60,856 nt of DNA from Bacteroidales bacterium (GTDB lineage: Bacteria > Bacteroidota > Bacteroidia > Bacteroidales > UBA1715): positions 1 to 60,856 of the forward strand of contig JAFZOY010000013.1 of assembly GCA_017552705.1 (NCBI GenBank), written 5' to 3'. This document shows, one piece after another, positions 1 through 60,856 of the stretch. Under the pieces are notes generated by a model. That model worked only from the letters and a program-made list of their open reading frames with translations. It searched no databases and had not been told where the DNA came from. Within the stretch, counting starts at the first letter, position 1; every line of letters begins with the position of its first letter. A program made the translations under genes and the position numbers.

Positions 1-1093
1 CGCGGCATTAAAAATAGCCGAAAATCTCGGAGCAACGGTTTCTGTTGATGGTGAGCAAGTTACCATTATTGGCGGACTCAAACCTAAGACGCTTACGCTG
101 AATTGCGGTGAAGCCGGTTTGGGCATACGAATGTTCACCCCGATTGCCTCGCTGTGGCACGAGGCCATTACCTTGCAAGGCGAGGGCTCGTTGAAAAAAC
201 GTCCTGTTGACGTGTTGGAAGCGCCATTACGGCAGTTGGGCGTGCAAATTTCGACAAACAACGGATTTGTTCCCGTGCAAGTGTGCGGTCCTATGCTTGG
301 AGGCTATGCCAACGTTGACGGTTCGCTGAGTTCCCAGATATTGACAGGACTTTTGATTGCCGCTCCGTACGCGCGGAAAGACGTGATTTTGTGTGTAAAA
401 GACCTGAAAAGCAAGCCGTACATTGACATCACGCTCGATATGATGAAAAAATTCGGTGTATCGGTTGGCAGACACGACTACGATTCCTTTGTGATTCCCG
501 CCGAACAAACCTATAAGGCACAAGATTTCTGCGTGGAAGGTGATTGGAGCGGAGCCGCGTTTTTGCTTGTTGCCGCCGCGTTGAATGGCGACGTTACGGT
601 TGAAAACATTTCTATGGATTCATGCCAAGCCGACAAAGCCATTGTTGACGCCTTGCTAAAAGTTGGAGCAAAGGTAGTTATCAATAATAATTCTATTTCG
701 GTTGCCCATTCCCAACTGCACGCGTTTTCGTTCGACGCCACGGAATGTCCCGACTTGTTTCCTCCGCTTGTTTCGCTTGCCGCACATTGCGATGGCGTGA
801 CAAAAATACAAGGTGTGTCACGACTTGCTCACAAGGAAAGCAATAGAGCGCTTGTGTTGCAGACAGAATTTGCCAAATTAGGCACGAAAATCGACCTCGA
901 CGGCGATACGATGATTATTCACGGAGGCACGTTGCAAGGCGGAAAAATGCACGCCAACAACGACCACCGCATTGCTATGGCTGGCGCCGTTGCCGCTTTG
1001 CTTGCACAATCATCGGTAGAAATCGAAAATCCGGAATGTGTAGCGAAGTCTTACCCTGAGTTTTGGGAGGATTTTGAGAAGATGCGATCTTAA
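1..1093 (+). CDS. aroA: 3-phosphoshikimate 1-carboxyvinyltransferase (EPSP synthase), 5' end missing
   Basis: AroA joins PEP to shikimate 3-phosphate in the sixth step of the shikimate pathway. The reading frame is already open at base 2, so the true start lies left of the window. Visible family features are the substrate-binding stretch NCGEAGLGIRMF, the hinge region with DGSLSSQ, the KPYIDIT segment, and near the C-terminus HKESNRA, NNDHRIAMA and KSYPEFW. Roughly the N-terminal fifth is missing. The stop codon shares the palindrome TTAA with the stop of the convergent gene on the other strand. A diverged second copy of this gene's last ~65 bases sits at 3956-4019, with an accessory block between the two. 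Confidence 0.95.
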   Translation, partial: AALKIAENLGATVSVDGEQVTIIGGLKPKTLTLNCGEAGLGIRMFTPIASLWHEAITLQGEGSLKKRPVDVLEAPLRQLGVQISTNNGFVPVQVCGPMLGGYANVDGSLSSQILTGLLIAAPYARKDVILCVKDLKSKPYIDITLDMMKKFGVSVGRHDYDSFVIPAEQTYKAQDFCVEGDWSGAAFLLVAAALNGDVTVENISMDSCQADKAIVDALLKVGAKVVINNNSISVAHSQLHAFSFDATECPDLFPPLVSLAAHCDGVTKIQGVSRLAHKESNRALVLQTEFAKLGTKIDLDGDTMIIHGGTLQGGKMHANNDHRIAMAGAVAALLAQSSVEIENPECVAKSYPEFWEDFEKMRS

Positions 1094-2958
1094 AACACCA
1101 TCTTCGGCAATGTTATCTTCACAGGAACTTTTTTCCCTTCAATCTCGTATGGAGTAATGTTTGGCAAAGTTTTGAATGCGTTACCGATTGCCTGTAATTC
1201 TTCTGTCATTGTAGCAATATAAAAATCCTTATAGCCCGAAGCAAAATTTAATTTAAACCTTGTTATTTCATCGCCAATAAAGTTGCTTCGTTCAACATAA
1301 ACAATTTTTCCTTCTTCGTTTATAATAACATTCAGCGTTACGGATTTTCCCATCAACGACTGCGGTTTGTTAATCTTTCCACGCACGTTGTCAATCATTG
1401 TCATATATTCTTTCTCTCGTTGATTGTCAATTATATTCATATCGAATATTTTTTTTGAAAAATCGAACGCTCCGATTTGTACGCCTTGTGAAAAAATGAA
1501 TATAGAATCTTTCGTATTGACAGGCTCGTCTTTATAAGGAGATTTTGCAGGGGTGTATTTTATGTTTTTTACTGCTTCTATGACTTCGCTTGCCGAAGAA
1601 CTACAGACATCCGTAGTATCAGTATCTATTGAAATATTATACACGTTTCCTTTTTTGGAGACTAAATACTTTATGAGAAAAAGTTTGTTCCATACGCTGT
1701 CATAGACAGGAGTAGTCGGCAAGACACAAATTTGGAACACTGATTCGGAAACAACATTGTTCTCCTTTATTTTTGCACTATTTCTTCCTAAATTGTAATA
1801 AATTGTATCATAGAGGGTATTATAACACCAACCTAAGTTGTTATCTTTAAGACTTCTTGGAACTAATTCACGATATGGCCATTTCCGTTCCCCCCACTCA
1901 TCTTGAATCTCTTTTTTTGTATTTTCTTTATACTCTTTGAACTCATATTTTTCTGATGAGGATTGGTATGGTTTAAAGTCATCCTTATACGTCCGTAAAA
2001 ACTCTTGTTTAGACTTCCCGTTTATTGACGTAATCCTATACTTAAACGACGAGGTGGGCAGAAACAAAACGTGTGGTATGTAATAAAACTCAACAGGACT
2101 TTCCTTGTCTCCGTTACTTACTATATATTCATTCGTTCCTTTCCTGCGTATCACATATTTTGTGTCGTAGGTGACATTTTCACTCCATGGTAATCCATGT
2201 GGATACACCAAAGGTCTGTTCAATTCAGAGAGACCAATGGGAAGGACTTCCTTGCGACCATATAATAAATCACTTCCATAACCGAACAAAGAGTTTGAAA
2301 TCTGTCTTTGAATCAATGATTCATTGGGTATATGCTGTATTAAAAAAGAATAATCACATATATTTTTGTAGATGTTGAAATTATATTGTGCGTAGTTGTC
2401 GTCGCAAGACTTGCACCATCGGAATATCCGCATCCAATAATATTTATAGAGTTGAACGGTTTCACCTTTGCGTATTCCTAAATATTCGTAAGAAAACAAA
2501 TAATCAACCCAACTGCTTTCGTACATGGCTGGACTACGTGTTTCATCCACAACGTCTATAACATCAGTATCTTCCCAATCTCCTACATCCATATTGCGCC
2601 AATGAAAAGCGAGATAATATATGTCCTTTGTCTCCCCATATTTAGGTAAGTCACTAATAGGAATCGTTTTATACGGCTTTACTAAAATAGATATTGCAAA
2701 TTCGGCGTGCCACAGAAACAACACGGTGTACCTGCAACTTACTTTTTGAGGCGTATGGATAGTTGGAGCAAGGTCCTTGTATAAATATGTTTCAAAATTT
2801 GGAAATACTTTCGCTATCGAAACGGTAGTATCAACCGCTAACTGAACTGTGTACAATTTGTCATATTCATCAACCATCAAAACTCCACTTCTTTGCCTGT
2901 GTGCAAGAGACGTAAGAGCAAGGTTTAATAATAATATGAAAAGAATGAGTTTTTTCAT
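1090..2958 (-). CDS. Secreted protein of unknown function with TonB C-terminal-like end
   Basis: A 622-residue protein with an N-terminal signal peptide (MKKLILFILLLNLALTSLA), so probably periplasmic or surface exposed. Most of the chain is unrecognised and rich in Tyr, Lys and Asp. The last ~80 residues resemble the TonB C-terminal fold used by many Bacteroidetes secreted proteins: a strand pattern VTLNVIINEEGKIVYVE, a helix, then a closing KKVPVKITLPKMVF. No transmembrane anchor or proline-rich TonB stalk is seen, so this is not a working TonB. Its base composition is more AT-rich than aroA. It is the first gene of the block bounded by the aroA 3' duplication and ends convergently with aroA, with a 4-base overlap. 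Confidence 0.75.
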   Translation of the reverse strand: MKKLILFILLLNLALTSLAHRQRSGVLMVDEYDKLYTVQLAVDTTVSIAKVFPNFETYLYKDLAPTIHTPQKVSCRYTVLFLWHAEFAISILVKPYKTIPISDLPKYGETKDIYYLAFHWRNMDVGDWEDTDVIDVVDETRSPAMYESSWVDYLFSYEYLGIRKGETVQLYKYYWMRIFRWCKSCDDNYAQYNFNIYKNICDYSFLIQHIPNESLIQRQISNSLFGYGSDLLYGRKEVLPIGLSELNRPLVYPHGLPWSENVTYDTKYVIRRKGTNEYIVSNGDKESPVEFYYIPHVLFLPTSSFKYRITSINGKSKQEFLRTYKDDFKPYQSSSEKYEFKEYKENTKKEIQDEWGERKWPYRELVPRSLKDNNLGWCYNTLYDTIYYNLGRNSAKIKENNVVSESVFQICVLPTTPVYDSVWNKLFLIKYLVSKKGNVYNISIDTDTTDVCSSSASEVIEAVKNIKYTPAKSPYKDEPVNTKDSIFIFSQGVQIGAFDFSKKIFDMNIIDNQREKEYMTMIDNVRGKINKPQSLMGKSVTLNVIINEEGKIVYVERSNFIGDEITRFKLNFASGYKDFYIATMTEELQAIGNAFKTLPNITPYEIEGKKVPVKITLPKMVF

Positions 2959-3079
2959 AAGACGAAATTACTCATATTTTCCAAAATCGGCAAATAATTT
3001 ATTGTTTGTATATCCTGTCTTCCAAGTCGTTTAGCCAAAATCTCTCCATTTTCCAAGAGAAAAAGTAATATGAAAATTC

Positions 3080-3110
3080 TTGACAACCGAAATAGATTGT
3101 TGTATATTTG
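3080..3110 (+). promoter_or_regulatory. Strong promoter for small RNA A
   Basis: TTGACA with its TTG at 3080-3082, a 20-nt spacer and TATATTTG at 3103-3110 match the Bacteroidetes primary sigma consensus (TTG, 18-21 nt, TAnnTTTG) perfectly. The predicted start is G3115. The same TTGACA/TATATTTGC architecture precedes RNA B (35597-35627) and RNA C (40737-40757). Confidence 0.8.
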
Positions 3111-3114
3111 CAAC

Positions 3115-3235
3115 GTCCTAGGTGAAAAATGAAGACGAAAGTTTAGAAACACGTGGGCAGAAGCCGTTAAGTCGGAAGAACTTTTAGCTACGGCGGGAAA
3201 GTTCAAAAAAGAGAATCAAACGAGTCTCTTTTTTT
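3115..3235 (+). ncRNA. Structured small RNA A, convergent with nuclease gene A
   Basis: A ~120-nt transcript bounded by a consensus promoter and an intrinsic terminator, with no convincing ORF. It is homologous to RNA B at 35468-35592 on the minus strand. Comparison gives three helices: P1 3115-3118 with 3155-3158 (GUCC/GGGC; B has GUUC/GAGC); P2 3133-3136 with 3141-3144, closed by the GNRA loop GAAA (B has GGAA); P3 3178-3185 with 3197-3204 (GAACUUUU/GAAAGUUC; B has GAGUUUUC/GAAAACUC). The P3 loop keeps GCUACGGC, whose ACGGC (3190-3194) can pair with upstream GCCGU (3163-3167) to give a pseudoknot. The compensatory changes indicate selection on RNA structure. I do not recognise a known RNA family. 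Confidence 0.7.
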
Positions 3236-3236
3236 T
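3205..3236. terminator. Bidirectional intrinsic terminator between RNA A and nuclease A
   Basis: A perfect 10-bp stem, AAAAAAGAGA (3205-3214) with TCTCTTTTTT (3225-3234), has a 10-nt loop and a T tract on both strands. It abuts the stop codon of the convergent nuclease gene, so it can serve both transcripts. Confidence 0.8.
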
Positions 3237-3918
3237 ATTTCTTTCGGCTAAACTCTTTGAACATTTTTGTAGAAAAATCTTTTGAATAAACTAAATATCG
3301 GTCTATTTCAATAAGAAATGTACCTTTAAAGAAAAAAATTATTCTTAACTCGGGGTTTTCAAAAAATGCAGTTTTAATATTCTCGGCAAGCTGTTTTATT
3401 TTAGGAGCACCCGTGAGGTTAATTGCAATTCTGTCAGCTTGTGTAGCCCCTTTTTCAAATCGATGTTCTATAGAACTCCCTCCCGTTGATGTCTTCCCTT
3501 CAACATAATATAAGCAATTTCGCTTGCGAATAATGAAATCGGCACTTTTGGTTGCTTTGGGGTTCGAGAGCAAAAACACATCATATCCGTTTGCCACAAA
3601 TTTCTGTGCTATTTGCAGATTGTTTGGTACTTCGCCCGTTTTCAATATTTCGTCATATTGATTTGTGTATAAGGTGTAAATCTTGTTTCCTGCCGTAGAA
3701 AATCGTTGTAATTCTGTAAATCCAGGCTGTGCAATAATCCATTTCAAAACTTCAACCTTTTCACGATTTGTTGAAAATGCGTAATAATCCTTCAGGGCAT
3801 TAGCAATTGTAGTTCCTTGATAAACAATAGGTTTCCCATACTCGGTTGTGGGCTCACAAACGACACTACAAATATCCTCCGTCCGCAATGGGTACGGTGT
3901 TGCTTTTTCTTTTTTCAT
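3235..3918 (-). CDS. CdiA-CT-like / PD-(D/E)XK-like nuclease domain protein, copy A
   Basis: 227 residues with no signal peptide or membrane segment, so probably cytosolic. The N-terminal ~100 residues (TPYPLRTEDIC start) belong to no family I know. The C-terminal half has a nuclease-like pattern: SADF with D127, then E140-G-K142 in YYVEGKTS, then KGATQADRIAINL with Q160 and R163. This order resembles CdiA C-terminal tRNA nuclease and MuF-associated toxin domains and fits a PD-(D/E)XK active site. An equally long paralogue lies at 34786-35469, with the shared stretches RKRNCLYYVEGKTSTGG and KPIVYQGTTI. The promoter -7 box lies a few bases before the ATG. The 3' end faces small RNA A across a shared terminator. 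Activity is inferred only. Confidence 0.7.
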   Translation of the reverse strand: MKKEKATPYPLRTEDICSVVCEPTTEYGKPIVYQGTTIANALKDYYAFSTNREKVEVLKWIIAQPGFTELQRFSTAGNKIYTLYTNQYDEILKTGEVPNNLQIAQKFVANGYDVFLLSNPKATKSADFIIRKRNCLYYVEGKTSTGGSSIEHRFEKGATQADRIAINLTGAPKIKQLAENIKTAFFENPELRIIFFFKGTFLIEIDRYLVYSKDFSTKMFKEFSRKK

Positions 3919-3925
3919 GATGTGG

Positions 3926-3955
3926 CAAAGATATTGAATAAACTGAGATAATCAA
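3926..3955 (-). promoter_or_regulatory. Near-leaderless promoter of nuclease A
   Basis: On the minus strand TTG (plus 3953-3955), a 19-nt spacer and TATCTTTG (plus 3926-3933) match the consensus. The ATG follows seven bases after the -7 box, so the transcript should begin at or just before the start codon. The paralogue at 34786 has the same spacing and the same TATCTTTGCC sequence. Confidence 0.75.
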
Positions 3956-4019
3956 AATCGAATATCCCGAATGTGTAGCGAAATCCTATCCTGAATTTGG
4001 AGAAAATGCAATCTTAAAA
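3956..4019 (+). pseudogene. Diverged duplicate of the aroA 3' end
   Basis: This stretch aligns with the end of aroA (1021-1096). In frame it reads IEYPECVAKSYPEF, against IENPECVAKSYPEF in the real gene. Several third-position differences (for example gtagcgaaatcctat against gtagcgaagtcttac) and an 11-base deletion near the stop separate the copies. It begins next to the -33 box of nuclease gene A. It marks the far edge of the block inserted after aroA and looks like a displaced original 3' end or the trace of a recombination there. Confidence 0.8.
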
Positions 4020-4119
4020 TTCAAGATTAATCAATTAGTAAAAACATTTTTGAAACCGCCTACTATTGAATGGATAAAGAATCCGTTAGGTTCATTATAA
4101 ATAAATTTCTCCATCATTG

Positions 4120-4148
4120 TTGATTTCTATTGAGAATCCGTATTTTTG
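4120..4148 (+). promoter_or_regulatory. lysA promoter
   Basis: TTG at 4120-4122, an 18-nt spacer and TATTTTTG at 4141-4148. It places transcription start near 4155 and so selects the ATG at 4171 rather than any upstream in-frame codon. Confidence 0.7.
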
Positions 4149-4170
4149 CCACGCAAAAAAAATAAAAACG

Positions 4171-5430
4171 ATGGCAAAAACAGTTCCGTTCTCAAAAGAA
4201 CAAATTCAGGAAATCATAAAACAATATCCTACGCCGTTCCATATCTACGACGAAAAGGCGATAATTGAAAATGCCGAAGAACTAAAAAAGGCATTTGCAT
4301 GGAACGAAGGTTTTCACGAATATTTTGCAGTAAAAGCGGCTCCAAACCCTTATTTGATAAAACTTTTAGCACAGCATGGTTTCGGCTGCGATTGTAGTTC
4401 CTATCCTGAATTGCTCATTTCGGAACAAGTTGGAAATCTTGGCGAAAACATTATGTTTACCTCCAACGACACAGGCGACTACGAGTTCAAGAAAGGCAAG
4501 GAACTGGGCGCAATCATCAATCTTGACGACATTACCCATATTGACTATTTAGACAGAGTTGCAGGCTTGCCCGAGTTGGTTTCGTTCCGTTATAATCCGG
4601 GAAACTTGAAATCAGGAAATGCCATTATCGGAACGCCCGAAGAAGCTAAATATGGTTTTATGGAAAACCAATTGTTCGACGGCTATAAAATGTTGATGGA
4701 ACGTGGCGTGAAACGCTTTGGTATTCATACCATGGTGGCTTCCAACGAGTTGAACGAGGATTATTTTGCCGAAACAGCACGAATTTTATTTAATCTTGTC
4801 GTAAAAATTCACAAACAGTTAGGCATTCGCTTCGACTTCATCAATCTTGGTGGTGGTCTTGGCATTCCGTATCGTCCTGAGCAGAAGAAACTCGACGTTT
4901 TCAAAATTAGCGAAGGTATTCGCAAGGAATACGAAAACATTCTCGTTCCGAACGGTCTTGCGCCTGTGAAACTGTATCTGGAATCGGGACGTTTCATTAC
5001 CGGCCCTTACGGATATTTGGTAACGACAGTTCGTCACTTGAAACACACGTTCCGCGAATATGTTGGCTGCGATGCAAGTATGAACAATCTTATGCGTCCG
5101 GGAATGTACGGTGCATATCATCACATTACTGTGTTGGGCAAGGAAAATCAGCCATGCGACCACGTGTACGACGTAACTGGCTCGCTTTGCGAAAACAACG
5201 ACAAATTTGCCATCCAGCGCAATCTGCCAGAAATCGAGATTGGCGACATTCTTGCCATTCACGATGCAGGCGCACATGGTCATGCAATGGGATTCAATTA
5301 CAACGGAAAACTTCGCTCGGCAGAATTATTGCTTCGTACCGACGGTTCGGTAAAACTCATTCGCCGTGCAGAAACGGTAAACGATTATTTTGCGACGCTT
5401 GATTTCGAAGGGTTGAAATCGTTTAAGTAA
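4171..5430 (+). CDS. lysA: Diaminopimelate decarboxylase, LysA type
   Basis: A PLP-dependent group III decarboxylase of 419 residues that converts meso-diaminopimelate to lysine. The N-terminal barrel shows YFAVKAAPNPYL with the Schiff-base lysine, INLGGGLGIPY as the glycine-rich phosphate site, and LESGRFITGPYG. The C-terminal part has DVTGSLCENNDKFA, whose Cys comes from the partner subunit active site, and DAGAHGHAMGFNYNG. The sequence follows the longer LysA form (about 420 residues) found in Firmicutes and Bacteroidetes rather than carboxynorspermidine decarboxylase. The start is fixed by the promoter just upstream. A terminator follows at 5448. The other lysine genes are not nearby. Confidence 0.88.
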   Translation: MAKTVPFSKEQIQEIIKQYPTPFHIYDEKAIIENAEELKKAFAWNEGFHEYFAVKAAPNPYLIKLLAQHGFGCDCSSYPELLISEQVGNLGENIMFTSNDTGDYEFKKGKELGAIINLDDITHIDYLDRVAGLPELVSFRYNPGNLKSGNAIIGTPEEAKYGFMENQLFDGYKMLMERGVKRFGIHTMVASNELNEDYFAETARILFNLVVKIHKQLGIRFDFINLGGGLGIPYRPEQKKLDVFKISEGIRKEYENILVPNGLAPVKLYLESGRFITGPYGYLVTTVRHLKHTFREYVGCDASMNNLMRPGMYGAYHHITVLGKENQPCDHVYDVTGSLCENNDKFAIQRNLPEIEIGDILAIHDAGAHGHAMGFNYNGKLRSAELLLRTDGSVKLIRRAETVNDYFATLDFEGLKSFK

Positions 5431-5447
5431 AAGCAAAAACATACCGT

Positions 5448-5470
5448 AACACGACTATTGTTGTGTTTTT
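5448..5470 (+). terminator. lysA terminator
   Basis: AACACGAC and GTTGTGTT form an 8-bp stem (one G-U) around the loop TATT, followed by a short T run. Confidence 0.65.
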
Positions 5471-5475
5471 GAGTA

Positions 5476-5511
5476 ACGAAGGAATAGCATATCTATCCCC
5501 TATTCCTTCGT
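5476..5511. repeat. Perfect 12-bp inverted repeat over the OmpA-gene stop codon
   Basis: ACGAAGGAATAG at 5476-5487 is the exact reverse complement of CTATTCCTTCGT at 5500-5511, with a 12-nt loop. The right arm contains the last four codons of the minus-strand OmpA-like gene. Neither strand has a good T tract after it, so it may be a 3' stability hairpin or a weak terminator. Confidence 0.6.
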
Positions 5512-6498
5512 ATTCAATATATCGTATAATTCCTGTAGATCAGGTGTTAAGATAATCTCAGAACGACGGTTTTTAGCACGGCCTTCGGCAGTGTTGGTAT
5601 TGTCAACAGGGCAATATTGACCACGGCCTGAAACAGTGATTCGTTTTCCGTCTATGCTGGAATTTTCAAGCAGAATCTGAGAGATTGCCAACGCACGTTT
5701 GGTACTCAATTCCCAATTGATTTTTGTACCGCCTGTGTTATCAGTATGACCTTCTATTTGAATGTTGATGTCGGGATTTTGAGCAAGAACAGTAGCCAAA
5801 TTCTTCAACACCTCCTGCCCTTTCGGAGCAACATCGCTTTTACCTACACTGAAAAGAAGCGATTCATCGAGAACCAAATAAATTTTACCGTCACGATGGG
5901 TTATGTTCAAACCTTGGCCTTCGAATCCGTTCAATGCTTTTTCTATCTTGTTGCGCAATGCAATAGTAGCAGAGTCTTTCTTACGCAAAATCTCCTCCAT
6001 TTCAGCGATTTGCTTATTTTTTGCCAAAATCTCATTGTCTTTTATGCCAAGTTCCCGACGAATCTTGTCGAGATTTCTGCGTTCTTGTTCCAAACTCAAC
6101 TGAATGGAATCAAGTTCGTCTTCACGATTTTGTAGTTTTTCGCGTGCAATCTGCAACTCTTCCAACGTTTTTTTACTTTCGGCAGCCTGTTGTTTCATCA
6201 TTGCCGATTGCTTGTTGGTAAGATTTGCATTAAGTTGTTTCAGTTCAGCATTTTGCGATGTAAGATTCTCAATCTGACGTTTTTTCGAAAGAGAATCAGC
6301 GCGAAGCGAAACAACATTCTTTTCCAATTGTTCCTCCAATGCGGTGGTTTTCTTTAAATTGGAATTGCAAATCGCCAACTCGTTATATAAAGAATCTTTC
6401 GTAGTTTGGCAGTTATTCGCCAACTCGTTATATTTTTTTTGAGAAACACACGAACTCAAAACAGCGGCACACAGTGCAAAAACAAAAATCTTTCTCAT
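5500..6498 (-). CDS. OmpA-family lipoprotein with coiled-coil stalk
   Basis: 332 residues. A lipoprotein signal (FALCAAVLSSC, lipobox LSSC) anchors it in the outer membrane. Residues ~20-180 are a long Glu/Lys/Gln-rich coiled coil. Residues ~200-325 form an OmpA C-terminal peptidoglycan-binding domain with IQIEGHTDNTG, the signature NWELSTKRALAISQIL and a closing GRAKNRRSEIIL. The likely role is tethering the outer membrane to peptidoglycan. A possible -7 box TAGTTTTG lies upstream on the minus strand. It is transcribed towards lysA and ends in the 12-bp inverted repeat. Confidence 0.9.
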   Translation of the reverse strand: MRKIFVFALCAAVLSSCVSQKKYNELANNCQTTKDSLYNELAICNSNLKKTTALEEQLEKNVVSLRADSLSKKRQIENLTSQNAELKQLNANLTNKQSAMMKQQAAESKKTLEELQIAREKLQNREDELDSIQLSLEQERRNLDKIRRELGIKDNEILAKNKQIAEMEEILRKKDSATIALRNKIEKALNGFEGQGLNITHRDGKIYLVLDESLLFSVGKSDVAPKGQEVLKNLATVLAQNPDINIQIEGHTDNTGGTKINWELSTKRALAISQILLENSSIDGKRITVSGRGQYCPVDNTNTAEGRAKNRRSEIILTPDLQELYDILNTKE

Positions 6499-6599
6499 AG
6501 TTTCAATTTTTCTTCAAAACTAATCAAATATTTGAAAGCAGAGCGAAACCGTTTTTTAAGTTATAAAAAACTAATCAACAGGTTTTTATGTACGTGCTG

Positions 6600-8138
6600 T
6601 TACCGTATATCCTGAACCAAACGCACGGAGCGTCCAAGTGCACGGCTGAAGTCGGAAACAATATCAATTTTTCCTTTGTTGAACACAAAATACCATGCAT
6701 TTTCACCTCCAGAAGCAGATGCTGTCCAATAGCTACCAGTTGTACCCACGTTACCGACGGTGGTTCCATAACGGCAACCAGCAGATGGCAAGAATATCGC
6801 GCCATGTGCTTCTAATTTCTTCCACTGTTCAAGAGTGTAGTTGTTCAATTCAAAACTTGTGCGTGCAATAAAATTGATGCCGCCCGGGCAAGTCCAATCA
6901 TCAGGAAGTATCAAAAGACCTTTTACTCCATTAACTATAGCAAGTGAATACAAATTTGACGCATTCGGACGTTTCAACAACATATATCCCCATTCCGCAC
7001 GGGTAAGTGTACGCCACATTCCAGCAGAATCACCAGCTTCCGAAATCACATTTGCCACCCCCCAGTCGGCTTCAGCGAATTTGCCACGTAAGCTATACTC
7101 GTAGGTTTGTCCATCGGTTGGACCATATCCATAGCCATACGTTGCCGATGCCGATTCCGTATCGTACGGCATATAGAATGTATTTCGGTTATACCAACCA
7201 CTTGTGCCCCAACCAAACAAATCAATCCAGCCACTGTTTGACCTTGAAATATTCGTATTGTCGGCACCGATAGCATCATATTGCTGTTCGGCAAATCTCC
7301 ATGTTTTGCTACTTGCCTGATATTGCAAATTTCCTTTCGAGAAATACACCTTTTTACTTGAGCCAACGGTAAATGGAGCGATAACCGCACCGTTCTCTAT
7401 ATTGACCGCACTGCTTGCCACCTGAGGCTCAGGCATTGTTGGTTCATCAACCACAATAGGTTCCTCAACAATAGGATTCAGCGGTTCTTCAGCAATAGGT
7501 GTGCTTTGAGGTTCTTTTGCAGGAACTAACACCGGTTGTACTGGCTCAGATTGAACAGGTTCACTTTGCGGAGCATCGTTAACCACAATCGGAGTTTCCT
7601 CCTTTTTATCTTTCTTTGTGGTCTTGGTTGCTTGCTTCTTTTCTTCTTGAACCACAGGTTCTTGGCTTGATTCTGCCGCTATCGGTTGTTCTATCTGAGG
7701 ATCTTGTTTTTTCGATTTTTTCTCAACCTTTTCAGGTTCAGCCTTTTTGTCAACAACAACCACATCGTTTGTCGGTTCCGAAGATTCCTTTACTTTTGGA
7801 GCGGACGGCATCGGTTCTTGTAACGGATATGCAGAGCCGCCTTCAAAAGCATACACATACACCGTTCTCGAGCAGAAAATATCGCATGTGATAGTTGTAA
7901 GCAAAAAATCGCCAAATTTAAATTTCGACCTGATTTCGCACGGTTCATTCGGTGTATTGGCATGAGCATGTCCCAACGGAATCAATCCGCCAAACAAGTA
8001 GTATTGTTTGGATTTATCGTATTGGTAGGTTTTTAAACCTTGTTGCTCCAGTTGCTTATAATTTCCTACCGTTGTCCATGTTGTGTAACACGATGTAAAC
8101 AGGACTAACGAGATTATACATATCAATAATTTTTTCAT
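6600..8138 (-). CDS. Bor-like lipoprotein fused to a C-terminal lectin/FISUMP-like domain
   Basis: 512 residues. The start is the ATG at 8138, because the promoter -7 box (8156-8163) would put the in-frame ATG at 8147 on the first transcribed base. A signal ending LFTSCYTTW gives a lipid-anchored Cys. Residues ~20-100 resemble the phage lambda Bor/Iss serum-resistance family (YYLFGGLIPLGHA, then LLTTITCDIFCSRTVYVY). Next comes a ~130-residue low-complexity linker rich in Glu, Pro, Val and Lys. The last ~250 residues are a domain shared with the ends of the proteins at 35695-39666 and 57885-58880: KVYFSKGNLQYQAS, SGWIDLFGWGTSGW, WRTLTRAEW, GRSVRLV. That domain resembles the FISUMP/DUF1566 group. 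It is probably a surface protein. Confidence 0.8.
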   Translation of the reverse strand: MKKLLICIISLVLFTSCYTTWTTVGNYKQLEQQGLKTYQYDKSKQYYLFGGLIPLGHAHANTPNEPCEIRSKFKFGDFLLTTITCDIFCSRTVYVYAFEGGSAYPLQEPMPSAPKVKESSEPTNDVVVVDKKAEPEKVEKKSKKQDPQIEQPIAAESSQEPVVQEEKKQATKTTKKDKKEETPIVVNDAPQSEPVQSEPVQPVLVPAKEPQSTPIAEEPLNPIVEEPIVVDEPTMPEPQVASSAVNIENGAVIAPFTVGSSKKVYFSKGNLQYQASSKTWRFAEQQYDAIGADNTNISRSNSGWIDLFGWGTSGWYNRNTFYMPYDTESASATYGYGYGPTDGQTYEYSLRGKFAEADWGVANVISEAGDSAGMWRTLTRAEWGYMLLKRPNASNLYSLAIVNGVKGLLILPDDWTCPGGINFIARTSFELNNYTLEQWKKLEAHGAIFLPSAGCRYGTTVGNVGTTGSYWTASASGGENAWYFVFNKGKIDIVSDFSRALGRSVRLVQDIR

Positions 8139-8155
8139 AATGCACATTTATTTCA

Positions 8156-8187
8156 CAAATATATGAAATTATGCTAACACGAAACAA
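8156..8187 (-). promoter_or_regulatory. Promoter of the Bor-like lipoprotein gene
   Basis: On the minus strand TTG (plus 8185-8187), a 21-nt spacer and TATATTTG (plus 8156-8163). Confidence 0.7.
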
Positions 8188-8266
8188 AAAATATTAATGA
8201 TAATTTTTCTTAGCAGTTTGAGGATTCACTGAACAGGCGAAAACTCTAAAACAGGCAATGTTTCAC

Positions 8267-8303
8267 AAAAAAGGCTGAACATCAACGATATTCAGCCTTT
8301 TTG
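8267..8303. terminator. iorA terminator
   Basis: An 11-bp stem, AAAAGGCTGAA with TTCAGCCTTTT, an 11-nt loop and T runs on both sides. It lies just after the iorA stop. Confidence 0.85.
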
Positions 8304-8308
8304 TTGCA

Positions 8309-9904
8309 TTAAGATTTTTGTTGTTTCTTTTTATTTCGGATTGCTGTTTGAACGCATTCTCGCTGGGCAAGAATCACTGAAACGCCGTCGTATTCGATTT
8401 CCTCTTTCAAAATCTGCATATTTTTTTCGAGATTAGCCTTTAACGGAACCATTACACGAATGTGTTCTTTCTCCACTCCAAGTCCCTCGCAAATAAGGTG
8501 TAGGCGGCTTGTTCCCGCAGAATCCTGTCCACCAGTCATAGCAGTTGTTGAGTTATCGGAAATAATAACAACCATTTTCGATTTATCGTTTACTGCATCA
8601 AGCAAGCCAGGCATACCAGAATGTGTGAAGGTGGAATCGCCAATAATAGCAACCGACGGGTGCAAACCAGCATCAGCGGCACCTTTCGCCATTGTGATTG
8701 AGGCACCCATATCGAGTGTTGTCGTAATGGCCTCGAATGGTTTCAGCGCACCAAGCGTGTAGCAACCAATGTCGCCGAATACGTGACGTTCCTTGTAGTC
8801 AGCCATCACGGTGTTCAACGCTTCATAGGTGTCACGGTGGCTACAACCTTTGCAAAGTGCAGGCGGACGGCCTACCATAAGTTCCGGAGTCGATACGGTT
8901 TTCTGTGGTGCAACACCAAGAGCCGTCGCCATAAAATCAGGATTCAACTCGCCTGTGCGGTTGAGAGCACCATCCAATTTTCCCCGTAGTTTTTTATTGT
9001 CGGAAAAACCGCGAAGATATTCTTCAACAATAGGATACCCCTCTTCGGCAATTAAAATATCATCATATTTTTCAAGGAATGCAGCAATTTGCTTGGTTGG
9101 CAGCGGATATTGCGAAATTTTCAAAACAGAAAAATCCAAATTGTAGCCCTGACGGATTTCCATAACATAGTTATACGCCAAACCGCATGCTATCACCGCT
9201 TTTTTACTGTTTCCTTCAACAATTTTCAGGAATGGAGAATTTTCTGATTCTTTCGTCAATGCAGGTTGCAAGTCAACCAACGCCTTGTACATTTTCTTTG
9301 CATATGCTGGCAAAGTAACCCAACGTTGGCGTTCAACCTGAGGATTGAAAGCATTCTGTTCATGGAATTTTCGTTTCGAGATAATAGAACGCGAATGTGA
9401 TAAACGCGTAGTCAGACGAAGAATCACCGGAAGTCTGAATTTCTCAGAAAAATCAAGACCAAACTGAACGCAATCATACGCTTCTTGCTGGTTCGAAGGC
9501 TCCAAAAGCGGAAGCAAAGCAAATTTACCATAGTAGCGGCTATCCTGCTCGTTTTGGGAAGAATGTTGCGATGGATCGTCGGCAACAACCAGCACCAAAC
9601 CACCGTTTACGCCTGTAATTGCAGAGTTCATAAACGGATCGGCACAAGCGTTCAATCCCACATGCTTCATACAAATTATGGCACGTTTACCCGCATACGA
9701 CATACCAAGAGCGGCTTCGTAGGCAGTTTTCTCGTTGCAACACCATTTCGAACGGATATTTTTCTCACGTGCGTCTTTCGATTTTTGAATAAATTCTGTT
9801 ATTTCAGTCGAAGGAGTTCCAGGATATGCGTACACGCCCGAAATTCCTGCGTCTATAGCTCCAAGAGCTACAGCTTCTGCTCCAAGCAGTAATGATTCTT
9901 TCAT
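8309..9904 (-). CDS. iorA: Indolepyruvate:ferredoxin oxidoreductase alpha subunit, without ferredoxin domain
   Basis: A TPP enzyme that oxidatively decarboxylates aryl pyruvates from aromatic amino acids, passing electrons to ferredoxin. Of 531 residues, the N-terminal pyrimidine-binding domain has GVYAYPGTPSTEITEF. The C-terminal TPP domain has LCKGCSHRDTYEAL, GDIGCYTLG, and IIGDSTFTHSG ending in ISDNSTTAMTGGQ, the GDS...N metal/TPP motif. The chain stops soon after ILAQRECVQTA, so the C-terminal 4Fe-4S ferredoxin domain of the archaeal enzyme is absent. No iorB lies on either side, which is unusual because the two are normally adjacent. The start (MKESLLLGAEAV) is set by the promoter at 9932-9961. 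Confidence 0.88.
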   Translation of the reverse strand: MKESLLLGAEAVALGAIDAGISGVYAYPGTPSTEITEFIQKSKDAREKNIRSKWCCNEKTAYEAALGMSYAGKRAIICMKHVGLNACADPFMNSAITGVNGGLVLVVADDPSQHSSQNEQDSRYYGKFALLPLLEPSNQQEAYDCVQFGLDFSEKFRLPVILRLTTRLSHSRSIISKRKFHEQNAFNPQVERQRWVTLPAYAKKMYKALVDLQPALTKESENSPFLKIVEGNSKKAVIACGLAYNYVMEIRQGYNLDFSVLKISQYPLPTKQIAAFLEKYDDILIAEEGYPIVEEYLRGFSDNKKLRGKLDGALNRTGELNPDFMATALGVAPQKTVSTPELMVGRPPALCKGCSHRDTYEALNTVMADYKERHVFGDIGCYTLGALKPFEAITTTLDMGASITMAKGAADAGLHPSVAIIGDSTFTHSGMPGLLDAVNDKSKMVVIISDNSTTAMTGGQDSAGTSRLHLICEGLGVEKEHIRVMVPLKANLEKNMQILKEEIEYDGVSVILAQRECVQTAIRNKKKQQKS

Positions 9905-9931
9905 ATTCTTTTGATTCAATAATTCGAGCGT

Positions 9932-9961
9932 CAAAATTACGCATTTGTGTTGAATAACCAA
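9932..9961 (-). promoter_or_regulatory. iorA promoter
   Basis: On the minus strand TTG (plus 9959-9961), 19 nt, TAATTTTG (plus 9932-9939). It overlaps the divergent ABC-transporter promoter, so the two probably compete for polymerase. Confidence 0.7.
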
Positions 9962-9980
9962 CAAAAAGTTTGTATTCTTG
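9950..9980 (+). promoter_or_regulatory. Promoter of the ABC transporter gene
   Basis: TTG at 9950-9952, a 20-nt spacer and TATTCTTG at 9973-9980, one mismatch to TAnnTTTG. It selects the ATG at 10006 over an earlier in-frame start at 9970. Confidence 0.6.
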
Positions 9981-10005
9981 CGATGGCGTTCAAAGTATTA
10001 ATATA

Positions 10006-11796
10006 ATGAATCTCATTCAGTTGTTTAAAAACATCTCTGGTTTTGTCCGTCCATATCGGTGGATAGTGCTCATCACGCTTATCCTTACGCTTATTGGTTC
10101 TTTGTTGGCACAGGTAAATGCAATTGTCCTTGACAAGACTGTTGATGCCATAAATCAATTGGTTGGTACCGTTGACTTTACGTGGGCTAAGGCGGCAAAA
10201 ATACTGACGGTCATTAGTATTATTCTATTGTCGAAAGAGTTGATTTCGGCACTTGTTACGTATGCGCAGAATTTCTTCGGCGAAAAAATGCGTATCGGCG
10301 TTTCGAAAGATATGTCGTTGGCTGTGGTTGAAAAAATACTCACATTTCGTGTCGCTTTTTTCTCGCATGAGGAGAATGCCGCGGGAATGTTGCAGACAAG
10401 AATAACGCAGGGTGTGATGAATTTGTCGAGGACGGTCCAGAATTTTTTCATCGACTTGCTCCCGCTGTTTACGAGTGCCATCATAGCATTGATTCTGATG
10501 TTTTCGGCAAATGTATATGTCGGATTGACGGCTCTTGCCATCGTTCCCGTGTATTTTATCATAACCATTCGTCAGGCGCGGAAACTAAAGGGCTGGCGGA
10601 GAAATATGCGTACGTCGCACGAGAAGCGGAGCCACGGAATCATGAACATCATTGAGAGCATTCATGTGATAAAGTCATTTAATCGTGAAAACATTGAAAA
10701 TGAGAAACATGGCAAGATTCAAAGTGAGTTTTACGACAATCAGATGAACGTCCGTCGGACGTCGTTTTATTACGATGCGCTGAAAACGTTCGTCCGCCAG
10801 TTGGGAACGGTTCTTATCATTATTCTTACGGCCTATCTTGTGCTGATTGACTATCCGGGAATGACAATCGGAAAAATCATGTATCACGTGATGTTGTTTG
10901 CAAACGTCACGGCTCCGATTAGTCAGTTACAACGAATTTTCGACGATATGAACGATGCCCTTGTCTATGCCGAGAGTTTCTTCGACATTCTCAATGCCGA
11001 TTCCGAGGTGGAGACAAGCGGAACGTACCGCCCAGAAACCATCCAAGGCAACATAGAAGTTTCGCATGTGGATTTCACTTATCCCAATGGCACAAAGGCG
11101 TTACACGATATTTCAATGAAAATAGAAAGTGGCAAAATTACCGCATTCGTCGGGTTGAGTGGAGCGGGAAAATCAACTATCATCAACCTTTTGGATAAAT
11201 TCTACGAACCCGATTGCGGAAGCATAAAACTTGATGGCGTTGATTTAAAAGAATACGACACGCAATATCTCAGAGAACATATTGGTTTGGTTTTGCAGAA
11301 AAATCACATTTTTGAAGGGAGCATAGAGGAAAATATTCGTTATGGTCGTCCCGATGCAACTCACGAGGAAGTACTGGAAGCAGCGAAAAAGGCGTATGTT
11401 TATGACCAGATTATGGAGTTGCCACGCAAATTTGAAACTTCGGCAACGGAGCTTTCTGGTGGGCAGCAGCAGCGAATAGCCATAGCCCGTATGTTTTTGA
11501 AAAATCCGCCGATAATTTTCCTTGACGAACCTACCGCTTCGCTCGATGCAGTTGCTACGGAACAAATCAAGACAGCTATCGACGATATGAAGAAAAACCG
11601 CACGGTAATCATCATCTCGCATTCCATTTCGCAAATCATCGACAGCGACCAGATCTATGCGCTGAAAGAAGGTCGCGTGGAACAAAGCGGCAATCCCGAC
11701 GAGGTGTATAAACAAGGAGGCGTTTACAAGGAAATTGTCGATGCGTCGGCACGAAGTCTTAACATTGAGAAATTGGCGCAGACGATAGAACTATAA
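10006..11796 (+). CDS. ABC exporter half-transporter (permease fused to ATPase)
   Basis: 596 residues. Residues ~1-320 are an ABC type-1 transmembrane domain with about six hydrophobic helices. Residues ~340-590 are the ATPase: Walker A GLSGAGKST, Q-loop VLQKNHIF, signature ELSGGQQQRIAIAR, Walker B IIFLDEPTASLD and switch His in ISHSIS. This MsbA-like architecture works as a homodimer or heterodimer in the inner membrane and usually exports lipids, peptides or drugs. The substrate cannot be told from sequence. No partner gene is adjacent; the next gene is the peroxiredoxin. Confidence 0.9.
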   Translation: MNLIQLFKNISGFVRPYRWIVLITLILTLIGSLLAQVNAIVLDKTVDAINQLVGTVDFTWAKAAKILTVISIILLSKELISALVTYAQNFFGEKMRIGVSKDMSLAVVEKILTFRVAFFSHEENAAGMLQTRITQGVMNLSRTVQNFFIDLLPLFTSAIIALILMFSANVYVGLTALAIVPVYFIITIRQARKLKGWRRNMRTSHEKRSHGIMNIIESIHVIKSFNRENIENEKHGKIQSEFYDNQMNVRRTSFYYDALKTFVRQLGTVLIIILTAYLVLIDYPGMTIGKIMYHVMLFANVTAPISQLQRIFDDMNDALVYAESFFDILNADSEVETSGTYRPETIQGNIEVSHVDFTYPNGTKALHDISMKIESGKITAFVGLSGAGKSTIINLLDKFYEPDCGSIKLDGVDLKEYDTQYLREHIGLVLQKNHIFEGSIEENIRYGRPDATHEEVLEAAKKAYVYDQIMELPRKFETSATELSGGQQQRIAIARMFLKNPPIIFLDEPTASLDAVATEQIKTAIDDMKKNRTVIIISHSISQIIDSDQIYALKEGRVEQSGNPDEVYKQGGVYKEIVDASARSLNIEKLAQTIEL

Positions 11797-11861
11797 TGTT
11801 TTCATATATTTGAAATGTTAATCACAAAAACGTTACCTTTACCACAATAATTTGAAACAGT

Positions 11862-12305
11862 ATGTTGACAAAAGGAACAAAAGCTCCGTATTTCGAGGGC
11901 AACGATGAGAATGGAAACTTGGTGAAACTCAGCGATTTTGCTGGCAAAAAATTAGTGCTTTATTTTTATCCCAAGGATAGTACTCCGGGCTGTACCGCCG
12001 AAGCGTGTGATTTGCGCGACAACTACCACCGTTTTCTCGCATTGGGTTACGAGGTGCTTGGCGTAAGCCGCGACAGTAGTGCCTCGCATAAGCGTTTTAT
12101 AGCAAAATACGACCTACCGTTCCATCTTATTGCCGATACCGACCTCACTATTTTGAAAGCATACGAAGCATGGGGCGAAAAGAAAATGTACGGCAAAACA
12201 ACCGAAGGCACGCTTCGCACCACCTATGTTATTGATGAGAACGGCATTATAATCGACGCCATCGGCAAAGTTGACACCAAAAATCATAGTGAACAGATTT
12301 TGTAG
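11862..12305 (+). CDS. bcp: Thioredoxin-dependent thiol peroxidase (BCP/PrxQ)
   Basis: A 147-residue peroxiredoxin that reduces hydrogen peroxide and organic hydroperoxides. LYFYPKDSTPGCTAEACDLRD has the peroxidatic Cys in the PxxxTPGCT motif and a second Cys five residues later, the PrxQ-type resolving cysteine. FHLIADTD and the GTLRTTYVIDENG strand are also typical. Length is normal for the family. It is 65 nt downstream of the ABC transporter and could be read with it; a weak TTG...TACCTTTA promoter-like pair lies between. Confidence 0.92.
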   Translation: MLTKGTKAPYFEGNDENGNLVKLSDFAGKKLVLYFYPKDSTPGCTAEACDLRDNYHRFLALGYEVLGVSRDSSASHKRFIAKYDLPFHLIADTDLTILKAYEAWGEKKMYGKTTEGTLRTTYVIDENGIIIDAIGKVDTKNHSEQIL

Positions 12306-12504
12306 AAGGGAGGAGAATACGTCGCTTCGTGCCTAATACCACATTCCGAACACTAACCAATACCAGCCAGAGACCAATATGGTAATAGATTTCTTTGTCT
12401 GCCCACTAAATCTTTTCATATTTGAAAATAGATTTTAGGAAACTAACGAGCGAAGATACATCACTCGTTTCAAACATTTTTATGACACGACCGAAAAGAC
12501 TTTT
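12306..12504. other. Intergenic left flank of the R-M island
   Basis: No ORF. It contains one short hairpin (AACGAG with CTCGTT). No flanking direct repeat matching the other side of the island was found. Confidence 0.5.
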
Positions 12505-13002
12505 TTATAATTTGGGGACTAATGTTTTGTAATCTATTGAATTTTTCGTTGTATCCCATTTACCAATCTGCATTTTTTTGACTGTCCGTCCTTCTCCAAA
12601 GTCAAGCAAATCTGTCCTATTCAAATTGTTCATAATTTTATCCAAACTACCCACATCTTTTGATGAAAGGAGAAATGCTTCAAGAGGGTCACACAATTTA
12701 CAATAAGCCCACAGTTGACCTAAATCGTGAAGATTCAAAGAAGTCTTCTTTGCCTCAATGAATACTATACTTGTTTTCGTGCCTTTTTCCAACAATCCCA
12801 AAACATCAATTTGAATATCAAGTCCGACAGATTGAGGGTAATGCGAAATTACACCATTTTCTTCAAGGAAGGAATCAAGAGTTCTTGCGTGAGAATCAAA
12901 TGTAGTTACTTTCCAACCTTTATATTTGTCTTCCAAGTATTTATGAAGCCACATTCTCATAGGTTCATAAAGTTCGACCTCTTTTCTAACGTTATTCGCC
13001 AT
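12505..13002 (-). CDS. Putative PD-(D/E)XK restriction nuclease, last gene of the R-M operon
   Basis: 165 residues, soluble. The core reads SVGLDIQIDVLGLL, then IVFIEAKKTS, then LHDLGQLWAYCK, which is the D...ExK plus helix Gln pattern of PD-(D/E)XK nucleases. An upstream Glu in the first helix would complete the site. The start codon lies inside the preceding LAGLIDADG-like gene (11-base overlap), implying coupled translation and perhaps a two-subunit enzyme. The context is two DNA methyltransferases upstream on the same strand. The stretch is AT-rich compared with housekeeping genes nearby, consistent with transfer. Fold assignment is by motif only. Confidence 0.72.
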   Translation of the reverse strand: MANNVRKEVELYEPMRMWLHKYLEDKYKGWKVTTFDSHARTLDSFLEENGVISHYPQSVGLDIQIDVLGLLEKGTKTSIVFIEAKKTSLNLHDLGQLWAYCKLCDPLEAFLLSSKDVGSLDKIMNNLNRTDLLDFGEGRTVKKMQIGKWDTTKNSIDYKTLVPKL

Positions 13003-13864
13003 ATCCTAAAATTTTTGCTAAATCTGTCCAAGTTTCAAAATGCCTTCCTCTAATTTCTATAGGCAGTGCATCGTCATTTTCACAGGGGTGAATGGGTCTT
13101 TGTTTTTTCCTTATTGTTTTTTCCCAATAGAATTTATGAGTTTTTTCAGGGTCAATAAATTCAAGAAGTTCATCGGCATATTTTTCTAATGCATCTTGCT
13201 TGTGTTTAATGTTAAAGCCAATTGGAAGAAATTCATTTGCAAAGATTTTTACTTGATGTTCTTTCTTCCAAAAATACTTTTTCCCTTCATTGTATTTTTT
13301 CAAATCACCATCCCTAAAATTTGGATGTCCGAAATCTATTGTTTGAACAGGAATATCAACTGATTTGAGCATATTTGCTATATCTATCACCATGGACCAA
13401 TTTCCAGGTATTTCGATATAAACACGATGTGCCCCGTCCTGTCCAAAAGCGATATTGCTTTTTCTAATATAACCAGTAACGTCAGCAATTCCACGCAATA
13501 AAGACTTTTTTTCATCCGTTGTCATTGAAAACAATTCTTCATTCATTTTCATTGTCGAATGATGAACACCAGAACCAATCAAACGAAGTATTTCACGCAT
13601 AACGTATTCGTTGTTTGGTTTTGTAAATGTGATTTTTGTTGATGTTTGTGATTGAGTTGGAGTTAGATGTTGACCAAGCAAAGGTTCCAATATAGTTTGA
13701 ATGTCAAGCAAACTTGCCTTTACATACACAGTTACATCCTTCATATCATCTGTATACAAGTTTTTATGAGGAATATCAATTGTAACCATTGTTTCTGTTG
13801 TGCCACGCTGGATTTCTCCATTTCCGAGAATCATTCCAAGCAAATATGCCATTTCTGTGTTCAT
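12992..13864 (-). CDS. LAGLIDADG-like protein of the R-M operon, degenerate catalytic motifs
   Basis: 290 residues. Two copies of a homing-endonuclease-like helix motif are visible: MAYLLGMILGNGEI at residues ~5-18, and LLRGIADVTGYIRKS at ~120-135, each followed by beta-strand-like sequence, as in single-chain LAGLIDADG proteins. The acid that would bind metal appears as Asn in the first motif (GNG, not GDG) and Thr in the second (DVTG, not DADG), so it may bind DNA without cutting. The transcription factor WhiA is a precedent for a non-cutting LAGLIDADG fold. It lies 4 nt after the m5C methyltransferase gene and overlaps the PD-(D/E)XK gene. I infer it is the recognition part of the restriction enzyme. 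Confidence 0.65.
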   Translation of the reverse strand: MNTEMAYLLGMILGNGEIQRGTTETMVTIDIPHKNLYTDDMKDVTVYVKASLLDIQTILEPLLGQHLTPTQSQTSTKITFTKPNNEYVMREILRLIGSGVHHSTMKMNEELFSMTTDEKKSLLRGIADVTGYIRKSNIAFGQDGAHRVYIEIPGNWSMVIDIANMLKSVDIPVQTIDFGHPNFRDGDLKKYNEGKKYFWKKEHQVKIFANEFLPIGFNIKHKQDALEKYADELLEFIDPEKTHKFYWEKTIRKKQRPIHPCENDDALPIEIRGRHFETWTDLAKILGYGE

Positions 13865-13868
13865 ATTT

Positions 13869-14945
13869 TTATATTTCGTTAATTATTGAATCTGCTATTG
13901 CTTTTGCCATCAGGGGAGGAACGGCATTCCCAATTTGCTGTCTTATAGAAACCTTTGGTCCTAAAAACACAAATTTATCAGCAAATGATTGCAATCGTGC
14001 CGCCTCACGTGGCGTTATTGCACGATTCAGAAATGGATGATTATTCGTCCCATTTGAGCAAGCATCAAAACGTGTATCTATTGTAGGTGATACAGAATCC
14101 CATTTTAATCGTCCCCATGTTCCTGAAAACTTTTGTTTCCCAACAAGTTCTTTCGGCAAATGTTCTTTTCCACATTCTGGCGGTATCATTTCCAGTTTTT
14201 TTATGGCTATTGGTGCATGATTTGAGGATTTATGATTATATAGTTTTTTTGAATCTTTGCGCATCACATTTTGATATTCAGACGATATTGGTGTTGTATA
14301 GGTTTGTTCCACATCTCCTTCTCCTGAATTTAGATACGCCAAATCTGAAATAGCATCTCTTACAGTAACAATTTCTTTAACTGTTGGTTTCGGCAAATGT
14401 ATTTTCTTTGTTTTACAACATATAAAAACCGTCCTTTGTCTTGATTGAGGAACACCATAATCGGATGCAGTCAGCACACCATAATCAACATAATATCCAA
14501 GTTCAGAAATTCTTTCCAATATCTGTTTTTTAAACCATCCTGCCGAAGTAGATAATAACGCCTTAACATTTTCAATAATGAAGATATTAGGATTTAAAGC
14601 TTCCACAATCGCAAAAAACTCTCTGAACAAATAATTTCTAGAATCCTCCAACCCAAGTTTTTTCCCTTTCAGAGAGAATCCTTGACATGGAGGTCCGCCA
14701 ATTATCATATTTACATTGTATTCCTTACTTTTTTCAATGATTATTTTTTTTACATCTGAAGCTGTTATATCACCAAATACAATTTCTGTTTCTGGCATAT
14801 TGTACTTAAATGTCTTTAAAGCATTTTCATTAAAATCTGTTGCTATTTTTGTAATAAAATGCTCGTTTTTTTCCATTCCGTATGAAAAGCCGCCCGCGCC
14901 ACTGAATAAATCCAAAATTATATAATCAGCTTTGTTGTTATTCAT
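13869..14945 (-). CDS. DNA (cytosine-5)-methyltransferase
   Basis: 358 residues with the m5C motifs in order: I LDLFSGAGGFSYGME, IV GGPPCQGFS with the catalytic Cys, VI ENVKALLS, VIII RQRTVFI, then the variable target-recognition region, IX AITPREAARLQSF and X QIGNAVPPLMAKAIA. It methylates cytosine in a recognition site that cannot be read from sequence. Its start overlaps the upstream adenine methyltransferase stop by 4 nt (ATGA). The gene is not next to the vsr gene at 23.9 kb. Confidence 0.95.
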   Translation of the reverse strand: MNNNKADYIILDLFSGAGGFSYGMEKNEHFITKIATDFNENALKTFKYNMPETEIVFGDITASDVKKIIIEKSKEYNVNMIIGGPPCQGFSLKGKKLGLEDSRNYLFREFFAIVEALNPNIFIIENVKALLSTSAGWFKKQILERISELGYYVDYGVLTASDYGVPQSRQRTVFICCKTKKIHLPKPTVKEIVTVRDAISDLAYLNSGEGDVEQTYTTPISSEYQNVMRKDSKKLYNHKSSNHAPIAIKKLEMIPPECGKEHLPKELVGKQKFSGTWGRLKWDSVSPTIDTRFDACSNGTNNHPFLNRAITPREAARLQSFADKFVFLGPKVSIRQQIGNAVPPLMAKAIADSIINEI

Positions 14946-15964
14946 ATCGTTTTGTTCCTGATTAAAATTCTTTTGAATTGTTCTTTGCCATTTATAATAG
15001 GCTTAAATATATCGTATTTGCTGTCAGAACCGTGATTTGCTTCTCCTATTATCTCAAATTGTTCAGAATTATATCGGTTTATAATCGTAATAGGCACTCC
15101 CATAATTCCCTGATAATCAAACGGGATCTCAGTAATATTGCGTATATGTATAGCATCATAGTTGTCGTATTTAACATGAATCTCTGGATTAAAACTTTTT
15201 ATTAACTTCAATGTTTCATGTCGCCTTTCATTGTCAAGATTTGTAAGCCACATAGCATTACCAAGACTACGCCACTTTTGTCCTGTTTCATCAACCCAAT
15301 ATCTTGTAGAACGAGGTTCTGAATCAGAAGGGACACGGAATTTCATTTCTCCAAACTGATACCCCGTCCAAATTTCTCCATTTTGTATCAAAGGGAATAT
15401 GTCTTTGTACGTCAATGCATTTTGATTTCCAATAATAAGGAAATTCTTTTGATATTTTCTTATTTCTAATACAAAATCATTAAACAATGAAAACGGCGGA
15501 TTTGTAACAACAATGTCACATATTTTTAAATTCTCAACACACTCTTTGCTTTTAAAATCACCATCACCCTCTAATTCTCGTACAACTCCAGATGTCTGCA
15601 AATAATTTTCAACAAATTCATCAGAGATATTCAACTCTCCATTTTTTATTTCGGTAATGTCAAGGATTTTTCCGTGTTTGCGGTTTGAACATTCATAGAT
15701 AGACGTAAACAAATCTATCTGAATTGTATCAGATGGTTCGTATGAAGTACAAATTAACCGCTTTAAGCCTAATTTATTGAAATTTTTCAAAAAAAATTTA
15801 CAAAAGTTTGACTTAAAAGGATTATCACAATTACAAAGGACTATTTTTCCATTGAATTGTTCTCTATAATGAGAAACCTCATCTTCAATTGTTTCATACG
15901 TTGTATAAAACTCATCGAATCGTTTTTTTTTTGCTTTATGCAGATTGGTGTTTTTATTTGCCAT
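14942..15964 (-). CDS. Adenine-specific DNA methyltransferase, EcoRI-methylase family
   Basis: 340 residues, similar to the EcoRI modification methylase family (N6-adenine). Visible signs are the start KKKRFDEFYTTYETIEDEV, the SAM-region NCDNPFKSNFCKFF, the catalytic TNPPFSLF (motif IV NPPF), and QFGEMKFRVP and STRYWVDETGQKWRSLGN. First gene of a four-gene operon with its own TAACTTTG promoter. Having both an N6-adenine and a C5-cytosine methylase implies either a recognition site needing a different base methylated on each strand, or two merged systems. Confidence 0.88.
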   Translation of the reverse strand: MANKNTNLHKAKKKRFDEFYTTYETIEDEVSHYREQFNGKIVLCNCDNPFKSNFCKFFLKNFNKLGLKRLICTSYEPSDTIQIDLFTSIYECSNRKHGKILDITEIKNGELNISDEFVENYLQTSGVVRELEGDGDFKSKECVENLKICDIVVTNPPFSLFNDFVLEIRKYQKNFLIIGNQNALTYKDIFPLIQNGEIWTGYQFGEMKFRVPSDSEPRSTRYWVDETGQKWRSLGNAMWLTNLDNERRHETLKLIKSFNPEIHVKYDNYDAIHIRNITEIPFDYQGIMGVPITIINRYNSEQFEIIGEANHGSDSKYDIFKPIINGKEQFKRILIRNKTI

Positions 15965-15990
15965 ATTTATTAGTGCTACTTAATTCAGCA

Positions 15991-16019
15991 CAAAGTTAGC
16001 ATTTTCTAATATTTTCCAA
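15991..16019 (-). promoter_or_regulatory. Promoter of the R-M operon
   Basis: On the minus strand TTG (plus 16017-16019), 18 nt, TAACTTTG (plus 15991-15998). The predicted transcript starts ~20 nt before the first methyltransferase. The stretch 15965-16290 holds this promoter and the one at 16211 but no gene, and no controller (C) protein gene is seen. Confidence 0.7.
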
Positions 16020-16210
16020 AAATTTATTTAAGCAATTTTACTGTTACTTCATCACACCATCAAACAAAAGAGTTTGTAACTCAATTCCCTATGTCCCCTA
16101 ATGTTCATATGTAGAGTGGAACCATCATAGAACATTGAAAGACCATAATTTTACAAGTCCAACAACCTTATTTTATGAATCATTTTAAAACAAATTCATA
16201 GCTTTTTTCG

Positions 16211-16218
16211 TACATTTG
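16211..16218 (+). promoter_or_regulatory. -7 box before the 66-residue ORF
   Basis: TACATTTG matches TAnnTTTG; no clear TTG at the -33 distance. Confidence 0.4.
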
Positions 16219-16290
16219 CAATGTGAAAACATTCTCTGCCAATATGAAATATATTTTGAATTTGGTAAGAATGTGAAAAATAAAAATACC

Positions 16291-16491
16291 ATGACCGAAA
16301 AAAATTTAAATTTTGACGAATACATAAAAAGTCTTGACGGAGAGTATAGTAAGGAGGAATTGGACGAGATGAGGGAAATATACCACGAAGAAGTACGTAA
16401 AGGCAACGTAGAATGGCGTGAGTATGTGACCTACAAAAGGCTTGATGTCCACCCAAATCCAGAAGAAGCGAAAATGGGAAGACAATTTTAA
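16291..16491 (+). CDS. Small acidic protein of unknown function
   Basis: 66 residues from the ATG at 16291 (MTEKNLNFDEYIKSLDG). An earlier in-frame codon at 16216 lies inside the promoter box and is not credible. The sequence is Glu/Asp/Lys rich and predicted helical, with no Cys, signal peptide or membrane segment. I do not recognise it. It lies between the R-M operon and purF and may belong to the acquired island. Confidence 0.5.
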   Translation: MTEKNLNFDEYIKSLDGEYSKEELDEMREIYHEEVRKGNVEWREYVTYKRLDVHPNPEEAKMGRQF

Positions 16492-16641
16492 ATTAACAAC
16501 TAAACCTATTTCAACGAAAGCAAGTTAGATATTCTTCTTTTTGCAAATAACACCTTTTAATTTAAAACCATTTTTGCGAAATCAATTAAAAACTAAAAGA
16601 AATTACGTGTTTTTCGTATAAAAATATAATTGAATAATGTA

Positions 16642-16649
16642 TATTTTTG
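16642..16649 (+). promoter_or_regulatory. purF -7 box
   Basis: TATTTTTG, 22 nt before the purF ATG; the -33 region (TTTCG around 16612) is weak. Confidence 0.45.
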
Positions 16650-16670
16650 TATCGTCAAAATGTAGGACGA

Positions 16671-18566
16671 ATGGAACCGATAAAACACGAATGTGGTATA
16701 GCAGTGGTACGGCTTCGAAAGCCTTTGGAATACTATCATCGGAAGTACGGAACGTGGATGTACGGTCTGAATAAACTCTATCTTCTGATGGAAAAACAAC
16801 ACAATCGCGGGCAGGAAGGTGCCGGCGTGGCGTGCGTAAAACAGAACATGAATCCAGGCGAGGAGTTTATGTTTCGTGAACGTGCCGAAGGAACCAATGC
16901 CATTACCGAGGTGTTTGCACAAATCCATGCTAACTACGAGAAACTTACCGACTTGCAATTGAACGACCCGCTGTTTGCGGCAAAATCGTTGCCTTTTGCT
17001 GGAAATTCCTACATAGGTCATCTGCGCTACAGCACCACAGGACGGTCGGGCATCTCATACGTCCATCCGTTTATGCGTCGAAGCAACTGGAAATCGAAAA
17101 ATTTGGCGGTGTGCGGAAACTTCAATTTCACCAATGTTGACGAGGTGTTTGAAATGATGTACCAATCGGGGCAACATCCTCGCCGCTACGCCGACACATT
17201 CATCTTGCTCGAACAACTCGGTCACCGACTTGATAGAGAGGTGGAACGGGTATATCAGTCCATTAACAAGAAAAATAAGAACGGACTGGAAATCAATGAA
17301 GAAATAGAAACAAATATAAAAATTGATAACGTATTAAAGTCAACTGTAAAACATTGGGACGGCGGTTTCGTCATCTGCGGACTTACGGGCAGCGGCGAAA
17401 CGTTTGTAGTTCGTGACCCATGGGGAATCCGGCCTGCATATTATTATGTTGACGACGAAATCGTGGTAGTCGCTTCGGAACGACCTGTCATCCAGACGGT
17501 TATGAACGTGGAATCAAGTTCCGTACACGAGGTGAATCCGGGCGAGGCCATCATTGTAAAGCAGGATGCGTCAATTGAGACTTCGCAGATTGTCCGTCCG
17601 AAGAAAAAACAGGCGTGCTCGTTCGAACGGATTTATTTCTCGCGTGGTAGCGATTCCGACATTTACAAGGAACGCAAGAAATTGGGCGAAAACCTTGTCC
17701 CTGCCGTTCTCAAAGCCGTAGATAACGATATTGACAATACCGTGTTCTCGTTCATTCCCAATACCGCTGAAGTCGCATTCTACGGTATGTTGGAAGGATT
17801 TGAAAAGTATTTGAACACGCTCAAAGAACAGGAAATCATCCGCAAAGGCAACAAAATTTCGTCGGAGGAACTGCATCGCATTCTTTCCCGTCGCATTCGG
17901 TTTGAGAAAGTGGCGATAAAAGACATAAAACTGCGCACGTTCATCTCGGAAAGCAACACGCGCAACGATTTGGCAACGCACGTGTACGACGTGACATACG
18001 GCAGTCTTGTGCCCTACAAGGACAATCTTGTGGTGATTGACGACAGCATTGTTCGCGGAACAACGCTCAAACAGAGCATTATCCGTATGCTTGACCGTCT
18101 GCACCCGAAAAAGATTGTGATTGTGTCGTCGTCGCCGCAAATCCGCTACCCCGACTGCTACGGCATCGATATGTCGCGCATGGGCGAATTTATTGCGTTC
18201 AAGGCAGCAATTGCACTGCTTCAGGAGAAAAATATGCAGTCTGTCATTCAGGAAACCTACGAAAAGGCGAAAAAACAGCAGAATTTGCCGAAGGAACAAA
18301 TTGTGAATTATGTGAAAGACATTTACAAACCGTTCACCGACGAGCAAATTTCCGACAAGATAGCCGAATTACTCACGCCAAGTTACGTGACGACGAAAAT
18401 CAGCATCGTTTATCAGAAGACCAACGGGCTTCACGATGCGTGCAAGGGCTATTCGGGCGACTGGTATTTTACGGGAAATTATCCCACGCCGGGCGGAAAC
18501 AAATTAGTAAACAACGCGTTCATAAATTTCGTTGAAGGAAACGATGATTTACGCGCATTAAAGTAA
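16671..18566 (+). CDS. purF: Amidophosphoribosyltransferase, long Bacteroidetes form
   Basis: First step of purine synthesis: PRPP plus glutamine to phosphoribosylamine. The start gives MEPIKHE followed by Cys, the usual short propeptide before the Ntn-glutaminase nucleophile. Residues ~8-290 are the class II glutamine amidotransferase (KQHNRGQEGAG, GHLRYSTTG, NFNFTN), and ~290-520 the phosphoribosyltransferase with the PRPP loop VVIDDSIVRGTT. At 631 residues it is about 150 longer than typical PurF; the extra sequence matches the extended form found next to carA/carB in Bacteroides. No CxxC iron-sulfur motif was noticed. First gene of purF-carA-carB, linking purine and carbamoyl-phosphate supply. 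Confidence 0.9.
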   Translation: MEPIKHECGIAVVRLRKPLEYYHRKYGTWMYGLNKLYLLMEKQHNRGQEGAGVACVKQNMNPGEEFMFRERAEGTNAITEVFAQIHANYEKLTDLQLNDPLFAAKSLPFAGNSYIGHLRYSTTGRSGISYVHPFMRRSNWKSKNLAVCGNFNFTNVDEVFEMMYQSGQHPRRYADTFILLEQLGHRLDREVERVYQSINKKNKNGLEINEEIETNIKIDNVLKSTVKHWDGGFVICGLTGSGETFVVRDPWGIRPAYYYVDDEIVVVASERPVIQTVMNVESSSVHEVNPGEAIIVKQDASIETSQIVRPKKKQACSFERIYFSRGSDSDIYKERKKLGENLVPAVLKAVDNDIDNTVFSFIPNTAEVAFYGMLEGFEKYLNTLKEQEIIRKGNKISSEELHRILSRRIRFEKVAIKDIKLRTFISESNTRNDLATHVYDVTYGSLVPYKDNLVVIDDSIVRGTTLKQSIIRMLDRLHPKKIVIVSSSPQIRYPDCYGIDMSRMGEFIAFKAAIALLQEKNMQSVIQETYEKAKKQQNLPKEQIVNYVKDIYKPFTDEQISDKIAELLTPSYVTTKISIVYQKTNGLHDACKGYSGDWYFTGNYPTPGGNKLVNNAFINFVEGNDDLRALK

Positions 18567-18579
18567 CTTTGCGTTCAAA

Positions 18580-18612
18580 ACGAGCTCGTCATTTCGAGCG
18601 AAGCGAGAAAAC
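18580..18612. repeat. REP-like intergenic palindrome
   Basis: It contains cgagctcg followed by gtcatttcgagcgaagcgag, with imperfect dyad symmetry around GAA. Short GTCATTTCGA...GAGAAA elements of this kind are common in Bacteroidetes intergenic DNA (family recollection). It lies between purF and carA. Confidence 0.45.
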
Positions 18613-18643
18613 TATTGAATAAAGAAGAATTAAAAATAAAGAT

Positions 18644-19726
18644 ATGTCATTACAAGCGAAGATAGTATTGGAAAACGGAATGGAGTTCGTTGGAAAATCG
18701 TTCGGTTTCCCGAAATCGACTGCTGGCGAAGTGGTGTTTAATACGGCAATGACGGGGTATCCCGAAAGTTTGACCGACCCGTCATACAAAGGTCAGATTT
18801 TGGTTTCAACCTACCCTTTGATTGGAAACTACGGTGTTCCGAATCATTTGAGTGAAAATGGTTTGCCCACGACGTTCGAAAGCGACGGCATTCAGATTGC
18901 CGCCTTGGTCGTTTCCGATTATTCGTTTGAACATAGCCACTGGAACGCCGAGAAAAGTTTGGCTCAATGGCTTGAGGAAAATCAAATTCCTGGCATTTAC
19001 GGAATCGACACGCGTGAGTTGACAAAAGTTTTGCGCGAATCGGGCTGTATGTTGGGAAAAATTGTAATCAATGACGAAGATGTGGCGTGGTACGATCCAA
19101 ATAAGGACAATCTTGTTGACCAAGTGAGCATAAAGGAAAAACAAGTGTACGGCACAGGGAAAAATAAGATTATGCTTGTTGACTGCGGCGTGAAAGCCAA
19201 CATTATCCGTAGTTTGCTCAAATACGACACGACGGTAATTCGCGTGCCGTGGAACTACGATTTCACTCACGACGAATACGATGGTTTGTTTATATCGAAC
19301 GGTCCCGGCGACCCGTCGCTGTGCGAGGAAACCATTGCTCACATAAAGACTGCAATAAACGGTGACAAACCGATTTTCGGCATTTGTCTGGGAAGCCAGT
19401 TGCTCGGAATTGCTTCGGGAGCGACGACATATAAATTGAAATACGGACACCGAAGCCACAACCAACCCGTACAGGAATTTTGCACAAACAAGTGTTACAT
19501 AACCTCGCAAAATCATGGTTTTGCCGTTGACCATTCAAAGCTGACAAACGACTGGGAACCATATTTTCTGAATTTGAACGACGGCACTTGCGAAGGAATC
19601 AGACATAAGTCAAAACCTATATTCGCAACGCAGTTCCACCCCGAAGCAAACGGCGGTCCGACTGACACCCGCTTCCTATTTGAGAAATTCATCGCTGTAG
19701 TCGAACAACATAAACACAACAAATAA
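18644..19726 (+). CDS. carA: Carbamoyl-phosphate synthase small (glutaminase) subunit
   Basis: 360 residues. The N-terminal CPSase small-chain domain has GEVVFNTAMTGYPESLTDPSY and GIYGIDTRELTK. The C-terminal class I glutamine amidotransferase has SNGPGDPS, the nucleophile in FGICLGSQLLG, and the catalytic His in ATQFHPEANGG. It hydrolyses glutamine and channels ammonia to CarB for arginine and pyrimidine synthesis. It is separated from carB by only 8 nt, so the two are co-translated. Confidence 0.95.
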   Translation: MSLQAKIVLENGMEFVGKSFGFPKSTAGEVVFNTAMTGYPESLTDPSYKGQILVSTYPLIGNYGVPNHLSENGLPTTFESDGIQIAALVVSDYSFEHSHWNAEKSLAQWLEENQIPGIYGIDTRELTKVLRESGCMLGKIVINDEDVAWYDPNKDNLVDQVSIKEKQVYGTGKNKIMLVDCGVKANIIRSLLKYDTTVIRVPWNYDFTHDEYDGLFISNGPGDPSLCEETIAHIKTAINGDKPIFGICLGSQLLGIASGATTYKLKYGHRSHNQPVQEFCTNKCYITSQNHGFAVDHSKLTNDWEPYFLNLNDGTCEGIRHKSKPIFATQFHPEANGGPTDTRFLFEKFIAVVEQHKHNK

Positions 19727-19734
19727 TCCACATT

Positions 19735-22700
19735 ATGAAAAACGATATACAAAAAGTTATAGTTTTAGGTTCTGGAGCGTTAAAAATCGGTGAAGCCGGC
19801 GAGTTCGACTATTCTGGCTCGCAAGCCTTGAAAGCATTGCGTGAGGAAGGAATCGAGACCATTCTTATCAATCCGAATATCGCCACCGTACAAACGTCGG
19901 AAGGCATTGCCGACAAAATTTATTTCTTGCCCGTAACGCCAGAATTTGTGGAACGTGTCATTCAAAAGGAACGTCCGCAGGGTATTTTGCTGGCTTTTGG
20001 CGGACAAACCGCATTGAACTGTGGAACAGCGTTGTACGACAATGGTGTGTTTGAAAAATACGGCGTACAAGTTTTGGGTACTCCCGTTCAAGCCATTAAA
20101 AACACCGAAGACCGAGATTTGTTCATTCAGAAATTGAACGATATCAATGTTAAAACTGCTCGAAGCGAAGCAGTGGAATCGGTTGAAGAGGCAGTGAAAG
20201 CCGTTGAAAAACTCGGATTTCCCGTGATTGTTCGTGCCGCATACGCATTGGGCGGACTTGGAAGTGGTTTCTGTTCCAATGTAGATGAATTGAAAAAGTT
20301 ATGTGAAACGGCTTTTGCATATTCTTCGCAAGTACTTGTGGAAGAATCACTTAAAGGATGGAAGGAAGTTGAATACGAAGTTGTCCGCGACTGTTACGAC
20401 AACTGTATTACGGTTTGTAATATGGAAAACTTCGACCCGCTGGGAATCCACACAGGCGAAAGTATTGTGGTTGCTCCGTCGCAGACGCTTTCCAATACGG
20501 AATACCACAAATTGCGTGAACTTGCAATCAAGATTGTTCGTCATATAGGAATTGTGGGCGAATGTAACGTGCAGTACGCCCTTGACCCTAATTCCGAAGA
20601 TTATCGTGTGATTGAGGTGAATGCCCGTTTGAGCCGTTCTTCGGCATTGGCATCGAAAGCAACGGGTTATCCGCTTGCGTTCGTGGCAGCAAAACTCGGA
20701 TTAGGCTATGGTCTTTTCGAACTTAAAAACTCTGTAACAAAAACAACGAGCGCGTTTTTCGAACCTGCTCTTGATTATATTGTGTGCAAAATCCCTCGCT
20801 GGGATTTGGGAAAATTCGCCGGCGTGTCGAAGGAAATCGGTTCGTCGATGAAATCGGTGGGCGAAATTATGGCGATTGGCCGCACGTTCGAGGAGGTTAT
20901 TCAGAAAGGTTTGCGTATGATTGGTCAAGGAATGCATGGTTTTGTGGCAAACCACGACATTGCATTCGACGACCTTGACCACGAACTGCAAAAACCGACG
21001 GACATGCGTATTTTTGCCATCAACATCGCGTTGACAAAAGGCTATTCGGTTGACAAAATCCACGAACTGACCAAGATTGACAAATGGTTCCTCGAAAAGT
21101 TGAAGAACATTGCTGCCATTCAAACAAAACTATCACAATACGATACGTTGCAAAACGTTCCCGTTGACTTGCTTCGTGAGGCGAAAATCCGTGGTTTCTC
21201 CGATTTCCAGATTGCCCGTCTTGTCCTCAACTCAAGCGACAACGCTATGGAAGACAATATCGACGCTGTGCGTAAATTCCGTAAATCGCACGGAATTGTC
21301 CCTGTAGTAAAGCAAATCGACACGCTTGCCGCAGAATATCCTGCACAAACGAATTATCTATATCTTACCTATTCGGGTGAAACTCACGACATTGCATTCC
21401 AAGGTGACAAGAAATCGGTGATAGTGCTTGGCTCGGGTGCTTACCGCATCGGTTCGTCGGTTGAATTCGACTGGTGCGGCATCAATGCCTTGAATACCAT
21501 CAAGAAAGAGGGCTATCGCTCTGTAATGATAAACTATAACCCCGAAACGGTCTCAACCGACTACGATTCGTGCGACCGCCTGTATTTCGACGAACTTACG
21601 CTTGAACGCGTGCTCGACATCTGCGATTTGGAAGCGCCACATGGATTGGTCATCTCTACTGGCGGTCAAATTCCAAATAACTTGGCTATGCGTTTGTATC
21701 ACCAGAATGTACCGATTTTGGGAACATCGCCTGTCAATATTGACCGTGCCGAAGACCGTCATAAATTCTCCGAAATGTGCGACGAACTTGGCATAGACCA
21801 ACCTCGCTGGCGAGAATTGACAAGCATGGACGATATTTTTGAATTTGTTGACGAGGTAGGCTTCCCTGTTTTGATTCGTCCGTCTTACGTGCTTTCGGGC
21901 GCAGCAATGAACGTGGTTTCGAACAAGGAGGAAATGGAACATTTTCTCACGTTGGCGACGAAAGTGTCGAAACAACATCCTGTTGTTGTAACGCAATTTA
22001 TTGAGCAAGCGAAAGAAATTGAGATTGATGCTGTTGCACAAAATGGCGAGGTGTTGAGTTACGCAATTTCCGAACACGTGGAATTTGCCGGCGTACACTC
22101 TGGCGATGCCACAATGACGTTCCCGCCACAAAAATTGTATTTGGAAACGGTTCGTCGTATTAAGAAAATCAGCCGTGCCATAGCCAAGAGTCTGGAGATT
22201 TCGGGTCCGTTCAACATTCAATTTTTGGCGAAGGACAACGATATTAAGGTTATAGAATGTAACCTTCGTGCTTCCCGAAGTTTTCCGTTTGTGTCTAAAG
22301 TATTGAAGACCAATTTTATAGAACAAGCCACTCAAGTTATGCTCGGCGGCAAAGTCACCAAGTTCGACAAATCGCTCTTCGACCTTGACTACGTTGGTAT
22401 CAAGGCGCCACAGTTCAGTTTTGCCCGTTTGGCTAAGGCTGACCCTGTTTTGGGCGTTGATATGTCGTCAACGGGTGAAGTTGGTTGTATTGGCGACAAT
22501 TTCTATGAGGCTATTCTAAAATCAATGCTTTCGGTTGGTTACACCATTCCGAAACAGAACATATTCCTAAGTACGGGACCTACCAAGAGTAAATTGGAAC
22601 TGCTGGAGCCATGCCGTCTGCTTGTGAAAAAAGGATATTCGTTGTACGGAACGAAAGGTACTGTGGAATTTTTGCGTGAACATGGTGTGGAAGCGACCAC

Positions 22701-22953
22701 AATGCACTGGCCAGACGAGAATTTGCAACCGAATGTGATGGATTTCATCAGACAAAAACATTTCGATTTGGTTATCAATGTTCCGAAAAACCACAGCAAA
22801 TCAGAGTTGGACAACGATTATTCCATTCGCCGTGGCGCTATCGACTACAACATTCCGTTGTTGACGAATGCCCGCCTCGCAAATGCCTTTATCACAGCAT
22901 TCTGCAACCTTTCGATGGACGAATTGGAAATCAAGAGCTGGAACGAGTACTAA
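19735..22953 (+). CDS. carB: Carbamoyl-phosphate synthase large subunit
   Basis: 1072 residues with the normal duplicated ATP-grasp layout. The first half starts VIVLGSGALKIGEAGEFDYSGSQA; the second half restarts at VIVLGSGAYRIGSSVEFDWCG (residue ~560). The C-terminal allosteric MGS-like region begins near NIFLSTGPTKSKLELL. Each half shows EVNARLSRSSALASKATGYP-type or ECNLRASRSFPFVSK-type ATP-site segments. It makes carbamoyl phosphate from ammonia, bicarbonate and two ATP. It is convergent with ribF, leaving one base between stop codons. Confidence 0.97.
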   Translation: MKNDIQKVIVLGSGALKIGEAGEFDYSGSQALKALREEGIETILINPNIATVQTSEGIADKIYFLPVTPEFVERVIQKERPQGILLAFGGQTALNCGTALYDNGVFEKYGVQVLGTPVQAIKNTEDRDLFIQKLNDINVKTARSEAVESVEEAVKAVEKLGFPVIVRAAYALGGLGSGFCSNVDELKKLCETAFAYSSQVLVEESLKGWKEVEYEVVRDCYDNCITVCNMENFDPLGIHTGESIVVAPSQTLSNTEYHKLRELAIKIVRHIGIVGECNVQYALDPNSEDYRVIEVNARLSRSSALASKATGYPLAFVAAKLGLGYGLFELKNSVTKTTSAFFEPALDYIVCKIPRWDLGKFAGVSKEIGSSMKSVGEIMAIGRTFEEVIQKGLRMIGQGMHGFVANHDIAFDDLDHELQKPTDMRIFAINIALTKGYSVDKIHELTKIDKWFLEKLKNIAAIQTKLSQYDTLQNVPVDLLREAKIRGFSDFQIARLVLNSSDNAMEDNIDAVRKFRKSHGIVPVVKQIDTLAAEYPAQTNYLYLTYSGETHDIAFQGDKKSVIVLGSGAYRIGSSVEFDWCGINALNTIKKEGYRSVMINYNPETVSTDYDSCDRLYFDELTLERVLDICDLEAPHGLVISTGGQIPNNLAMRLYHQNVPILGTSPVNIDRAEDRHKFSEMCDELGIDQPRWRELTSMDDIFEFVDEVGFPVLIRPSYVLSGAAMNVVSNKEEMEHFLTLATKVSKQHPVVVTQFIEQAKEIEIDAVAQNGEVLSYAISEHVEFAGVHSGDATMTFPPQKLYLETVRRIKKISRAIAKSLEISGPFNIQFLAKDNDIKVIECNLRASRSFPFVSKVLKTNFIEQATQVMLGGKVTKFDKSLFDLDYVGIKAPQFSFARLAKADPVLGVDMSSTGEVGCIGDNFYEAILKSMLSVGYTIPKQNIFLSTGPTKSKLELLEPCRLLVKKGYSLYGTKGTVEFLREHGVEATTMHWPDENLQPNVMDFIRQKHFDLVINVPKNHSKSELDNDYSIRRGAIDYNIPLLTNARLANAFITAFCNLSMDELEIKSWNEY

Positions 22954-22954
22954 T

Positions 22955-23872
22955 TTACAAACTCTGTCTTGCCATCTCCACATCGTGTGCGATGGCATGT
23001 TTCAACTCATCAAGATTGCCAAAACATTGTTCGTCGCGAAGACGTTTCACAAAACTCAATCGGACGTTTGATTGGTATATATCACCTTGAAAATCAATCA
23101 AGTGAACCTCAACAGACGATTCATCTGACGTCTGCACGGTTGGATTGTTTCCAATATTCACAACCGCGTTGTATCGTATTCCAGCCACTTCCGCATAGCC
23201 TGCATACACACCCGAAGCTGGGATTTCCTTGAAATCATCTACACGAAGATTTGCCGTAGGGAAACCAATTGTCCGTCCAATCTGATGCCCAGGAACAACA
23301 CTACCTTGAACAAAATAGTTGTACGACAAATATTGATTGGCGGTTTCCACATCACCAGCCATCAAACAATTTCTAACTTTTGTGGAACTAACAGTTTTTG
23401 ATTCAACGGAATACGCCTGAACTTGTTCAACTTCAAAGCCAAGTTTTTTTCCATAATCCTGCATCAGAGAAAAAGTTCCCAGCCCCTGTTTTCCATATTT
23501 ATGGTCGTATCCTATCACGATTTTCTTTGCACCAATTCCTTTATGCAAAATATTTATAATGTACTCATCAGGAGAGAGTTGCGCAAATTCCGACGAAAAA
23601 GGAAGAATCAAACAAACATCCAAACCTGCATCAGCAAGTAGTTCCATTTTCTCGTCAATCATTGTCAACAATCTGAAATTTTCGGTTTTACCGAAATACA
23701 CCCGAGGATGAGGCCAAAACGTAAGCAAAACGGTCTCTCCACCAAGTTGTTGCTTGGATTGTTCCATTTGGCGAAGAATCGCACGATGTCCGGCATGGAC
23801 ACCATCGAACATCCCGATTGTCACAATAGGATTCGTTGCCGAAAATTCTTGTATGGAATGATATATTCTCAT
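22955..23872 (-). CDS. ribF: Bifunctional riboflavin kinase / FAD synthetase
   Basis: 305 residues. The N-terminal FAD synthetase (nucleotidyltransferase) has TIGMFDGVHAGHRAIL, FWPHPRVYFG and IGYDHKYGKQG. The C-terminal flavokinase has QGSVVPGHQIGRTIGFPTANL, GVYAGYA and VNIGNNPTV. It converts riboflavin to FMN and FAD in the cytosol. It lies 18 nt downstream of vsr on the same strand, so they probably share a transcript. Confidence 0.95.
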   Translation of the reverse strand: MRIYHSIQEFSATNPIVTIGMFDGVHAGHRAILRQMEQSKQQLGGETVLLTFWPHPRVYFGKTENFRLLTMIDEKMELLADAGLDVCLILPFSSEFAQLSPDEYIINILHKGIGAKKIVIGYDHKYGKQGLGTFSLMQDYGKKLGFEVEQVQAYSVESKTVSSTKVRNCLMAGDVETANQYLSYNYFVQGSVVPGHQIGRTIGFPTANLRVDDFKEIPASGVYAGYAEVAGIRYNAVVNIGNNPTVQTSDESSVEVHLIDFQGDIYQSNVRLSFVKRLRDEQCFGNLDELKHAIAHDVEMARQSL

Positions 23873-23890
23873 TTCGGACGCAAAGATACA

Positions 23891-24388
23891 TTATTTCCCA
23901 TATTTCGGAGGCTCTTCGGCTGCAATACGAATAGTTTCTTCAGGCAACTGATACCGTTTATGTAAATTTTCGAGATTTGCCTTATTAAGCAGATACACAA
24001 CCTCTTGCAACGTTTGTTGGCGAACCGCTGGTTTCAACTGACATTCCCAAACTATCATTGTTTTCCAACCAAGCTGACGCAATTTCTCACGGACATCGCT
24101 ATCGCGCTCCTTGTTACGGGTGAGTTTCCGAGTCCAGAAATCAACATTTGTTTGAGGCAGACGCCCTTGCTGACAACTATGGCTATGCCAAAAACAACCA
24201 TGAATAAAAATTACAGTACGGAATTTCTTCAACACAATATCAGGGGAACCTGGCAATGTACGCACGTTCACCCGATACCGGAATCCATTTGCGTACAAGA
24301 ATCGTCGAACCAACAATTCAGGCTTAGTGTTTTTGCTCCGAATGCGGCTCATCGTGCGACTTCGTTGTTCCCTCGAAATGGTATCCAT
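23891..24388 (-). CDS. vsr: Very short patch repair (T:G mismatch) endonuclease
   Basis: 165 residues of the Vsr family, which nicks next to the T of T:G mismatches formed by deamination of 5-methylcytosine. SREQRSRTMSRIRSKNTKPE opens the protein. The catalytic Asp is in LPGSPDIVLKKF, and IFIHGCFWHSHSC gives the catalytic and zinc-binding His/Cys. KLTRNKERDSDV and WECQL follow. Length is normal. Vsr genes usually sit beside an m5C methylase, but here the only one visible is 9 kb away in the R-M island. Confidence 0.95.
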   Translation of the reverse strand: MDTISREQRSRTMSRIRSKNTKPELLVRRFLYANGFRYRVNVRTLPGSPDIVLKKFRTVIFIHGCFWHSHSCQQGRLPQTNVDFWTRKLTRNKERDSDVREKLRQLGWKTMIVWECQLKPAVRQQTLQEVVYLLNKANLENLHKRYQLPEETIRIAAEEPPKYGK

Positions 24389-24405
24389 CGCAAGTCACAA
24401 TGAAA

Positions 24406-25170
24406 TTATTTTTTTCGGAACGAATGTTTTCCCGTCAAATATACCGCTTCGGTTGCGGCATCCTGCATAGTGAAATCAACGGAGAAATTACCATTCAATT
24501 CGTACGTACCTGTTCCCGACACAAGGTATTTATTGCCCAGATTATCCGTCCATTCCGTTCCTTCGGGAATTTCTATCGATTTTGAGTCGTCTTGCGTGAA
24601 AACATACGGTACATATTGACCTGCCAGCGGGAAATCGTAGAAGTTCATATTTTTCACCGTTGTTTCGTTCATTTTCACAAACTCAACATCGTAGGTCGAA
24701 CCTGTTGACGATTCATAGCAGACATACATTCCTGTAAAGAAATCCATGAACGCCTGCTGCGAAAACACAACCGTACACGATTCATAGTTTTTGGAAACAC
24801 TCACAGCTGACGAAGAAATCGTAAGTTTCATGCTATACGGTTTTCCTTTTTGTAGTTTTCCCGTTTTTATCTTCACAAAAACAGTATCCAGACTCGAGCC
24901 TTTCAACTGAACTGAACTCGGCACTGTGTAAGCTTCCGCGCTCAAATCCGATTCCACCTTCACAGAAATAGAAGCGGTGGAATTTCCGCCAAAAATCTGA
25001 ATAGGAACCGCTATATTATATTCGTTACCAGCCACAAATGGTATTGTTTCGTTGATTGACAACGATGAGAATTCAACCATCGGTTCGTCAACCGATGCGT
25101 CCAAATACTCATTCTTTTTACAAGAGAACAAACATATTACACAAAACAGATATACAGCAATTTTTCTCAT
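24406..25170 (-). CDS. Secreted lipoprotein paired with SusD
   Basis: 254 residues with a lipoprotein signal ending LFSCKKNEY. The body looks like an N-terminal Ig-like/BACON-type beta domain (residues ~35-130) and a C-terminal beta-rich region. Its ATG overlaps the SusD stop by one base (TAATG), indicating translational coupling. Such lipoproteins often accompany SusD as surface glycan-binding partners (SusE/F-like in position); this assignment is by context. No family recognised firmly. Confidence 0.7.
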   Translation of the reverse strand: MRKIAVYLFCVICLFSCKKNEYLDASVDEPMVEFSSLSINETIPFVAGNEYNIAVPIQIFGGNSTASISVKVESDLSAEAYTVPSSVQLKGSSLDTVFVKIKTGKLQKGKPYSMKLTISSSAVSVSKNYESCTVVFSQQAFMDFFTGMYVCYESSTGSTYDVEFVKMNETTVKNMNFYDFPLAGQYVPYVFTQDDSKSIEIPEGTEWTDNLGNKYLVSGTGTYELNGNFSVDFTMQDAATEAVYLTGKHSFRKK

Positions 25171-26561
25171 TAGTACCCTTGATTTTGTTTAAGATTCTGA
25201 TTTGCATTCAATTCGGCAGTAGGGATTGGAAAAGCGAACATATAGCTTGGATTTTCAACCTCACAAATATTTGAATTACAGTCGGTTCTAACAATTGGAC
25301 ATTTGAACGCATAGCCAAGAATTTTTGGATTGTCCCATATCCAACGTTTGATTTGAAAGAAACGTTTTCCTTCAAATGCAAATTCTTTCCGATATTCCTC
25401 GTGGATTTTCAAAATCAGTTCTTCGGTTGACGACAAACTACCCATTGTTGCCGATGGATCAACACGTTTTGTCAATGTCTCCATTATCTCAAGGGTTTTG
25501 TCGGTTTTACCCATCAAAATGTAGCATTCCGCCAAAACAAAATAGATTTCGGAAAGACGGATTACCGGAACATTGTCAACACCCATACCGCCCCGTCCTG
25601 GATATTTATTGAAGAACGTTTCGGAACGGACATTGAAGAACTGCGTACGAATATCACTTTCGGAATATAATTTCAACAAATCATCGCTCGGAATCAAACC
25701 GCCGTAGCCATCCGGCGACAGCATGTGTCCGATACTGTTGGTTCCCGCATTGTCGGTTGACGACATAGCAATGGAGAAAATGCTCTCGGTTGATGACTCC
25801 TGTTTCCAACTGTCAATATAATTGTCTGCCGTCAACAATGAATACGGGCCTTCGGCAAGCAATTCCTCAGCTTGTTCCACTGCTTTGGTATATTGTTCGT
25901 TTGTTTTATACACAAGCACCAACAATGCCTCCACGCTATATTTATTGAATCTGAACGGTGTAACTTCCGCACGTTCCAACAACGTCTTGGCCTTCAGCAA
26001 ATCTTTGATAATCATTGAGTAAACATTCTTCACCGTCGTCCGTGCCGGGTATGGAACCGTGTCATTTGCTACAGGAATACCTTCGTTGTTGTAGGAATAT
26101 TTCTGACCAAACATACGAACCAAATCAAAGTACGCCAGACTTCGTACCGCCAAAGCTTCACCGTAAATTGTTTCATTCAAATCGGTTCGCGTGGAATCGG
26201 AACAAGCGGCAATTATATTGTCAGCATTGCCGATAATACGATATGCAGTTGACCAAAATTCCTTCAAATCAGAATCGTCGGCAGTTACCGCATAATTATA
26301 GAACGATGCAAAATTTCCTGTATTTTGGGCAGACAATTTTGCATTATCGGCATACACATCGCCAATCAAAACAAAGTTTCGTCCGTAATATGTATAACTC
26401 TGAAAATCGTTGTAACAACCTATCAATGCTGAAGTAACGCCCTGCGCCGTTGATATAAGCGCTTCCTGCGATGCATAGTTTGTTGGTTCCTTATCTAAAA
26501 AATCATCGGTACACGACGTAAGCCATACCAAAACCGACAACAAAATTGCTATTTTTTTCAT
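25170..26561 (-). CDS. SusD/RagB-family outer-membrane lipoprotein
   Basis: 463 residues; lipoprotein signal WLTSCTDDFLDKEPTNYAS. The family start 'CxDDFLDxxP', TPR-like helices with YGEALAVRSLAYFDLVRMFG, and the C-terminal RLSEIYFVLAECYILMGK, EYRKEFAFEGKRFFQIKRW and PIPTAELNANQNLKQNQGY are standard SusD. SusD proteins cap a SusC TonB-dependent channel and bind glycans or peptides, but no susC precedes it. The upstream gap is 63 nt and holds its own promoter. It may use a channel encoded elsewhere or be a remnant of a utilisation locus. Confidence 0.92.
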   Translation of the reverse strand: MKKIAILLSVLVWLTSCTDDFLDKEPTNYASQEALISTAQGVTSALIGCYNDFQSYTYYGRNFVLIGDVYADNAKLSAQNTGNFASFYNYAVTADDSDLKEFWSTAYRIIGNADNIIAACSDSTRTDLNETIYGEALAVRSLAYFDLVRMFGQKYSYNNEGIPVANDTVPYPARTTVKNVYSMIIKDLLKAKTLLERAEVTPFRFNKYSVEALLVLVYKTNEQYTKAVEQAEELLAEGPYSLLTADNYIDSWKQESSTESIFSIAMSSTDNAGTNSIGHMLSPDGYGGLIPSDDLLKLYSESDIRTQFFNVRSETFFNKYPGRGGMGVDNVPVIRLSEIYFVLAECYILMGKTDKTLEIMETLTKRVDPSATMGSLSSTEELILKIHEEYRKEFAFEGKRFFQIKRWIWDNPKILGYAFKCPIVRTDCNSNICEVENPSYMFAFPIPTAELNANQNLKQNQGY

Positions 26562-26581
26562 ATTTCATTCAAAATGATTGT

Positions 26582-26611
26582 CAAAGATACATTTATTCGT
26601 GTGAACGACAA
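26582..26611 (-). promoter_or_regulatory. susD promoter
   Basis: On the minus strand TTG (plus 26609-26611), 19 nt, TATCTTTG (plus 26582-26589). It shows that the susD pair is an independent transcript. Confidence 0.7.
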
Positions 26612-26624
26612 GAAAAGTCAGCTG

Positions 26625-28457
26625 TTATTTATTACAAAAATCTGTCGTGACCTTTTGCAAATATGCTTTTCCTTGCGCCAATGTTGTATCATCGAGTTGT
26701 TCTGTCCTATCGATTATCTCCGAACTTTCATTATCCCACGAAAAGAATTGGTCGCCACGCAAATAGCCAAATCCGTTATTGAATGCATAGAACGCAAACG
26801 AATTGTCGCCACGTAGAATATCCTTACTGAAATAGAATTGTTCGGAATTGACATTCAACTGATTGCACAACATCATCGGTAAATCGCACTGTGCCACGAA
26901 ATCAGAAATAACCGTATCTTTTGCAACTGCGCCACCTGTCCAAATCATTGGAATATGGAATTTATCGACCGTGGAAACAATTTCCGCCGTTTCCGTTATT
27001 CGTGAACCATGATCCGATATAAAAATAACAACGGTATTATTCCACCATGGTTCGTTTCGAGCCGCTTTCATAAAATCGCCAATACATTCATCGCTGTAAT
27101 ACAACGAGTTAAGAAAACGAGAATAATACGTTGACGCATACCAACTACTTTTCATCGGGACATCAAATGGTTCGTGGCTGCTCAAAGTATAACACACCGA
27201 GAAAAACGGTTCCGTTTCCGAACGCAAATCATTCAGCAACCGATTGAAAACCACATGATCGTAGGCTCCCCACTTCGCATTGCCGTCGTTTTTTTCAAAA
27301 TCATCAATCGTAATACATTTTTCAAATTTTCCATTATAGAAATACGAGTTCAGATTGGCGAAATGAATGTCTCCCCCATGGTACAGCGACAAATGATAGC
27401 CCAACGAATCAAATATTCTGCTCAGATAGGGCAACTTTTCGGCCTTTTCAGTGTATTTTACAATAGCAGTGGTTGGCTGTGCAGGATATCCGCTTAAAAT
27501 CGAAGCGATTCCCATCTCACTTTTGGTGCCATTTCCGTAACAATTAGCGAACAAAACACCATGTTTCGCTATGGAATCAATATTAGGGGTAATGCCCTCC
27601 ACCCCACCAAGACAGCCAATTTGCGGAGCCGTGAAACTTTCCAATATAAACAACAACACATTCGGACGCTCGGCGGTAATCAAACGTATAGGACTACGTT
27701 TTTCGGAATGCAACAGCGAATCACAAATAGAATCGCATTCATTTTGTTCCATAAACACGTCGGCGACCTCTTTTTTACTATACACAAACGAATACAGGAA
27801 ATGCCAATGATCGTTGATTGCCGCATGATTGGCAAACGGCAACGACGAAAAATACACGGAACCCGAGCGTAAAGTAGCCACTCCAAGACCACCACGAATA
27901 GGAATAATACACAATGCTATCACCGCAAGCCATACTCCCGCATATCCACGGTTGATTGACGGCAAACTTGAAATGCACGATACAATATATTTTTTATACA
28001 AAAAATAAAACAATGCAATTATGCCACAAACTGCTATCAACAACGCACAAAGATGCCACAATGGGATCGAGCCAAGCGCTTCCTTAGGCATTGTAAGATA
28101 CTGCAACACAGAGCATTCTGTTCTATATCCCCAATTACGGTACAATTCCGCATCCGAAACCGTAAGAATTGAAAACGGAATCAACAGCACGAGAGTAAAC
28201 ATGGTAAACATTCCCTTTGTAACCCGTTGATTTCTACAAAAAATCGAGATGATTATAAATAATGAAGCACATGCAGCCGCATAGCCAACCATTGACATAT
28301 CGTGCTGAAATCCAGACACAAACGTTTGCAAGACCACCGGAAATGGTATTGTTGCCGTAAATGCGTAATTATAAACCAAAAAGAATATTCGGCTAAATTC
28401 AAAGAATAGTAGCCAGAACAACAAATAGCGGATGTATAGATGTATATAATGTTTCAT
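26625..28457 (-). CDS. LtaS/sulfatase-family membrane phosphoglycerol or phosphoethanolamine transferase-like enzyme
   Basis: About 610 residues from MKHYIHLYIRYLL at 28457, which leaves 4 nt after the priA stop. Five or so N-terminal membrane helices (to residue ~190) precede a periplasmic alkaline-phosphatase-superfamily domain. NVLLFILESFTAPQIG carries the first metal ligand, CYGNGTKSEMGIASILSGYP holds the nucleophile Thr, and VIFISDHGSRI and FHIPMIW complete the metal site. Family members move phosphoglycerol or phosphoethanolamine head groups onto envelope glycans or lipids. The substrate in this Gram-negative is unknown. It ends the recQ-HAD-priA operon. Confidence 0.85.
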   Translation of the reverse strand: MKHYIHLYIRYLLFWLLFFEFSRIFFLVYNYAFTATIPFPVVLQTFVSGFQHDMSMVGYAAACASLFIIISIFCRNQRVTKGMFTMFTLVLLIPFSILTVSDAELYRNWGYRTECSVLQYLTMPKEALGSIPLWHLCALLIAVCGIIALFYFLYKKYIVSCISSLPSINRGYAGVWLAVIALCIIPIRGGLGVATLRSGSVYFSSLPFANHAAINDHWHFLYSFVYSKKEVADVFMEQNECDSICDSLLHSEKRSPIRLITAERPNVLLFILESFTAPQIGCLGGVEGITPNIDSIAKHGVLFANCYGNGTKSEMGIASILSGYPAQPTTAIVKYTEKAEKLPYLSRIFDSLGYHLSLYHGGDIHFANLNSYFYNGKFEKCITIDDFEKNDGNAKWGAYDHVVFNRLLNDLRSETEPFFSVCYTLSSHEPFDVPMKSSWYASTYYSRFLNSLYYSDECIGDFMKAARNEPWWNNTVVIFISDHGSRITETAEIVSTVDKFHIPMIWTGGAVAKDTVISDFVAQCDLPMMLCNQLNVNSEQFYFSKDILRGDNSFAFYAFNNGFGYLRGDQFFSWDNESSEIIDRTEQLDDTTLAQGKAYLQKVTTDFCNK

Positions 28458-28461
28458 AGAT

Positions 28462-30936
28462 TTAATATGGATCAACATTTATTGAGAATGTGGTTGATTT
28501 GTATTCTTCCAACCCAACTACCGCATCCATCGACCGACGAACAGAATTTCTAACAGTTGAGAAGTTCATATTTCGTGGAACCTTCAAAAGAATCTCTTGG
28601 GCATAGAGCAATTGAATTCTCGGTATAGGCGGAAATTCAGGGCCAAGGACCATAATTCCAGCTATTTTTCTAAAGTCCGAAGCAAGAATTTTCGCAGCCT
28701 CTTTCACTTTTTCCACATCTCGATTCTTGACCGACACTTTAATTAGACGGGTAAACGGAGGATACCAAAAATTCCGTCGTTCAACCATTTGGCTATCCAG
28801 CAGGGAATGGTAATCATTTTCCTTAACAAACTGCAAAATTGGATGCGACGGTTGGAACGTCTGGATATATACGTGTCCTTGCGATTCACTCCGTCCGGCA
28901 CGCCCCGCCACTTGCACCATCAACTGAAAGGCCCGTTCAAATGCACGGAAATCGGGAAACCGAAGCAAGCTATCAGCCCCAACAATGCCAACCATTCCAA
29001 CATTCTCGAAATCAAGACCTTTAGTAATCATCTGCGTTCCTACAAGAATATCAATTGCCCTATTTTCGAACGCCTCAATCATTTCGGAATACGCATTTTT
29101 TCCTCGTGTCGTATCTAAATCCATACGGGCAATTTTTGCCGAAGGAAAGACATTTTTCAGCGTATCTTCAATTTTTTCCGTTCCAAAACCCACCAAACGC
29201 ATATTTGAATGATGGCATTCCGGACAATCAACCGTGTATCGCACCGCATAGCCACAATGATGGCACATCAGCATATTCGAGAACTTATGGTATGTGAGGC
29301 TCACATCGCAATTCACACATTGAGGTACATACCCACAATCGGGACATTCCAAATATGGAGAATAGCCCCGTCGGTTTTGAAACAATATTATTTGTTTTCC
29401 GTTCGCAAGGTTTTCGGATATTTTTTCCAGCAAGGTTTTACTGAACACATCATCACACATCCGTTTCTGCTTACGTTCCGCAACCATATCAATAAAATGG
29501 ATTTCGGGCAACGGAGCTGTGGTATGCCGTGCTGTAAGTTCAACCAATGCGATTTTTTTCGTCAACACATTATAATATGTCTCCATACTCGGAGTTGCTG
29601 TTCCCAACAACAATTTCGCGCCACTTTTCTGTGCAAGCACATACGCCATATCGCGCGCATTGTAGCGAGGCGCGGGATCGTATTGCTTAAACGAAGTCTC
29701 GTGTTCCTCGTCAACAACGACCAAACCTAAATTACTGAATGGCAAAAAGATAGAAGAACGCACTCCTAATATTACCTGATACGAATGTTCGGAATGTGCC
29801 AATAAATTATTCCACACTTCAATGCGTTCATTATCGGAAAATCGGGAATGATACACTCCCACTTTGTCGCCGAACACATTCCGCAAACGATTGATTATCT
29901 GCGAAGTAAGGGCAATTTCAGGCAAGAGATACAAAACCTGTTTGCCTTCGGAAATCGCTTGTTGTATCAGATGGATATACACTTCGGTTTTTCCACTCGA
30001 CGTAACTCCGTGAAGCAGACAGAATTGCTTAGTTTGAAACGCGGTACGGATTTCGTTCAGGGCGTTTTCCTGTTTTTCGCTTAACGTGGCAAGTCCCTTA
30101 GTCGCCACCGATTTCTCAAAACGCGAAACAACACGTTCCTCAAACAAAATAATTCCTTTCTTCTGTAATTCCGACAGAACTTGCGATGTTGTATATTGCA
30201 GAAAATCAAACTTTTCCACTGCATAATCAGCAACATCTTTATTGCAAACAAACAAGTTCAGTAATTTTAGAAAGGCTTCTTGTTGCTTTGGCGCTTTTGC
30301 CAACATTGAAAACGACACATCAACAAACGAAGAGTCATTGCACGGTTTGGACAATGTGATGTATGTTTTTACCTTTGGTTTATATTGGTTCGATATAGTT
30401 TCACCCGCAACCACGGCATTCAGTGCCACAAGTTTCTGCACCTGATTGGCAATAGATTTTCTCGCCATCATTTTTGCCAAATCCGACACTGTAATCCCGA
30501 CATTTTTCTCTATCAACGTGAAAACAATCCTATCGGATTCGCCCAATGTCATGCAGTCGAATTCAGGATTTACGGAAAGCACAGTTTCGCTCTCCAATTT
30601 CATTCCCGAAGGCAAGGCAGCTTTCATAACCTCGCCACGGGTGCACATATAATAATCTGATATCCAATCCTATACCTGCATCTGAAACGATGTGGTGACA
30701 GGATTTTCATCTATCACAGATTCTATGTCTTTAACTTTAGATGTTTCGGGGGCGGTATGATGAATAGCATACACGATTGCAGTGTACATTTTCCGTATTC
30801 CAACTTGCACAATTACCCGACAACCAATCTTTACAGATGAGTGCAATTGACTTGGAACCCGGTACGTGTATAGTGGAACTGCCAAAGGCAAAATCACGTC
30901 CACATACAAATCCGTATGGTTCTCACTTTTTTCCAA
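28462..30936 (-). pseudogene. priA: Primosomal helicase PriA, interrupted by an in-frame amber codon
   Basis: PriA reloads the replicative helicase at stalled forks. Read through, the gene is ~824 codons, the normal length. The first 88 codons (30670-30936) are the 3'-end-binding domain (YVDVILPLAVPLYTYRVP). A TAG then stands at 30670-30672, followed in the same frame by DWISDYYMC...GEVMKAALPSG. PriA homologues have Trp where the TAG stands, so one TGG-to-TAG change explains it. Everything downstream is intact: Walker A LLHGVTSSGKTE, DEEH box, the four-Cys-pair zinc region (CPDCGYVPQCVNC...CHHC...CPEC) and the helicase C domain. It could be a real nonsense mutation, a strain variant or a sequence error; restart at the ATG at 30648 would lose the N-terminal domain. 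Confidence 0.85.
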
Positions 30937-31348
30937 AAAGACTACCTAAAAACGATTGTTTTTTTGCTTTTCCATATTCATTGTAGCCGGACTCGCCCAT
31001 GGTTCCCACCTGCAATTTCTTACAGATTTCCGACCAATCTATTTCTCCGCCAAATTCCACATTTCTGTCGTCGATATACACATCGGCATCGATTTTACGG
31101 CTCATTTCGTTGCCATCGTACTCTTCCTCTGGATAGTTTTTGTTAACGGCATAGAATTCCACGCCATTTTTCCGACAAAACTCAACAGCTTCGTCAAGTA
31201 ATTTTCCATAGCGATACGTCCACAAAATCAACTGGTCGCCACGTTTTTGCAACTCACGCAAGGTTTCGAACGCGAACAATTTCTTTGCTCCTATCTCAGG
31301 GTACTTGTGTTCAACCAATGTACCATCAAAATCTACTGCAATTTTCAT
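30923..31348 (-). CDS. Small HAD-like hydrolase
   Basis: 141 residues. It begins MKIAVDFDGTLVEHKYP, the HAD motif I with the nucleophile Asp, continues LILWTYRYGKLLDEAVEFC and ends with a motif IV-like DADVYIDDRNVEFGG. No cap insertion, so a minimal HAD phosphatase-like fold. Substrate unknown. Its 3' end overlaps the priA start by 14 nt and its start lies 3 nt after recQ, so it is embedded in the recQ-priA operon. Confidence 0.8.
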   Translation of the reverse strand: MKIAVDFDGTLVEHKYPEIGAKKLFAFETLRELQKRGDQLILWTYRYGKLLDEAVEFCRKNGVEFYAVNKNYPEEEYDGNEMSRKIDADVYIDDRNVEFGGEIDWSEICKKLQVGTMGESGYNEYGKAKKQSFLGSLFGKK

Positions 31349-31351
31349 CTT

Positions 31352-33556
31352 TTAATTTGCTTTTTCACTTAAAAACTTAATTCTTACTAAACGTACCTCT
31401 TCCTCCGTGTAGGTGCCGTCGGCAACCCATTCATCGAAGGCCGTCTGGATTGATTCCGATTCCTCGTTGCAAAAATAATCATATAATTCTTCCACAGCTT
31501 CTTCTTCCAACACTTCGTTGATATAATAATCTATTTTTGACTTTCCGCTGGAATCCACGAGCGACATTCCCGAATTCACAATACTTTCAATTTCAATGAG
31601 CAAATCGGTCAACTCCAAGCCCAGTGCGTCGGCGGTAATATCGAGCGGTAATTTTTTATCAATATTCTGAATAATCTGAATCTTCTTTCCCGACTTGTTT
31701 CCAACCGACTTAACAACCATATCCTGAGGACGTTCAATCTCGTTTTCCTCAACATATTTGGCAATCAGCTCAACAAACGGCTGGCCATATTTTTTCGCTT
31801 TCCCTTCGCCAACGCCCGATATATTCTGCAATTCCTGCAATGTTACAGGATATTGGATCGCCATATCGTTGATGGAAGCTTCCTGGAATACCACATACGG
31901 CGGCACGCTGTTTTTCTTTGCCACACTTTTCCGCAAATCCATCAACATCGAAACCAACGTGGCATCGAGCGCCTCGCCCGACTGCGGTGCATCTTGTTCC
32001 GCCTCGGATTGTTCATAGTCATGGTCTTCGGTAATCATAAACGAATACGGATGTTTGATGAATTGTTGTCCCGCATCGGTTATTTTTAGTAATCCATAAT
32101 TTTCAATTTCCTTGTCGAGCAGACGGTTCATCAGCATCTGACGGATTATGGCATTCCAATATTTTGCATCGTGATCGTCGCCTATTCCGAATTCGTCCAG
32201 CTCGTTATGTTTATATGTTTTTATCTCCGACGAATTTGTACCCATAAGGATTTCAACCACATGACCTTGCTTGAAACGTTCTTTCACCGCCTTGATAGTC
32301 TTCAAGACTTTCAGCACATCGTCTTTCACCTCAACCTGCGGCTTTGGATGCAGACAGTTGTCGCAGTTTCCGCAATTCTCATCCATCGTCTCGCCGAAGT
32401 AATTCAAAAGAACGCGCACACGGCACAAGCTCGACTCCGCATACGACGATGTTTCAAGCAAAAGTTGTTTTCCAATTTCCTGCTCGGCAACAGGTTTTCC
32501 TTCCATAAACTTCTCAAGACGGAGAATATCCTTGTAGCTGTAGAAGGCGATACATTTTCCCTCGCCACCGTCACGTCCCGCACGACCAGTTTCCTGATAA
32601 TATCCTTCGAGCGATTTTGGTATATTATAATGTATCACAAAACGAACATCAGGTTTATCGATACCCATACCGAACGCAATTGTGGCAACAATCACATCGA
32701 CTTCCTCCATCAAGAACATATCCTGATTCTTCGAACGGGTATGCGCATCCAATCCCGCATGATACGGCAACGCTTTTATTCCGTTCACTATCAGCGTATT
32801 GGCAAGCTCTTCAACTTTTTTTCTGTTCAAACAATAAATAATACCGGACTTACCTTGATTTTCACGTATAAACTTGATAATCTGTTTTGTGGCATCAACT
32901 TGAGGACGGATTTCATAATACAGATTTTTCCGTCGGAACGAAGATTTGAACACCTTGGCATCGAGCATTCCCAAATTCTTTTGAATATCGTGCTGCACCT
33001 TCGGCGTTGCCGTTGCAGTAAGAGCAATTATCGGTGCGCGCCCAATCGCCTCAACAATAGGTTTGATGCGGCGGTATTCCGGACGGAAATCGTGTCCCCA
33101 TTCTGATATACAGTGAGCCTCGTCGATTGCAAAGAATGAGATTTTTATACTTCTGAAAAACTCCACACTGTCGTCTTTTGTCAACGATTCAGGGGCAACA
33201 TACAACAACTTGGTGATACCTTTTCTCACGTCGTCCTTTACCTGCGTAATTTCCGAACGGCTCAGCGAAGAATTCAGGAAATGGGCGATTCGGTTGTCGG
33301 TACTGAATCCCCGCATTGCGTCAACTTGATTCTTCATAAGGGCAATCAACGGAGAAATCACAATGGCCGTGCCTTCCAACAAAATAGCTGGCAATTGATA
33401 GCACAATGATTTACCACCGCCGGTCGGCATCAACACAAACGTATCGTTACCTTCCATCAGACTTTCAATCACTTCCTTCTGGTTTCCCTTAAAGGAATCA
33501 AAGCCAAATTTTTCCTTTAGGCACCTCACCAATTCATTTTCGTCGATTTTCAACAT
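31352..33556 (-). CDS. recQ: ATP-dependent DNA helicase RecQ
   Basis: 734 residues. The superfamily II helicase core spans residues ~1-340: LMPTGGGKSLCYQLPA, DEAHCISEWGHDFRPEY, ALTATATP, IAFGMGIDKPDVRFVIH and YYQETGRAGRDG. The RQC zinc/winged-helix region has C...CGNCDNC. An HRDC domain lies near residues 515-590 (LVSMLMDLRKSVAKKNSVPPYVVF), followed by an extra helical C-terminal extension of ~130 residues. It unwinds DNA in recombination and fork repair. First gene of the recQ-HAD-priA-sulfatase operon. Confidence 0.95.
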   Translation of the reverse strand: MLKIDENELVRCLKEKFGFDSFKGNQKEVIESLMEGNDTFVLMPTGGGKSLCYQLPAILLEGTAIVISPLIALMKNQVDAMRGFSTDNRIAHFLNSSLSRSEITQVKDDVRKGITKLLYVAPESLTKDDSVEFFRSIKISFFAIDEAHCISEWGHDFRPEYRRIKPIVEAIGRAPIIALTATATPKVQHDIQKNLGMLDAKVFKSSFRRKNLYYEIRPQVDATKQIIKFIRENQGKSGIIYCLNRKKVEELANTLIVNGIKALPYHAGLDAHTRSKNQDMFLMEEVDVIVATIAFGMGIDKPDVRFVIHYNIPKSLEGYYQETGRAGRDGGEGKCIAFYSYKDILRLEKFMEGKPVAEQEIGKQLLLETSSYAESSLCRVRVLLNYFGETMDENCGNCDNCLHPKPQVEVKDDVLKVLKTIKAVKERFKQGHVVEILMGTNSSEIKTYKHNELDEFGIGDDHDAKYWNAIIRQMLMNRLLDKEIENYGLLKITDAGQQFIKHPYSFMITEDHDYEQSEAEQDAPQSGEALDATLVSMLMDLRKSVAKKNSVPPYVVFQEASINDMAIQYPVTLQELQNISGVGEGKAKKYGQPFVELIAKYVEENEIERPQDMVVKSVGNKSGKKIQIIQNIDKKLPLDITADALGLELTDLLIEIESIVNSGMSLVDSSGKSKIDYYINEVLEEEAVEELYDYFCNEESESIQTAFDEWVADGTYTEEEVRLVRIKFLSEKAN

Positions 33557-33623
33557 ACCTATAGTTTATTTTCGGTCCGAAATATTATCTATTTATTTGC
33601 AACCAACAAACAAGATTATTGGG

Positions 33624-33631
33624 TAAATTTG
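33624..33631 (+). promoter_or_regulatory. kpsF -7 box
   Basis: TAAATTTG; a TTG at 33597 is slightly far (24-nt spacer). It covers the earliest in-frame start-like codon (TTG at 33629), which is therefore rejected as a start. Confidence 0.5.
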
Positions 33632-33682
33632 CATAGTGAAATTACTAATAATATTTATAATTACAAAAAAATTATTGAAAAC

Positions 33683-34651
33683 GTGGACGAGAATAGCACA
33701 ATATTAGAAAACGCAAGGCGTATCATACGCGAAGAAGCTCAGTCTATCAACAAGTTATCGGATTATCTCGACGAAAATTTTCCGATTATCGTAAAAAAAA
33801 TTCTTGAATCGAAAGGTCGATTGATAATTACCGGCATAGGAAAAAGTGCGCTGATTGCGACAAAAATAGTGGCAACAATGAATTCCACAGGCACACCGGC
33901 GATTTTCATGCACGCAGCCGAGGCAATCCACGGTGATTTGGGAATGATTCAGAAAGACGACATTGTGATGTGCATATCGAAAAGTGGCAACACGCCTGAG
34001 ATAAAGGTTTTGATTCCCCTTTTGAAACGTGGCGGCAACAAACTGATTGCGATGGTGTCAGAAAAAACATCGTATCTTGCAGAACATGCCGATTATGTTC
34101 TCTACGCCCATGTTGACCACGAGGCAGACATCAACAACCTTGCACCCACAAACAGCACAACAGCCCAACTTGTTATGGGCGACACGTTAGCAATGAGTTT
34201 GCTTGAACAACGGAGATTTACGCCGCAGGATTTTGCGAAATATCATCCTGGAGGTGCATTAGGGAAACGCATGTATATGCGCGTCGATGATATTTTTATT
34301 GAAGAAAATGCACCGAAAATTTCAGCAGACCAATCAATTTCCGAAGTGATTATTGAAATTTCGTCGAAACGACTTGGCGCAACCGCCGTGGTTGACAACA
34401 ACAATCAACTCATCGGAATCATAACCGACGGCGACCTCCGAAGAATGCTTGAAAAAAACACCAACATCAACGAGGCGAAAGCATCGGACATTATGACAAA
34501 GAATCCTAAAACAATCAGCCGTCACGAATTGGCAATCAAAGCATTCGAAAAAATGGAGAAAAACAGCATCACCCAACTGGTGGTTACCGACGGCAACACA
34601 TACCTTGGGATGATTCACCTTCACGATTTATTGAAAGAAGGTATTGTATAA
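33683..34651 (+). CDS. kdsD: D-arabinose 5-phosphate isomerase (KpsF/KdsD family)
   Basis: 322 residues from a GTG start at 33683 (chosen because upstream codons fall in or next to the promoter; ATT at 33653 is an alternative). The N-terminal SIS domain has ITGIGKSALIATKIVATMNSTGTPA, MHAAEAIHGDLGMI, CISKSGNTPEIK and the conserved FAKYHPGGALGKR. Two CBS domains follow (residues ~190-320: AVVDNNNQLIGIITDGDLRR, LVVTDGNTYLGMIHLHDLL). It converts ribulose 5-phosphate to arabinose 5-phosphate for the Kdo of lipopolysaccharide. Divergent from recQ and followed by a terminator. Confidence 0.88.
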   Translation: MDENSTILENARRIIREEAQSINKLSDYLDENFPIIVKKILESKGRLIITGIGKSALIATKIVATMNSTGTPAIFMHAAEAIHGDLGMIQKDDIVMCISKSGNTPEIKVLIPLLKRGGNKLIAMVSEKTSYLAEHADYVLYAHVDHEADINNLAPTNSTTAQLVMGDTLAMSLLEQRRFTPQDFAKYHPGGALGKRMYMRVDDIFIEENAPKISADQSISEVIIEISSKRLGATAVVDNNNQLIGIITDGDLRRMLEKNTNINEAKASDIMTKNPKTISRHELAIKAFEKMEKNSITQLVVTDGNTYLGMIHLHDLLKEGIV

Positions 34652-34684
34652 CCCAACGGTTTTTCAAAAATATTTGAATTAAAA

Positions 34685-34713
34685 GTAGGGCTGCCACCGT
34701 GTAACAGCCCTAC
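34685..34713 (+). terminator. Terminator-like palindrome after kdsD
   Basis: GTAGGGCTG (34685-34693) with CAGCCCTAC (34705-34713), then CCTTTAATT. It belongs to the GTAG-type palindromes also seen at 40872, 44431 and 50021. Confidence 0.6.
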
Positions 34714-34727
34714 CCTTTAATTCTACA

Positions 34728-34764
34728 TTCATAATTACGCATTACTCATTGAGCATTCCTCATT
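34728..34764 (+). repeat. CATTACTCATT-type degenerate tandem repeat
   Basis: Runs of (g)cattac/gcatt/ctcatt units just upstream of nuclease gene B. A similar array in the same orientation lies at 39690-39735. Confidence 0.5.
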
Positions 34765-34778
34765 ATTTTCTATCTTTG
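34749..34778 (+). promoter_or_regulatory. Near-leaderless promoter of nuclease B
   Basis: TTG (34749-34751), 19 nt, TATCTTTG (34771-34778), ATG seven bases later. It is the same layout and -7 sequence as nuclease A. Confidence 0.75.
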
Positions 34779-34785
34779 CCGCATT

Positions 34786-35469
34786 ATGAATGAAGAAACA
34801 GCAACACCGTACCCACTGAGGACGGAAGATATTTGTGATGTCGTTTGTGAACCTACATCCGACTATGAGAAACCTATTGTATATCAAGGAACTACGATCA
34901 ACAAAGCCATAGCAGACTATTATACTTGTAATACAAACAAAGATAGAGTCACCATTTTACAATGGATAGTAGAACGCACGGAATTTCAGGAATTACGACG
35001 TTTCTCCACGAATGAAAATGCCGTATATGGATTGAACATCAGTCAATACGATGACATTCTTCTTTCTGGAGAAATGCCGAATAATCTTGCAATAGCCCAA
35101 AAACTTGTGACGAACAAATTTGACGTATTCTTGCTTTCAAATCCAAATTCCACCAAAAGTGCGGATTTTATTCTAAGAAAACGAAACTGCTTATATTATG
35201 TAGAAGGAAAAACCTCCACTGGTGGTAGTGCACTCGTTCATCAATTGGGAAAAGGAGCGAAACAGGCTAACAGAATTGTCATTGACTTTATTGCATTACC
35301 CAAGACAAGAGACATAACCCAATTAATACAAAGTACGTTTAACAACCATATAAATCTTGTGGAACTAATGCTATTCAAAGGGAAATCTTTGATATCCATT
35401 AAACGAAAAGACTATACAGCAAAAGATTTTGCAAAAAGATTCAAGCAATTATGGTATAAAACAAAATAA
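34786..35469 (+). CDS. CdiA-CT-like / PD-(D/E)XK-like nuclease domain protein, copy B
   Basis: 227 residues, a co-linear paralogue of the protein at 3235-3918 with about half of its residues identical and no length change. Conserved blocks are ATPYPLRTEDIC.VVCEPT, KPIVYQGTTI, NNL.IAQK, DVFLLSNP..TKSADFI.RKRNC, LYYVEGKTSTGGS and KGA.QA.RI. Divergence concentrates in the region 45-90 and the last 50 residues. The putative active-site D...ExK (SADF, VEGK) is kept. One Asp of the A copy's QADRI becomes Asn here (QANRI). It ends tail to tail with RNA B across a shared terminator, as copy A does with RNA A. No classical immunity gene is beside it. Confidence 0.7.
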   Translation: MNEETATPYPLRTEDICDVVCEPTSDYEKPIVYQGTTINKAIADYYTCNTNKDRVTILQWIVERTEFQELRRFSTNENAVYGLNISQYDDILLSGEMPNNLAIAQKLVTNKFDVFLLSNPNSTKSADFILRKRNCLYYVEGKTSTGGSALVHQLGKGAKQANRIVIDFIALPKTRDITQLIQSTFNNHINLVELMLFKGKSLISIKRKDYTAKDFAKRFKQLWYKTK

Positions 35470-35495
35470 AAAAGGGATTTCACAACCCCTTTTTT
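35468..35495. terminator. Bidirectional terminator between nuclease B and RNA B
   Basis: AAAAAAGGG (35468-35476) with CCCTTTTTT (35487-35495); T tracts on both strands. Its sequence differs from the terminator at locus A but it occupies the same place, starting inside the nuclease stop codon. Confidence 0.8.
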
Positions 35496-35592
35496 AATGA
35501 GTTTTCTTGCCGTAGCCGAAAACTCGCACGAACTTAATCGGCACTTGCTCGAATGGTTCAGGGCTTCCGCCTTTATGTTGATACATAAGAAC
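35468..35592 (-). ncRNA. Structured small RNA B, convergent with nuclease gene B
   Basis: A ~125-nt minus-strand transcript homologous to RNA A. Helices (plus coordinates): P1 35592-35589 with 35550-35547 (GUUC/GAGC); P2 35572-35569 with 35564-35561 around the GNRA loop GGAA (AGGC/GCCC, first pair open); P3 35525-35518 with 35506-35499 (GAGUUUUC/GAAAACUC). The P3 loop GGCUACGGCAA carries CGGC (35512-35509), which can pair with GCCG (35542-35539). Compared with RNA A, two P3 pairs and one pair each in P1 and P2 changed on both sides. A 30-codon ORF (35586-35494) exists but has no intact counterpart in RNA A. Function unknown. Confidence 0.7.
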
Positions 35593-35596
35593 GTGG

Positions 35597-35627
35597 CAAA
35601 TATACAACTTCCTTTCTCGTTTGTCAA
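35597..35627 (-). promoter_or_regulatory. Strong promoter for small RNA B
   Basis: On the minus strand TTGACA (TTG at plus 35625-35627), 20 nt, TATATTTG (plus 35597-35604). Predicted start G35592, five bases after the -7 box as in RNA A. Confidence 0.8.
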
Positions 35628-35637
35628 TACTTACCAC

Positions 35638-35671
35638 ACAAAAAAAGGAGCGGAATTACTCCCGCTCCTTT
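35638..35671 (-). terminator. Terminator of the 1323-residue protein gene
   Basis: AAAGGAGCGG (35644-35653) with CCGCTCCTTT (35662-35671); the minus strand ends in seven T. Confidence 0.85.
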
Positions 35672-35694
35672 GAAAATCAATTTACTTTTTTTCG

Positions 35695-38600
35695 CTAATT
35701 TGCATTTTTTACAAGGCGGACAGATCGCCCCATGTAGCGATTGTAGGAGCTCGTGCCCACTTTGCTTTTGAAAGTCAGATAGCTGCAAGCCGTACTCGAC
35801 CAGTAGAGGCCGTAGGAACCCACACTGACCACGTCTGTCCCTTCGCGGTGGCCGGCAGCAGGAAGAAACACGGCACCGTGGGCTTCCATCTTTGCCCAAT
35901 CAGCAGTTGAATATGTGTTCTGTGCGAAATTGCCGTCTCCACTTATGAATGTTAAACCGTTTGGCAATGTCCAGTTGTTGGGCAACAATATAAGGCCAGT
36001 AACGTCGTTAACGGTCGCAAAGCCTTTCTTGCTTGAAGCATCGGTTCTTGTATTTATGAGAAACTCCCATTCGTCTTTTGTAAGCGTCCGCCACTGTCCC
36101 GCTTGGTTGCCTCCGTTGGAAATGGCGTTGTACACGCCCCAATCATAGTTCGTGCCTGCTATATCATTGTTGCCATCACCATAATCGGAATAATCCGTGC
36201 TTGTCATATACGGATTTTTGCCATTGTAACCACTGGTTCCCCAACCGAATAGGTCTATCCAACCGCTATACGAACTTGAGATGTTGGAATTGTCGCTACC
36301 AATAATATCATATTGGTGTCCGGCAAAACGCCATGTACTTGTGCTTGCTTGGTATTGCAGGTTGCCTTGAGAGAAAAGTACTTTTTTATTATAACCAACA
36401 GAAAAAACAGCACCTATTATAGCACCTGTTGCCGGCGGTGTTGTCACAACTATTTGTTCACTGTACCCTGTTCCAAAAGAGTTTACGGCATACGCACGAA
36501 CATAGTAAGTCGTTTCTGGTGCAAGTTCATCAATCGTCATTTCAAAATCATCGCCTTCAACGGCTTTTTTAGTACTTTCTACCGTTGGATTTTCGGTTGT
36601 CGCGTAGCAAAACCCTTTTTCAGTAATTTCCAGACCGCCGTTTGAAGTAATTTCAGACGAAACTGTGAACGAAGTTTCTCTAATATAGGAACTTGTAATA
36701 TCCGCAATTGTTGCAGCCATAACCAATGTAGTTATTGAAGTTTGTTCGCTGTACGCTGTTCCAACAGAGTTCACGGCATACGCACGAACATAGTAAGTTG
36801 TTCCTGGTGCAAGTTCGTCAATTGTAGCTTCAAACTCATCGCCTTCAACGGCCTTTTTAGAATCTTCAACCGTTGGATCTTCGGCTGTAGAGTAGCAGAA
36901 GCCTTTTTCGGTAACTTCCGTACCGCCGTTATTGGTGATTTCAGATGAAACCTTGAATGAAACGGCTGTGAATTCGGAACTTGTTACATCAGCAACCGTT
37001 GCAAGAGTAATAGCAGTGGTTGTAACCGTTATCTGGTCGCTATACGAAGTTCCTGCGGAGTTCGTAACGTATGCACGAACGTAGTAGGTGGTAACTGGAG
37101 AAAGTCCTGTTATTTCGGCACTTAAATTTTCTCCTGAAACCACAACTTTAAAACAGTCAATCGTAGGATTTTCGGTTGTAGAGTAGCAGAAACCTTTAGA
37201 AGACACGCCGCCGCCATCGTCAGTAATTGCGGCAGTCACCTTGAACGACTTGCCTGCCACTTCGGTGGCTGTTGGAGTTCCCACCGTTGCAGGAAGGCAC
37301 AATGTAGTTACAGTATATGTACTGCTATATGTCGTACCTTTTGAATTTGTCGCAAATGCACGAACGTAGTAGGTTTTTCCCGGTTGCAAACCGCTTTTGG
37401 TTGCCTCAAAGTCTGTACCCTCCACATCAACCGTTACTTTGTCGTTAGAAGTGGTAGGTGTTTCTGTTGTACTTGAATAGCAGAATCCCCATTGGGTAAT
37501 CTGCGCCTCGAACCGCACGCTTGCTTGCATTTTAAACGATTCAGCGGTAACGTCGCTATAACTGCTGGAGTAAATCATAGGAGCCATAAGCGTGGTGTTG
37601 ACAACAAGCGGCTCGCTGTAGCCTGTGCCAGTGGTGCTGGTTGCGTAGGCACGGATGTAGTATGTGTAGCCCGAAGCCAACCCATACCAACCGCCGGTAT
37701 AATTTTCGTCAACAGCCGTACCCGTAGCAACATATTTCTTTTCGTTGTCAGCCACCGTAGGGTTTGGTGTTCTTGAGCAGACAAACCCACGTTCGATTAT
37801 GTCGCCAAAACCAGCCGAAGTAATTTTTGCATAAATAGTCACCTCCACGTCTTCCATTCCAGAAAGCGTAGGTTTTGAAAGTTTCGGGTTCTTAGAAGCA
37901 TCAACCCAATCACTCAAAGCGGCAAACCGTTCGTTCATTTCAGCCAACAAGGCATCAACTTCGGCTTTCGAGTAGTAGCCGTCCAAATTTGTAGTGCCAA
38001 TTTGGCTTTTCAGCACGTATGCGTCGAGGGTGTCGTTCATTTTGGCTGTGGTAGGATAAACAGAAAGCGTATCCTTCATTTTTGCAGTAGTTGCGTAGCC
38101 AGTCAAATCAGTTGCAGGAACATCGCTCAATGTAATGTAGTTTGCATCGTTGGCAAGGTCGCTCACTTTGGTTGGAACGGTTGGAATCTCTATAGCAGCA
38201 ACTTTCTCATTTACATACGTTTCGCTCGCCAAACCTTCCACGCTTGGAATGTTCAACGCGTTCAACTCTTCTTTTGTCGCATAGGCACTCAAATCTTGTG
38301 CGGCAGGAATTTTGCCTTCCAATTCGGCAAGAGCAGCAGTCACATCAGATGATTTTGCATACACGCTCAAATCAACAGCGTCAGCTTGTCCGCCAGAAAG
38401 CACGTAGGTTTCAAATTCATCCTTTGTTACATACGTTGCCGAAACGTCGGCTGATTTTGCGTAGTCCGTTAAATCAGTGGCAGGCACATCGCTCAACGTG
38501 ATGTAGTTTGCGTCGTTTTCAAAATCGCTCACCTTGGTTGGAACCGACGGAATCTGTATAGCCGCAACTTGCTCATTTACATACGTTTCGCTTGCCAAAC

Positions 38601-39666
38601 CTTCCACGCTTGGAATGTTCAACGCGTTTAATTCCTCTTTTGTCGCATAGCCCGTCAAATCTTGTGCAGGAACATCGCTCAACGTGATGTAGTTTGCATC
38701 GTTGTCAAGGTCGCTCACTTTGGTTGGAACGGTTTCAGATTTTGCATAAACCGACAACGTGTCATTTAATTTTGCTGAAGTCGCAAAGCCGCTCAAATCC
38801 TGTTCGGCGGGGATTTTCCCTTCCAGTTCGGCAAGAGCCGCATTCACGTCGGATGATTTCGCATACACGCTCAAATCAACCGCGTCGGCTTGTCCGCCCG
38901 AAAGCACATAGTTTTCAAATTCCTCTTTTGTGACATAATTTCCCGAAACCTCGGTTGATTTTGCGTACACGTTCAAAGTGTCGTTCATTTTTGCCGTTGT
39001 AGCAAAGCCGTCCAAGTCCGATTTCTTTGCATAGTCGCTCAGGTCAACCTCAGTTGGAAGTTCGTCCTTTTTAGCGTAGGTCTGTTCCACGTCGGCGGTC
39101 TTGGCGTAATCCTCAAGAGTTGCGGGCATTTCCGCCTTTTTCACGTAGGTGTTGTCAACGTCGGCTGACTTTGCGTAGTCGTTCAACTCCTCTGTTTTCA
39201 CATAACCGTCGAGGTTCGCGCCTTCGGGGATGTCCGATTTCTTGGCATAATCCGTCAAATCGGGCACGTTGCCAGCTTTTTCGGCAAACTTCGCATAAGG
39301 AACCGTAAGCATTGGCGTTACGCCTGTAACGGTTTTGCCGTCGATTTCGGCAACAGTCTTCACGAAATACGGACCCGCGCTCCAGTCAATCTGCGAGAAC
39401 GCCGTTTCGGAGATTTGTTCTCCGTTTCCCAACTCCAACGAAACCAAACCGTTGGCATTGGTGGTTGCGTCGTGTTTTTCAGCATACACCACGTCGCCCT
39501 CGTCGGAACCTTGGAGAATGCTCAATTCAATACTTACAGCCTTTGAAACCACAAGGGCGTTGTCGGCATCGCGCACTACGCCTTGGTAGCTCATTGTCTG
39601 CGGAACTTGTGCGAACGTCAGGAACGCCAGAATCGCCATTGCTACTGTTAAGATAATTTTCTTCAT
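35695..39666 (-). CDS. Giant secreted surface protein: tail-fibre-like repeats, Fn3-like repeats, C-terminal lectin/FISUMP-like domain
   Basis: 1323 residues. The signal peptide ends ILAFLTFAQ. Residues ~20-135 are the Bacteroidetes domain starting VPQTMSYQGVVRDADNALV and ending LTVPYAKFAEKA, typical of proteins with phage-tail-like stalks. Residues ~135-590 are tail-fibre-like repeats (YAKKSDL, VSDLDNDANYITLSDVPA, YATKEELNALNIPSVEGL). Residues ~590-1080 hold about five Fn3-like repeats with KGFCYSTTENPT and TTYYVRAYAVNSVGT. The last ~230 residues are the domain shared with the proteins at 6600 and 57885. No T9SS sorting signal is present. Its 68-nt gap to the upstream T9SS cargo gene suggests one operon. 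The role is probably adhesion or surface display. Confidence 0.8.
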   Translation of the reverse strand: MKKIILTVAMAILAFLTFAQVPQTMSYQGVVRDADNALVVSKAVSIELSILQGSDEGDVVYAEKHDATTNANGLVSLELGNGEQISETAFSQIDWSAGPYFVKTVAEIDGKTVTGVTPMLTVPYAKFAEKAGNVPDLTDYAKKSDIPEGANLDGYVKTEELNDYAKSADVDNTYVKKAEMPATLEDYAKTADVEQTYAKKDELPTEVDLSDYAKKSDLDGFATTAKMNDTLNVYAKSTEVSGNYVTKEEFENYVLSGGQADAVDLSVYAKSSDVNAALAELEGKIPAEQDLSGFATSAKLNDTLSVYAKSETVPTKVSDLDNDANYITLSDVPAQDLTGYATKEELNALNIPSVEGLASETYVNEQVAAIQIPSVPTKVSDFENDANYITLSDVPATDLTDYAKSADVSATYVTKDEFETYVLSGGQADAVDLSVYAKSSDVTAALAELEGKIPAAQDLSAYATKEELNALNIPSVEGLASETYVNEKVAAIEIPTVPTKVSDLANDANYITLSDVPATDLTGYATTAKMKDTLSVYPTTAKMNDTLDAYVLKSQIGTTNLDGYYSKAEVDALLAEMNERFAALSDWVDASKNPKLSKPTLSGMEDVEVTIYAKITSAGFGDIIERGFVCSRTPNPTVADNEKKYVATGTAVDENYTGGWYGLASGYTYYIRAYATSTTGTGYSEPLVVNTTLMAPMIYSSSYSDVTAESFKMQASVRFEAQITQWGFCYSSTTETPTTSNDKVTVDVEGTDFEATKSGLQPGKTYYVRAFATNSKGTTYSSTYTVTTLCLPATVGTPTATEVAGKSFKVTAAITDDGGGVSSKGFCYSTTENPTIDCFKVVVSGENLSAEITGLSPVTTYYVRAYVTNSAGTSYSDQITVTTTAITLATVADVTSSEFTAVSFKVSSEITNNGGTEVTEKGFCYSTAEDPTVEDSKKAVEGDEFEATIDELAPGTTYYVRAYAVNSVGTAYSEQTSITTLVMAATIADITSSYIRETSFTVSSEITSNGGLEITEKGFCYATTENPTVESTKKAVEGDDFEMTIDELAPETTYYVRAYAVNSFGTGYSEQIVVTTPPATGAIIGAVFSVGYNKKVLFSQGNLQYQASTSTWRFAGHQYDIIGSDNSNISSSYSGWIDLFGWGTSGYNGKNPYMTSTDYSDYGDGNNDIAGTNYDWGVYNAISNGGNQAGQWRTLTKDEWEFLINTRTDASSKKGFATVNDVTGLILLPNNWTLPNGLTFISGDGNFAQNTYSTADWAKMEAHGAVFLPAAGHREGTDVVSVGSYGLYWSSTACSYLTFKSKVGTSSYNRYMGRSVRLVKNAN
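37930..39260 (-). repeat. Mosaic internal repeats of the surface protein gene
   Basis: Near-identical DNA blocks recur, for example the EELNALNIPSVEGLASETYVNE block at ~38220-38283 and ~38585-38649, and the SGGQADAVDLSVYAKSSDV block at ~38350-38410 and ~38850-38915. The offsets differ (366 and ~500), so units were shuffled or duplicated more than once. Such DNA can change length by slippage or recombination. Confidence 0.75.
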
Positions 39667-39689
39667 TTTTTATACTTTTAATTAAACAT

Positions 39690-39735
39690 TACTTTTTCAT
39701 TATTCATTACGCATTGCGCATTACTCATTACTCAT
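39690..39735 (+). repeat. CATTACTCATT-type degenerate tandem repeat
   Basis: Units cattacgcatt, gcgcattactcatt and actcatt in the 68-nt gap between the T9SS cargo gene and the giant surface protein gene. Related to the array at 34728-34764. Confidence 0.5.
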
Positions 39736-40226
39736 TAATTCTTTACCACCTTAAACCGTTTCACAGTCTTTCCGTCAGCTTTCACCTCAAGAAAATACAC
39801 GCCGGCTTTGTACGCGCCCATCTGGATTTGGGTTTCGGAACCATTCACAACACCCTTCGCCACACGTTTTGAGGTGTTGGTGTAGAGGACATACGCAACT
39901 GTCCTAAATTCACCGTTGATTTGCAGATTCAGCACATCGTTCGTAGGGTTCGGAAATGCCGTAAGTTGAATTTCGGTAACGTCGATACCTGTTTCCGTGG
40001 TGATTTCGTACGCCTGCTGCACACCTTGCGAAATGCTTCCGTTTTCGTTGGCAACCGTTGTAAATACAGTCTGTCCTACGGTAAAACTTACCGAGCCGTC
40101 GCCCGTAGCCTCGCCACCGGCTGTTGCCACTGCGCTTTGGGCGTACCCAGAAATGGCCGCCACACTTAACATGGCAATACACATAAACAATTTTTTCATT
40201 TTCTTCATTTTATTATGTTTCATCAT
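39735..40226 (-). CDS. Small secreted protein with T9SS type A sorting domain
   Basis: 163 residues with several clustered Met starts; the one at MKKLFMCIAML gives the best signal peptide (cleavage near YAQSAV). Residues ~35-75 carry the GGEATGDGSVSFTVGQTVFTT and GSISQGVQQAYEI motif often seen ahead of sorting domains. Residues ~88-163 are the type IX secretion C-terminal signal: LTAFPNPTNDVLNLQ, AGVYFLEVKADGKTVKRFKVVK. It is thus almost only a signal plus a short body, exported through T9SS and possibly surface attached. A -7 box TAAATTTG lies at 40298-40305. Confidence 0.88.
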   Translation of the reverse strand: MMKHNKMKKMKKLFMCIAMLSVAAISGYAQSAVATAGGEATGDGSVSFTVGQTVFTTVANENGSISQGVQQAYEITTETGIDVTEIQLTAFPNPTNDVLNLQINGEFRTVAYVLYTNTSKRVAKGVVNGSETQIQMGAYKAGVYFLEVKADGKTVKRFKVVKN

Positions 40227-40409
40227 TCGTTCTCAAAGTGAAAAAATAAAATTCCATCGTGACAGAAATTCCACATCTTTTTTTTAAGAAAACGACACAA
40301 ATTTATCGCTTTTATTTATACGAAAAAAAATGCTCGCTGACAAATTCACCCCATTCCCTCAAAGCAAGAGCCAGTAAGTGCTGAGGGGTGAACGACGCCT
40401 CGTTTTTTG

Positions 40410-40594
40410 AATCGGTCATATTAACAATCAGCTGACACACAATAAATTACACATTTCATAACATAAAAATAAACCAATCGCTGCATACTATTTTCACTCG
40501 TAAGTCATTCATTTTCAAAGAGAAAAATTTTTCTCAGGGGTGAAATTCGCAATCGGTCATATTCACAATCAACTGACATACAGAAACTTACACG
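40410..40594. repeat. Two direct repeats of ~44 nt, 141 nt apart
   Basis: Copies at 40410-40453 and 40551-40594 share aatcggtcatatt, then acaatca, ctgaca and ttacac with few differences. Each contains the imperfect dyad GTCA...TGAC. A shorter aggggtgaa...cgc match precedes each copy, so a longer unit was probably duplicated. Confidence 0.6.
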
Positions 40595-40736
40595 ATCAAT
40601 ATTTATTACATTTTTTCGTAATTATTCTCAAAATGATTTTTCCAAATCAAAAATGCGTAAAAATCTTAATGATATTCACAGAGACGGAAACGAAAAATAT
40701 AGAGAAAATAAAATATTAAAATGTATTGACAAAGCA

Positions 40737-40757
40737 GGAGAATAAGTGTATATTTGC
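40737..40757 (+). promoter_or_regulatory. Strong promoter for small RNA C
   Basis: TTGACA starting at 40737; the spacer after TTG is 10 nt to the 40750 TATATTTG by window numbering, so the -33 spacing is shorter than in RNA A and B and needs checking; the -7 box TATATTTGCAAC is identical to that of RNA A. Confidence 0.5.
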
Positions 40758-40761
40758 AACA

Positions 40762-40836
40762 CATTACGAAAGTGATGAGGTGTTCTGCGGAGTGGCCGCT
40801 CGCAAAGGAGGTTCCACCTCCTATTGCTTTTTTATA
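40762..40836 (+). ncRNA. Candidate small RNA C
   Basis: About 75 nt after a TATATTTGC -7 box. It can fold into hairpin 1 (AACAC/GUGUU outside, AUUAC/GUGAU inside, GNRA loop GAAA), hairpin 2 (GCGGAG with CUCGC), and a terminator GGAGG/CCUCC followed by a T run. It encodes only a 20-codon ORF. It lies alone in a 700-nt gap. It shares the -7 box and a GAAA-capped hairpin with RNA A, but not P3 or the pseudoknot, so it is not shown to be the same family. Confidence 0.5.
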
Positions 40837-40862
40837 GACCTTTCTTATCCTACCTTTTATGA

Positions 40863-40895
40863 GAAAAAAAATAGGGGCGAAAAATTTCGCCCCTA
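40863..40895 (-). terminator. trpB terminator
   Basis: TAGGGGCGAAA (40872-40882) and TTTCGCCCCTA (40885-40895) form an 11-bp palindrome; on the minus strand eight T follow. Confidence 0.85.
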
Positions 40896-40927
40896 CAAAT
40901 ATTAATCATTTATAAAGATTCTTGTTT

Positions 40928-42292
40928 CTATACTATCTTGTCGAGTTTCGAAACATTTTCTTTGATGATTTCGTCTGGCAATTCGTAGTTGGTCAAATCG
41001 CCTGCAAGATATTGGTCGTAAGCCGTCATATCAATCAATCCGTGACCAGAAAGGTTGAAGAGGATAGTTTTCTTAACGCCTTCTTCCTTGCATTTCTTTG
41101 CTTCACGAATAGTTGCCGCAATTGCGTGTGCCGATTCGGGAGCAGGAATGATGCCTTCGGTTTGTGCGAACAACGATGCAGCCTGGAACGATTCCAATTG
41201 TGGAATGTCAACACCTTTCATCATACCATCCTTAATCAATTGGCTAACGATAGAGCCTGCTCCGTGGTAACGAAGACCACCGGCGTGAATGTGTGCAGGA
41301 GCAAAATTGTGTCCCAACGTGAACATTGGCAACAATGGCGTATAACCTGCCTCGTCACCGAAATCGTATTGGAATATTCCTCGTGTCAATTTCGGACAAG
41401 AAGCCGGCTCGGCAGCAAGGAATACCGTTTTCTTTCCATCAACCAAGTTGTGACGCATAAATGGGAATGACAAGCCACCGAAGTTAGAGCCACCGCCAAA
41501 ACAAGCTATCACCATGTCGGGATATTCGCCAGCCATAGCCATCTGTTTTTCTGCTTCAAGACCGATAACAGTCTGGTGCAACGTAACGTGGTTAAGCACG
41601 CTACCAAGCACATATTTGCAATTTGGCGTCTGCATAGCCAATTCCACAGCTTCGGAAATTGCCGTACCAAGACTACCTTGGTAGTTTGGTGATTCGGTAA
41701 TGATTTGTCGTCCAGCCTTTGTGCTCATACTTGGCGACGCAATCACCTGAGCACCAAATGTTTGCATAATAGAACGACGATATGGTTTTTGGTTGTAACT
41801 TACTTTTACCATAAACACAGCCAACTCCAATCCGAATGCTTTTGCCGCATACGAAAGAGCCGCACCCCATTGTCCCGCACCTGTTTCTGTGGTAATGTTG
41901 GTTACACCTTCTTGCTTGCAGTAATATGCCTGAGCCAAAGCGGAATTCAATTTGTGGGAACCGACAGGACTCACGCTTTCGTTTTTGAAATAAATGTGAG
42001 CAGGCGTGTCGAGTGCTTTTTCCAAGCCATAGGCACGTACCAACGGAGTGGAACGATATGATTTGTACAAATCGCGGACTTGTTCTGGAATTTCAAACCA
42101 TGCGTCGGTTTGATTCAATTCCTGTTCGGAACAAGCACGGCTGAACAAGCCTGTAAGTTCTTCCAACTTAATTGGTTGCTTTGTCTGCGGATTCAACATT
42201 GGGAGCGGTTTGTTCTTCATATCCGCAACAATGTTATACCATTGGGTAGGTATTTCGTTTTCCGGTAAAATAAATCTTTTTTGTTTTTCCAT
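40928..42292 (-). CDS. trpB: Tryptophan synthase beta chain, TrpB2 type
   Basis: 454 residues, PLP dependent, joining indole and serine to give tryptophan. The PLP lysine is in ESVSPVGSHKLNSALA; TGAGQWGAALSYAAKAFGLE and the phosphate-binding CFGGGSNFGG follow. The long N-terminal extension (RFILPENEIPTQWYNIVADM) and ~450 length mark the TrpB2 subgroup, which often stands alone and may salvage indole without TrpA. No trpA is adjacent. Expression is controlled by a Trp attenuator in its leader, which supports a real role in Trp supply. Confidence 0.92.
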   Translation of the reverse strand: MEKQKRFILPENEIPTQWYNIVADMKNKPLPMLNPQTKQPIKLEELTGLFSRACSEQELNQTDAWFEIPEQVRDLYKSYRSTPLVRAYGLEKALDTPAHIYFKNESVSPVGSHKLNSALAQAYYCKQEGVTNITTETGAGQWGAALSYAAKAFGLELAVFMVKVSYNQKPYRRSIMQTFGAQVIASPSMSTKAGRQIITESPNYQGSLGTAISEAVELAMQTPNCKYVLGSVLNHVTLHQTVIGLEAEKQMAMAGEYPDMVIACFGGGSNFGGLSFPFMRHNLVDGKKTVFLAAEPASCPKLTRGIFQYDFGDEAGYTPLLPMFTLGHNFAPAHIHAGGLRYHGAGSIVSQLIKDGMMKGVDIPQLESFQAASLFAQTEGIIPAPESAHAIAATIREAKKCKEEGVKKTILFNLSGHGLIDMTAYDQYLAGDLTNYELPDEIIKENVSKLDKIV

Positions 42293-42326
42293 TACTTTAT
42301 ATTTTAATCCTTATTTTTTCTATTAC

Positions 42327-42359
42327 AAAAAAACCGCAAGTCTTTGGGAGGCTTGCGGT
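42327..42359 (-). terminator. trpB attenuator terminator
   Basis: On the minus strand ACCGCAAG (plus 42352-42359) pairs with CTTGCGGT (plus 42333-42340), followed by seven T. Its loop holds CCTCCCA (plus 42345-42351), which can instead pair with upstream TGGGAGG (plus 42391-42397) as an antiterminator. Confidence 0.88.
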
Positions 42360-42398
42360 TATATGTTCAAATTCCACATAAACGTGTTACCCTCCCAT

Positions 42399-42443
42399 TT
42401 AAGAGAGCCACCACCAACGATTATATGAAATCAAATTATTCAT
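42399..42443 (-). CDS. Trp leader peptide
   Basis: A 14-residue ORF, MNNLISYNRWWWLS, with three Trp codons in a row just before the attenuator. When charged tRNA-Trp is plentiful the ribosome reaches the stop, leaving the terminator hairpin to form; stalling at the Trp codons frees TGGGAGG to pair with CCTCCCA and prevents termination. CTCTC near the Trp codons can also pair with GGGAG (1:2 hairpin). This is probably an instance of the Bacteroid-trp type leader (family recollection). Start 11 nt after the predicted transcription start. Confidence 0.88.
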   Translation of the reverse strand: MNNLISYNRWWWLS

Positions 42444-42460
42444 TTTTATTTTTTATGATA

Positions 42461-42468
42461 CAAACATA
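42461..42468 (-). promoter_or_regulatory. -7 box of the trp leader transcript
   Basis: TATGTTTG on the minus strand, 18 nt before the leader peptide ATG; the -33 region is only TGTG. Confidence 0.55.
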
Positions 42469-42563
42469 CAAAATAATTATAAATCACATTGTAATTTTTA
42501 TAAAAATTCGACCAACAATAATTTATAACTGAGCGGGTTGACATGGAGACAACGAATATCGCA

Positions 42564-43904
42564 TCACTCCTCTTCCATCTCCCGTTCCCGTTGCTGCAAA
42601 TACCACAAGCGAAACAAAATTATAGAGAAGAATGGGAACAACACAATCCTATATCTCACTAACGCGCCAAAGTTGGCAATTGTCAGCCCGATGAAGAATC
42701 CGAATGCAATAACAAATATCGCTATACTCAATAAAAATTCGTCGCGGGCAAATGCTTTAAAAAACGACAGCCGCAATTTAAACAAGGTAATTATCGTAAG
42801 CAACAAGATAACAAGATTCTCAAGTCCAGAAAGAATCATAAACGGAGAGCGGGCTTCCCATATAAATGGGCGGAACAATCCCGCAAGCAACGCCTGCGGA
42901 GCTTTTTTGAGCATTCCAGGAACTGTTGCATCGAACGAGCCAATATCGAAACTATTTGAACCATAATAGTCGCGCTTTAAATCGTCCTGAATAATAACGG
43001 CCTGTTCCATCATAGAACCAACCGTGGCATACTTTCCTTCGGCAATATCGGAGATGTTGTCCATAAATACCGCAAAAATACCGACCATCACAATTGCCAT
43101 AAACGGAAAAAAGACCACCTGCACAAACCTGTTGCCAAACATACGTAGGTAGTGCAATCCTATCCACGCAATACTTGTGGCGAACACGGTATAAAACGTA
43201 TATGGACGTATTGAAGTAAGAATATATGCCCAAAATAAATACACAAGCACAAACCTGAAAATCTTCTTTTTTCTAAAGAAAATCATCCAACAAGCCGTAT
43301 ATATCGAGAAAATGCCAACCATACACCACACATCCTTCAGCAATCCAGAGCCCCAAAACAACACTGAAGGAATGTACAATAACGATATGGCAGACATTGT
43401 GGCATTTTCGGGGTACATTTTAACCAACATTTTATATGTTCGCCAAATTGGAATAAATAAAATAACATTCATGGCGATAGTTGTCCCCAAATACGTGCCA
43501 CATCCAAGCAAGTAAAACGGGACTGTGAAACGGCATACCGCCCACGCATTCACGTCTTTGAAATAGGTAGGCCAACCTGTTTTCCAATCGAAGAGCGACA
43601 ACAATTCCTGTGTTCGTTCGCCCCATAGCAATCTCAGGAACGCACCAAATTTTTTTCCCGCCATCCTCACAATAGAGCGAGTTCCCGTAAAATAATATTG
43701 CGTGTCACCACCATCGTAATAGAAAATATAGACACATGCGAAGCAAATTCCAAAGAATATCTTCAGAAACAAGGCACGGGTAAGATGCGAATAATACGAA
43801 AACCTATCTATATTTTCCTCTTGTATCTTGTGTACAATAAGAAAGACTATAAAGATTAAGGCTATCGAAACGATTACATCAAGACTCGAAAATAATTCAC
43901 GCAT
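42564..43904 (-). CDS. Polytopic membrane protein, possible GT-C/polymerase-like
   Basis: 446 residues with about ten hydrophobic helices spread along the chain. A periplasmic-looking FYYDGGDTQYYFTGTRS after the second helix and SLLYIPSVLFWGSGLLKDVW in the middle recall EpsG/Wzy-like and GT-C envelope proteins, where such loops hold acidic and aromatic residues. The C-terminus is basic then acidic (QQREREMEEE). I cannot name the family. It is on the same strand as queD and ilvE, 66 nt after queD. Confidence 0.7.
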   Translation of the reverse strand: MRELFSSLDVIVSIALIFIVFLIVHKIQEENIDRFSYYSHLTRALFLKIFFGICFACVYIFYYDGGDTQYYFTGTRSIVRMAGKKFGAFLRLLWGERTQELLSLFDWKTGWPTYFKDVNAWAVCRFTVPFYLLGCGTYLGTTIAMNVILFIPIWRTYKMLVKMYPENATMSAISLLYIPSVLFWGSGLLKDVWCMVGIFSIYTACWMIFFRKKKIFRFVLVYLFWAYILTSIRPYTFYTVFATSIAWIGLHYLRMFGNRFVQVVFFPFMAIVMVGIFAVFMDNISDIAEGKYATVGSMMEQAVIIQDDLKRDYYGSNSFDIGSFDATVPGMLKKAPQALLAGLFRPFIWEARSPFMILSGLENLVILLLTIITLFKLRLSFFKAFARDEFLLSIAIFVIAFGFFIGLTIANFGALVRYRIVLFPFFSIILFRLWYLQQREREMEEE

Positions 43905-43970
43905 AAACCGAGATTAAACCAGTTTCAAAGATAGGCTTTTGAGATGAAAATATTAAAAAAACAGCAAATT

Positions 43971-44417
43971 TTATTGATTATCGGTAACAACCCATTCCGA
44001 ATACGAAGTAGGTGTTTCGTACAATCGGACGCTGTATAATTGGACGTTCTTGGGCATTTGCCGCAACAACAATTCCGCTATATACACCGTAAGGTTTTCG
44101 CATGTAGGCTGAAACGGCAATTCAACAAATTTCCCTTCTTCCTGAAATTGTTTCAGGCAAGCAGAATTACTATCAGCGGAAACAATCAACGCATGATCGA
44201 ATGTATCGACGATCGACTCCTTGATAACTTGTTTCAAGTCGCTAAAATCGAGTACCATACCGCATTTCGGAGAATGAATGTCGCTACATGGCTCGCCAAT
44301 CAAGGTCACCAACAATTTGTATGTGTGTCCGTGAATGTTTCTGCATTTTCCATCGTAATGTGGAAGATTATGTGCGGCATCGAACACGAACTCTTTTGTA
44401 ATTCTAATTTTTGCCAT
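43971..44417 (-). CDS. queD: 6-carboxy-5,6,7,8-tetrahydropterin synthase
   Basis: 148 residues. Zinc His ligands in FDAAHNLPHYDG and the CRNIHGHTYKL motif, in which the Cys four residues before HGH is the catalytic thiol of QueD rather than the eukaryotic PTPS arrangement. MVLDFSDLK, FDHALIV and PTCENLTVYIAELL with the catalytic Glu near RLYETPTSYSEW follow. It makes the queuosine precursor carboxytetrahydropterin. Other que genes are not in the window. Confidence 0.93.
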   Translation of the reverse strand: MAKIRITKEFVFDAAHNLPHYDGKCRNIHGHTYKLLVTLIGEPCSDIHSPKCGMVLDFSDLKQVIKESIVDTFDHALIVSADSNSACLKQFQEEGKFVELPFQPTCENLTVYIAELLLRQMPKNVQLYSVRLYETPTSYSEWVVTDNQ

Positions 44418-44424
44418 TTCTCAT

Positions 44425-44458
44425 AAAAATGTAGAGACACGAATAATCGCGCCTCTAC
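44425..44458 (-). terminator. ilvE terminator
   Basis: GTAGAGGCGCGA and TCGTGTCTCTAC form a 12-bp stem with two G-U pairs around TTAT on the minus strand, followed by ATTTTT. It is a GTAG-type palindrome. Confidence 0.8.
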
Positions 44459-44474
44459 AAATGAAACACTCTAT

Positions 44475-45488
44475 TTATTCCACAAACGAAATCCAACCGA
44501 ACGGGTCGGCAATGTCGCCATATTGAATACCAACAAGCGTGTTGTACAAATCAACGCAGGTTTTGCCCGGATTAACTTGGTCGCCGAACGTGTATGTCTT
44601 GTTTTCGTCAGGATCGAACACTGCCGAAATAGGCGAAATAACTGCTGCTGTTCCACATTCTGCTGCCTCGTCACATTCTGCCAATTCCGTCAACGGAATT
44701 TGACGTTTTTCCACAGTTAGACCTTTTTTCTCAGCCAATGCCTGCAAACTCATATTGGTGATTGAAGGCAATATTGACGTTGATTTCGGCGTGATGTATT
44801 TGTCGCCCTTGATAGCGAAGAAGTTAGCAGGACCACATTCGTCGATGTATTTCTTCTCTTTTGGATCCAAATACAATGCAGCGCCATAACCCATTTCATG
44901 CGATTTGATTGACATGTTCAAGGCTGCAGCATAGTTTCCGCCAACTTTTACGGTACCTGTTCCAAGTGGAGCAGCACGGTCGGAACCACGTTCAACAATT
45001 ACTTTAATAGGTTTAAACCCACCTTTGTAGTATGGTCCAACAGGACTACAGAACAAAATCAGCAATACTTCGGTTGATGCGCTGATACCAAGACGTGGAC
45101 TCATACCGATCATCAACGGGCGGATATACAATGAAGCTCCCGTTCCGTATGGTGGCACGAAATCAGCATTTTCCTTAACCAATGTAAACAACATTTCTTT
45201 GAAAAGTTCCTGAGGAACTTCAGGCATACCAACACGTGCGGCAGAGCGGTTCAATCGTTTTGAATTTTCTTCCCAACGGAACACACGGATTTTTCCGTCT
45301 TTGCCACGATACGCCTTCAAACCTTCGAAACATTCCTGTCCATAGTGAAGGCATGTTGCTGCCATGTGCATATTGATGTTTTCGCTTTCGGAAACTTCCA
45401 TTTTTCCCCATTTGCCTTCGCTATAAAGGCATCGAGTATTCGATTTTGTTTTTAAATACCCAAATGGTAAATTAGCCCAATCAATCAT
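44475..45488 (-). CDS. ilvE: Branched-chain amino acid aminotransferase
   Basis: 337 residues, fold type IV PLP enzyme for leucine, isoleucine and valine. HYGQECFEGLKAYRGKDGKIRVFRWEEN, LYIRPLMIG, the PLP lysine in GTGTVKVGGNYAAAL, ALYLDPKEKKYIDECGPANFF and ECGTAAVISPI are diagnostic of the class II BCAT form. Its start is 11 nt after the stop of the cyclase gene, so they may be co-transcribed. Followed by a terminator. Confidence 0.95.
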   Translation of the reverse strand: MIDWANLPFGYLKTKSNTRCLYSEGKWGKMEVSESENINMHMAATCLHYGQECFEGLKAYRGKDGKIRVFRWEENSKRLNRSAARVGMPEVPQELFKEMLFTLVKENADFVPPYGTGASLYIRPLMIGMSPRLGISASTEVLLILFCSPVGPYYKGGFKPIKVIVERGSDRAAPLGTGTVKVGGNYAAALNMSIKSHEMGYGAALYLDPKEKKYIDECGPANFFAIKGDKYITPKSTSILPSITNMSLQALAEKKGLTVEKRQIPLTELAECDEAAECGTAAVISPISAVFDPDENKTYTFGDQVNPGKTCVDLYNTLVGIQYGDIADPFGWISFVE

Positions 45489-45499
45489 TTTATTACAAT

Positions 45500-48400
45500 T
45501 TAAATTATATTATTAAACTTACTTATTTGTTCCTGTAACCATTGAATATGTTTCACTTTTCCCGGATTCCGATGACTGCGGGAATAGTTCGTGTAATACT
45601 TGTGTTCCTGCAAGAACTGGATTTGACCAAGACACCACTTGTACTCGTTCTTTTCCACTATTTTTTGTTCGAGCAGTTCCTTGTATAAATCACGCGACAC
45701 ACAAACATAATCATTTCTTCCGAGATAATCCAAATCTGCATCACAGATTATTTGTTCAAGCAACGTTTCTGGTTTTGCCGACATCATTGTACACAGAATC
45801 AAATCGCATACTTTTTGAATTTGTTCCTCAGTATAACCTTCGTTGGGTAACATTTCGCGGGCAATTTCCACGCCGGCATATTCGTGTTTGTTGTAAGTTC
45901 GCATAAATCCAGCATCGTGGAACAATGCCGCTGTTTTCAGGATATACATATCCTCATCGCTCACCCCTTCCGCTTGTCCGATAACCTCAACCTGAACAAC
46001 CACATCAATTGTATGTTTCAAATTATGGTAGAAATATGTTTTGGGCAAATGTTCTTCGAGAAGTGTATAAACATCTTCCTGCAAACCTTCGAAGCGCAAC
46101 AATGCCAATTTTGCCGAAAATACTTGGTTTGGAATCGCCTTGAACGGATGTTCTGAAAATACAGCCTTGAAACCATTCACAAAGTACATATCGGCTTTCT
46201 CCTCCTTGCCTTGAACTTGGATTTTCCCCCGATATTCGCAGTCGAAAAACTCACGTACCATTATAAATGTACTTTCCGAAACATTTACCCGCCCTACTTC
46301 GCCCGATGCTTCCATTCTGCTGGCAATGTTCACGCTGTCGCCCCAAATATCGTAGGCGTATTTTTGTCCATCGACAACGCCAGCAATAACTGGACCCGTG
46401 TGGATTCCAATACGAATTCCCCATGATTCGGCACCTTCGGGAATATCTTTCTGCAATTCCTTCAGACGATATTGCATTTCCAACGCGGCTGCAACAACCT
46501 CGATAGGGTTCGTTGTGTTCTTTTTAGGAATACCGCCGGCACACATATACGAGTCGCCAACCGTTTTGATTTTCTCGACATTGTATTTCTCAACAATCTT
46601 ATCGAATTCCGAGAAATATTTTTCCAATTCTTGTATCAACGATTCCGCGGAAACTTTCTTTGCTATTTTTGTAAATCCCTTGAAATCAGAGAATAAGACA
46701 GTTGCCACATCAAAATTCATTGAACGCATCCGTTCCGCTGGCGCAAACCCATTTCGATTTGCATTTTCCACATGTTCCGATGGAGATTCAGTGGAAGGAT
46801 ATTGTTCCGCAACCGTTGGTTTTGCCACAGTTTTTGACACAATTTTACGTGCTTTCCGCTTGTTTTGTTCCGAAAATTGCCAAACGCCAATAATTGCCAG
46901 CACAAGACCATAGAATGCAAACGCCCATCCCGACAATAATGGATTTGGGCTTACGCGGAATTCAAACACCGTTTCTCGTGAAACCGCACCGCCTCCAGTT
47001 TTCGCTTTCACGTGGAACGCATATTTTCCAGCGGAAAGATTGGAATATTCCACCTGAGTGTTCGACGTGGTATGCGACCACGTTTTTTCCATGCCTTCCA
47101 AATAATATGTATATTGTATGTCGTCGTGGTTCTCGTATTCCACCGCAACAAAATCGAACAAAAGCGACTTGAAATCATACGGCAACGACAAATCGCCGGA
47201 AGTCACTGTCAACAGTGAATCTCCATTCACCAACACCTGCGACATCCGCACATTTCCCAACGTTTTCTTAACCGAGAGTTGGTTGAAATCCATTCTAACC
47301 AAATTGTCATCACTACCGACCCATACTACCGAATTTTTGCCAGGATAGAATGCTGTGACATGGTTTCCACGTACTTTCGAGAATGGAGCGGTAATGAGCG
47401 TGTACCGTTCCGAATTATTGGTATTCCACGCAACCGCTATCTGGCTTTCGTATTGTCCGCTGGTTTGAAGCGCCAGCCACAAATTCTTGTCGGCATCTTC
47501 ACGAATGGGCGAAACAAATATATTTCCCTTTGGAAGAAGAATTTTTCCGTCACGGTAGAAGAAATTATTCTCGCAATCGCAGCGGAACAGACCTTGGGCA
47601 GTGGAGAACACACAACCCGACGAAGTTTCAAACACATCAATCCGTCCATGATTTTTCGGTAACCCCTGCCATTCGCACGGAACAATATCAAACGATACCA
47701 CCGAATCACCTTTCGACTTCACGTGCGTCATCCACACGCCGTCGGATTTTGTTCCGAAGAATGCAAAATATCGCTGGAAGTGGTCTTGCGCAACCGTTGT
47801 AATTTCAATATTGTCGGATATTTTCGTTTGAACCCATCTCTTGAACGTAGGCATTTCCTTCCAAACGGTAACAGAATCACTGGAAACAGTCACCAATAAA
47901 TTTTTGTCGAACATAAACGCACTGTTTATGGATTCCGAACTAAACCGCTCACCAGTCAACAGGTTTATTAGACCTTTACCCGTAGCGGCAAACAATTTCC
48001 CGTGAAATTCCATCAACACATTGCAACTGGAATGAAGTATTTCAACAGCCTTCCCGTTTTCAATCTTAAACACTCCGCAGTCGGTGCCGACGTATAGCAC
48101 GCCTTTGAATTTCTCCATACAAAGCACGCTTCCCACCAAACCATTATACTCATTATAATATGTAATGGCAGGATTTACCTCGAGACGGATAATATTTGAA
48201 AACGTGGTAATCCAAATGCTGTTGTTTTTGTCAACGAAAATCGACTTGATATTGCTTTCGGGGAAACCATTTTGTATATTAAGTGAGAATCCCAAAAGTC
48301 CCCTTGTGTCGATGGCGATAAATCCGTGCGACTTCGTTCCGATACCAATTGCCATATATGCAATTTGGTAGAAACATGTGATTTCACCATTTTTCAGCAA

Positions 48401-49094
48401 ATCATCGACTTCAGTGCGGAATGGAACTGCAATTTTTTCAGGCGTGATTTTCACAAAACCGTCGGGAGTCGCAAAATACGTACAATCATCAACATGTTGG
48501 CAATCAAGAACAGTAATTGGATGTGACACAGCCAATTTCAGAGTTCCGTCATATTCATACAAATAATTCTGCGTAGCCACATACAATATATTTCTATCGA
48601 GGAAAATACGGCTCACCTCGCCATCAACGTCGATTTTCTGCGGAACGCTGTCGCGGACCACATACAATTGTTTTTTAGCGACAAAAAATAATTGTCCGTT
48701 CAACGCAACCACATCAGAAATTTTTCCGAAAGAATAATCTTCATCGCGCAAAACAGAACGCATATAACGGCGATTGCAGTCGTCAACGCACATTTCAGAA
48801 AGGGAACTAATCGCAGCAACGTAGATTTTTCCGGAAGCATCGCGGCAAATCGACGGTCTTCCGTGAGTTGCATACAACTTCCATGTTGCTCCGTCGAACA
48901 CAACCACACCAGCATCGTTTTCGAAATACAACACATTTTCACCATCCTGCACAATCTTTCCCCATGGTCCCGCATACCCTATAAAATGTGGTGAAATCGT
49001 TTCATAATACGGGATTCCGAGCTCTTCGATTTGACCAAAAGCAGCAATCCCGATTAAAAAGGACAACAAAAAAAATATGCGTCTAATAGAAACC
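45500..49094 (-). CDS. Membrane sensor with beta-propeller, class III nucleotide cyclase and HD domain
   Basis: About 1198 residues; the only upstream start is a TTG (49096-49094). A signal peptide (ends IAAFGQ) is followed by a periplasmic two-component-regulator propeller (to residue ~640) and a Y_Y_Y domain (YTYYLEGMEKTWSH). One membrane helix lies near 722-745. The class III cyclase spans ~790-970: metal Asp in LFSDFKGFT and KTVGDSYMC, the specificity Lys in EKIKTVGD and Asp in YDIWGD predicting ATP as substrate, and VNIASRME with the catalytic Asn and Arg. The last ~170 residues are HD-like: YHNLKHTIDVV, LFHDAGF, CDADLDYLGR. It may thus both make and break cAMP, or the HD part may act on another nucleotide. 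Confidence 0.85.
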
Positions 49095-49176
49095 AAGAAT
49101 ATTTTTTATTATTTTTAACACGCTTTTTCAAACCTTGGTTAGAAAAAGCATTCAAAGTTATCAAAATATTAAAATT

Positions 49177-50001
49177 ATGGAACATTTACAGAAAACTATT
49201 TTAGTTGCATGGGATTTTACCAATGTTGCGGAGTATGCAATGCAGCATGCAATCCGTTTTGCGGAAACAATTGGTAGCACCACGGTTACACTATTACACA
49301 TTGTTGACGACGAGAAAGAAATTGACAACGCGATGTCGCAACTCAAAATAGTGGCTGACGATGCACAAAAGAAATACAACTTCAAATTAGAATATTTAGC
49401 TGTGAAAGGTGATATTTTCACCACAATCACGGAATATGCGAACAAATTGTCGTGCCCGTTTGTATTTATGGGAACACACGGCATAAAAGGTTTGCAGAAA
49501 ATCACAGGAAGCTGGGCGCTCAAGGTTATCGAAGGTTCCAACTGTCCATTTATTGTTGTTCAACGTCCACCTCGCGACGAACACTTTGAAGACATTGTTT
49601 GCACAGTGGAATACAAAAAAGAAGACAAACAGAAAGTTGGTTGGGCGGTTTACCTCAACAAATTCTTCAAATCAAAAATTTATCTGTACATTCAAAAGAG
49701 CACCGACTCTAATTTGAAACGCCAGATTTATTCAAACTTAGTGCATGTGAAATCTATCCTCGACCAAAACAAGATTGAATACACCGAAGTTGAGGGAGCT
49801 GGAAAAGATGACTTCGCAGAAGAAGTTATTGAATATGCAAATTCAATCAATGCGAATGCAATTTTAGTTTCCACTTATAAAGAATTGGATTGGGCTGACT
49901 ATATGTTTGGTGCCAACGAACAAAAAATCATCGGTAACAAATATGGTATTTCCGCAATCACAGTGCTTCCAAACGCTGGAAAACTGAAAGGTTTTAATTA
50001 A
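49177..50001 (+). CDS. Universal stress protein, tandem UspA domains
   Basis: 274 residues from MEHLQKTILVAWDF at 49177; an earlier in-frame codon at 49135 adds 14 unlikely residues. The first Usp domain (to ~140) has TVTLLHIVDD and a degenerate ATP motif MGTHGIKGLQKITGSWALKVI followed by NCPFIVVQRPP. The second (~150-274) is more diverged: ANAILVSTYKELDWADYMFG and ITVLPNAGK. A cytosolic stress protein; nucleotide binding is likely for the first domain only. Ends in a GTAG-type terminator. Confidence 0.88.
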   Translation: MEHLQKTILVAWDFTNVAEYAMQHAIRFAETIGSTTVTLLHIVDDEKEIDNAMSQLKIVADDAQKKYNFKLEYLAVKGDIFTTITEYANKLSCPFVFMGTHGIKGLQKITGSWALKVIEGSNCPFIVVQRPPRDEHFEDIVCTVEYKKEDKQKVGWAVYLNKFFKSKIYLYIQKSTDSNLKRQIYSNLVHVKSILDQNKIEYTEVEGAGKDDFAEEVIEYANSINANAILVSTYKELDWADYMFGANEQKIIGNKYGISAITVLPNAGKLKGFN

Positions 50002-50020
50002 TTTTTATACCACAAATAAG

Positions 50021-50052
50021 TAGAGATGTGTGATTTGCACATCTCTATTTTA
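50021..50052 (+). terminator. usp terminator
   Basis: TAGAGATGTG (50021-50030) with CACATCTCTA (50038-50047), loop TGATTTG, then TTTT. Confidence 0.85.
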
Positions 50053-50071
50053 TTACAAGTACATTACCAAA

Positions 50072-51811
50072 ATGAAAAAAACGATTTCGCTTTTTTGTTT
50101 TGTAATTATTACGGTATTTGGTTTTGCCCAAACTAAATCCGCAACAGACACTACTTTTTTAGAAGGGCGATACAGGATTTCGTTCACCGACAAGAAGAAC
50201 TCCCCCTATTCCATCGACCGTCCGCAAGAGTTTTTAAGCCAGCGTGCAATCGACCGACGGACAAAATTCAACATTTCCATCACCGAACAGGATATTCCTG
50301 TAAACCCACAGTATCTGTCGGTTGTGTCGGATTTCGGGGCTGTGCTCTGCAACAGTTCAAAATGGTTCAACTCGGCTGTTTTTTTCATTGAGACGGAACT
50401 TTCCATGCGGGAGATAGAGAAACTTTCGTTTGTTGACAAAATTGAATTTGTGGCTCCTCCAATTGTGTACAAAAAAGATGCACGGCAATTGGTGCCGCAA
50501 GATACTATTACCGCCACACCTTCAATAATAAAAGAATGTATTGATGCAGATGGTGAACCAGAAACAATATTTACTAATCTGGTAAAGATATACGGACGTT
50601 CGTGTACACAAAACGACAAATTAGGTACATTCCGATCGCATGTTAATGGCCACATGGGACAAGACCGTATTATTGCCGTGGTTGACGCAGGGTTTCTTCA
50701 CGTTGATTCCGCCGCAGTTTTCCAGCATTTATGGAACAACAACAAGATTCTACTTACCCGCGACATGACGGGTACCGAGAAATTCCACGACTCCACCAGT
50801 ATTTTCCAAACAGGAGGACATGGAATGATGGTTCTTTCGCTCATTGGTGGATTTTATCCGCAAAAGCTTGTAGGAACTGCTCCCGGGGCAAGTTTCATTC
50901 TCCTTCGGAGCGAAGAAGAGGAAACCGAGCATCTGGTTGAAGAAGACAACTGGGTTGCCGCCGCTGAACTTGCCGACAGCGCTGGTGCCGATATTATTTC
51001 AACTTCGTTGGGATACAGCAATTTCGATGCGGGTTCACCAAGCCACACTTACAGCCAAATGGACGGCAACACAACAAGAATCACTGTAGGTGCCGACATT
51101 GCCTCGTCGAAAGGAATGCTGCTCATCAACAGCGCAGGAAATTCAGGCGACGAACCTTGGAAATACATCACCGCCCCTGCCGATGCCGACAGCGTACTGA
51201 CCGTTGGAGCATGCAAATACAACGACAAAAAGACCAAATTCAGTTCCTTTGGCCCCACTTCCGATGGCAGAATCAAACCCGACGTGATGGCTCTCGGATT
51301 ATTTCCAACCATTGTGGTTGCGAATGGTGAAATAAAAAACGCAAGCGGCGGAACATCATTTTCTTGTCCGTTAGTTGCAGGTTGCTGCGCCACTTTGTGG
51401 GAAGAATTTCCCGACTCATCGGCACAAGCCATTAAACGGCTGATAATACGGAGTGGCAACCGTTACAACAAGCCCAACAACAAATACGGACATGGAACTC
51501 CATCCATAACAAAAGCCCGTTGCTATTGTTACGGTAAGAAATTATATGATTTCCTTTCAACCAAATACAAACTTGACGACTACGACACATTCTTCGACCA
51601 AATATGGGAACAGGGAAAAGTCATATTTCTTTCTGAAAAATACGTGTTCGATGTGAATACATGTCTTGGGGAAACACCTTCGTTTATTGTAAAAGACAAT
51701 GATTTCAGTGGCATTGAATTGCCTGACATTTCCGAAAAAGGCGGAAAACTGATATTCTACCAGTCATACAAAAAGACCTTTGCAATAAAAATTCAAGCCA
51801 AGAAACAATGA
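50072..51811 (+). CDS. Secreted subtilisin-like serine protease (S8 family)
   Basis: 579 residues from MKKTISLFCFVIITVFGFAQ, a clear signal peptide. Residues ~25-130 look like an I9-type propeptide region (YRISFTDKKNSPYS...QEFLSQRAIDRR). The S8 triad is Asp in RIIAVVDAGFLHVD, His in QTGGHGMMVLSLIGG and Ser in NASGGTSFSCPLVAG; the oxyanion Asn is in LLINSAGNSGDEPW. The end does not show a T9SS sorting signal, so it is probably periplasmic or exported otherwise. Its stop overlaps the mntP start by 4 nt. Confidence 0.92.
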   Translation: MKKTISLFCFVIITVFGFAQTKSATDTTFLEGRYRISFTDKKNSPYSIDRPQEFLSQRAIDRRTKFNISITEQDIPVNPQYLSVVSDFGAVLCNSSKWFNSAVFFIETELSMREIEKLSFVDKIEFVAPPIVYKKDARQLVPQDTITATPSIIKECIDADGEPETIFTNLVKIYGRSCTQNDKLGTFRSHVNGHMGQDRIIAVVDAGFLHVDSAAVFQHLWNNNKILLTRDMTGTEKFHDSTSIFQTGGHGMMVLSLIGGFYPQKLVGTAPGASFILLRSEEEETEHLVEEDNWVAAAELADSAGADIISTSLGYSNFDAGSPSHTYSQMDGNTTRITVGADIASSKGMLLINSAGNSGDEPWKYITAPADADSVLTVGACKYNDKKTKFSSFGPTSDGRIKPDVMALGLFPTIVVANGEIKNASGGTSFSCPLVAGCCATLWEEFPDSSAQAIKRLIIRSGNRYNKPNNKYGHGTPSITKARCYCYGKKLYDFLSTKYKLDDYDTFFDQIWEQGKVIFLSEKYVFDVNTCLGETPSFIVKDNDFSGIELPDISEKGGKLIFYQSYKKTFAIKIQAKKQ

Positions 51812-52365
51812 CATTCTTCGATATAATTCTGCTTTCTATTGGACTTGCAATGGATTGTCTTGCCGTTTCGGTTTCCACTGGAATCGGGTGCAAGCAGATA
51901 CACATTGGCTCCGCCGCAAAGATGCCGGTGTTGTTCGGACTGTTTCAAGGATTGATGCCGCTCATCGGATTTTTTGTCACAATTTGGTTCGCCGATTTCA
52001 TCGGCACCGTTTCGCACTGGATTGCCCTTGCAATCTTGTCGGTTATAGGGTTAAAAATGATTTGGGAAGACATTAAAGGAAACGAAGAAGAGGAATCATG
52101 CAGCCATTTTTCGTGGGCAACGGTGATTCTTCTTGCTGTAGCCACAAGCATCGATGCGCTATCGACGGGAATTATATTTGTTTCTATTCCCGAGCAAATC
52201 GTTTCGGCAACCATAATCATTGGCATCACCAGTTTTTTGTTTTCCATAATAGGATTATATCTTGGATACAAAATAGGCAAAACCGCCATTCTCCGCTTCG
52301 GCATCATCGGCGGAATTATTCTCATTGGTATCGGAATAAAAATTGTTGCGGAGCACTATCTATAA
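51808..52365 (+). CDS. mntP: Manganese efflux pump MntP
   Basis: 185 residues, six predicted membrane helices. LSIGLAMDCLAVSVSTGI and ATSIDALSTGIIF carry the paired Asp of the two internal repeats (MDCLAVS, IDALSTG), and GVIFV-like helices, PLIGFF and YKIGKTAILRFGIIGGIILIGIGI complete the MntP/DUF204 pattern. It exports Mn2+. The ATGA overlap with the protease gene suggests one transcript. Confidence 0.92.
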   Translation: MTFFDIILLSIGLAMDCLAVSVSTGIGCKQIHIGSAAKMPVLFGLFQGLMPLIGFFVTIWFADFIGTVSHWIALAILSVIGLKMIWEDIKGNEEEESCSHFSWATVILLAVATSIDALSTGIIFVSIPEQIVSATIIIGITSFLFSIIGLYLGYKIGKTAILRFGIIGGIILIGIGIKIVAEHYL

Positions 52366-52389
52366 CAAGGAACAGATAGCAAGCGCATC

Positions 52390-53730
52390 CTACATTCCCG
52401 TATAGTTGAACGGCGTAATCTGTCGAAGTTCCGCTTTCACTTCCTCGCTCACATTGAGCGTTTCAATGAAATTTGCGATAGAAGTCTCATTGATTACATC
52501 GTTTGTACGGGTAAGTTCCTTCAATGTTTCGTATGGTTTCGGATAGCCTTCACGACGAAGAATCGTTTGAATTGCTTCGGCAACCACCGCCCAGTTTGCT
52601 TCCAAATCGGCATGGATTGCTGTTTCGTTCACAAAGATTTTACCAAGTCCTTTTTTCAACGACGCAAGAGCAATCAATGTATGCCCGTATGGCACACCAA
52701 CATTGCGGAGTACAGTAGAATCCGTCAAATCGCGTTGCAGACGGGAAATCGGCAATTTTGCAGCCAAATGTTCGAACACGGCATTTGCAATTCCCAAATT
52801 ACCCTCGGCATTTTCAAAATCAATCGGATTGACTTTATGAGGCATAGCCGACGAACCAACTTCGTTTTTCTGTATTCTTTGTTTGAAATATCCCATTGAA
52901 ATGTATTGCCATACATCCTTACACAAGTCCATCAGAATTGTGTTGATGCGTTTTGAAGCATCAAAAAGAGCAGCAAGATTATCATAATGTTCAATTTGCG
53001 TAGTTGGGAACGAGCGTTCCAAACCAAGGTGGTTTTTCACGAAATCGTTGCCAAACACTTGCCAATCCTTGTTAGGATATGCAACATGGTGAGCGTTGAA
53101 ATTTCCCGTTGCACCACCGAATTTTGCGGAATATGGAACAGCCTTCAATTGTTTCATCTGTACGTTCAAACGCGAAACAAACACATTGATTTCTTTACCC
53201 AAACGAGTCGGCGATGCTGGCTGGCCGTGTGTTTTCGCCAACATTGGAATGTCTTTCCATACATCGGCCATTTTGGTCAATGTATCGATTATTTCCTGCA
53301 AAGTCGGAATAACCACATCGTTCATGGCTTCCTTCAAAGATAGAGGAACCGATGTATTGTTGATGTCTTGCGACGTCAATCCAAAATGAATGAACTCCTT
53401 ATATTCCTGCAATCCAAGTTTGTCGAATCTATCTTTTATGAAATACTCAACGGCTTTCACATCGTGGTTCGTGATTTTCTCAGTATCCTTAATTTCTGCG
53501 GCATCAGCTTCGCTGAAATTTCGGTACAAATCACGAAGTTTCTCAAAGCAAGCGGGATCAACATTTTTCAATTGCGGAACTTCCTTGCACAACGCGATGA
53601 AATATTCAATTTCAACCCGAACACGATAATTGATGAGTGCAAATTCCGAAAAATAGTTACCCAAAACTTCTGTTTTGCTTCTGTAACGCCCGTCGATAGG
53701 GGAAATAGCCGTAAGTGAATCTAATTTCAT
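52390..53730 (-). CDS. purB: Adenylosuccinate lyase
   Basis: 446 residues from MKLDSLTAISPIDGRYRSK; the promoter -7 box at 53751-53758 excludes the longer frame. TSQDINNTSVPLSLKEAM, KTHGQPASPTRLGKEI, the signature GSSAMPHKVNPIDFENAEGN (catalytic loop Ser) and LPISRLQRDLTDSTVLRN identify the fumarase/aspartase superfamily PurB. It acts twice in purine synthesis, releasing fumarate from SAICAR and adenylosuccinate. Confidence 0.97.
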   Translation of the reverse strand: MKLDSLTAISPIDGRYRSKTEVLGNYFSEFALINYRVRVEIEYFIALCKEVPQLKNVDPACFEKLRDLYRNFSEADAAEIKDTEKITNHDVKAVEYFIKDRFDKLGLQEYKEFIHFGLTSQDINNTSVPLSLKEAMNDVVIPTLQEIIDTLTKMADVWKDIPMLAKTHGQPASPTRLGKEINVFVSRLNVQMKQLKAVPYSAKFGGATGNFNAHHVAYPNKDWQVFGNDFVKNHLGLERSFPTTQIEHYDNLAALFDASKRINTILMDLCKDVWQYISMGYFKQRIQKNEVGSSAMPHKVNPIDFENAEGNLGIANAVFEHLAAKLPISRLQRDLTDSTVLRNVGVPYGHTLIALASLKKGLGKIFVNETAIHADLEANWAVVAEAIQTILRREGYPKPYETLKELTRTNDVINETSIANFIETLNVSEEVKAELRQITPFNYTGM

Positions 53731-53750
53731 ATCATTTTCTGTTTGTGTGG

Positions 53751-53758
53751 CAAAAATA
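53751..53758 (-). promoter_or_regulatory. purB -7 box
   Basis: TATTTTTG on the minus strand, ~21 nt before the purB ATG. Confidence 0.55.
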
Positions 53759-53800
53759 CTAAAACGCAACAATAATATCGTGCTATGTATGAGAAATTTA

Positions 53801-53808
53801 TAAATTTG
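53801..53808 (+). promoter_or_regulatory. -7 box of the EI24-type gene
   Basis: TAAATTTG, divergent from the purB promoter. It covers the earliest in-frame GTG (53808), which is therefore not the start. Confidence 0.55.
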
Positions 53809-53849
53809 TGAATAATAAAAACGGGAGGCACTCGCCTCACCATACGGGA

Positions 53850-54602
53850 ATGTCGATTATAGATGATTTTTTTCGGGCGCTTTCATTGCAGTTTCGTGCA
53901 TTTCAATTCATTCTAAAGCACGGAATGACGTGGACTTTGTTCGTGCCAGTGCTTCTTTTTATCGCCATGAGCATCGCCGGATTTTTTTCTCTTGGCGAAC
54001 TCGCCACCATGCTCTCGAACGAATTTGTTGGCATTGAAGCGTCCTTGTTGGCGTTGCTGTTCAGGATATTGTTTTTCATCGTTTTGGGATTGTGGGGCGG
54101 CTACGTGGTAGTGATAGTGATGTCGCCATTTCTTGCATTTGTATCGGAAAAGACAGAAAAAATCCTAAGCAACCGTGATTATCCATTTGATTTCCAGCAA
54201 TTTCTCAAAGATGTTATTCGGGGAATCCTGCTTGCTTTCCGCAATTCCATCATGGAAATTGTGGTCGGAATCGTTTTGTTTTTCTGCACGTTTATTCCCG
54301 TTGCAGGGCCAATTCTGTCGTTGGGTATCGGTTCGATTTTACTGTTTCTTGTGTCGGCGTATTTTTATGGATTTTCGTTTATCGACTATTCGAACGAACG
54401 GAGAAAATTCACTGTAAAACAAAGTGTTAACTGGGTAAAAAGCAGAAAAGGAACGGCATGCGGACACGGCTGTTTGTTTGCGTTGCTTTTGTACGTGCCC
54501 ATAATTGGACCGTTTCTGTCGGCAATCGTTGCGATTGTTTCCACGGTTGCCGCCACAATTGATGTGGTAGAACAGGAAAGTGTGTTAGAAACTCTTACTT
54601 AG
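53850..54602 (+). CDS. EI24/CysZ-like membrane protein
   Basis: 250 residues from MSIIDDFFRALS. Four or more long hydrophobic segments (LFVPVLLFIAMSIAGFF, LFRILFFIVLGLWGGYVVVIV, IMEIVVGIVLFFCTFIPVAGP, LFALLLYVPIIGPFLSAIVAIV) with the EI24-type signature MSPFLAFVSEKTEKIL and IPVAGPILSLG. CysZ members transport sulfate, but many EI24 proteins have unknown roles and nothing here suggests sulfur metabolism. The 3' end overlaps the convergent barrel gene by 18 nt. Confidence 0.82.
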   Translation: MSIIDDFFRALSLQFRAFQFILKHGMTWTLFVPVLLFIAMSIAGFFSLGELATMLSNEFVGIEASLLALLFRILFFIVLGLWGGYVVVIVMSPFLAFVSEKTEKILSNRDYPFDFQQFLKDVIRGILLAFRNSIMEIVVGIVLFFCTFIPVAGPILSLGIGSILLFLVSAYFYGFSFIDYSNERRKFTVKQSVNWVKSRKGTACGHGCLFALLLYVPIIGPFLSAIVAIVSTVAATIDVVEQESVLETLT

Positions 54603-55241
54603 CGAAAACGTTGCTATCGAAATATACTCGCACTTGTCGATTTCGTGGCGAAACATATATCCAACCCCAAGTTCAAAATTTTTTCTGAAATCAATTGCAC
54701 AACTGGCGCTATATTTCACTGTGGAAACGTGATAATCGGAACCTGCCTCAAGCAGATGGTACGTTTCCACAGCAACCGACGGCTTTATCCGCCGCAGGCC
54801 GGCATACGCGAATTTGATTTTATTTTTCTGTTTCCACTCGGGATAAATGTCTTCGGGATTCTTGATATAGGTATTCTTTTCGGTTGTCAGTTTGGTTTGA
54901 ATGCCCAGACGGAAGTCGCCCAGTTTCTTCTTGTAGCCGACATTTGCAGAAAACGTATGGACTGGGAAATATCCATTTTTCTTGTATTTATCGGCAAATT
55001 CATAGCCCACCCCGACAAAAATCGGCTTGGTTACAGAATATCTTGCGCCCACTGCCGCCGAAACCTGTTTCAGCGTCTTAGCATTCTGCTGGAAACGGGA
55101 TTCCGCCTCAAAGTCAAGCGATAGCCTTTTGGAAAAATCATACGAAGTTCCAATTCCCGTCCAAACCTGAAAAGATTTTGTTTGGGCGGAAACCGAAAAA
55201 CCTGTTAGACAAGCCAACGCTATGACTATCAATCGCTTCAT
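54585..55241 (-). CDS. Outer-membrane beta-barrel protein, DUF2490-like
   Basis: 218 residues with signal peptide (GFSVSAQ). Alternating amphipathic strands with a Phe C-terminus (SIATFSLSKSF), typical of BAM-inserted barrels. SFQVWTGIGTSYDFSKRLSLDFEAESRFQ and the pattern of ~8-10 strands resemble DUF2490. It directly follows the DUF4956 gene (TAA then ATG, no gap), last in a five-gene envelope operon. Confidence 0.78.
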   Translation of the reverse strand: MKRLIVIALACLTGFSVSAQTKSFQVWTGIGTSYDFSKRLSLDFEAESRFQQNAKTLKQVSAAVGARYSVTKPIFVGVGYEFADKYKKNGYFPVHTFSANVGYKKKLGDFRLGIQTKLTTEKNTYIKNPEDIYPEWKQKNKIKFAYAGLRRIKPSVAVETYHLLEAGSDYHVSTVKYSASCAIDFRKNFELGVGYMFRHEIDKCEYISIATFSLSKSF

Positions 55242-55886
55242 TTATGCGTCGTGAACATCCGACATATTATTTTCGCCGTTGTCCTGCTCGTAATAATAGA
55301 TTTGAATCCAAGTGGAATCAGTCAGATAATTGATGTCGCCTACCTCAAAACGGTCGATTTTCAAACCTGTGCGTTTTTCCAAATCGGCTTTCAATTCATC
55401 GTAATGTTCAGGCTTAACCAATGCGATATTGTCGTATTTAATACGTTTGCGCGATTCGTGTTTAATCATCCACACACGTTCAAGAATGAACGCAACGGAA
55501 AGAATCGCAAAGTTTGTAAACAGCAACTCGGCGTAGCTTACTTTCTTGTTAGACAACGCATTGATTACCGAAACGCCGATTACAAGGAACAAATACGTCA
55601 TTTCCTTGATTGGCATAAGTTCCGTACGATACCGGATAATGCCGAAGATTGCGAACAAACCAAGTGCGAAACCAACTTGAATCTTTACATTTCCCAACAA
55701 GAAACACAACAGGAACACAATTGTGGAAATCAAAATGTAAGTAAACAAGAAATCACGGCGGCGTGTTGCCGGATAGTACAAACAACGGCTGATTACAAAC
55801 ACAATCAGAAAGTTGAATGCGAAACGGACCAATAATTCCCAAAATGATGGCACATCAATAAGTGCGATTCCAAAAAGTTCTTCCAT
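55242..55886 (-). CDS. DUF4956 membrane protein
   Basis: 214 residues; four hydrophobic segments in the first ~130 (FWELLVRFAFNFLIVFVISRCLY onward, VGFALGLFAIFGIIRYRTELMPIKEMTYLFLVIG) and a soluble C-terminal domain (KADLEKRTGLKIDRFEVGDINYLTDS). FGIIRYRTE and IKEMTYLF are family hallmarks. DUF4956 genes commonly neighbour VTC-domain genes, as here (5 nt downstream), suggesting a joint polyphosphate or envelope function. Confidence 0.88.
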   Translation of the reverse strand: MEELFGIALIDVPSFWELLVRFAFNFLIVFVISRCLYYPATRRRDFLFTYILISTIVFLLCFLLGNVKIQVGFALGLFAIFGIIRYRTELMPIKEMTYLFLVIGVSVINALSNKKVSYAELLFTNFAILSVAFILERVWMIKHESRKRIKYDNIALVKPEHYDELKADLEKRTGLKIDRFEVGDINYLTDSTWIQIYYYEQDNGENNMSDVHDA

Positions 55887-55891
55887 ATCTA

Positions 55892-56650
55892 TTATTTTTT
55901 GTACTTTAATTTTTCTATATATCTAATTTTTTTCTTGAATCTGTTTTTCTTTATGTTTTTATACACCACAGCGGTTCCAATCGCATATTTGCTCATGCCT
56001 CGTTGGAAAATCCGATTTTTCAGCAGCGAACTTTTCATAAAAGAAACCGCGCTGCATTTATCACGTTTCAGTTCAATAATGCAAATATGTCCAAAATCCG
56101 CCTTTTCGCCTGTCACACAGTTGGTTATCATAAGTTCCGTATCGACGGTACAACGTTCACCATGAACCAAATCCACCAACGTGATTCGGGAATATTCCAC
56201 CAAAGTTTTGGGGAACAACTCCTCTCCCGAAAACGGGCAATTCTTTGTAATAAAGTTATTTGCCTCAATCAGTGGGCTATTGTAGGGAAAAGAAATACGT
56301 TTCTTTTTCGTACGCCGTTTGTTGTTCTTGAATTTTATTTCGAGGAACTCCGCACCTGTTGAAAGATACGTTCTATGGCGGACTTTGTAACGGTTCAGTT
56401 TACCATTTTGGTGCGCTATGTACATTTTATCGTCGGCGGTATCGAAATAAGTGGTTCGATATTTCTGGTAAGGAGTTCCGTTGATGTGCAGCACGGCATA
56501 GTTCGGCGCAATCTCAGCCAACACATCGGGCAACTGCGACCGACTGAACACATACTTCGTATCGGTGCGGTTCTGCAACTTCACGGAGTCCATTTCGTCC
56601 AACGAAATCGGACGCATAGCATTTATTATGATTTCTACTGCATCAGCCAT
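55892..56650 (-). CDS. VTC-domain protein (polyphosphate polymerase-like)
   Basis: 252 residues. Basic strand residues lining a tunnel fold are visible: NRTDTKYVFS, YRTTYFDTADDKMYIAHQNGKLNRYKVRHRTY, EFLEIKFKNNKRRTKKKR and CIIELKRDKCSA, matching the catalytic domain of yeast Vtc4, which makes polyphosphate from ATP. There is no SPX domain. Its start overlaps the stop of the preceding gene by one base. With DUF4956 it forms a widespread bacterial pair whose function is unproven. Confidence 0.88.
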   Translation of the reverse strand: MADAVEIIINAMRPISLDEMDSVKLQNRTDTKYVFSRSQLPDVLAEIAPNYAVLHINGTPYQKYRTTYFDTADDKMYIAHQNGKLNRYKVRHRTYLSTGAEFLEIKFKNNKRRTKKKRISFPYNSPLIEANNFITKNCPFSGEELFPKTLVEYSRITLVDLVHGERCTVDTELMITNCVTGEKADFGHICIIELKRDKCSAVSFMKSSLLKNRIFQRGMSKYAIGTAVVYKNIKKNRFKKKIRYIEKLKYKK

Positions 56651-57045
56651 TAGTCAGCGTAATACGTGTATTCGTACACTTTCTTTTTGATGACTTTTCC
56701 AGCCGGGTCGTAATACACTTTGGCAACGCGTTTGCCAGCCTCGTTATATTCGTACACAGCTTTTTCCTTTAGTTTTCCCGAAGCGGAATATTCCAATTCA
56801 GTGGCGATTTTTTTGCCTTTGTACTCATACACATAGTATTTTTTCAAATCACCGTAGTCGTCGTATTCATATTCTTTCACCACACGGCCGCGGTCATCGC
56901 GTTCCTCTTTGGAATCAATCACTTTCTTACCTTTGGTATCAACAACATAGGTTGTTTTTGTTTTCACTTCGCCTGTTTGGGCAGAAACTGCTGCGCTCAG
57001 GCAAACTCCTGTCGCAAGACATAACAATGCGTGTGCAATCTTCAT
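56650..57045 (-). CDS. Small secreted protein with YD-like repeats
   Basis: 131 residues, signal peptide ending AAVSAQ. About four repeats of the kind G+KKVIDS/EYEYDDYGDL/YEYKGKKIA/VYEYNEAGKRVAKVYYDPAGK, similar to YD/RHS or DUF3836-type beta repeats. Probably periplasmic. In the VTC operon, 8 nt after the upstream lipoprotein gene. Confidence 0.72.
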   Translation of the reverse strand: MKIAHALLCLATGVCLSAAVSAQTGEVKTKTTYVVDTKGKKVIDSKEERDDRGRVVKEYEYDDYGDLKKYYVYEYKGKKIATELEYSASGKLKEKAVYEYNEAGKRVAKVYYDPAGKVIKKKVYEYTYYAD

Positions 57046-57053
57046 AATCGTTT

Positions 57054-57797
57054 TTATTTAAAATTCTTAATCGTTATTTCTGGTATGACAACAGTCGTGC
57101 CATTGTCGGTTATTTCAAAATGTTTGTAGCTTGCGGTCTGCGGGTCGGCAGGAATCTTGCTTTCCTCGCTCAACGCAAACACCCGATATTTTCCAGGAAT
57201 CAGCTGCGAGATGGTGAAATTTCCATCAGCATCGGTTCTGTAGCGTTCCAGAATGATGTCGCTATTTTCGTACTGAAGATACACCGACGTTTCCTGGGAC
57301 GGGATGCTGTCTTCAATCGAAGTGAGTGTGCCAACGGTGGTACACAAATATTCTTTTACGTGACCTGTTGCTACTCCATTGCCATCATCGTAGTCCATGT
57401 GTCTGTACACAGTGAATTGATCAACCTTAGCCTCATCTTTTTTGCTGTCAAGCGAAACAGATTGGGAAAACGTCAACCGCGGATATTTTGCATTCGAAAC
57501 AGTGTCGTCGGAATAAACAAACACCGAATACTCTCCTTTCGTTAAGTTGCTGAATTGAAAAACACCATTGTGGCTTGTACGCGTTTTGTCGTCGGCAAGC
57601 CCTGAATTGCCGTATGAAATATACACATCGTAGTCGGTTGCCGGATATGGCGCACCCGATTGTTCCTGCAACGCATTAAGATTCTGGACCATCACAACGC
57701 CTTCTATCGAGGCGAGTCCGCCTTTACCTTCGTCGGGACTGCACGAAATCAACAATCCCAAGGCAAAAACTATCAATGAAATCTTTGTAATTCGCAT
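57054..57797 (-). CDS. Lipoprotein with two carboxypeptidase-regulatory-like domains
   Basis: 247 residues; lipobox LLISCSPDE. Two Ig-like regulatory domains: IEGVVMV...NGVFQFSNLTKGEYSVFVYSDD (residues ~30-110) and GTLTSIEDS...DADGNFTISQLIPGKYRVFALSEE (~150-220). A surface or periplasmic lipoprotein of unknown ligand. First gene of the operon 57797 to 54585, driven by a consensus promoter. Confidence 0.8.
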   Translation of the reverse strand: MRITKISLIVFALGLLISCSPDEGKGGLASIEGVVMVQNLNALQEQSGAPYPATDYDVYISYGNSGLADDKTRTSHNGVFQFSNLTKGEYSVFVYSDDTVSNAKYPRLTFSQSVSLDSKKDEAKVDQFTVYRHMDYDDGNGVATGHVKEYLCTTVGTLTSIEDSIPSQETSVYLQYENSDIILERYRTDADGNFTISQLIPGKYRVFALSEESKIPADPQTASYKHFEITDNGTTVVIPEITIKNFK

Positions 57798-57819
57798 AAA
57801 TTTAGAATTTATCAGTTGC

Positions 57820-57849
57820 CAAAGATAAAAATAAATTCAAAACAAACAA
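57820..57849 (-). promoter_or_regulatory. Promoter of the VTC/DUF4956 operon
   Basis: On the minus strand TTG (plus 57847-57849), 19 nt, TATCTTTG (plus 57820-57827). Confidence 0.7.
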
Positions 57850-57884
57850 CAATTCCATTATATGCCGAGCAAGCATAAACATAA

Positions 57885-58880
57885 TTATTTTACATCTTGA
57901 ACAAGGCGGACAGCCAAGCCTGAACTACGGCCAAAAGTATATTGTGTAATGATTTCATCGGAAAACACATACAAGCCAACCGCATTATAATCGGCAGCCG
58001 TTGACGACCAATAATAGCAAGCATCGCCAGCGCGTTGCACGGCTGTTCTATCACGTTTTCCGGTCACAGGCAGGAAAACAGCTCCAGTTGCCTGTAAATC
58101 AGCCCATTCATATATGCTATAATAATTATATTCGCTGCTGCACCAATCAGGATTGTGAGGCTTAAACAGCACATACCATGGTTTTTCCCAACCGTCAGGA
58201 AGAATAATCAATCCTTTCACGCCATTGACCACACCCGACGAGCAAAGGCTGTCGGCATTCTGACGTTCAAACAACAAATAATTCCATTCCGCCTGACTCA
58301 ATGTCCTCCACATTCCAGCCTTGTTGCCCCCGTTTGAAACCGCATTATACACGCCCCAGTCGGCATTGGCATATTCGCCGGTCATATTGTTTGATGTTGA
58401 ACCTCCCAATACGTAGTACGTTTGATAATAACTTGTGGAATACGGTTGGCAACTATCAACGCCGCCTTCCCAACCACTTGTGGCCCAACCGAACAAATCA
58501 ATCCATCCATTGTATGTTTTGGAAATATTGGCATTATCGCTTCCCTCGACAGTACCGCCGGCAGCGCCAAGATAAGCATCTTCTGTCTGCGTACCCACGT
58601 AATCCCATTGGTTTTCGGCAAAACGCCACGTTTGGGTACTTGCCTGATATTGAAGATTACCGACTGAAAAATACACTTTTTCCGTTTCCGAAACAGAAAA
58701 TGCCGCCATAATCGCCCCGTCTTTTATTTCAACCAATTGTTCGGGTTCTGTAGGGCGATTATTGTTATGATTCTCTTCTTTTTTTGTGGTTTCGTCAGAT
58801 TCCAAATCACAGGCATTAAACAAAACCATTGCCATGCAAAACAAAATGACCTTCGCAAAATGAATATAAGAAATCTTCAT
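57885..58880 (-). CDS. Lipoprotein with C-terminal lectin/FISUMP-like domain
   Basis: 331 residues; lipobox VLFNACDLES. A short Glu/Asn/Thr-rich linker (residues ~25-50) leads directly to the shared domain: IMAAFSVSETEKVYFSVGNLQYQAS, YNGWIDLFGWATSGWEGG, DWGVYNAVSNGGNKAGMWRTL, GVKGLIILPDGW, GAVFLPVTGKRD, YYWSSTAADY, GLAVRLVQDVK. It is thus the shortest of three proteins with this domain here and may show its minimal working form at the cell surface. Confidence 0.82.
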   Translation of the reverse strand: MKISYIHFAKVILFCMAMVLFNACDLESDETTKKEENHNNNRPTEPEQLVEIKDGAIMAAFSVSETEKVYFSVGNLQYQASTQTWRFAENQWDYVGTQTEDAYLGAAGGTVEGSDNANISKTYNGWIDLFGWATSGWEGGVDSCQPYSTSYYQTYYVLGGSTSNNMTGEYANADWGVYNAVSNGGNKAGMWRTLSQAEWNYLLFERQNADSLCSSGVVNGVKGLIILPDGWEKPWYVLFKPHNPDWCSSEYNYYSIYEWADLQATGAVFLPVTGKRDRTAVQRAGDACYYWSSTAADYNAVGLYVFSDEIITQYTFGRSSGLAVRLVQDVK

Positions 58881-58899
58881 AGCCCTTTAATTTACGTTA

Positions 58900-58907
58900 C
58901 AAATATA
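58900..58907 (-). promoter_or_regulatory. -7 box of the 331-residue lipoprotein gene
   Basis: TATATTTG on the minus strand, 19 nt before the ATG; no clear -33. Confidence 0.5.
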
Positions 58908-59021
58908 CGAAAAATGCCCAATTTTTTCACGCGATTTTATAGCACCCCGAACCCTCTGAAACTTAATAAATTAGGCTTATTGTAAAACATACACTAACAA
59001 AAATTTATTCGTGATTTTCTT

Positions 59022-59051
59022 TTGAAAACATAGAGATAGCCGTTATTTTTG
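59022..59051 (+). promoter_or_regulatory. Promoter of the 249-residue secreted protein
   Basis: TTG (59022-59024), 19 nt, TATTTTTG (59044-59051). It gives an ~75-nt leader. Confidence 0.65.
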
Positions 59052-59090
59052 CTTTGTTTTACTGTTTACACCCCCGATGGGCTATCAATG

Positions 59091-59111
59091 GTTGCTGAGA
59101 GAATCGGCAAC
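59091..59111 (+). promoter_or_regulatory. Leader hairpin before the 249-residue gene
   Basis: GTTGCTGA and TCGGCAAC form an 8-bp stem (one G-U) with loop GAGAA, 21 nt before the ATG. A second small CCC/GGG stem precedes it. Possibly regulatory; no known riboswitch core recognised. Confidence 0.4.
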
Positions 59112-59131
59112 AATTACTAAATACTAATCCT

Positions 59132-59881
59132 ATGAGAGCATCGAAACTATTTGTTATTATTTTGGCTCTTTTTCAGGGGCAATTTATAAAGGCTCAATGT
59201 GATACTATTGTATTGAAAAAAGACTTGACATTTCGTGTAAATTCGGAATTGAAAAAAAGGCCTTCATTATCTTCCGACACACTATATGTCGAAACTTGCG
59301 TACCAATATTCCAACTAAAACATTCTTCTTCTAATGATTCTTTAAAGAATTTTATTGATTTTTCAAATTCTCCTAAAAATCAAGCGTTTATTGCTAAGAA
59401 TTCCGAGAAAATGTATAGCGGATATTTTGTGAAAGATATCGAAGATAAGCGTGAATTGTATGATACTACCATATGGTATAATAATCAGAATTTGCCAATA
59501 AAAGCAACAAAAGAAGATTTTTATATAGCCGAAGGGTTTAATTTATTTGGAATAACCAATTACGAAAAATTTATAGACTTAATAGAAAACGAGACTGCGT
59601 TTTTTATTTATGACGTGGAAGGAATGTGGATATTGAAAGATAATGAACTTATTCATATTCAAGAAAATAACGGAAGTTTTGCTTATTCAAATGGTCAAAC
59701 CGAATTTGAGAAATTTCTGCAAGAAAATGGATATGATTGTTTTAAATTATTAATAGATGGTTGGACTAATTGTGGAAGAAGTAAAGTGATTTTTTGTAAT
59801 CCTAATTTTTCACCTCCGCCTAAAAGAAAAATACGTAAGCAGGAAAAATACGAAAAACAAGTAGAATCTTTGTGCAAATAA
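59132..59881 (+). CDS. Secreted protein of unknown function
   Basis: 249 residues with signal peptide (FVIILALFQGQFIKAQ). The body is hydrophilic and AT-rich in codon use compared with neighbours. It holds single Cys residues near the N-terminus and a cluster at the end (YDCFKLLIDGWTNCGRSKVIFC), possibly disulfide bonded, followed by a Lys-rich tail (PPPKRKIRKQEKYEKQ). No family recognised. Own promoter and structured leader. Confidence 0.65.
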   Translation: MRASKLFVIILALFQGQFIKAQCDTIVLKKDLTFRVNSELKKRPSLSSDTLYVETCVPIFQLKHSSSNDSLKNFIDFSNSPKNQAFIAKNSEKMYSGYFVKDIEDKRELYDTTIWYNNQNLPIKATKEDFYIAEGFNLFGITNYEKFIDLIENETAFFIYDVEGMWILKDNELIHIQENNGSFAYSNGQTEFEKFLQENGYDCFKLLIDGWTNCGRSKVIFCNPNFSPPPKRKIRKQEKYEKQVESLCK

Positions 59882-60105
59882 CTATTTCTCATAAAAGATA
59901 CTAAGCTAGAAGGATTTTTAATACTCTTGCAAGGAGAATATGAATATCACACTACGAAATTAACATTTTCGCTAATTTTATAATTCGTTGATGAATCCCG
60001 AAAATATATGGCAAATTATTAAATATTAAGAATCTGTTTTGAAATTATTCAAAAAAAATGTTTATAAAATAGCGTAATTATCTTATGGATTAGCAGATCA
60101 CAGTA
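59882..60105. other. AT-rich convergent intergenic region
   Basis: No ORF, terminator or promoter that I can support. Confidence 0.5.
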
Positions 60106-60856
60106 TTATTTCCAAAAAGCAAGTGCTTTTTCCACAATTGGAGCCATGTCGTAGTATTTGTATTCAGCCAAACGGCCACCAAAAATCACCTGTTGTTCTT
60201 TTTGTGCCAACGCACGATATGCTTCCGCCAACTCGTTGTTTCTATCGTTGTTCACGGGGTAGTATGGTTCCATTCCATCGCGATATTCGGTAGAATATTC
60301 CTCACTCACAACCGTTTTAGGACAATCGTACACAGCCTGGCCAAACATTTCAAAATGTTTGTGCTCGATCACACGGGTATATGGTTGTTCGTGCGAAGTG
60401 TAGTTCACCACGGCATTTCCTTGGAAATTGGCGGTATTTTCAACGCGTGTCTTAAATGTTACCGTGCGCCAATCGAGTTTTCCTAACGAAAATTTGAAAT
60501 ATTCATCAATAGCGCCTGTATATACGAGAGTTTCCGCAAAATTCCGCCACTCTTTATATTCCGAATTGAAAAAATCAACGTTTGTTTTGCACTCAACGCC
60601 TGCGAGAAGCCCGTCAATCAACTTGTTGTAGCCGCCAATAGGTATTCCCTGATAAGTGTCGTTAAAATAATTGTTGTCGTACACCAAACGAACCGGCAAC
60701 CGTTTGATGATAAACGCCGGCAACTCGCTGCATTTCCGTCCCCATTGTTTTTCGGTGTACTCTTTGATAAGTTTTACAAAAATGTCCTTTCCAACCAAGC
60801 AAAGACCCTGCTCTTCAAGATTACGTGGTTCTGTTACACCTTCAGCCTTCATCTTA
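60106..60856 (-). CDS. glf: UDP-galactopyranose mutase, 5' end outside the window
   Basis: The last ~250 residues of the FAD-dependent enzyme that interconverts UDP-galactopyranose and UDP-galactofuranose. YTEKQWGRKCSELPAFIIKRLPVR, the active-site DNNYFNDTYQGIPIGGYNKL, LVYTGAIDEYF, NYTSHEQPYTRVIEHKHFE and FGGRLAEYKYYDM are diagnostic. The frame runs off the right edge, so the FAD-binding N-terminus is not seen. It points to galactofuranose in a surface polysaccharide, whose cluster may continue beyond the window. Confidence 0.95.
   Translation of the reverse strand, partial: KMKAEGVTEPRNLEEQGLCLVGKDIFVKLIKEYTEKQWGRKCSELPAFIIKRLPVRLVYDNNYFNDTYQGIPIGGYNKLIDGLLAGVECKTNVDFFNSEYKEWRNFAETLVYTGAIDEYFKFSLGKLDWRTVTFKTRVENTANFQGNAVVNYTSHEQPYTRVIEHKHFEMFGQAVYDCPKTVVSEEYSTEYRDGMEPYYPVNNDRNNELAEAYRALAQKEQQVIFGGRLAEYKYYDMAPIVEKALAFWK

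Follow-up and report, generated by a model that had tools for sequence, protein, structure and literature searches.

The window, by which we mean the whole 60,856-nucleotide stretch of Bacteroidales contig JAFZOY010000013.1, raises the question of how the 3' end of aroA came to stand on both sides of a 2.9-kb block inserted before lysA, and what the genes in that block do. We consider it likely that the block carries an RNA antitoxin for a PD-(D/E)XK polymorphic toxin, that this pair was captured from phage MuF toxins, and that the aroA repeat marks the entry of its block. The features of the interval are as follows.

2..1093, plus strand: aroA (EPSP synthase; PF00275, E = 9e-83), with its 5' end outside the window and its 3' end intact
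1020..1095, plus strand: aroA 3' end, copy 1 (within the gene)
1090..2958, minus strand: secreted protein of 622 aa, no known family, probably cargo, homologous to copies in genomes G001 and G004
3080..3110, plus strand: RNA A promoter (TTGACA followed by TATATTTG at 3103-3110), which most units conserve
~3111..3238, plus strand: RNA A, the proposed RNA antitoxin, with a type I 5' domain, a pseudoknot and a terminator that the nuclease gene shares at its 3' end
3163..3204, plus strand: H-type pseudoknot of RNA A (stem 1, 3163-3166/3191-3194; stem 2, 3178-3184/3198-3204)
3235..3918, minus strand: nuclease A, 227 aa, CdiA-CT-like PD-(D/E)XK, with invariant D127, E140, K142 and Q160
3926..3933, minus strand: -7 box in the promoter of nuclease A (minus-strand reading TATCTTTG)
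3955..4019, plus strand: aroA 3' end, copy 2, diverged, with an 11-nt deletion, beyond the nuclease A promoter
4020..4090, no strand: bases that separate aroA copy 2 from the region upstream of lysA that relatives also have; no strong match among the 14 genomes searched, and its source was not found
4171..5430, plus strand: lysA, the gene after the block

The terminal ~75 bases of aroA are present again at 3955-4019. The first-pass annotation had pointed to this recurrence, and a whole-genome search bore it out, as the 3955 copy was the sole other strong match to the aroA end (1020-1095 versus 3955-4019; E = 1.9e-9). Its description of the contents held as well, since a 622-aa ORF, a small RNA and a nuclease ORF were found between the copies, and no integrase. 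The repeat was composed of an ungapped piece (1020-1068 and 3955-4003) with 84% identity and a second piece (1071-1095 and 3995-4019) with 88% identity, and the deletion in the downstream copy, which has no gene upstream of it, lies between its two pieces. Six of the eight substitutions between the copies were synonymous, against ~20% expected (binomial p = 0.0012), indicating that both copies diverged while coding, as had been claimed. The C-terminal tail of the window aroA is common to copy 2 (AAAATGCAATCTTAA versus AAGATGCGATCTTAA) and was absent from six genus relatives. This private tail suggests that a single aroA lineage had given two alleles, which diverged as genes before coming together at the same locus.

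The secreted-protein ORF showed 98.7% DNA identity to a gene of G001 and 93% to a gene of G004, both at other genomic places, and the matches stopped at the ORF ends. The aroA gene of the window was only ~70% identical to that of G001, so the block, or at least the secreted-protein gene, was acquired recently. A single aroA end was found in each relative and none of them had the block at aroA; the two outcomes named beforehand as counting against an acquisition, a second copy kept by relatives without the block and a block fixed across the family, did not occur. An empty aroA–lysA site with a single aroA end of the 3956 type, which the first-pass annotation had proposed to look for, was not found among the relatives, and in G004, the closest relative, aroA and lysA are on different contigs. 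In G002, 8.4 kb of unrelated genes lie between aroA and lysA. A foreign origin of the 3' end of the window aroA was also considered: identity to G004 was 77% in the last full 60 bases, but sliding identity showed equal drops elsewhere, so that this comparison was not conclusive.

RNA A and nuclease A had both been seen in the first reading of the sequence, which did not recognise them as a functional unit or as a member of a repeated one. They form a compact pair with a common terminator, in which the plus-strand RNA A and the minus-strand nuclease A converge. The window contains a second unit of this kind.

34786..35469, plus strand: nuclease B, 56-58% identical to nuclease A
35470..35596, minus strand: RNA B, convergent with nuclease B, with a type III 5' domain

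The nuclease was detected at 12 places in its own genome, including nuclease B, with the gene intact at 7 and broken at several others. Five of the six other genomes of the genus also had matches (1 to 8 each), while 92 further genomes of the order had none. When the RNA was searched for with a covariance model (R1), it occurred in exactly the same six genomes as the nuclease, and a convergent RNA was present at the 3' end of all 23 intact nucleases, one of these RNAs being cut by a contig end. The named carrier assemblies came from sheep, yak and similar gut Bacteroidales. No match to the unit was obtained among plasmids, and a promoter pattern search of the own genome, in which the spacer of the pattern was wrong, returned only two other sites.

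The presence of repeated units in a metagenome assembly of 160 contigs, in which two contigs break inside the conserved nuclease part, could suggest that the aroA repeat is an assembly artefact or an old tandem duplication and not an acquisition scar. We regard this as rather unlikely in view of the mostly synonymous divergence of the aroA ends and the recent transfer of the cargo. Against the other full-length copies in the genome, nuclease A reached no more than 75% identity and is thus too diverged for a collapse there.

In its own genome the unit sits at six sites (sufB, asd, mraZ, ileS, dgt and kpsF) where the six genus relatives had none at the positions found. The dgt site was a clean empty site (G000:C125 versus G004:C86), with contiguous flanks in G004 and the unit placed directly after the stop codon. 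A second gene-end duplication suspected there (MYRWLQTE) was rejected, as all relatives end in MYRKIKGISFSVIR or nearly so. The insert at sufB also brings a small zinc-ribbon gene. Both flanks were compared where possible, and a duplicated gene end was seen at unit A only, so gene-end duplication was rejected as a general insertion rule among the units that were comparable. These sites also bear on an integrase-type element with the aroA 3' end as its attachment site, for which the 65-bp copy would be the displaced end. Such an element would agree with the gene-end repeat that flanks the block and with the module end GATAATCAAAA, which adjoins copy 2 and also ends some other units, but the block has no integrase, the other units examined have no gene-end repeat, and the dgt insertion left no duplicated end, which makes this explanation improbable.

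Of the two origins offered in the first-pass annotation, recombination with a diverged aroA thus agrees with the synonymous bias, the single aroA ends of the relatives and the recently acquired secreted ORF, whereas entry of an element into gene 3' ends together with a replacement end of its own did not stand as a general mechanism. With no second aroA end in the relatives and no block at aroA in any of them, the reading of the duplicated end as a probable scar, where foreign DNA entered by recombination with a diverged aroA, is supported for the aroA site. We infer the following order of events: a diverged aroA with attached DNA would have recombined into the chromosome, the 2.9-kb block would thereby have been joined into the aroA–lysA interval, and the 65-bp copy at 3955 may be the leftover of the displaced allele. 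The block carries the secreted-protein gene, as probable cargo, and the two-part nuclease/RNA unit.

The RNA was kept after loss of the nuclease at about 8 sites, although all genomes are metagenome assemblies and some frameshifts and breaks may be errors; an intact nuclease without the RNA was never seen. The nuclease was deleted at G000:C46, G004:C12, G002:C91, G001:C25 (123.5 kb), G000:C5 and G001:C21, the last two having weaker orphan RNAs, was frameshifted at G002:C55 and G001:C25 (3.7 kb), and was split by an insertion sequence at C18/C99. An RNA that outlasts its nuclease is the trace expected of a toxin with its antidote.

The RNA is ~115 nt long, has its own promoter and is present as a single copy at every unit. 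Its 5' domain occurs in four types, and its 3' domain folds as an H-type pseudoknot, for which compensatory changes were seen across 17 sequence classes. In an alignment of 24 sequences, 92.9% of the cells of the pseudoknot were paired compared with 75.5% after shuffling, and 70 double changes were counted compared with 22.7 in the shuffles. The covariation was 0.62 and reached at most 0.18 when the partners were slid, which destroys the signal; the support for the pseudoknot thus comes from covariation and not from a solved structure. Stem 2 differed in sequence between almost all classes, and each version matched its own partner (score 6.6 versus 3.9 with swapped partners, p = 1e-5, 17 classes including the phage RNAs). 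The C-terminal part of the nuclease tracked the RNA 3' domain (Mantel rho 0.38, p = 0.0005) and the N-terminal part did not (rho 0.03), but the code for the nuclease C-terminus is adjacent to the RNA 3' domain on the DNA, so this co-variation may reflect linkage as well as co-adaptation. No match to the window was found in Rfam at the gathering score, and NCBIfam and PADLOC had no family for the unit.

A conserved pseudoknot argues for a structural role of the RNA and against a type I-like antisense RNA that represses translation of the nuclease mRNA. The latter would be in keeping with convergent genes whose 3' ends overlap and with the same RNA/nuclease pair layout at every unit. The duplex energy of the RNA with the start of its cognate mRNA, the region that was compared, was -25.4 kcal/mol, no better than with non-cognate (-25.2 kcal/mol) or shuffled (-26.8 kcal/mol) sequences. 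On this comparison of mRNA starts, antisense control was rejected as a candidate and is in our view highly improbable. Association, covariation and retention of the RNA point to an RNA that would neutralise the nuclease protein directly.

The nuclease was modelled with AlphaFold2 (pLDDT 80, pTM 0.78), and the best fold match was 4g6v, the CdiA-CT toxin of Burkholderia pseudomallei 1026b (Foldseek E = 9e-4). The model aligned to 4g6v with a Z-score of 9.5 over 114 residues at 17% identity, the next best match reaching 6.9. D127, E140, K142 and Q160 were invariant in the nuclease alignment, and the catalytic D and E-x-K of the CdiA-CT PD-(D/E)XK tRNase domain were kept. The Pfam family CdiA_C (PF18451) scored 16.5 and 19.9 bits, below the cut-off of 26.6 (E = 0.01 to 0.0009). 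No ToxN-type chain was among the fold matches listed, and absence from that listing does not exclude such a fold. The model places the protein among PD-(D/E)XK nucleases with the CdiA-CT tRNase fold. The 4g6v toxin cleaves tRNA-Ala (PMC9086364). The nuclease would be toxic, probably by cutting tRNA, a target suggested by the fold. A short RNA was also observed beside another CdiA_C-like nuclease (C83, C78), and a viral search with this RNA gave no result.

The sole match to the nuclease in phage records was the C-terminus of a protein of phage vB_RanS_PJN03 (40% identity, E = 1e-34). This protein is encoded close to the portal gene and belongs to a head morphogenesis PHROG (E = 5.8e-137). The phage name suggests a Riemerella host, and no host was given in the record. 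A match to the RNA model lies directly beside the nuclease domain in convergent orientation (E = 1.7e-11), and two related viral contigs agree in having a MuF-type protein and the RNA. Scanning viral contigs with a 15-nt RNA motif returned 26 contigs, ten of which had a significant R1 match; six of the ten were near-identical relatives and one contig had already been found from the protein side. The nuclease domain was convergent next to the RNA in all ten, mostly on long head proteins. The protein search and the independent RNA-motif scan both reach this pairing, so the link between nuclease and RNA was found from both sides. Two nuclease-pattern scans of the viral contigs gave nothing, or only two contigs already known. 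The phage relatives had the head-morphogenesis N-terminus, the location near the portal gene and the toxin-like C-terminus, and Pfam Phage_Mu_F matched them only at E = 0.25. The nucleases of the window are stand-alone proteins of 227 aa that have no MuF N-terminal domain and align to the phage toxin domain only. Some phage loci had a small ORF near the RNA, which could be a protein immunity.

The nuclease domain is thus the C-terminal tip of MuF-type head proteins of Bacteroidota phages, with the RNA beside it, and it is probable that the chromosomal units are toxin/RNA-immunity cassettes captured from phages. Another function was considered for the RNA, namely to guide an RNA-dependent nuclease or to act as its cofactor, much like omega-RNA/TnpB-like systems, with spread of the unit by homing. 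The many copies, the private insertion sites and the clean empty site would suit homing, as would an RNA type that tracks the nuclease C-terminus. However, the 3' part of the RNA is a fixed structure with a terminator and has no variable guide region, the fold is that of a toxin RNase, the same domain forms the tip of phage head proteins, the RNA persists after nuclease loss, and a consistent target or end sequence was not found. We judge guidance and homing to be quite improbable.

In the toxin and RNA-immunity reading that we prefer, the RNA would most likely bind its cognate nuclease and block it, as an RNA antitoxin or immunity factor, and the units would spread by recombination and let the cell tolerate related toxins. 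We also put forward, tentatively and at slightly less than an even chance, that a convergent pseudoknotted RNA, in place of an immunity protein, neutralises polymorphic nuclease toxins of both the MuF type and the stand-alone type, and that such RNA immunity is a separate class, with the RNA possibly mimicking the tRNA substrate and the orphan RNAs being a collection of immunities against phage toxins. A toxin with a small-RNA immunity would escape gene annotation, and such an immunity would link toxins borne by phages with type III toxin–antitoxin biology. Specificity is open to testing by simple swaps among the 17 diverse RNA classes and their matching nucleases, and the aroA-end repeat may be a footprint of how units and their cargo enter conserved gene neighbourhoods.

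The unit was compared with known systems. The CdiA-CT of B. pseudomallei 1026b (4g6v; PMC9086364) is the closest solved fold and has the same D and ExK motif, but it is only 17% identical and its immunity is the protein CdiI, and the unit is without a CdiA delivery protein. The MuF polymorphic toxins of temperate phages (PMC5576092; Bxa, PMC11699363) are similar in that a head protein encoded beside the portal gene carries a variable toxin domain at its C-terminus. The immunities reported or proposed for them are small proteins (PMC5576092, PMC11699363), whereas here an RNA is the conserved partner and a bacterial genus carries stand-alone toxin domains at dispersed sites. In the cited papers polymorphic toxins are described with protein immunities, and an RNA partner is a departure from this; RNA immunity of polymorphic toxins was not found in the literature searched. 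In AbiF/RCd22 and AvcID (PMC12373285, PMC10511110) a protein toxin is neutralised by a partner noncoding RNA, as proposed for our unit, but the proteins are others (AbiF/Cas13-like; deaminase), as are the RNAs, and those papers do not tie them to a phage head protein. The unit differs from type I toxin–antitoxin systems in that specific antisense pairing with the start of the toxin mRNA was not seen. Type III systems are defined by one operon in which the RNA precedes the toxin on the same strand, with a terminator between them, and by a tandem-repeat antitoxin (PMC5086642). The unit resembles these systems (ToxIN, CptIN, TenpIN; PMC5086642) in that a structured RNA with an H-type pseudoknot neighbours the nuclease gene, in the terminator between the genes or at the 3' end, and in an RNA class that matches the toxin class. 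It is unlike them in that its RNA is convergent with its own promoter and present as a single copy without tandem repeats, and in that its nuclease has a predicted PD-(D/E)XK CdiA-CT fold. On our best reading, the unit would work like a type III toxin–antitoxin system while departing from that type in operon order and in tandem repeats.

Two relatives also carried the 622-aa secreted ORF of the window, at unrelated places, and the ends of the match coincided with the ends of the ORF:

window 1090-2958, minus strand: 622-aa secreted ORF
L148 6550-8419: copy in a relative
L149 6573-8429: copy in a relative

This pattern resembles gene-by-gene movement. Three other window proteins had paralogous C-terminal domains with the motif SKxWRFAxxQYDxIG...SVRLVxD:

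window 6600-8147: protein with this domain
window 35695-39666: protein with this domain
window 57885-58880: protein with this domain

Genes of this type adjoined the RNA+nuclease units B and C68 (the latter on contig C68), with flanking DNA in common. A further cluster was judged by eye to encode a cytosine methylase and additional ORFs, likely for DNA modification or nucleases, and is likely a restriction-modification locus:

window 12505-15964: cytosine methylase cluster

In the window's own genome, one RNA+nuclease unit was split between the end of L036 (contig C18) and the start of L041 (contig C99). The splitting sequence, with ends TGGTCAAAATGAGACC, is probably an insertion sequence.

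The phage head (MuF) proteins of L255 and its relatives contained an additional conserved domain in the middle part, N-terminal to the nuclease. On the far side of the RNA, these loci had a small conserved ORF of 77-79 aa, which could be a separate protein immunity.

Promoters of the type found at RNA+nuclease units also occurred at three other loci of this genome:

L043 (contig C83) 141-621: short RNA and CdiA_C-like nuclease
L047 (contig C78) 4420-5030: short RNA and CdiA_C-like nuclease
L044 (contig C87) 2624-3293: tRNA-like RNA and 175-aa ORF

At L044, downstream of a reverse-transcriptase-like gene, the RNA was convergent with the 175-aa ORF, of unknown family, and resembled tRNA in its 7-bp end stem (GGCTACC/GGTAGCC) and a T-arm-like part. 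At L043 and L047, a hairpin RNA of about 30 nt (CGGTCTGAGCCCTGAGGGACTCTAACCG and a diverged form), followed by a terminator, was convergent with a nuclease different from that of the main units; these pairs are perhaps a second RNA/nuclease family, the nuclease being CdiA_C-like (PF18451, E 0.01).

Follow-up and report, generated by a model that had tools for sequence, protein, structure and literature searches.

Two convergent nuclease–RNA modules in a Bacteroidales contig

The window analysed here is a stretch of 60,856 nt from a Bacteroidales bacterium (contig JAFZOY010000013.1). It contains two modules, named A (positions 3080-3955) and B (34749-35627), in each of which a protein-coding gene faces the gene for a small RNA on the opposite strand (Table 1). 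A preliminary description of this DNA had reported that a 227-residue gene and an RNA of ~120 nt converge on a common bidirectional terminator touching the stop codon, that each has a consensus promoter of its own, and that the layout recurs in module B with paralogous parts; closer inspection bore out all these points. The -7 elements of both the nuclease genes and the RNA genes were of the Bacteroidota type TAnnTTTG, to which the RNA promoters add a perfect TTGACA. The RNA promoter was conserved in all copies and was recovered by a generic sigma-70 scan (11/12 positions); the A-rich terminator stem was absent from the output of a generic terminator scan of the window. The layout lay above chance, a convergent TAnnTTTG element plus a terminator at the stop codon being present at 17 of the 116 ORFs of the window and loci, and all 17 of these being members of the family.

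Table 1. Positions of the features of modules A and B in the window
Feature	Position	Strand	Description and basis
RNA A promoter	3080-3110	+	TTGACA, 3080-3085; TATATTTG, 3103-3110; sequence and sigma-70 scan
RNA A	3111-3236	+	~125 nt; 5′ domain type A, hairpin 1, hairpin 2, terminator
RNA A hairpin 1	3164-3175	+	CCG-UUAAGU-CGG
RNA A hairpin 2	3178-3204	+	8-bp outer stem, 1x2 internal loop, 2 bp, UACG loop; covariation
Bidirectional terminator A	~3205-3234	both	Hairpin plus T-run; stem adjoins nuclease stop codon 3235-3237
Nuclease gene A	3235-3918	-	227 aa; ORF call; predicted CdiA-CT-like PD-(D/E)XK domain at ~residues 78-207; residues 1-27 disordered
Nuclease A, candidate active-site residues			D127, E140-x-K142
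Nuclease gene A -7 element	3926-3933	-	TATCTTTG; read from sequence
Nuclease gene B -7 element	34771-34778	+	TATCTTTG; read from sequence
Nuclease gene B	34786-35469	+	227 aa; 58% protein identity to A
Bidirectional terminator B	35466-35496	both	At nuclease stop codon; read from sequence
RNA B	35469-35596	-	5′ domain type C, hairpins 1 and 2, terminator
RNA B promoter	35597-35627	-	TTGACA, 35627-35622; TATATTTG, 35604-35597

The predicted nuclease resembles CdiA-CT toxins

The Pfam family CdiA_C (PF18451) scored 16.5 and 19.9 bits with the two window proteins, against a curated cut-off of 26.6. It matched 21 of 30 family members at E <= 0.1 (best E 6.4e-6), and the best score among the relatives shown, 24.0 bits, was still under that cut-off. 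A structure model built from 29 relatives (pLDDT 81, pTM 0.77) was compared with known structures. The model matched 4g6v_A, the CdiA-CT of B. pseudomallei 1026b, with a Foldseek E of 2.2e-4 and a Z score of 10.5 (rmsd 4.0 over 120 residues), the next entry having a Z of 7.0. Among predicted viral proteins, the best structural match was named CDI toxin-like, others being minor capsid or MuF-like fusion proteins. The modelled fold is therefore of the CdiA-CT-like PD-(D/E)XK type, which upholds the earlier guess of a CdiA-like protein, though the sequence match to PF18451 falls below the cut-off. CdiA-CT of strain 1026b is an Mg2+-dependent tRNase of the PD-(D/E)XK group whose active-site residues are E, D, D and K (PMC9086364). 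In the alignment of relatives, D127, E140 and K142 were invariant or nearly so; judging by its fold and these residues, the enzyme is probably a tRNase. The gene is under selection, with dN/dS values of 0.05-0.20 between pairs of relatives. With the defence models of PADLOC, the nuclease gave only partial matches (E about 0.003-0.009) and the sister proteins gave none.

The small RNA has a conserved structure

The RNAs, each about 125 nt long, consist of one unit without tandem repeats. Single-sequence folding of the bodies of the two window RNAs was unexceptional (z -1.9 and -0.6), and the claim for a structure is made because of comparative evidence. In 23 distinct RNAs, 92.6% of the hairpin 2 cells were in standard pairs, compared with 63.6 ± 2.0% in shuffled alignments and <=50% in slid ones, which served as controls. 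Double changes were seen in 10/10 pairs, and the covariation score was 0.88 versus 0.28. The hairpin 2 loop was of the YAMG type across the RNAs. Hairpin 1 (CCG[A]-UUAARU-[U]CGG) kept 3-4 consecutive pairs in 29/30 RNAs (3 of 4 in locus L050b), and in L020 CCA/UGG replaces CCG/CGG. Between pairs of relatives, the RNAs differed at 2-3% of sites (0.02-0.03 differences/site) despite a dS of 0.3-1.9 in the adjoining nuclease genes, and the RNA itself must therefore be strongly constrained. None of the 4227 covariance models of Rfam matched it, either at the gathering threshold or at E <= 1.

Three further structures were considered and discarded. A pseudoknot between the CCG of hairpin 1 and a CGG in the hairpin 2 loop, as in ToxI, was rejected: the base beside the CGG tracks its hairpin 2 partner and, as read from the alignment, does not always match the pseudoknot partner in L056, L059 and L020. 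A hammerhead-like core in the type A/B 5′ domain (AUGA..GAAA) was rejected as well, the conserved C, U and G being absent. Mimicry of a tRNA anticodon arm was unsupported, the loop of hairpin 1 being a hexaloop and that of the arm having seven bases.

Short ORFs of 21-40 codons lie inside many type A-C RNAs, for example at 3122-3187 (+) and 35586-35494 (-) of the window; one reads MYQHKGESPEPFEQ.PIKF..., and the CCG motif falls mostly in one frame. Such ORFs might mean that the RNA encodes a small peptide acting as antitoxin, in the manner of type II systems. Phage RNAs having the same 3′ structure (see below) contained no ORF of >16 codons, the maximum being 8 codons in three of them, and the RNAs of L018, L020 and L008 lack the shared reading frame. 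Further, the changes found in 5′ domains of type C fall within a tetraloop (GAAA/GGAA/GUAA/AUAA) and give a different codon, no synonymous change being seen, and the stems covary. A peptide-coding role is consequently very improbable. With small reserve, the comparison of sequences indicates a non-coding RNA in which the short ORFs are probably incidental, although some of these RNAs may have a dual function.

The RNA might also act as a 3′-end antisense or transcription-interference regulator of the nuclease mRNA, with no binding to the protein. As in type I toxin–antitoxin systems, it is encoded opposite the presumed toxin gene; transcription is convergent, and the 3′ end of the RNA covers the mRNA's terminator and stop codon. 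However, complementarity is confined to the common terminator, whereas the RNA has its own fold outside the coding region, kept by compensatory changes that antisense pairing would not need. Solitary RNAs, with no mRNA partner, also exist (see below). We consider this explanation decidedly unlikely.

Nuclease and RNA genes occur together in Bacteroidales

The source genome (2.95 Mb in 160 contigs; a MAG, like the other data, with 4.7% contamination) gave 12 protein matches, most of them 49-65% identical to module B. Two of these, at the end of contig C18 and the start of contig C99 (L007 and L011), look like one nuclease gene split by an insertion element; the RNA there is intact. The genome thus appears to hold about a dozen paralogous nuclease/RNA pairs. 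The named relatives were rumen and gut Bacteroidales MAGs; searches among plasmids found no relatives. Six of the seven genomes of the genus encode the protein, and the same six carry the RNA; both are missing from the seventh.

With a covariance model built on the 3′ half of the RNA, 33 RNAs were detected: 22 beside an intact nuclease gene, two at contig ends, and nine beside a broken nuclease gene or none. The preliminary description had proposed looking for the convergent RNA after the stop codon of homologues. It was present at all 22 intact genus nucleases with readable flanks, at the one readable pair in a genome of another family (where two pairs lie in tandem and a contig end truncates the second) and at 4/4 phage homologues (see below). 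One further nuclease of the genus was truncated by a contig end, its RNA being partly visible. In all copies the RNA gene lay downstream of the nuclease gene on the other strand and had a promoter of its own. No intact main-family nuclease lacking the RNA was found at the loci examined, and intact RNAs away from an intact nuclease were a minority, mostly beside nuclease wrecks. The proposal that the pair forms one unit is upheld by these counts.

Modules A and B are missing from the syntenic sites (lysA, kdsD) in 6/6 sister species, and for this reason both are taken, from synteny, to be accessory insertions. These empty sites, and the scatter of about a dozen copies through a single genome, are what a selfish repeat or mobile RNA–protein element would give, its nuclease serving its own spread. 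Against this, most copies have diverged to 49-65% identity with module B, neither common ends nor a transposase were seen, the fold is that of a toxin and not of a homing enzyme, and in phages the domain is joined to a head protein; a selfish element is thus extremely improbable.

Mosaic RNAs and decaying modules

The RNA's 5′ domain exists in a small number of almost unvarying versions, types A, B, C and D within the genus and further ones in phages, and these combine with differing 3′ halves. At 22 loci, distances between protein C-parts (residues 147-226) correlated with those between RNA 3′ halves (Mantel r 0.58, 0/999 permutations); for the protein N-part, r was 0.10 (133/999 permutations). 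Since the genes are convergent, the variable C-part and the RNA 3′ half are adjacent and can move as one cassette. The correlation supports cognate recognition, although physical adjacency alone could yield it.

RNAs persist beside nuclease genes that have lost most of their length by deletion (L069, residues 32-206; L085) or frameshifts (L042/L046, L045/L047), and beside one interrupted by an insertion element (L075). Intact RNAs with no nuclease at all were found at L072 and L077; those of L089 and L096 were partly decayed. This direction of decay fits a toxin with its antidote. The support is mild, because the nuclease gene is a ~5.5-fold larger mutational target than the RNA, and by length alone 8/8 losses on the protein side have a p of ~0.26. 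Decay asymmetry was dropped as proof of an antitoxin owing to this bias.

In phages the nuclease is the C-terminus of MuF-type head proteins

Over residues 38-227, the nuclease shares 40% identity with the C-terminal part of the head morphogenesis protein of vB_RanS_PJN03 (ON245412.1), whose name suggests a Riemerella phage and which was the one relative in the phage database. The head morphogenesis gene adjoins those for the portal and the terminase. The same RNA, with its promoter, lies directly past its stop codon in convergent orientation; the next genes are on the opposite strand, and a small co-oriented ORF directly after the toxin gene is absent. A full-length profile gave no matches in a viral scan and a C-terminal profile gave three, on virus contigs (L057, L058 and L059) that repeat the MuF-type fusion and the convergent RNA. 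The head protein P0003 matched head-morphogenesis PHROGs (E 6e-137), and L029 matched Phage_Mu_F above the cut-off. The domain is therefore found on different carriers: it stands alone in Bacteroidales and is fused to MuF/head morphogenesis proteins in phages and prophages. The MuF architecture is confined to the phage forms, the window genes being devoid of it. The head protein of L059 (IMGVR_UViG_3300035515_000117) joins a Tox-PL1 papain-like domain and a CdiA-CT-like nuclease in one chain.

Jamet et al. reported that a small ORF, taken as the immunity gene, follows 89% of MuF toxin genes (PMC5576092), and the immunity factors known from CDI and MuF systems are proteins (PMC9086364, PMC5576092). 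The modules share with these polymorphic toxins a nuclease fold, a C-terminal toxin on differing N-terminal carriers, cassette exchange, and a partner in the immunity position just past the toxin. In contrast, that partner seems to be an opposite-strand RNA where a downstream gene for an immunity protein would be expected.

The main rival reading is that the nuclease depends on the RNA, which would be its cofactor, guide or sensor and would activate or direct cleavage in a two-component RNA–protein defence. Such a system would equally show obligate pairing, linkage of the variable halves, multiple copies in each genome and an accessory location. However, the RNA has no spacer-like free segment, its variable part being a base-paired stem; the closest relatives in fold are autonomous toxins blocked by immunity factors; the site after a MuF toxin is the usual one for an immunity gene; and solitary intact RNAs exist (L072, L077). 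On balance, an RNA-dependent nuclease is unlikely.

Distant homologues face candidate RNAs of unrelated sequence

Sister and distant homologues unmatched by the RNA model had their flanks first read by eye and then tested. L049, L051 and L053 were among the 17 ORFs (of 116) with a convergent promoter and terminator. Further distant homologues were gathered with a broader profile and inspected. A TAnnTTTG element in convergent orientation, 25-160 nt beyond the stop codon, was present at 14/17 distant homologues and 9/111 other genes (Fisher p 2.5e-10, a somewhat optimistic value because the set includes members read beforehand, namely L049, L051, L120=L053, L121=L029, L061 and L062, and because the distance limits were relaxed after viewing the data). 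L123, L061 and L062 fell outside this definition yet have near-consensus elements.

Some kinds of RNA recurred: CGGAGATTTCAAATCCACC was found in L053 and L123; GGNUGGGG...CCCCGGCC-like hairpins in L122, L124 and L029, and more loosely in L106 and L107; L061 and L062 had one RNA in common. The candidate RNAs of L127 and L128 were unconvincing. The short RNAs of the most distant homologues were single examples or small groups, backed by the promoter motif alone. The association between this nuclease domain and a convergent RNA appears to predate each of the individual RNA families. A search for distant phages with the L053 domain found none.

L049 (G004:C80:8644-9021) encodes a divergent sister nuclease of 184 aa, whose convergent RNA belongs to a different type, and overlaps the end of a RhuM-like gene (L049:2049-2576, -; PADLOC PDC-S05 candidate defence models, E 2e-67). 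L061 (G617:C105) and L062 (G693:C114), from another family of the phylum, are prophage-like; in each, a CdiA_C-like ORF faces a GC-rich RNA that is conserved and has a different promoter spacing. In L062, a run of CRISPR-like repeats reads through the same frame.

Discussion

We think it probable that the RNA is the cognate antitoxin or immunity factor of a polymorphic-toxin nuclease. Neutralisation of a toxin by an RNA is favoured because of the fold, the MuF context, the immunity-gene position, the obligate pairing, the conservation of the RNA and the joint travel of the variable halves. The pairing, the RNA structure, the selection on both partners, the phage fusion and the generality of the arrangement are results of the analysis, as is the predicted fold; from these we infer toxicity, binding, inhibition and the tRNA target.

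The unit would consist of a toxin, a CdiA-CT-like PD-(D/E)XK nuclease that is probably a tRNase, and an RNA antidote. The RNA would be transcribed from its own strong promoter, fold as a closed 5′ domain plus two hairpins, and bind its cognate nuclease, most simply by filling the substrate site. The nuclease domain would behave as a cassette, either stand-alone on chromosomes or as the C-terminal warhead of MuF-type head proteins, and in phages the RNA would stand in for the usual immunity protein. The tail-to-tail layout, in which linkage was observed, may serve to let the toxin C-terminus and the RNA 3′ half move as one block when paralogues recombine. The preliminary description did not include the dozen or so copies in the genome, cassette exchange, fusion to MuF proteins in phages, or the extension to remote nucleases whose RNAs are unrelated.

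Type III toxin–antitoxin systems (ToxIN, CptIN, TenpIN) likewise combine a nuclease with a small structured RNA, here proposed to neutralise it, and have many divergent pairs per group. They differ in several respects (type III features from PMC5086642). The type III antitoxin consists of tandem repeats and is encoded upstream in the toxin operon, with a terminator between, whereas the present RNA is unrepeated and lies downstream with its own promoter; the contrast with type III loci drawn earlier was correct for all copies. Type III toxins have a MazF/ToxN-like fold, unlike the modelled PD-(D/E)XK fold (Z 10.5), and no pseudoknot is needed here. The modules also resemble the orphan toxin/immunity cassettes of polymorphic toxin loci, being stand-alone toxin modules with a partner, but have their own promoters, are dispersed single units and have an RNA as partner.

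A wider proposal, which we hold to be evenly balanced, is that a broad class of polymorphic-toxin nucleases of Bacteroidota and their phages uses RNA immunity, in the form of structured RNAs encoded tail-to-tail with the toxin and belonging to several unrelated families. Temperate phages would package such toxins in MuF head proteins, the lysogen being protected by the RNA, and a new toxin–antitoxin/immunity class would be defined. No paper linking an RNA antitoxin with CdiA-type toxins was found in the open-access literature, a lack of precedent that is provisional.

The counterparts of polymorphic and MuF toxins are assumed to be immunity proteins, and ORFs are where immunity is looked for. 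If the reading of an RNA antidote is true, it would account for some of the missing immunity genes and would explain the recurrent convergent gene layout. It would also reveal a family of RNA-neutralised toxins unrelated to ToxIN, and the dozen or so diverged toxin/RNA pairs in one genome would provide material for studying the evolution of RNA–protein specificity.

Follow-up and report, generated by a model that had tools for sequence, protein, structure and literature searches.

The window analysed here, a 60,856-nucleotide stretch of contig JAFZOY010000013.1 (assembly GCA_017552705.1) from a Bacteroidales bacterium, carries two copies of a small cassette in which the gene for a predicted nuclease toxin and the gene for a structured RNA face each other. 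The two RNAs, A and B, each lie tail to tail with one of two paralogous toxin genes of approximately 227 codons, a partner overlooked in the initial annotation. Judging from patterns of sequence conservation, it is quite likely that the RNA is an antitoxin, inhibiting its cognate nuclease by binding to it, and that the pair thus acts in a type III-like manner, but with another gene layout, another protein fold and another RNA.

RNA A (3111-3236, forward strand) and RNA B (35467-35596, reverse strand, ~130 nt) can be aligned from end to end, as had been claimed for positions 3115-3235 and 35468-35592, and a covariance model places both of them there. The matches score 112 bits (E = 6e-20) for RNA A and 130 bits (E = 2e-23) for RNA B, with the qualification that both RNAs belong to the seed of the model, which was built from 25 copies from the genus of the window and one other genome. 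Searching seven genomes of one Bacteroidales genus, a small sample, with this model yielded further members: six of the genomes together hold 34 matches, ten of them in the window's own genome. None of 4,227 Rfam families matched the RNA at the gathering score, and nothing credible appeared at a lax threshold; a search of viral contigs likewise returned no member of the family. Both RNAs are preceded by Bacteroidota-type -33/-7 promoter boxes, which are conserved in most copies: TTGACA (3080-3085) and TATATTTG (3103-3110) for RNA A (promoter at 3080-3110, forward strand), and TTGACA (35627-35622) and TATATTTG (35604-35597) for RNA B (35597-35627, reverse strand), with a 17 nt spacer between the boxes in each case. 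Both also end in a terminator hairpin, and that of RNA B (35467-35495, reverse strand), an inverted repeat with a U run, is also at the 3' end of toxin gene B. The predicted transcript of the family is approximately 125 nt long, and both sequence and alignment indicate that the window RNA is single-copy, with no tandem or internal repeat units. Three additional sites (L021, L022 and L023, at G000:C87:2615-2675, C67:71191-71242 and C83:140-197, respectively) resemble the promoter region of RNA A, and no RNA was detected at them.

The helix P3 is 8 bp long in both RNAs, as initially described. In RNA A it occupies 3178-3204 (forward strand), with arms GAACUUUU/GAAAGUUC at 3178-3185/3197-3204 and a YNMG cap, and in RNA B, where it is the putative specificity element, it occupies 35499-35525 (reverse strand), with arms GAGUUUUC/GAAAACUC at 35525-35518/35506-35499 and the cap GC-UACG-GC at 35516-35509. 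The 5' domain of RNA B (35547-35592, reverse strand) is closed by P1 (GUUC at 35592-35589 and GAGC at 35550-35547) and contains P2 with its GNRA loop (35571-35562). The differences reported between the two RNAs in these helices were borne out, both for the C-G to U-A exchange in P1 (GUCC/GGGC in A, GUUC/GAGC in B) and for the A-U to G-C change in P2 beneath GNRA loops (GAC-GAAA-GUU in A, GGC-GGAA-GCC in B). Across the copies P1 is kept, with GUCC/GGRC becoming GUUC/GARC and pair 7-48 changing from C-G to U-A in 11 of 25. P2 and P3 were predicted unprompted by RNAalifold from the 25 copies. Both sides change at all ten pairs of P3, and 88% of its cells pair; for P2 and P3 combined the proportion is 90%. 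None of 500 column shuffles, in which 70% pair, attains this value, and sliding of the 3' strand gives 29-52%. The covariation of P3 is strong and, on the comparative sequence evidence, decisive for this helix. Compensatory changes in P1, P2 and P3, together with the absence of an Rfam match, support the proposal that the window RNAs are members of a new structured RNA family.

The loop of P3 was previously suggested to form a pseudoknot with an upstream GCCG. This pairing is possible and fits most rows of the alignment, but covariation is present at only one of its four pairs, and the candidate (GCCG/CGGC) was rejected, as pairs 56-87 and 58-85 are lost in copies with a compensated cap or a variant loop. 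The cap GC-UACG-GC is swapped for AC/GU and GA/UC in other copies (closing pair 81-88 is GC in 18, AU in 6 and UG in 1; closing pair 82-87 is CG in 22 and AU in 2), and its tetraloops, UACG, CACG, UAAG and UAUG, are of the YNMG type. In the aligned copies, a covarying hairpin with a YNMG-type tetraloop appears to explain the loop better than a pseudoknot, and the GCCG strand fits better as an arm of a small hairpin with a conserved UUAAGU loop, CCG-UUAAGU-CGG or CGA-UUAAGU-UCG. The 5' half of the RNA occurs in at least four exchangeable forms, and P3 and the terminator vary independently.

Toxin gene B (34786-35469, forward strand) and toxin gene A (3235-3918, reverse strand) each encode a protein of 227 aa, and the two paralogues are 56% identical over the whole protein, differing most in the C-terminal third. 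Protein searches found twelve toxin copies or fragments in the genome of the window, between one and eight in each of five congeneric genomes, and two further copies in a Bacteroidales genome of another family; the named relatives are from Bacteroidales MAGs of yak, sheep and horse gut, and from UBA MAGs. Pfam CdiA_C (PF18451) matches 14 of 22 members (best E = 4e-5), although the window protein itself scores 19.9 bits, under the curated cut-off of 26.6. This weak match was the only one in a Pfam scan of the window protein, in which no type III toxin family, MuF or Abi_2 was found, and neither PADLOC nor NCBIfam gave a convincing family. D127, E140 and K142, the residues of a predicted D..ExK active site, are invariant in all 17 aligned toxins. 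When an AlphaFold2 model of the toxin (pLDDT 79) was compared using VIA-align, the best of 990 aligned chains was 4G6V, the CdiA-CT of Burkholderia pseudomallei 1026b, with a Z score of 6.0 (4.5 rmsd, 115 residues, 19% identity; unrelated rows at most 4.9), a value that can mean a shared arrangement only. A Foldseek search of the same model against the PDB returned nothing at E ≤ 0.001. Overall, the window toxins are probable CdiA_C / PD-(D/E)XK-type nucleases, with modest support from sequence. The CdiA-CT of B. pseudomallei 1026b is a Mg2+-dependent PD-(D/E)XK tRNase that cuts the acceptor stem of tRNA-Ala (PMC9086364), and because this is the closest of the chains compared, the window toxin is by analogy likely to be a tRNase.

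The association between RNA and toxin gene is invariant. In seven genomes, 25 intact toxin genes have a 3' flank that can be read, and the RNA lies tail to tail with every one of them, with no intact toxin lacking it among these loci, and in all units the RNA is convergent to the toxin gene and has its own promoter. The cassette measures approximately 0.9 kb from promoter to promoter, with both genes pointing inwards, and conservation spans the RNA promoter to the toxin promoter and then stops. The genome of the window has seven intact RNA/toxin pairs. The B cassette is adjoined by a gene (35695-39666) for a secreted protein of 1323 aa with many YAKSxDV/YVTKxEFE repeats.

Several observations suggest which partner restrains the other. 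At six loci (G000:C46, G002:C91, two in G003:C25, G004:C12 and G002:C55), an intact RNA lies beside a frameshifted or mostly deleted toxin, and at two further loci both RNA and toxin are decaying. Additionally, across 19 units, several of which are related, the similarity of P3 follows that of the last 72 toxin residues (Mantel r 0.46, p 1e-4), and it does so after the N-terminal signal is removed (partial Mantel r 0.44, p 1e-4), compared to a partial r of -0.02 for the first 150 residues. The terminator lies nearer to the toxin gene and yet tracks its C-terminus less well (0.27); therefore, physical linkage alone is not the explanation. Finally, both boxes are present in the RNA promoter, whereas in the toxin promoter only a -7 box is clear, immediately upstream of the ATG, and a stronger RNA promoter fits an excess of RNA over toxin. 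The outliving of toxin by RNA, the matching of P3 to the C-terminus and the relative strength of the promoters together indicate that the RNA is probably the antitoxin.

The cassette would accordingly be read as a two-gene toxin-antitoxin (or immunity) unit. One gene would encode the CdiA_C / PD-(D/E)XK nuclease, probably a tRNase, and the other a structured RNA of ~125 nt expressed from the stronger, consensus promoter. The RNA would bind its own toxin protein and so block it, and P3 may be read by the variable C-terminal third of the toxin, in which case the cassettes of one genome would be orthogonal. The toxin would act on loss of the RNA, for instance if transcription were shut off or in a cell without the RNA. 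Such a unit could serve in anti-phage suicide, in competition or in addiction. In this scheme we infer the toxicity, the tRNA target, the transcription of the RNA, its direct binding, the orthogonality and the trigger.

The protein profile also picked up two distant relatives, both of them tails of phage MuF proteins, with a convergent promoter just past the stop codon in each case. In a broader set of Bacteroidota phage MuF proteins from viral contigs and genomes, a convergent TAnnTTTG promoter is present 40-100 nt past the stop codon of all 22 proteins with CdiA_C-like tails and all six with PBECR tails (28/28), and of none of 37 MuF proteins that lack a tail or bear a peptidase, papain-like or other one; the background among other ORFs in MuF loci is 13 of 311. 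Small unclassified tails, which were left out of this comparison, have the promoter in five of six cases. The predicted RNAs would be 47-89 nt long and most fold into hairpins, but they have no RNA homology to the window family. At approximately ten of the loci concerned the next gene is a standard virion-morphogenesis gene, which leaves no room for an immunity ORF. These patterns suggest an identical RNA/nuclease arrangement in phages of this bacterial group. The open-licence literature yielded no account of MuF, PBECR or CdiA_C toxins countered by an immunity RNA.

Individual loci in this set show further features. In L064, the full MuF toxin gene is followed downstream by a C-terminal toxin remnant with its own copy of the RNA (1000-1200), an arrangement like the orphan toxin/immunity modules of other polymorphic toxins. 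The MuF frame of the same locus is apparently split by an intein-like (HINT) insertion at 2150-3200, where an ORF on the opposite strand may encode a homing endonuclease. L056 (1370-1480) and L062 (1980-2110) seemingly pair CdiA_C proteins of ~182 aa with a convergent RNA and promoter, and these RNAs apparently have P1 and P2 hairpins of other sequence. The L056 protein is 24% identical to the window protein, and a search for this relative in viral contigs and plasmids found none; similarly, the tail domain of L063 was not found in GenBank phages.

A wider set of PBECR loci has the convergent RNA in 34 of 35 cases, and a 7-nt loop, YUGYANN, is presented on a stem in 29 of these 34 RNAs (mean of 0.6 in shuffles; 1 of 27 other MuF RNAs), which are mutually related, such that the 29 are not independent events. 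Among the sampled tRNAs of this genome, only Tyr-GUA and Cys-GCA have such a loop. Convergent RNAs of 53-92 nt with a conserved anticodon-like loop UUGYANN on a stem lie 3' of the ORFs with PBECR tails at L163, L176, L179, L185, L191 and L279-L321. An RNase fold akin to that of colicin E5/D is predicted for PBECR (PMC5512222), and this relationship, together with the anticodon-like loop, favours the possibility that the RNA neutralises its toxin as a substrate decoy, by imitating the part of the tRNA that the toxin cuts. This decoy reading is somewhat less likely than not, and the RNAs of the window family have no clear tRNA mimicry. Two candidate forms of mimicry were considered and set aside: the arms of P3 match a tRNA acceptor stem no better than shuffled arms do (p 0.23), and CUACGG, a possible mimic in being identical to the first part of the anticodon loop of tRNA-Arg(ACG), has variants that fit a YNMG tetraloop better.

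The convergent layout, in which both transcripts stop in the same terminator region, would also suit a type I mechanism, with the RNA acting as antisense to the toxin mRNA or the RNA promoter interfering with toxin transcription. This is unlikely, since pairing with the cognate mRNA, whole or 5' part, has no consistent advantage over pairing with 15 others, and since P3 persists as a helix whose coupling to the toxin C-terminus antisense pairing would not predict. It is common for small RNAs to have a promoter and a terminator of their own, and the RNA could be an ordinary regulatory sRNA that travels with the gene by chance. However, the invariant pairing with the toxin, the coupling of P3 to the toxin C-terminus and the parallel layout in phage nuclease toxins render this quite improbable. 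Least probable is that the RNA guides the PD-(D/E)XK protein and that the cassette is a mobile element spreading by it, for despite the nuclease and RNA pair and the many scattered copies per genome, the RNA lacks a variable guide segment that is single-stranded (its variable part forms a base-paired helix), conservation stops at the promoters, and inspection by eye revealed no terminal repeats.

If blocking of the nuclease by its cognate RNA is the correct reading, RNA-antitoxin systems gain a new gene layout and new toxin folds, and the absence of an immunity gene beside nuclease-tailed phage MuF proteins is explained. The balance tips slightly towards a broader form of this reading, in which nuclease polymorphic toxins of Bacteroidota and their phages would generally be open to RNA immunity in place of immunity proteins, with convergent RNAs, some of them tRNA decoys such as the anticodon-loop mimic of the PBECR set, neutralising CdiA_C and PBECR toxins, and with orthogonal arrays within a cell. 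The cassettes would also offer ready-made pairs of RNA and protein that may be orthogonal, seven of them intact in the genome of the window. The coupling between P3 and the C-terminus makes specificity directly testable by swaps, and the anticodon-like loop of the phage PBECR RNAs suggests target tRNAs.

Among known systems, type III toxin-antitoxin loci (ToxIN, CptIN and TenpIN) have tandem RNA repeats upstream of the toxin gene, one promoter, and a terminator in between (PMC5086642). The window cassette is similar in combining a protein nuclease toxin (predicted here) with a small structured RNA and in the presumed direct inhibition of protein by RNA. In contrast, its genes are convergent with separate promoters, its RNA is a single unrepeated unit of ~125 nt, and its toxin is CdiA_C / PD-(D/E)XK-like, unlike ToxN, CptN or TenpN. 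Since the type III definition requires tandem upstream repeats on the same promoter, the cassette is not a member of that class. The nearest single-RNA case by analogy is AbiF with RCd22, which also occurs in phages and in which a single toxin is neutralised in cis and in trans by direct binding of a structured ncRNA (PMC12373285; Rfam RF03085). It differs in that the RNA is upstream on the same transcript and has repeated abiF motifs, and in that the protein is Abi_2/AbiF; no match to the Abi_2 Pfam or abiF Rfam models was found in the window. The CdiA-CT of 1026b (4G6V; PMC9086364) has a D..ExK-type active site like that predicted for the window toxin, whose modelled fold may be similar, but it is the tail of the secreted protein CdiA and is neutralised by the immunity protein CdiI, whereas the window toxin is a free protein of 227 aa accompanied by an RNA. 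Lastly, the MuF polymorphic toxins of temperate phages are described as having immunity proteins encoded by small downstream ORFs (PMC5576092, PMC11699363). The window protein, of 227 aa, has no MuF domain in the Pfam scan, but MuF proteins with nuclease tails share with the window cassettes the layout of a convergent short RNA.

Follow-up and report, generated by a model that had tools for sequence, protein, structure and literature searches.

Within the analyzed window, i.e. the whole 60,856-nucleotide stretch of contig JAFZOY010000013.1 of a Bacteroidales bacterium, a single open reading frame (ORF) on the minus strand (45500-49096; designated P0001) was distinguished, which starts with TTG and encodes a protein of 1198 amino acids (aa). 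The earlier note had placed this gene at 45500-49094; the locus was correct, and the true frame is 2 bases longer, ending at 49096. The following features were assigned at the locus:

44475..45488, minus strand: ilvE-like branched-chain aminotransferase gene, directly downstream of P0001 (named by inspection; recurs in many relatives)
45500..49096, minus strand: whole gene P0001, propeller-TM-cyclase-HD, 1198 aa (ORF and Pfam)
49034..49096, minus strand: signal peptide, approximately aa 1-21 (hydropathy maximum at residue 1, without a cleavage-site prediction)
47177..49033, minus strand: periplasmic propeller region, approximately aa 22-640 (Reg_prop and phmmer match to 3v9f)
46952..47137, minus strand: Y_Y_Y domain, aa 654-715 (PF07495, E 3e-12)
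46874..46939, minus strand: transmembrane (TM) helix, approximately aa 720-741 (hydropathy)
46721..46873, minus strand: linker, aa 742-792, transducer motif absent (motif scan; dN/dS 0.32 for aa 741-792)
46175..46720, minus strand: class III nucleotide cyclase domain, aa 793-974 (PF00211 and catalytic residues)
45503..46129, minus strand: phosphodiesterase (PDE)-like HD domain, aa 990-1198 (Pfam HD, AlphaFold2 model and motifs)
49135..50001, plus strand: tandem universal stress protein gene, divergent, likely ATG at 49177 (PF00582; conserved neighbour)

The protein gave four kinds of Pfam match, all above the curated cut-offs: (i) Reg_prop (8e-11), (ii) Y_Y_Y (aa 654-715; 3e-12), (iii) Guanylate_cyc (aa 793-974; 1e-49) and (iv) HD (aa 1026-1121; 7e-8). 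Hydropathy maxima at the N-terminus and at residues 720-738 indicate a signal peptide and one TM helix, and aa 281-719 match the solved propeller sensor 3v9f (phmmer E 1e-10). No Pfam match to a histidine kinase output or to a ppGpp synthetase domain was found in the 1198-aa protein. The presence of a propeller sensor, a class III cyclase and an HD domain on one chain, as described in the earlier note, is thus borne out by Pfam domains over their cut-offs in a single frame.

Catalytic residues and coupling of the cyclase domain

The cyclase domain scores 169 bits against PF00211 (cut-off 21.9), and the closest solved chains are those of mammalian AC8 and AC9 (E ~1e-49), followed by a bacterial Cya. 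Its catalytic hexad is complete, comprising D804 and D848, K844 and D916, and N923 and R927, which we take, from mammalian adenylyl cyclase, to serve the metal, the substrate and the transition state, respectively. The Lys/Asp pair from which ATP had been predicted as the substrate is therefore present in both its members (K844 and D916). PADLOC models of PycC also match the domain (best 3e-15) and relatives of the HD domain are fused to PycTM, as would suit a Pycsar-like cyclase whose product is another cyclic mononucleotide (cGMP, cCMP or cUMP). We consider such a product very unlikely, since the two residues form a pair of the ATP type, the PF00211 match is much stronger (1e-49), PycTM was found in none of 14 genomes of the family, and the neighbourhood is conserved and of a housekeeping type.

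A cyclase-transducer element precedes the class III cyclase domain, though not in all class III cyclases. We assume that this element is represented here by the pre-cyclase motif LLxNxLPxxTAxEL, which occurs in 38 of the 40 membrane-type proteins whose hexad is intact (a count that omits B-type rows and uses a pattern that misses the 'YxPKEEFEKL' form, the L051 group being scored as motif-negative). The two exceptions are P0001 and its closest relative, L037. P0001 also carries an Asp (D909) at a position occupied by Gly in 142 of 150 proteins; this count leaves out 32 rows with too little sequence upstream of the cyclase, and a further 11 and 2 rows in which the HD is altered.

The missing transducer motif suggested that the cyclase might be a decaying pseudogene, and this possibility was rejected on the basis of the dN/dS value of 0.027 obtained for the domain in the comparison of P0001 with L037. 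This is the strongest purifying selection within the protein, the corresponding values being 0.055 for the HD domain, 0.14 for the propeller and 0.32 for the linker. Because the cyclase (0.027) and the linker (0.32) differ in this way, it is the coupling helix, and not the cyclase, that is decaying. The P0001 cyclase is probably still functional, but uncoupled from the usual transducer helix. Two relatives from the same genus have a damaged cyclase, namely L038 (R927S) and L041 (N923K and R927L). In another member of this genus, L048 (positions 7936-10938), the frame encodes a propeller, Y_Y_Y, a TM segment, a helix and HD, and the cyclase is missing altogether; this protein is a natural test case for HD as the output.

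The HD domain and its likeness to phosphodiesterases

The C-terminal HD domain (PF01966, 33 bits; cut-off 22) contains the full His/Asp set expected from the first reading of the sequence, with all six residues (H1024, H1028, H1060, D1061, H1071 and D1121) present. Another Asp, D1119, was considered as the metal residue and dropped in favour of D1121, since D1119 is retained in all 21 HD-altered members; D1121 is lost in all 21. On sequence grounds, D1121 is a candidate metal ligand and fits the 'ADL' register of PDEs.

The AlphaFold2 model of the domain (built with 65 sequences) has a mean pLDDT of 94. A Foldseek search with this model placed 2pq7 first and YpgQ second, followed by many class I PDEs (E 0.007-0.03). 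The top VIA-align match was PDE10A (Z 18.2, 2.8 A, 198 of 209 residues aligned), and further PDEs included PDE6C (Z 17.4), RhoPDE (17.3), PDE5 (17.2) and PDE2 (17.1). Non-PDE structures scored about level with these, i.e. 2pq7 (Z 17.4, 3.9 A, 168 residues) and YpgQ (17.1, 2.9 A, 180 residues), so that HD hydrolases of the YpgQ type tie with PDEs at Z 17.1-17.4, within approximately 1 Z of PDE10A. In its sequence, the HD domain is most similar among PDB entries to the uncharacterised HD proteins yedJ, 2pq7 and BH2835, and it does not reach the cut-off of PDEase_I (PF00233; 14.3 versus 24.8 bits). The modelled fold and the residues together favour a metal site in this domain.

Sequence comparison with PDEs showed that the helix carrying the YHNxxHxxDV motif and the HD helix align with those of PDE9, PDEB1 and PDE4B. 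With hhalign, the domain matched PDE4B over 55 columns (E 0.0004), with YHNxxH and HD in register, at a probability of just 37. When the domain was compared with PDE4B by ungapped sequence blocks, the YHN (z 5.4), HD (z 5.8) and 'AT' (z 3.6) blocks landed at their PDE4B places; those of the QxxF and HE blocks were not recovered by sequence in this comparison. The pair Q1158-x-x-F1161 covaries with the HD site: it is present in 66 of 66 intact-HD proteins versus 1 of 13 with a broken site among 79 order-wide proteins, and in 101 of 101 versus 2 of 21 altered ones in an earlier set of 122, which overlaps the former in P0001 and a number of family rows. The position of Q1158 and F1161 suggests the glutamine and phenylalanine clamp of PDEs, a placement that the block comparison does not recover.

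These results also bear on the substrate. The HD domain could act on something other than a cyclic mononucleotide (an NTP, ppGpp or a dinucleotide), in which case the fusion would join two separate nucleotide pathways; the tie in fold score with YpgQ-type and other HD hydrolases, the uncharacterised HD proteins at the head of the PDB sequence matches and the sub-threshold PDEase_I score are in line with this. We consider it unlikely in view of the YHNxxHxxDV motif and the covarying QxxF pair, and of the association of the domain with both class III cyclases and PycTM (described below). A further point against it concerns the Arg directly before the first His, common in HD phosphatases according to the review PMC8177086, which is not conserved in this HD family.

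Distribution, gene linkage and site states

The genome that carries P0001 (160 contigs totalling 2.95 Mb; completeness 97.5%, contamination 4.7%) encodes three PF00211 proteins: P0001, C81, a soluble cyclase of 275 aa without HD, and C28, a soluble protein of 444 aa with the same HD, in whose cyclase the first metal Asp is replaced by Lys and D916 by Glu. The cyclase-HD part was matched in each of the 14 family genomes sampled. A scan with the HD alignment, using one genome per species, yielded 80 loci with a class III cyclase in-frame in all 80, and the records of these loci all name members of Bacteroidota, bar one labelled Chlorobiota. The cyclase-HD profile matched 95 of the 148 genomes sampled from the order, and full-length matches, by our own count of rows, were present in 58 of 148 (G022 has a stop between the two domains); because of this last figure, the pairing is beyond chance. 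In a sample of the phylum, 126 of 198 genomes gave a match, mainly to one domain. The cyclase-HD architecture is real and widespread, and it is new as a combination of kinds already known, namely a class III cyclase, a PDE-like HD and a propeller sensor. Searches of the open-access PMC literature listed no paper that describes such a cyclase-HD fusion; databases may already contain the domain order without an accompanying publication.

The HD domain is also found outside the order, (i) alone, (ii) with TPR repeats, (iii) with a YitT membrane domain, (iv) with GAF and a cyclase, and (v) with PycTM. The fourth context is exemplified by a GAF-cyclase-HD frame (L276, 3666-8000; 1445 aa in the stretch seen), which is a version with a cytosolic sensor. 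Among 10 stand-alone HD genes checked, six directly follow a class III cyclase gene of the same orientation (L205, L207, L208, L210, L213 and L214), and no cyclase gene was seen in the available flanking stretch of the remaining four (L209, L211, L212 and L215). HD-PycTM fusions were found in both proteins examined in that size class (L273, 1324-2565, E 4e-30; L277, 847-2124, E 6e-34); such a fusion is possibly an effector carrying its own off switch. It is because of the fusion, the gene adjacency and the PycTM partner that we tie the HD domain to cyclic mononucleotides.

The two sites are kept and lost separately. In the 79 order-wide proteins (L199, with a stop between the domains, left out), both sites are intact in 32, HD alone in 34 and the cyclase alone in 11, and both are altered in two, which gives 66 proteins with a full HD set and 43 with a full cyclase hexad. 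The earlier sets of 122 proteins (A_L048, A_L049 and A_L050 left out), collected with HD patterns and hence biased toward an intact HD, gave 43 with both sites, 58 with HD alone, 21 with the cyclase alone and none with neither (HD intact in 101, cyclase in 64). Fisher tests on the raw tables, with descent ignored, returned p = 0.03 (79) and 2e-7 (122); the site-state counts are not independent of descent, and an independent-pairs test, which corrects for it, found no link between cyclase and HD states. On a tree of 93 proteins, the cyclase state changed at least 8 times and the HD state at least 4 times. At many loci, a gene for a soluble cyclase-HD protein is accompanied, approximately 3 kb away, by one for a membrane cyclase whose HD is broken.

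The more frequent conservation of HD than of the cyclase (66 versus 43 of 79, and 101 versus 64 in the HD-biased set of 122) would be expected if the HD domain were the sole catalyst of a sensor-controlled phosphodiesterase, with a vestigial or regulatory cyclase serving as a dimeriser or nucleotide-sensing module. L048, a propeller-TM-HD protein without a cyclase, and the absence of both the transducer motif and the conserved Gly from P0001 point the same way. We regard this as possible, though less probable, for P0001, in which the cyclase keeps all six catalytic residues and is under the strongest selection in the protein (dN/dS 0.027). We think that both domains of P0001 would work, the HD domain being the safer bet.

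The gene order uspA (divergent), cyclase-HD, ilvE is syntenic in the family. Among the 80 loci, 42 genes encode membrane-type cyclase-HD proteins, and a uspA relative adjoins 22 of them and an ilvE relative 18 (both in one case, neither in three; the ilvE tally includes three frames, of L075, L077 and L115, that overlap the cyclase-HD end). Neither neighbour was found at any of the 59 soluble-type genes from these loci. No PF00582 match other than the stress protein gene at 49135-50001 was found in the genome. Universal stress proteins that bind cAMP have been described in mycobacteria (PMC11107214), and we propose the genetically linked stress protein as a candidate cAMP receptor. We do not take it to be a proven cAMP binder: by our reading of its alignment to 1mjh, it has Ala in place of Gly-10 of the cAMP-binding mycobacterial protein (PMC11107214).

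A CRP-family partner, for which the earlier note had suggested searching, was sought among proteins with a cNMP-binding fold. The genome encodes three of these, one family 2B-type encapsulin and two CRP/FNR-like proteins, and neither of the latter has the phosphate-cassette Arg. This residue (R82) is absent from all three proteins as well as from all 25 alignable loci of the family (30 cNMP loci, of which five without a CRP alignment were dropped). To judge from these sequences, the CRP route looks closed. The encapsulin (C137; L004, 1189-2628) is of the family 2B type with an internal cNMP-binding fold, and its gene adjoins a cysteine-desulfurase-like gene. It was considered as a cAMP reader and rejected, the cassette Glu being present and the Arg absent; the cNMP-binding domain of encapsulins is termed putative in a passage of PMC8346489.

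Proposed function and relation to known systems

We consider it moderately probable that P0001 is a ligand-sensing membrane receptor which pairs a cAMP-making class III cyclase with a cAMP-hydrolysing HD phosphodiesterase, the two sites being kept or lost separately. This reading draws on the observed domain order, residues, fold similarity, conservation and gene linkage, from which we infer the substrate, product, direction of control, ligand and receptor. Binding of a ligand by the periplasmic propeller and Y_Y_Y would shift the geometry of the dimer, and this shift would move the balance of two opposed activities: the formation of cAMP from ATP by the homodimeric class III cyclase, and the hydrolysis of cAMP to AMP by the HD phosphodiesterase, predicted kin of eukaryotic class I PDEs in fold and motifs. 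Members across the order would comprise synthase/hydrolases, hydrolase-biased proteins with a pseudo-cyclase and synthase-biased proteins with a pseudo-HD. The set in this genome would consist of a membrane receptor with both sites, the soluble pseudo-cyclase-HD protein C28 and the soluble HD-less cyclase C81.

The earlier note had argued that opposed activities in one protein suggest tight control. In both fold and motifs the HD domain is similar to PDEs of cyclic nucleotides, and fusion and gene adjacency link it to class III cyclases; the opposed activities therefore stand as a specific prediction. Control of both of them by the sensor is doubtful in P0001, whose transducer motif is gone, and in view of the cyclase losses in L038, L041 and L048.

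The cyclase of P0001 shares with class III adenylyl cyclases the full hexad with the ATP-type Lys/Asp pair and its match to mammalian AC chains (E ~1e-49), and differs from them in lacking the transducer motif and in being fused to a PDE-like HD and a propeller sensor. The periplasmic propeller with Y_Y_Y is shared with hybrid two-component sensors, e.g. 3v9f; the output of P0001, in contrast, is cyclase-HD without a histidine kinase. Pycsar systems likewise have a class III cyclase, and other members of the phylum have this HD in fusion with PycTM, a Pycsar effector domain, whereas the family studied here lacks PycTM, has ATP-type residues and was seen in no defence context.

RelA/SpoT homologues combine in a single polypeptide a synthase and an HD hydrolase that oppose each other, and some relatives have lost one of the two sites. 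The cyclase-HD chain is similar, by analogy only, in its predicted opposed activities and in the single-site losses among relatives, and differs in its unrelated synthase, in its predicted substrate (cAMP instead of ppGpp) and in its transmembrane sensor. Extending this analogy, we tentatively suggest a Bacteroidales cAMP switch built like RelA/SpoT, in which one ancestral chain of a cyclase and a class-I-type PDE would have given rise to balanced, hydrolase-only and synthase-only paralogues, with propeller sensors, and in which the signal would be read by the linked tandem Usp and not by CRP. The open-access literature searched contains little on cAMP signalling in Bacteroidota. If the proposal is true, one conserved locus yields a maker of cAMP, a fused breaker of the eukaryotic PDE type, a sensor and a receptor candidate, and the synthase/hydrolase family known for ppGpp has a counterpart for cAMP.

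The P0001 HD domain resembles class I PDEs (PDE4, PDE5, PDE9, PDE10 and RhoPDE) in fold over nearly all of its 209 residues, with 2pq7 and YpgQ about as close, has YHNxxH and HD in register with them, and carries a candidate QxxF clamp. It differs in being approximately 100 residues shorter and below the PDEase_I cut-off, and the equivalence of the glutamine is a presumed one. If the proposed reading holds, the natural occurrence in bacteria of a cyclase with its own fused PDE-like domain would bear on the origin of the eukaryotic class I PDEs.
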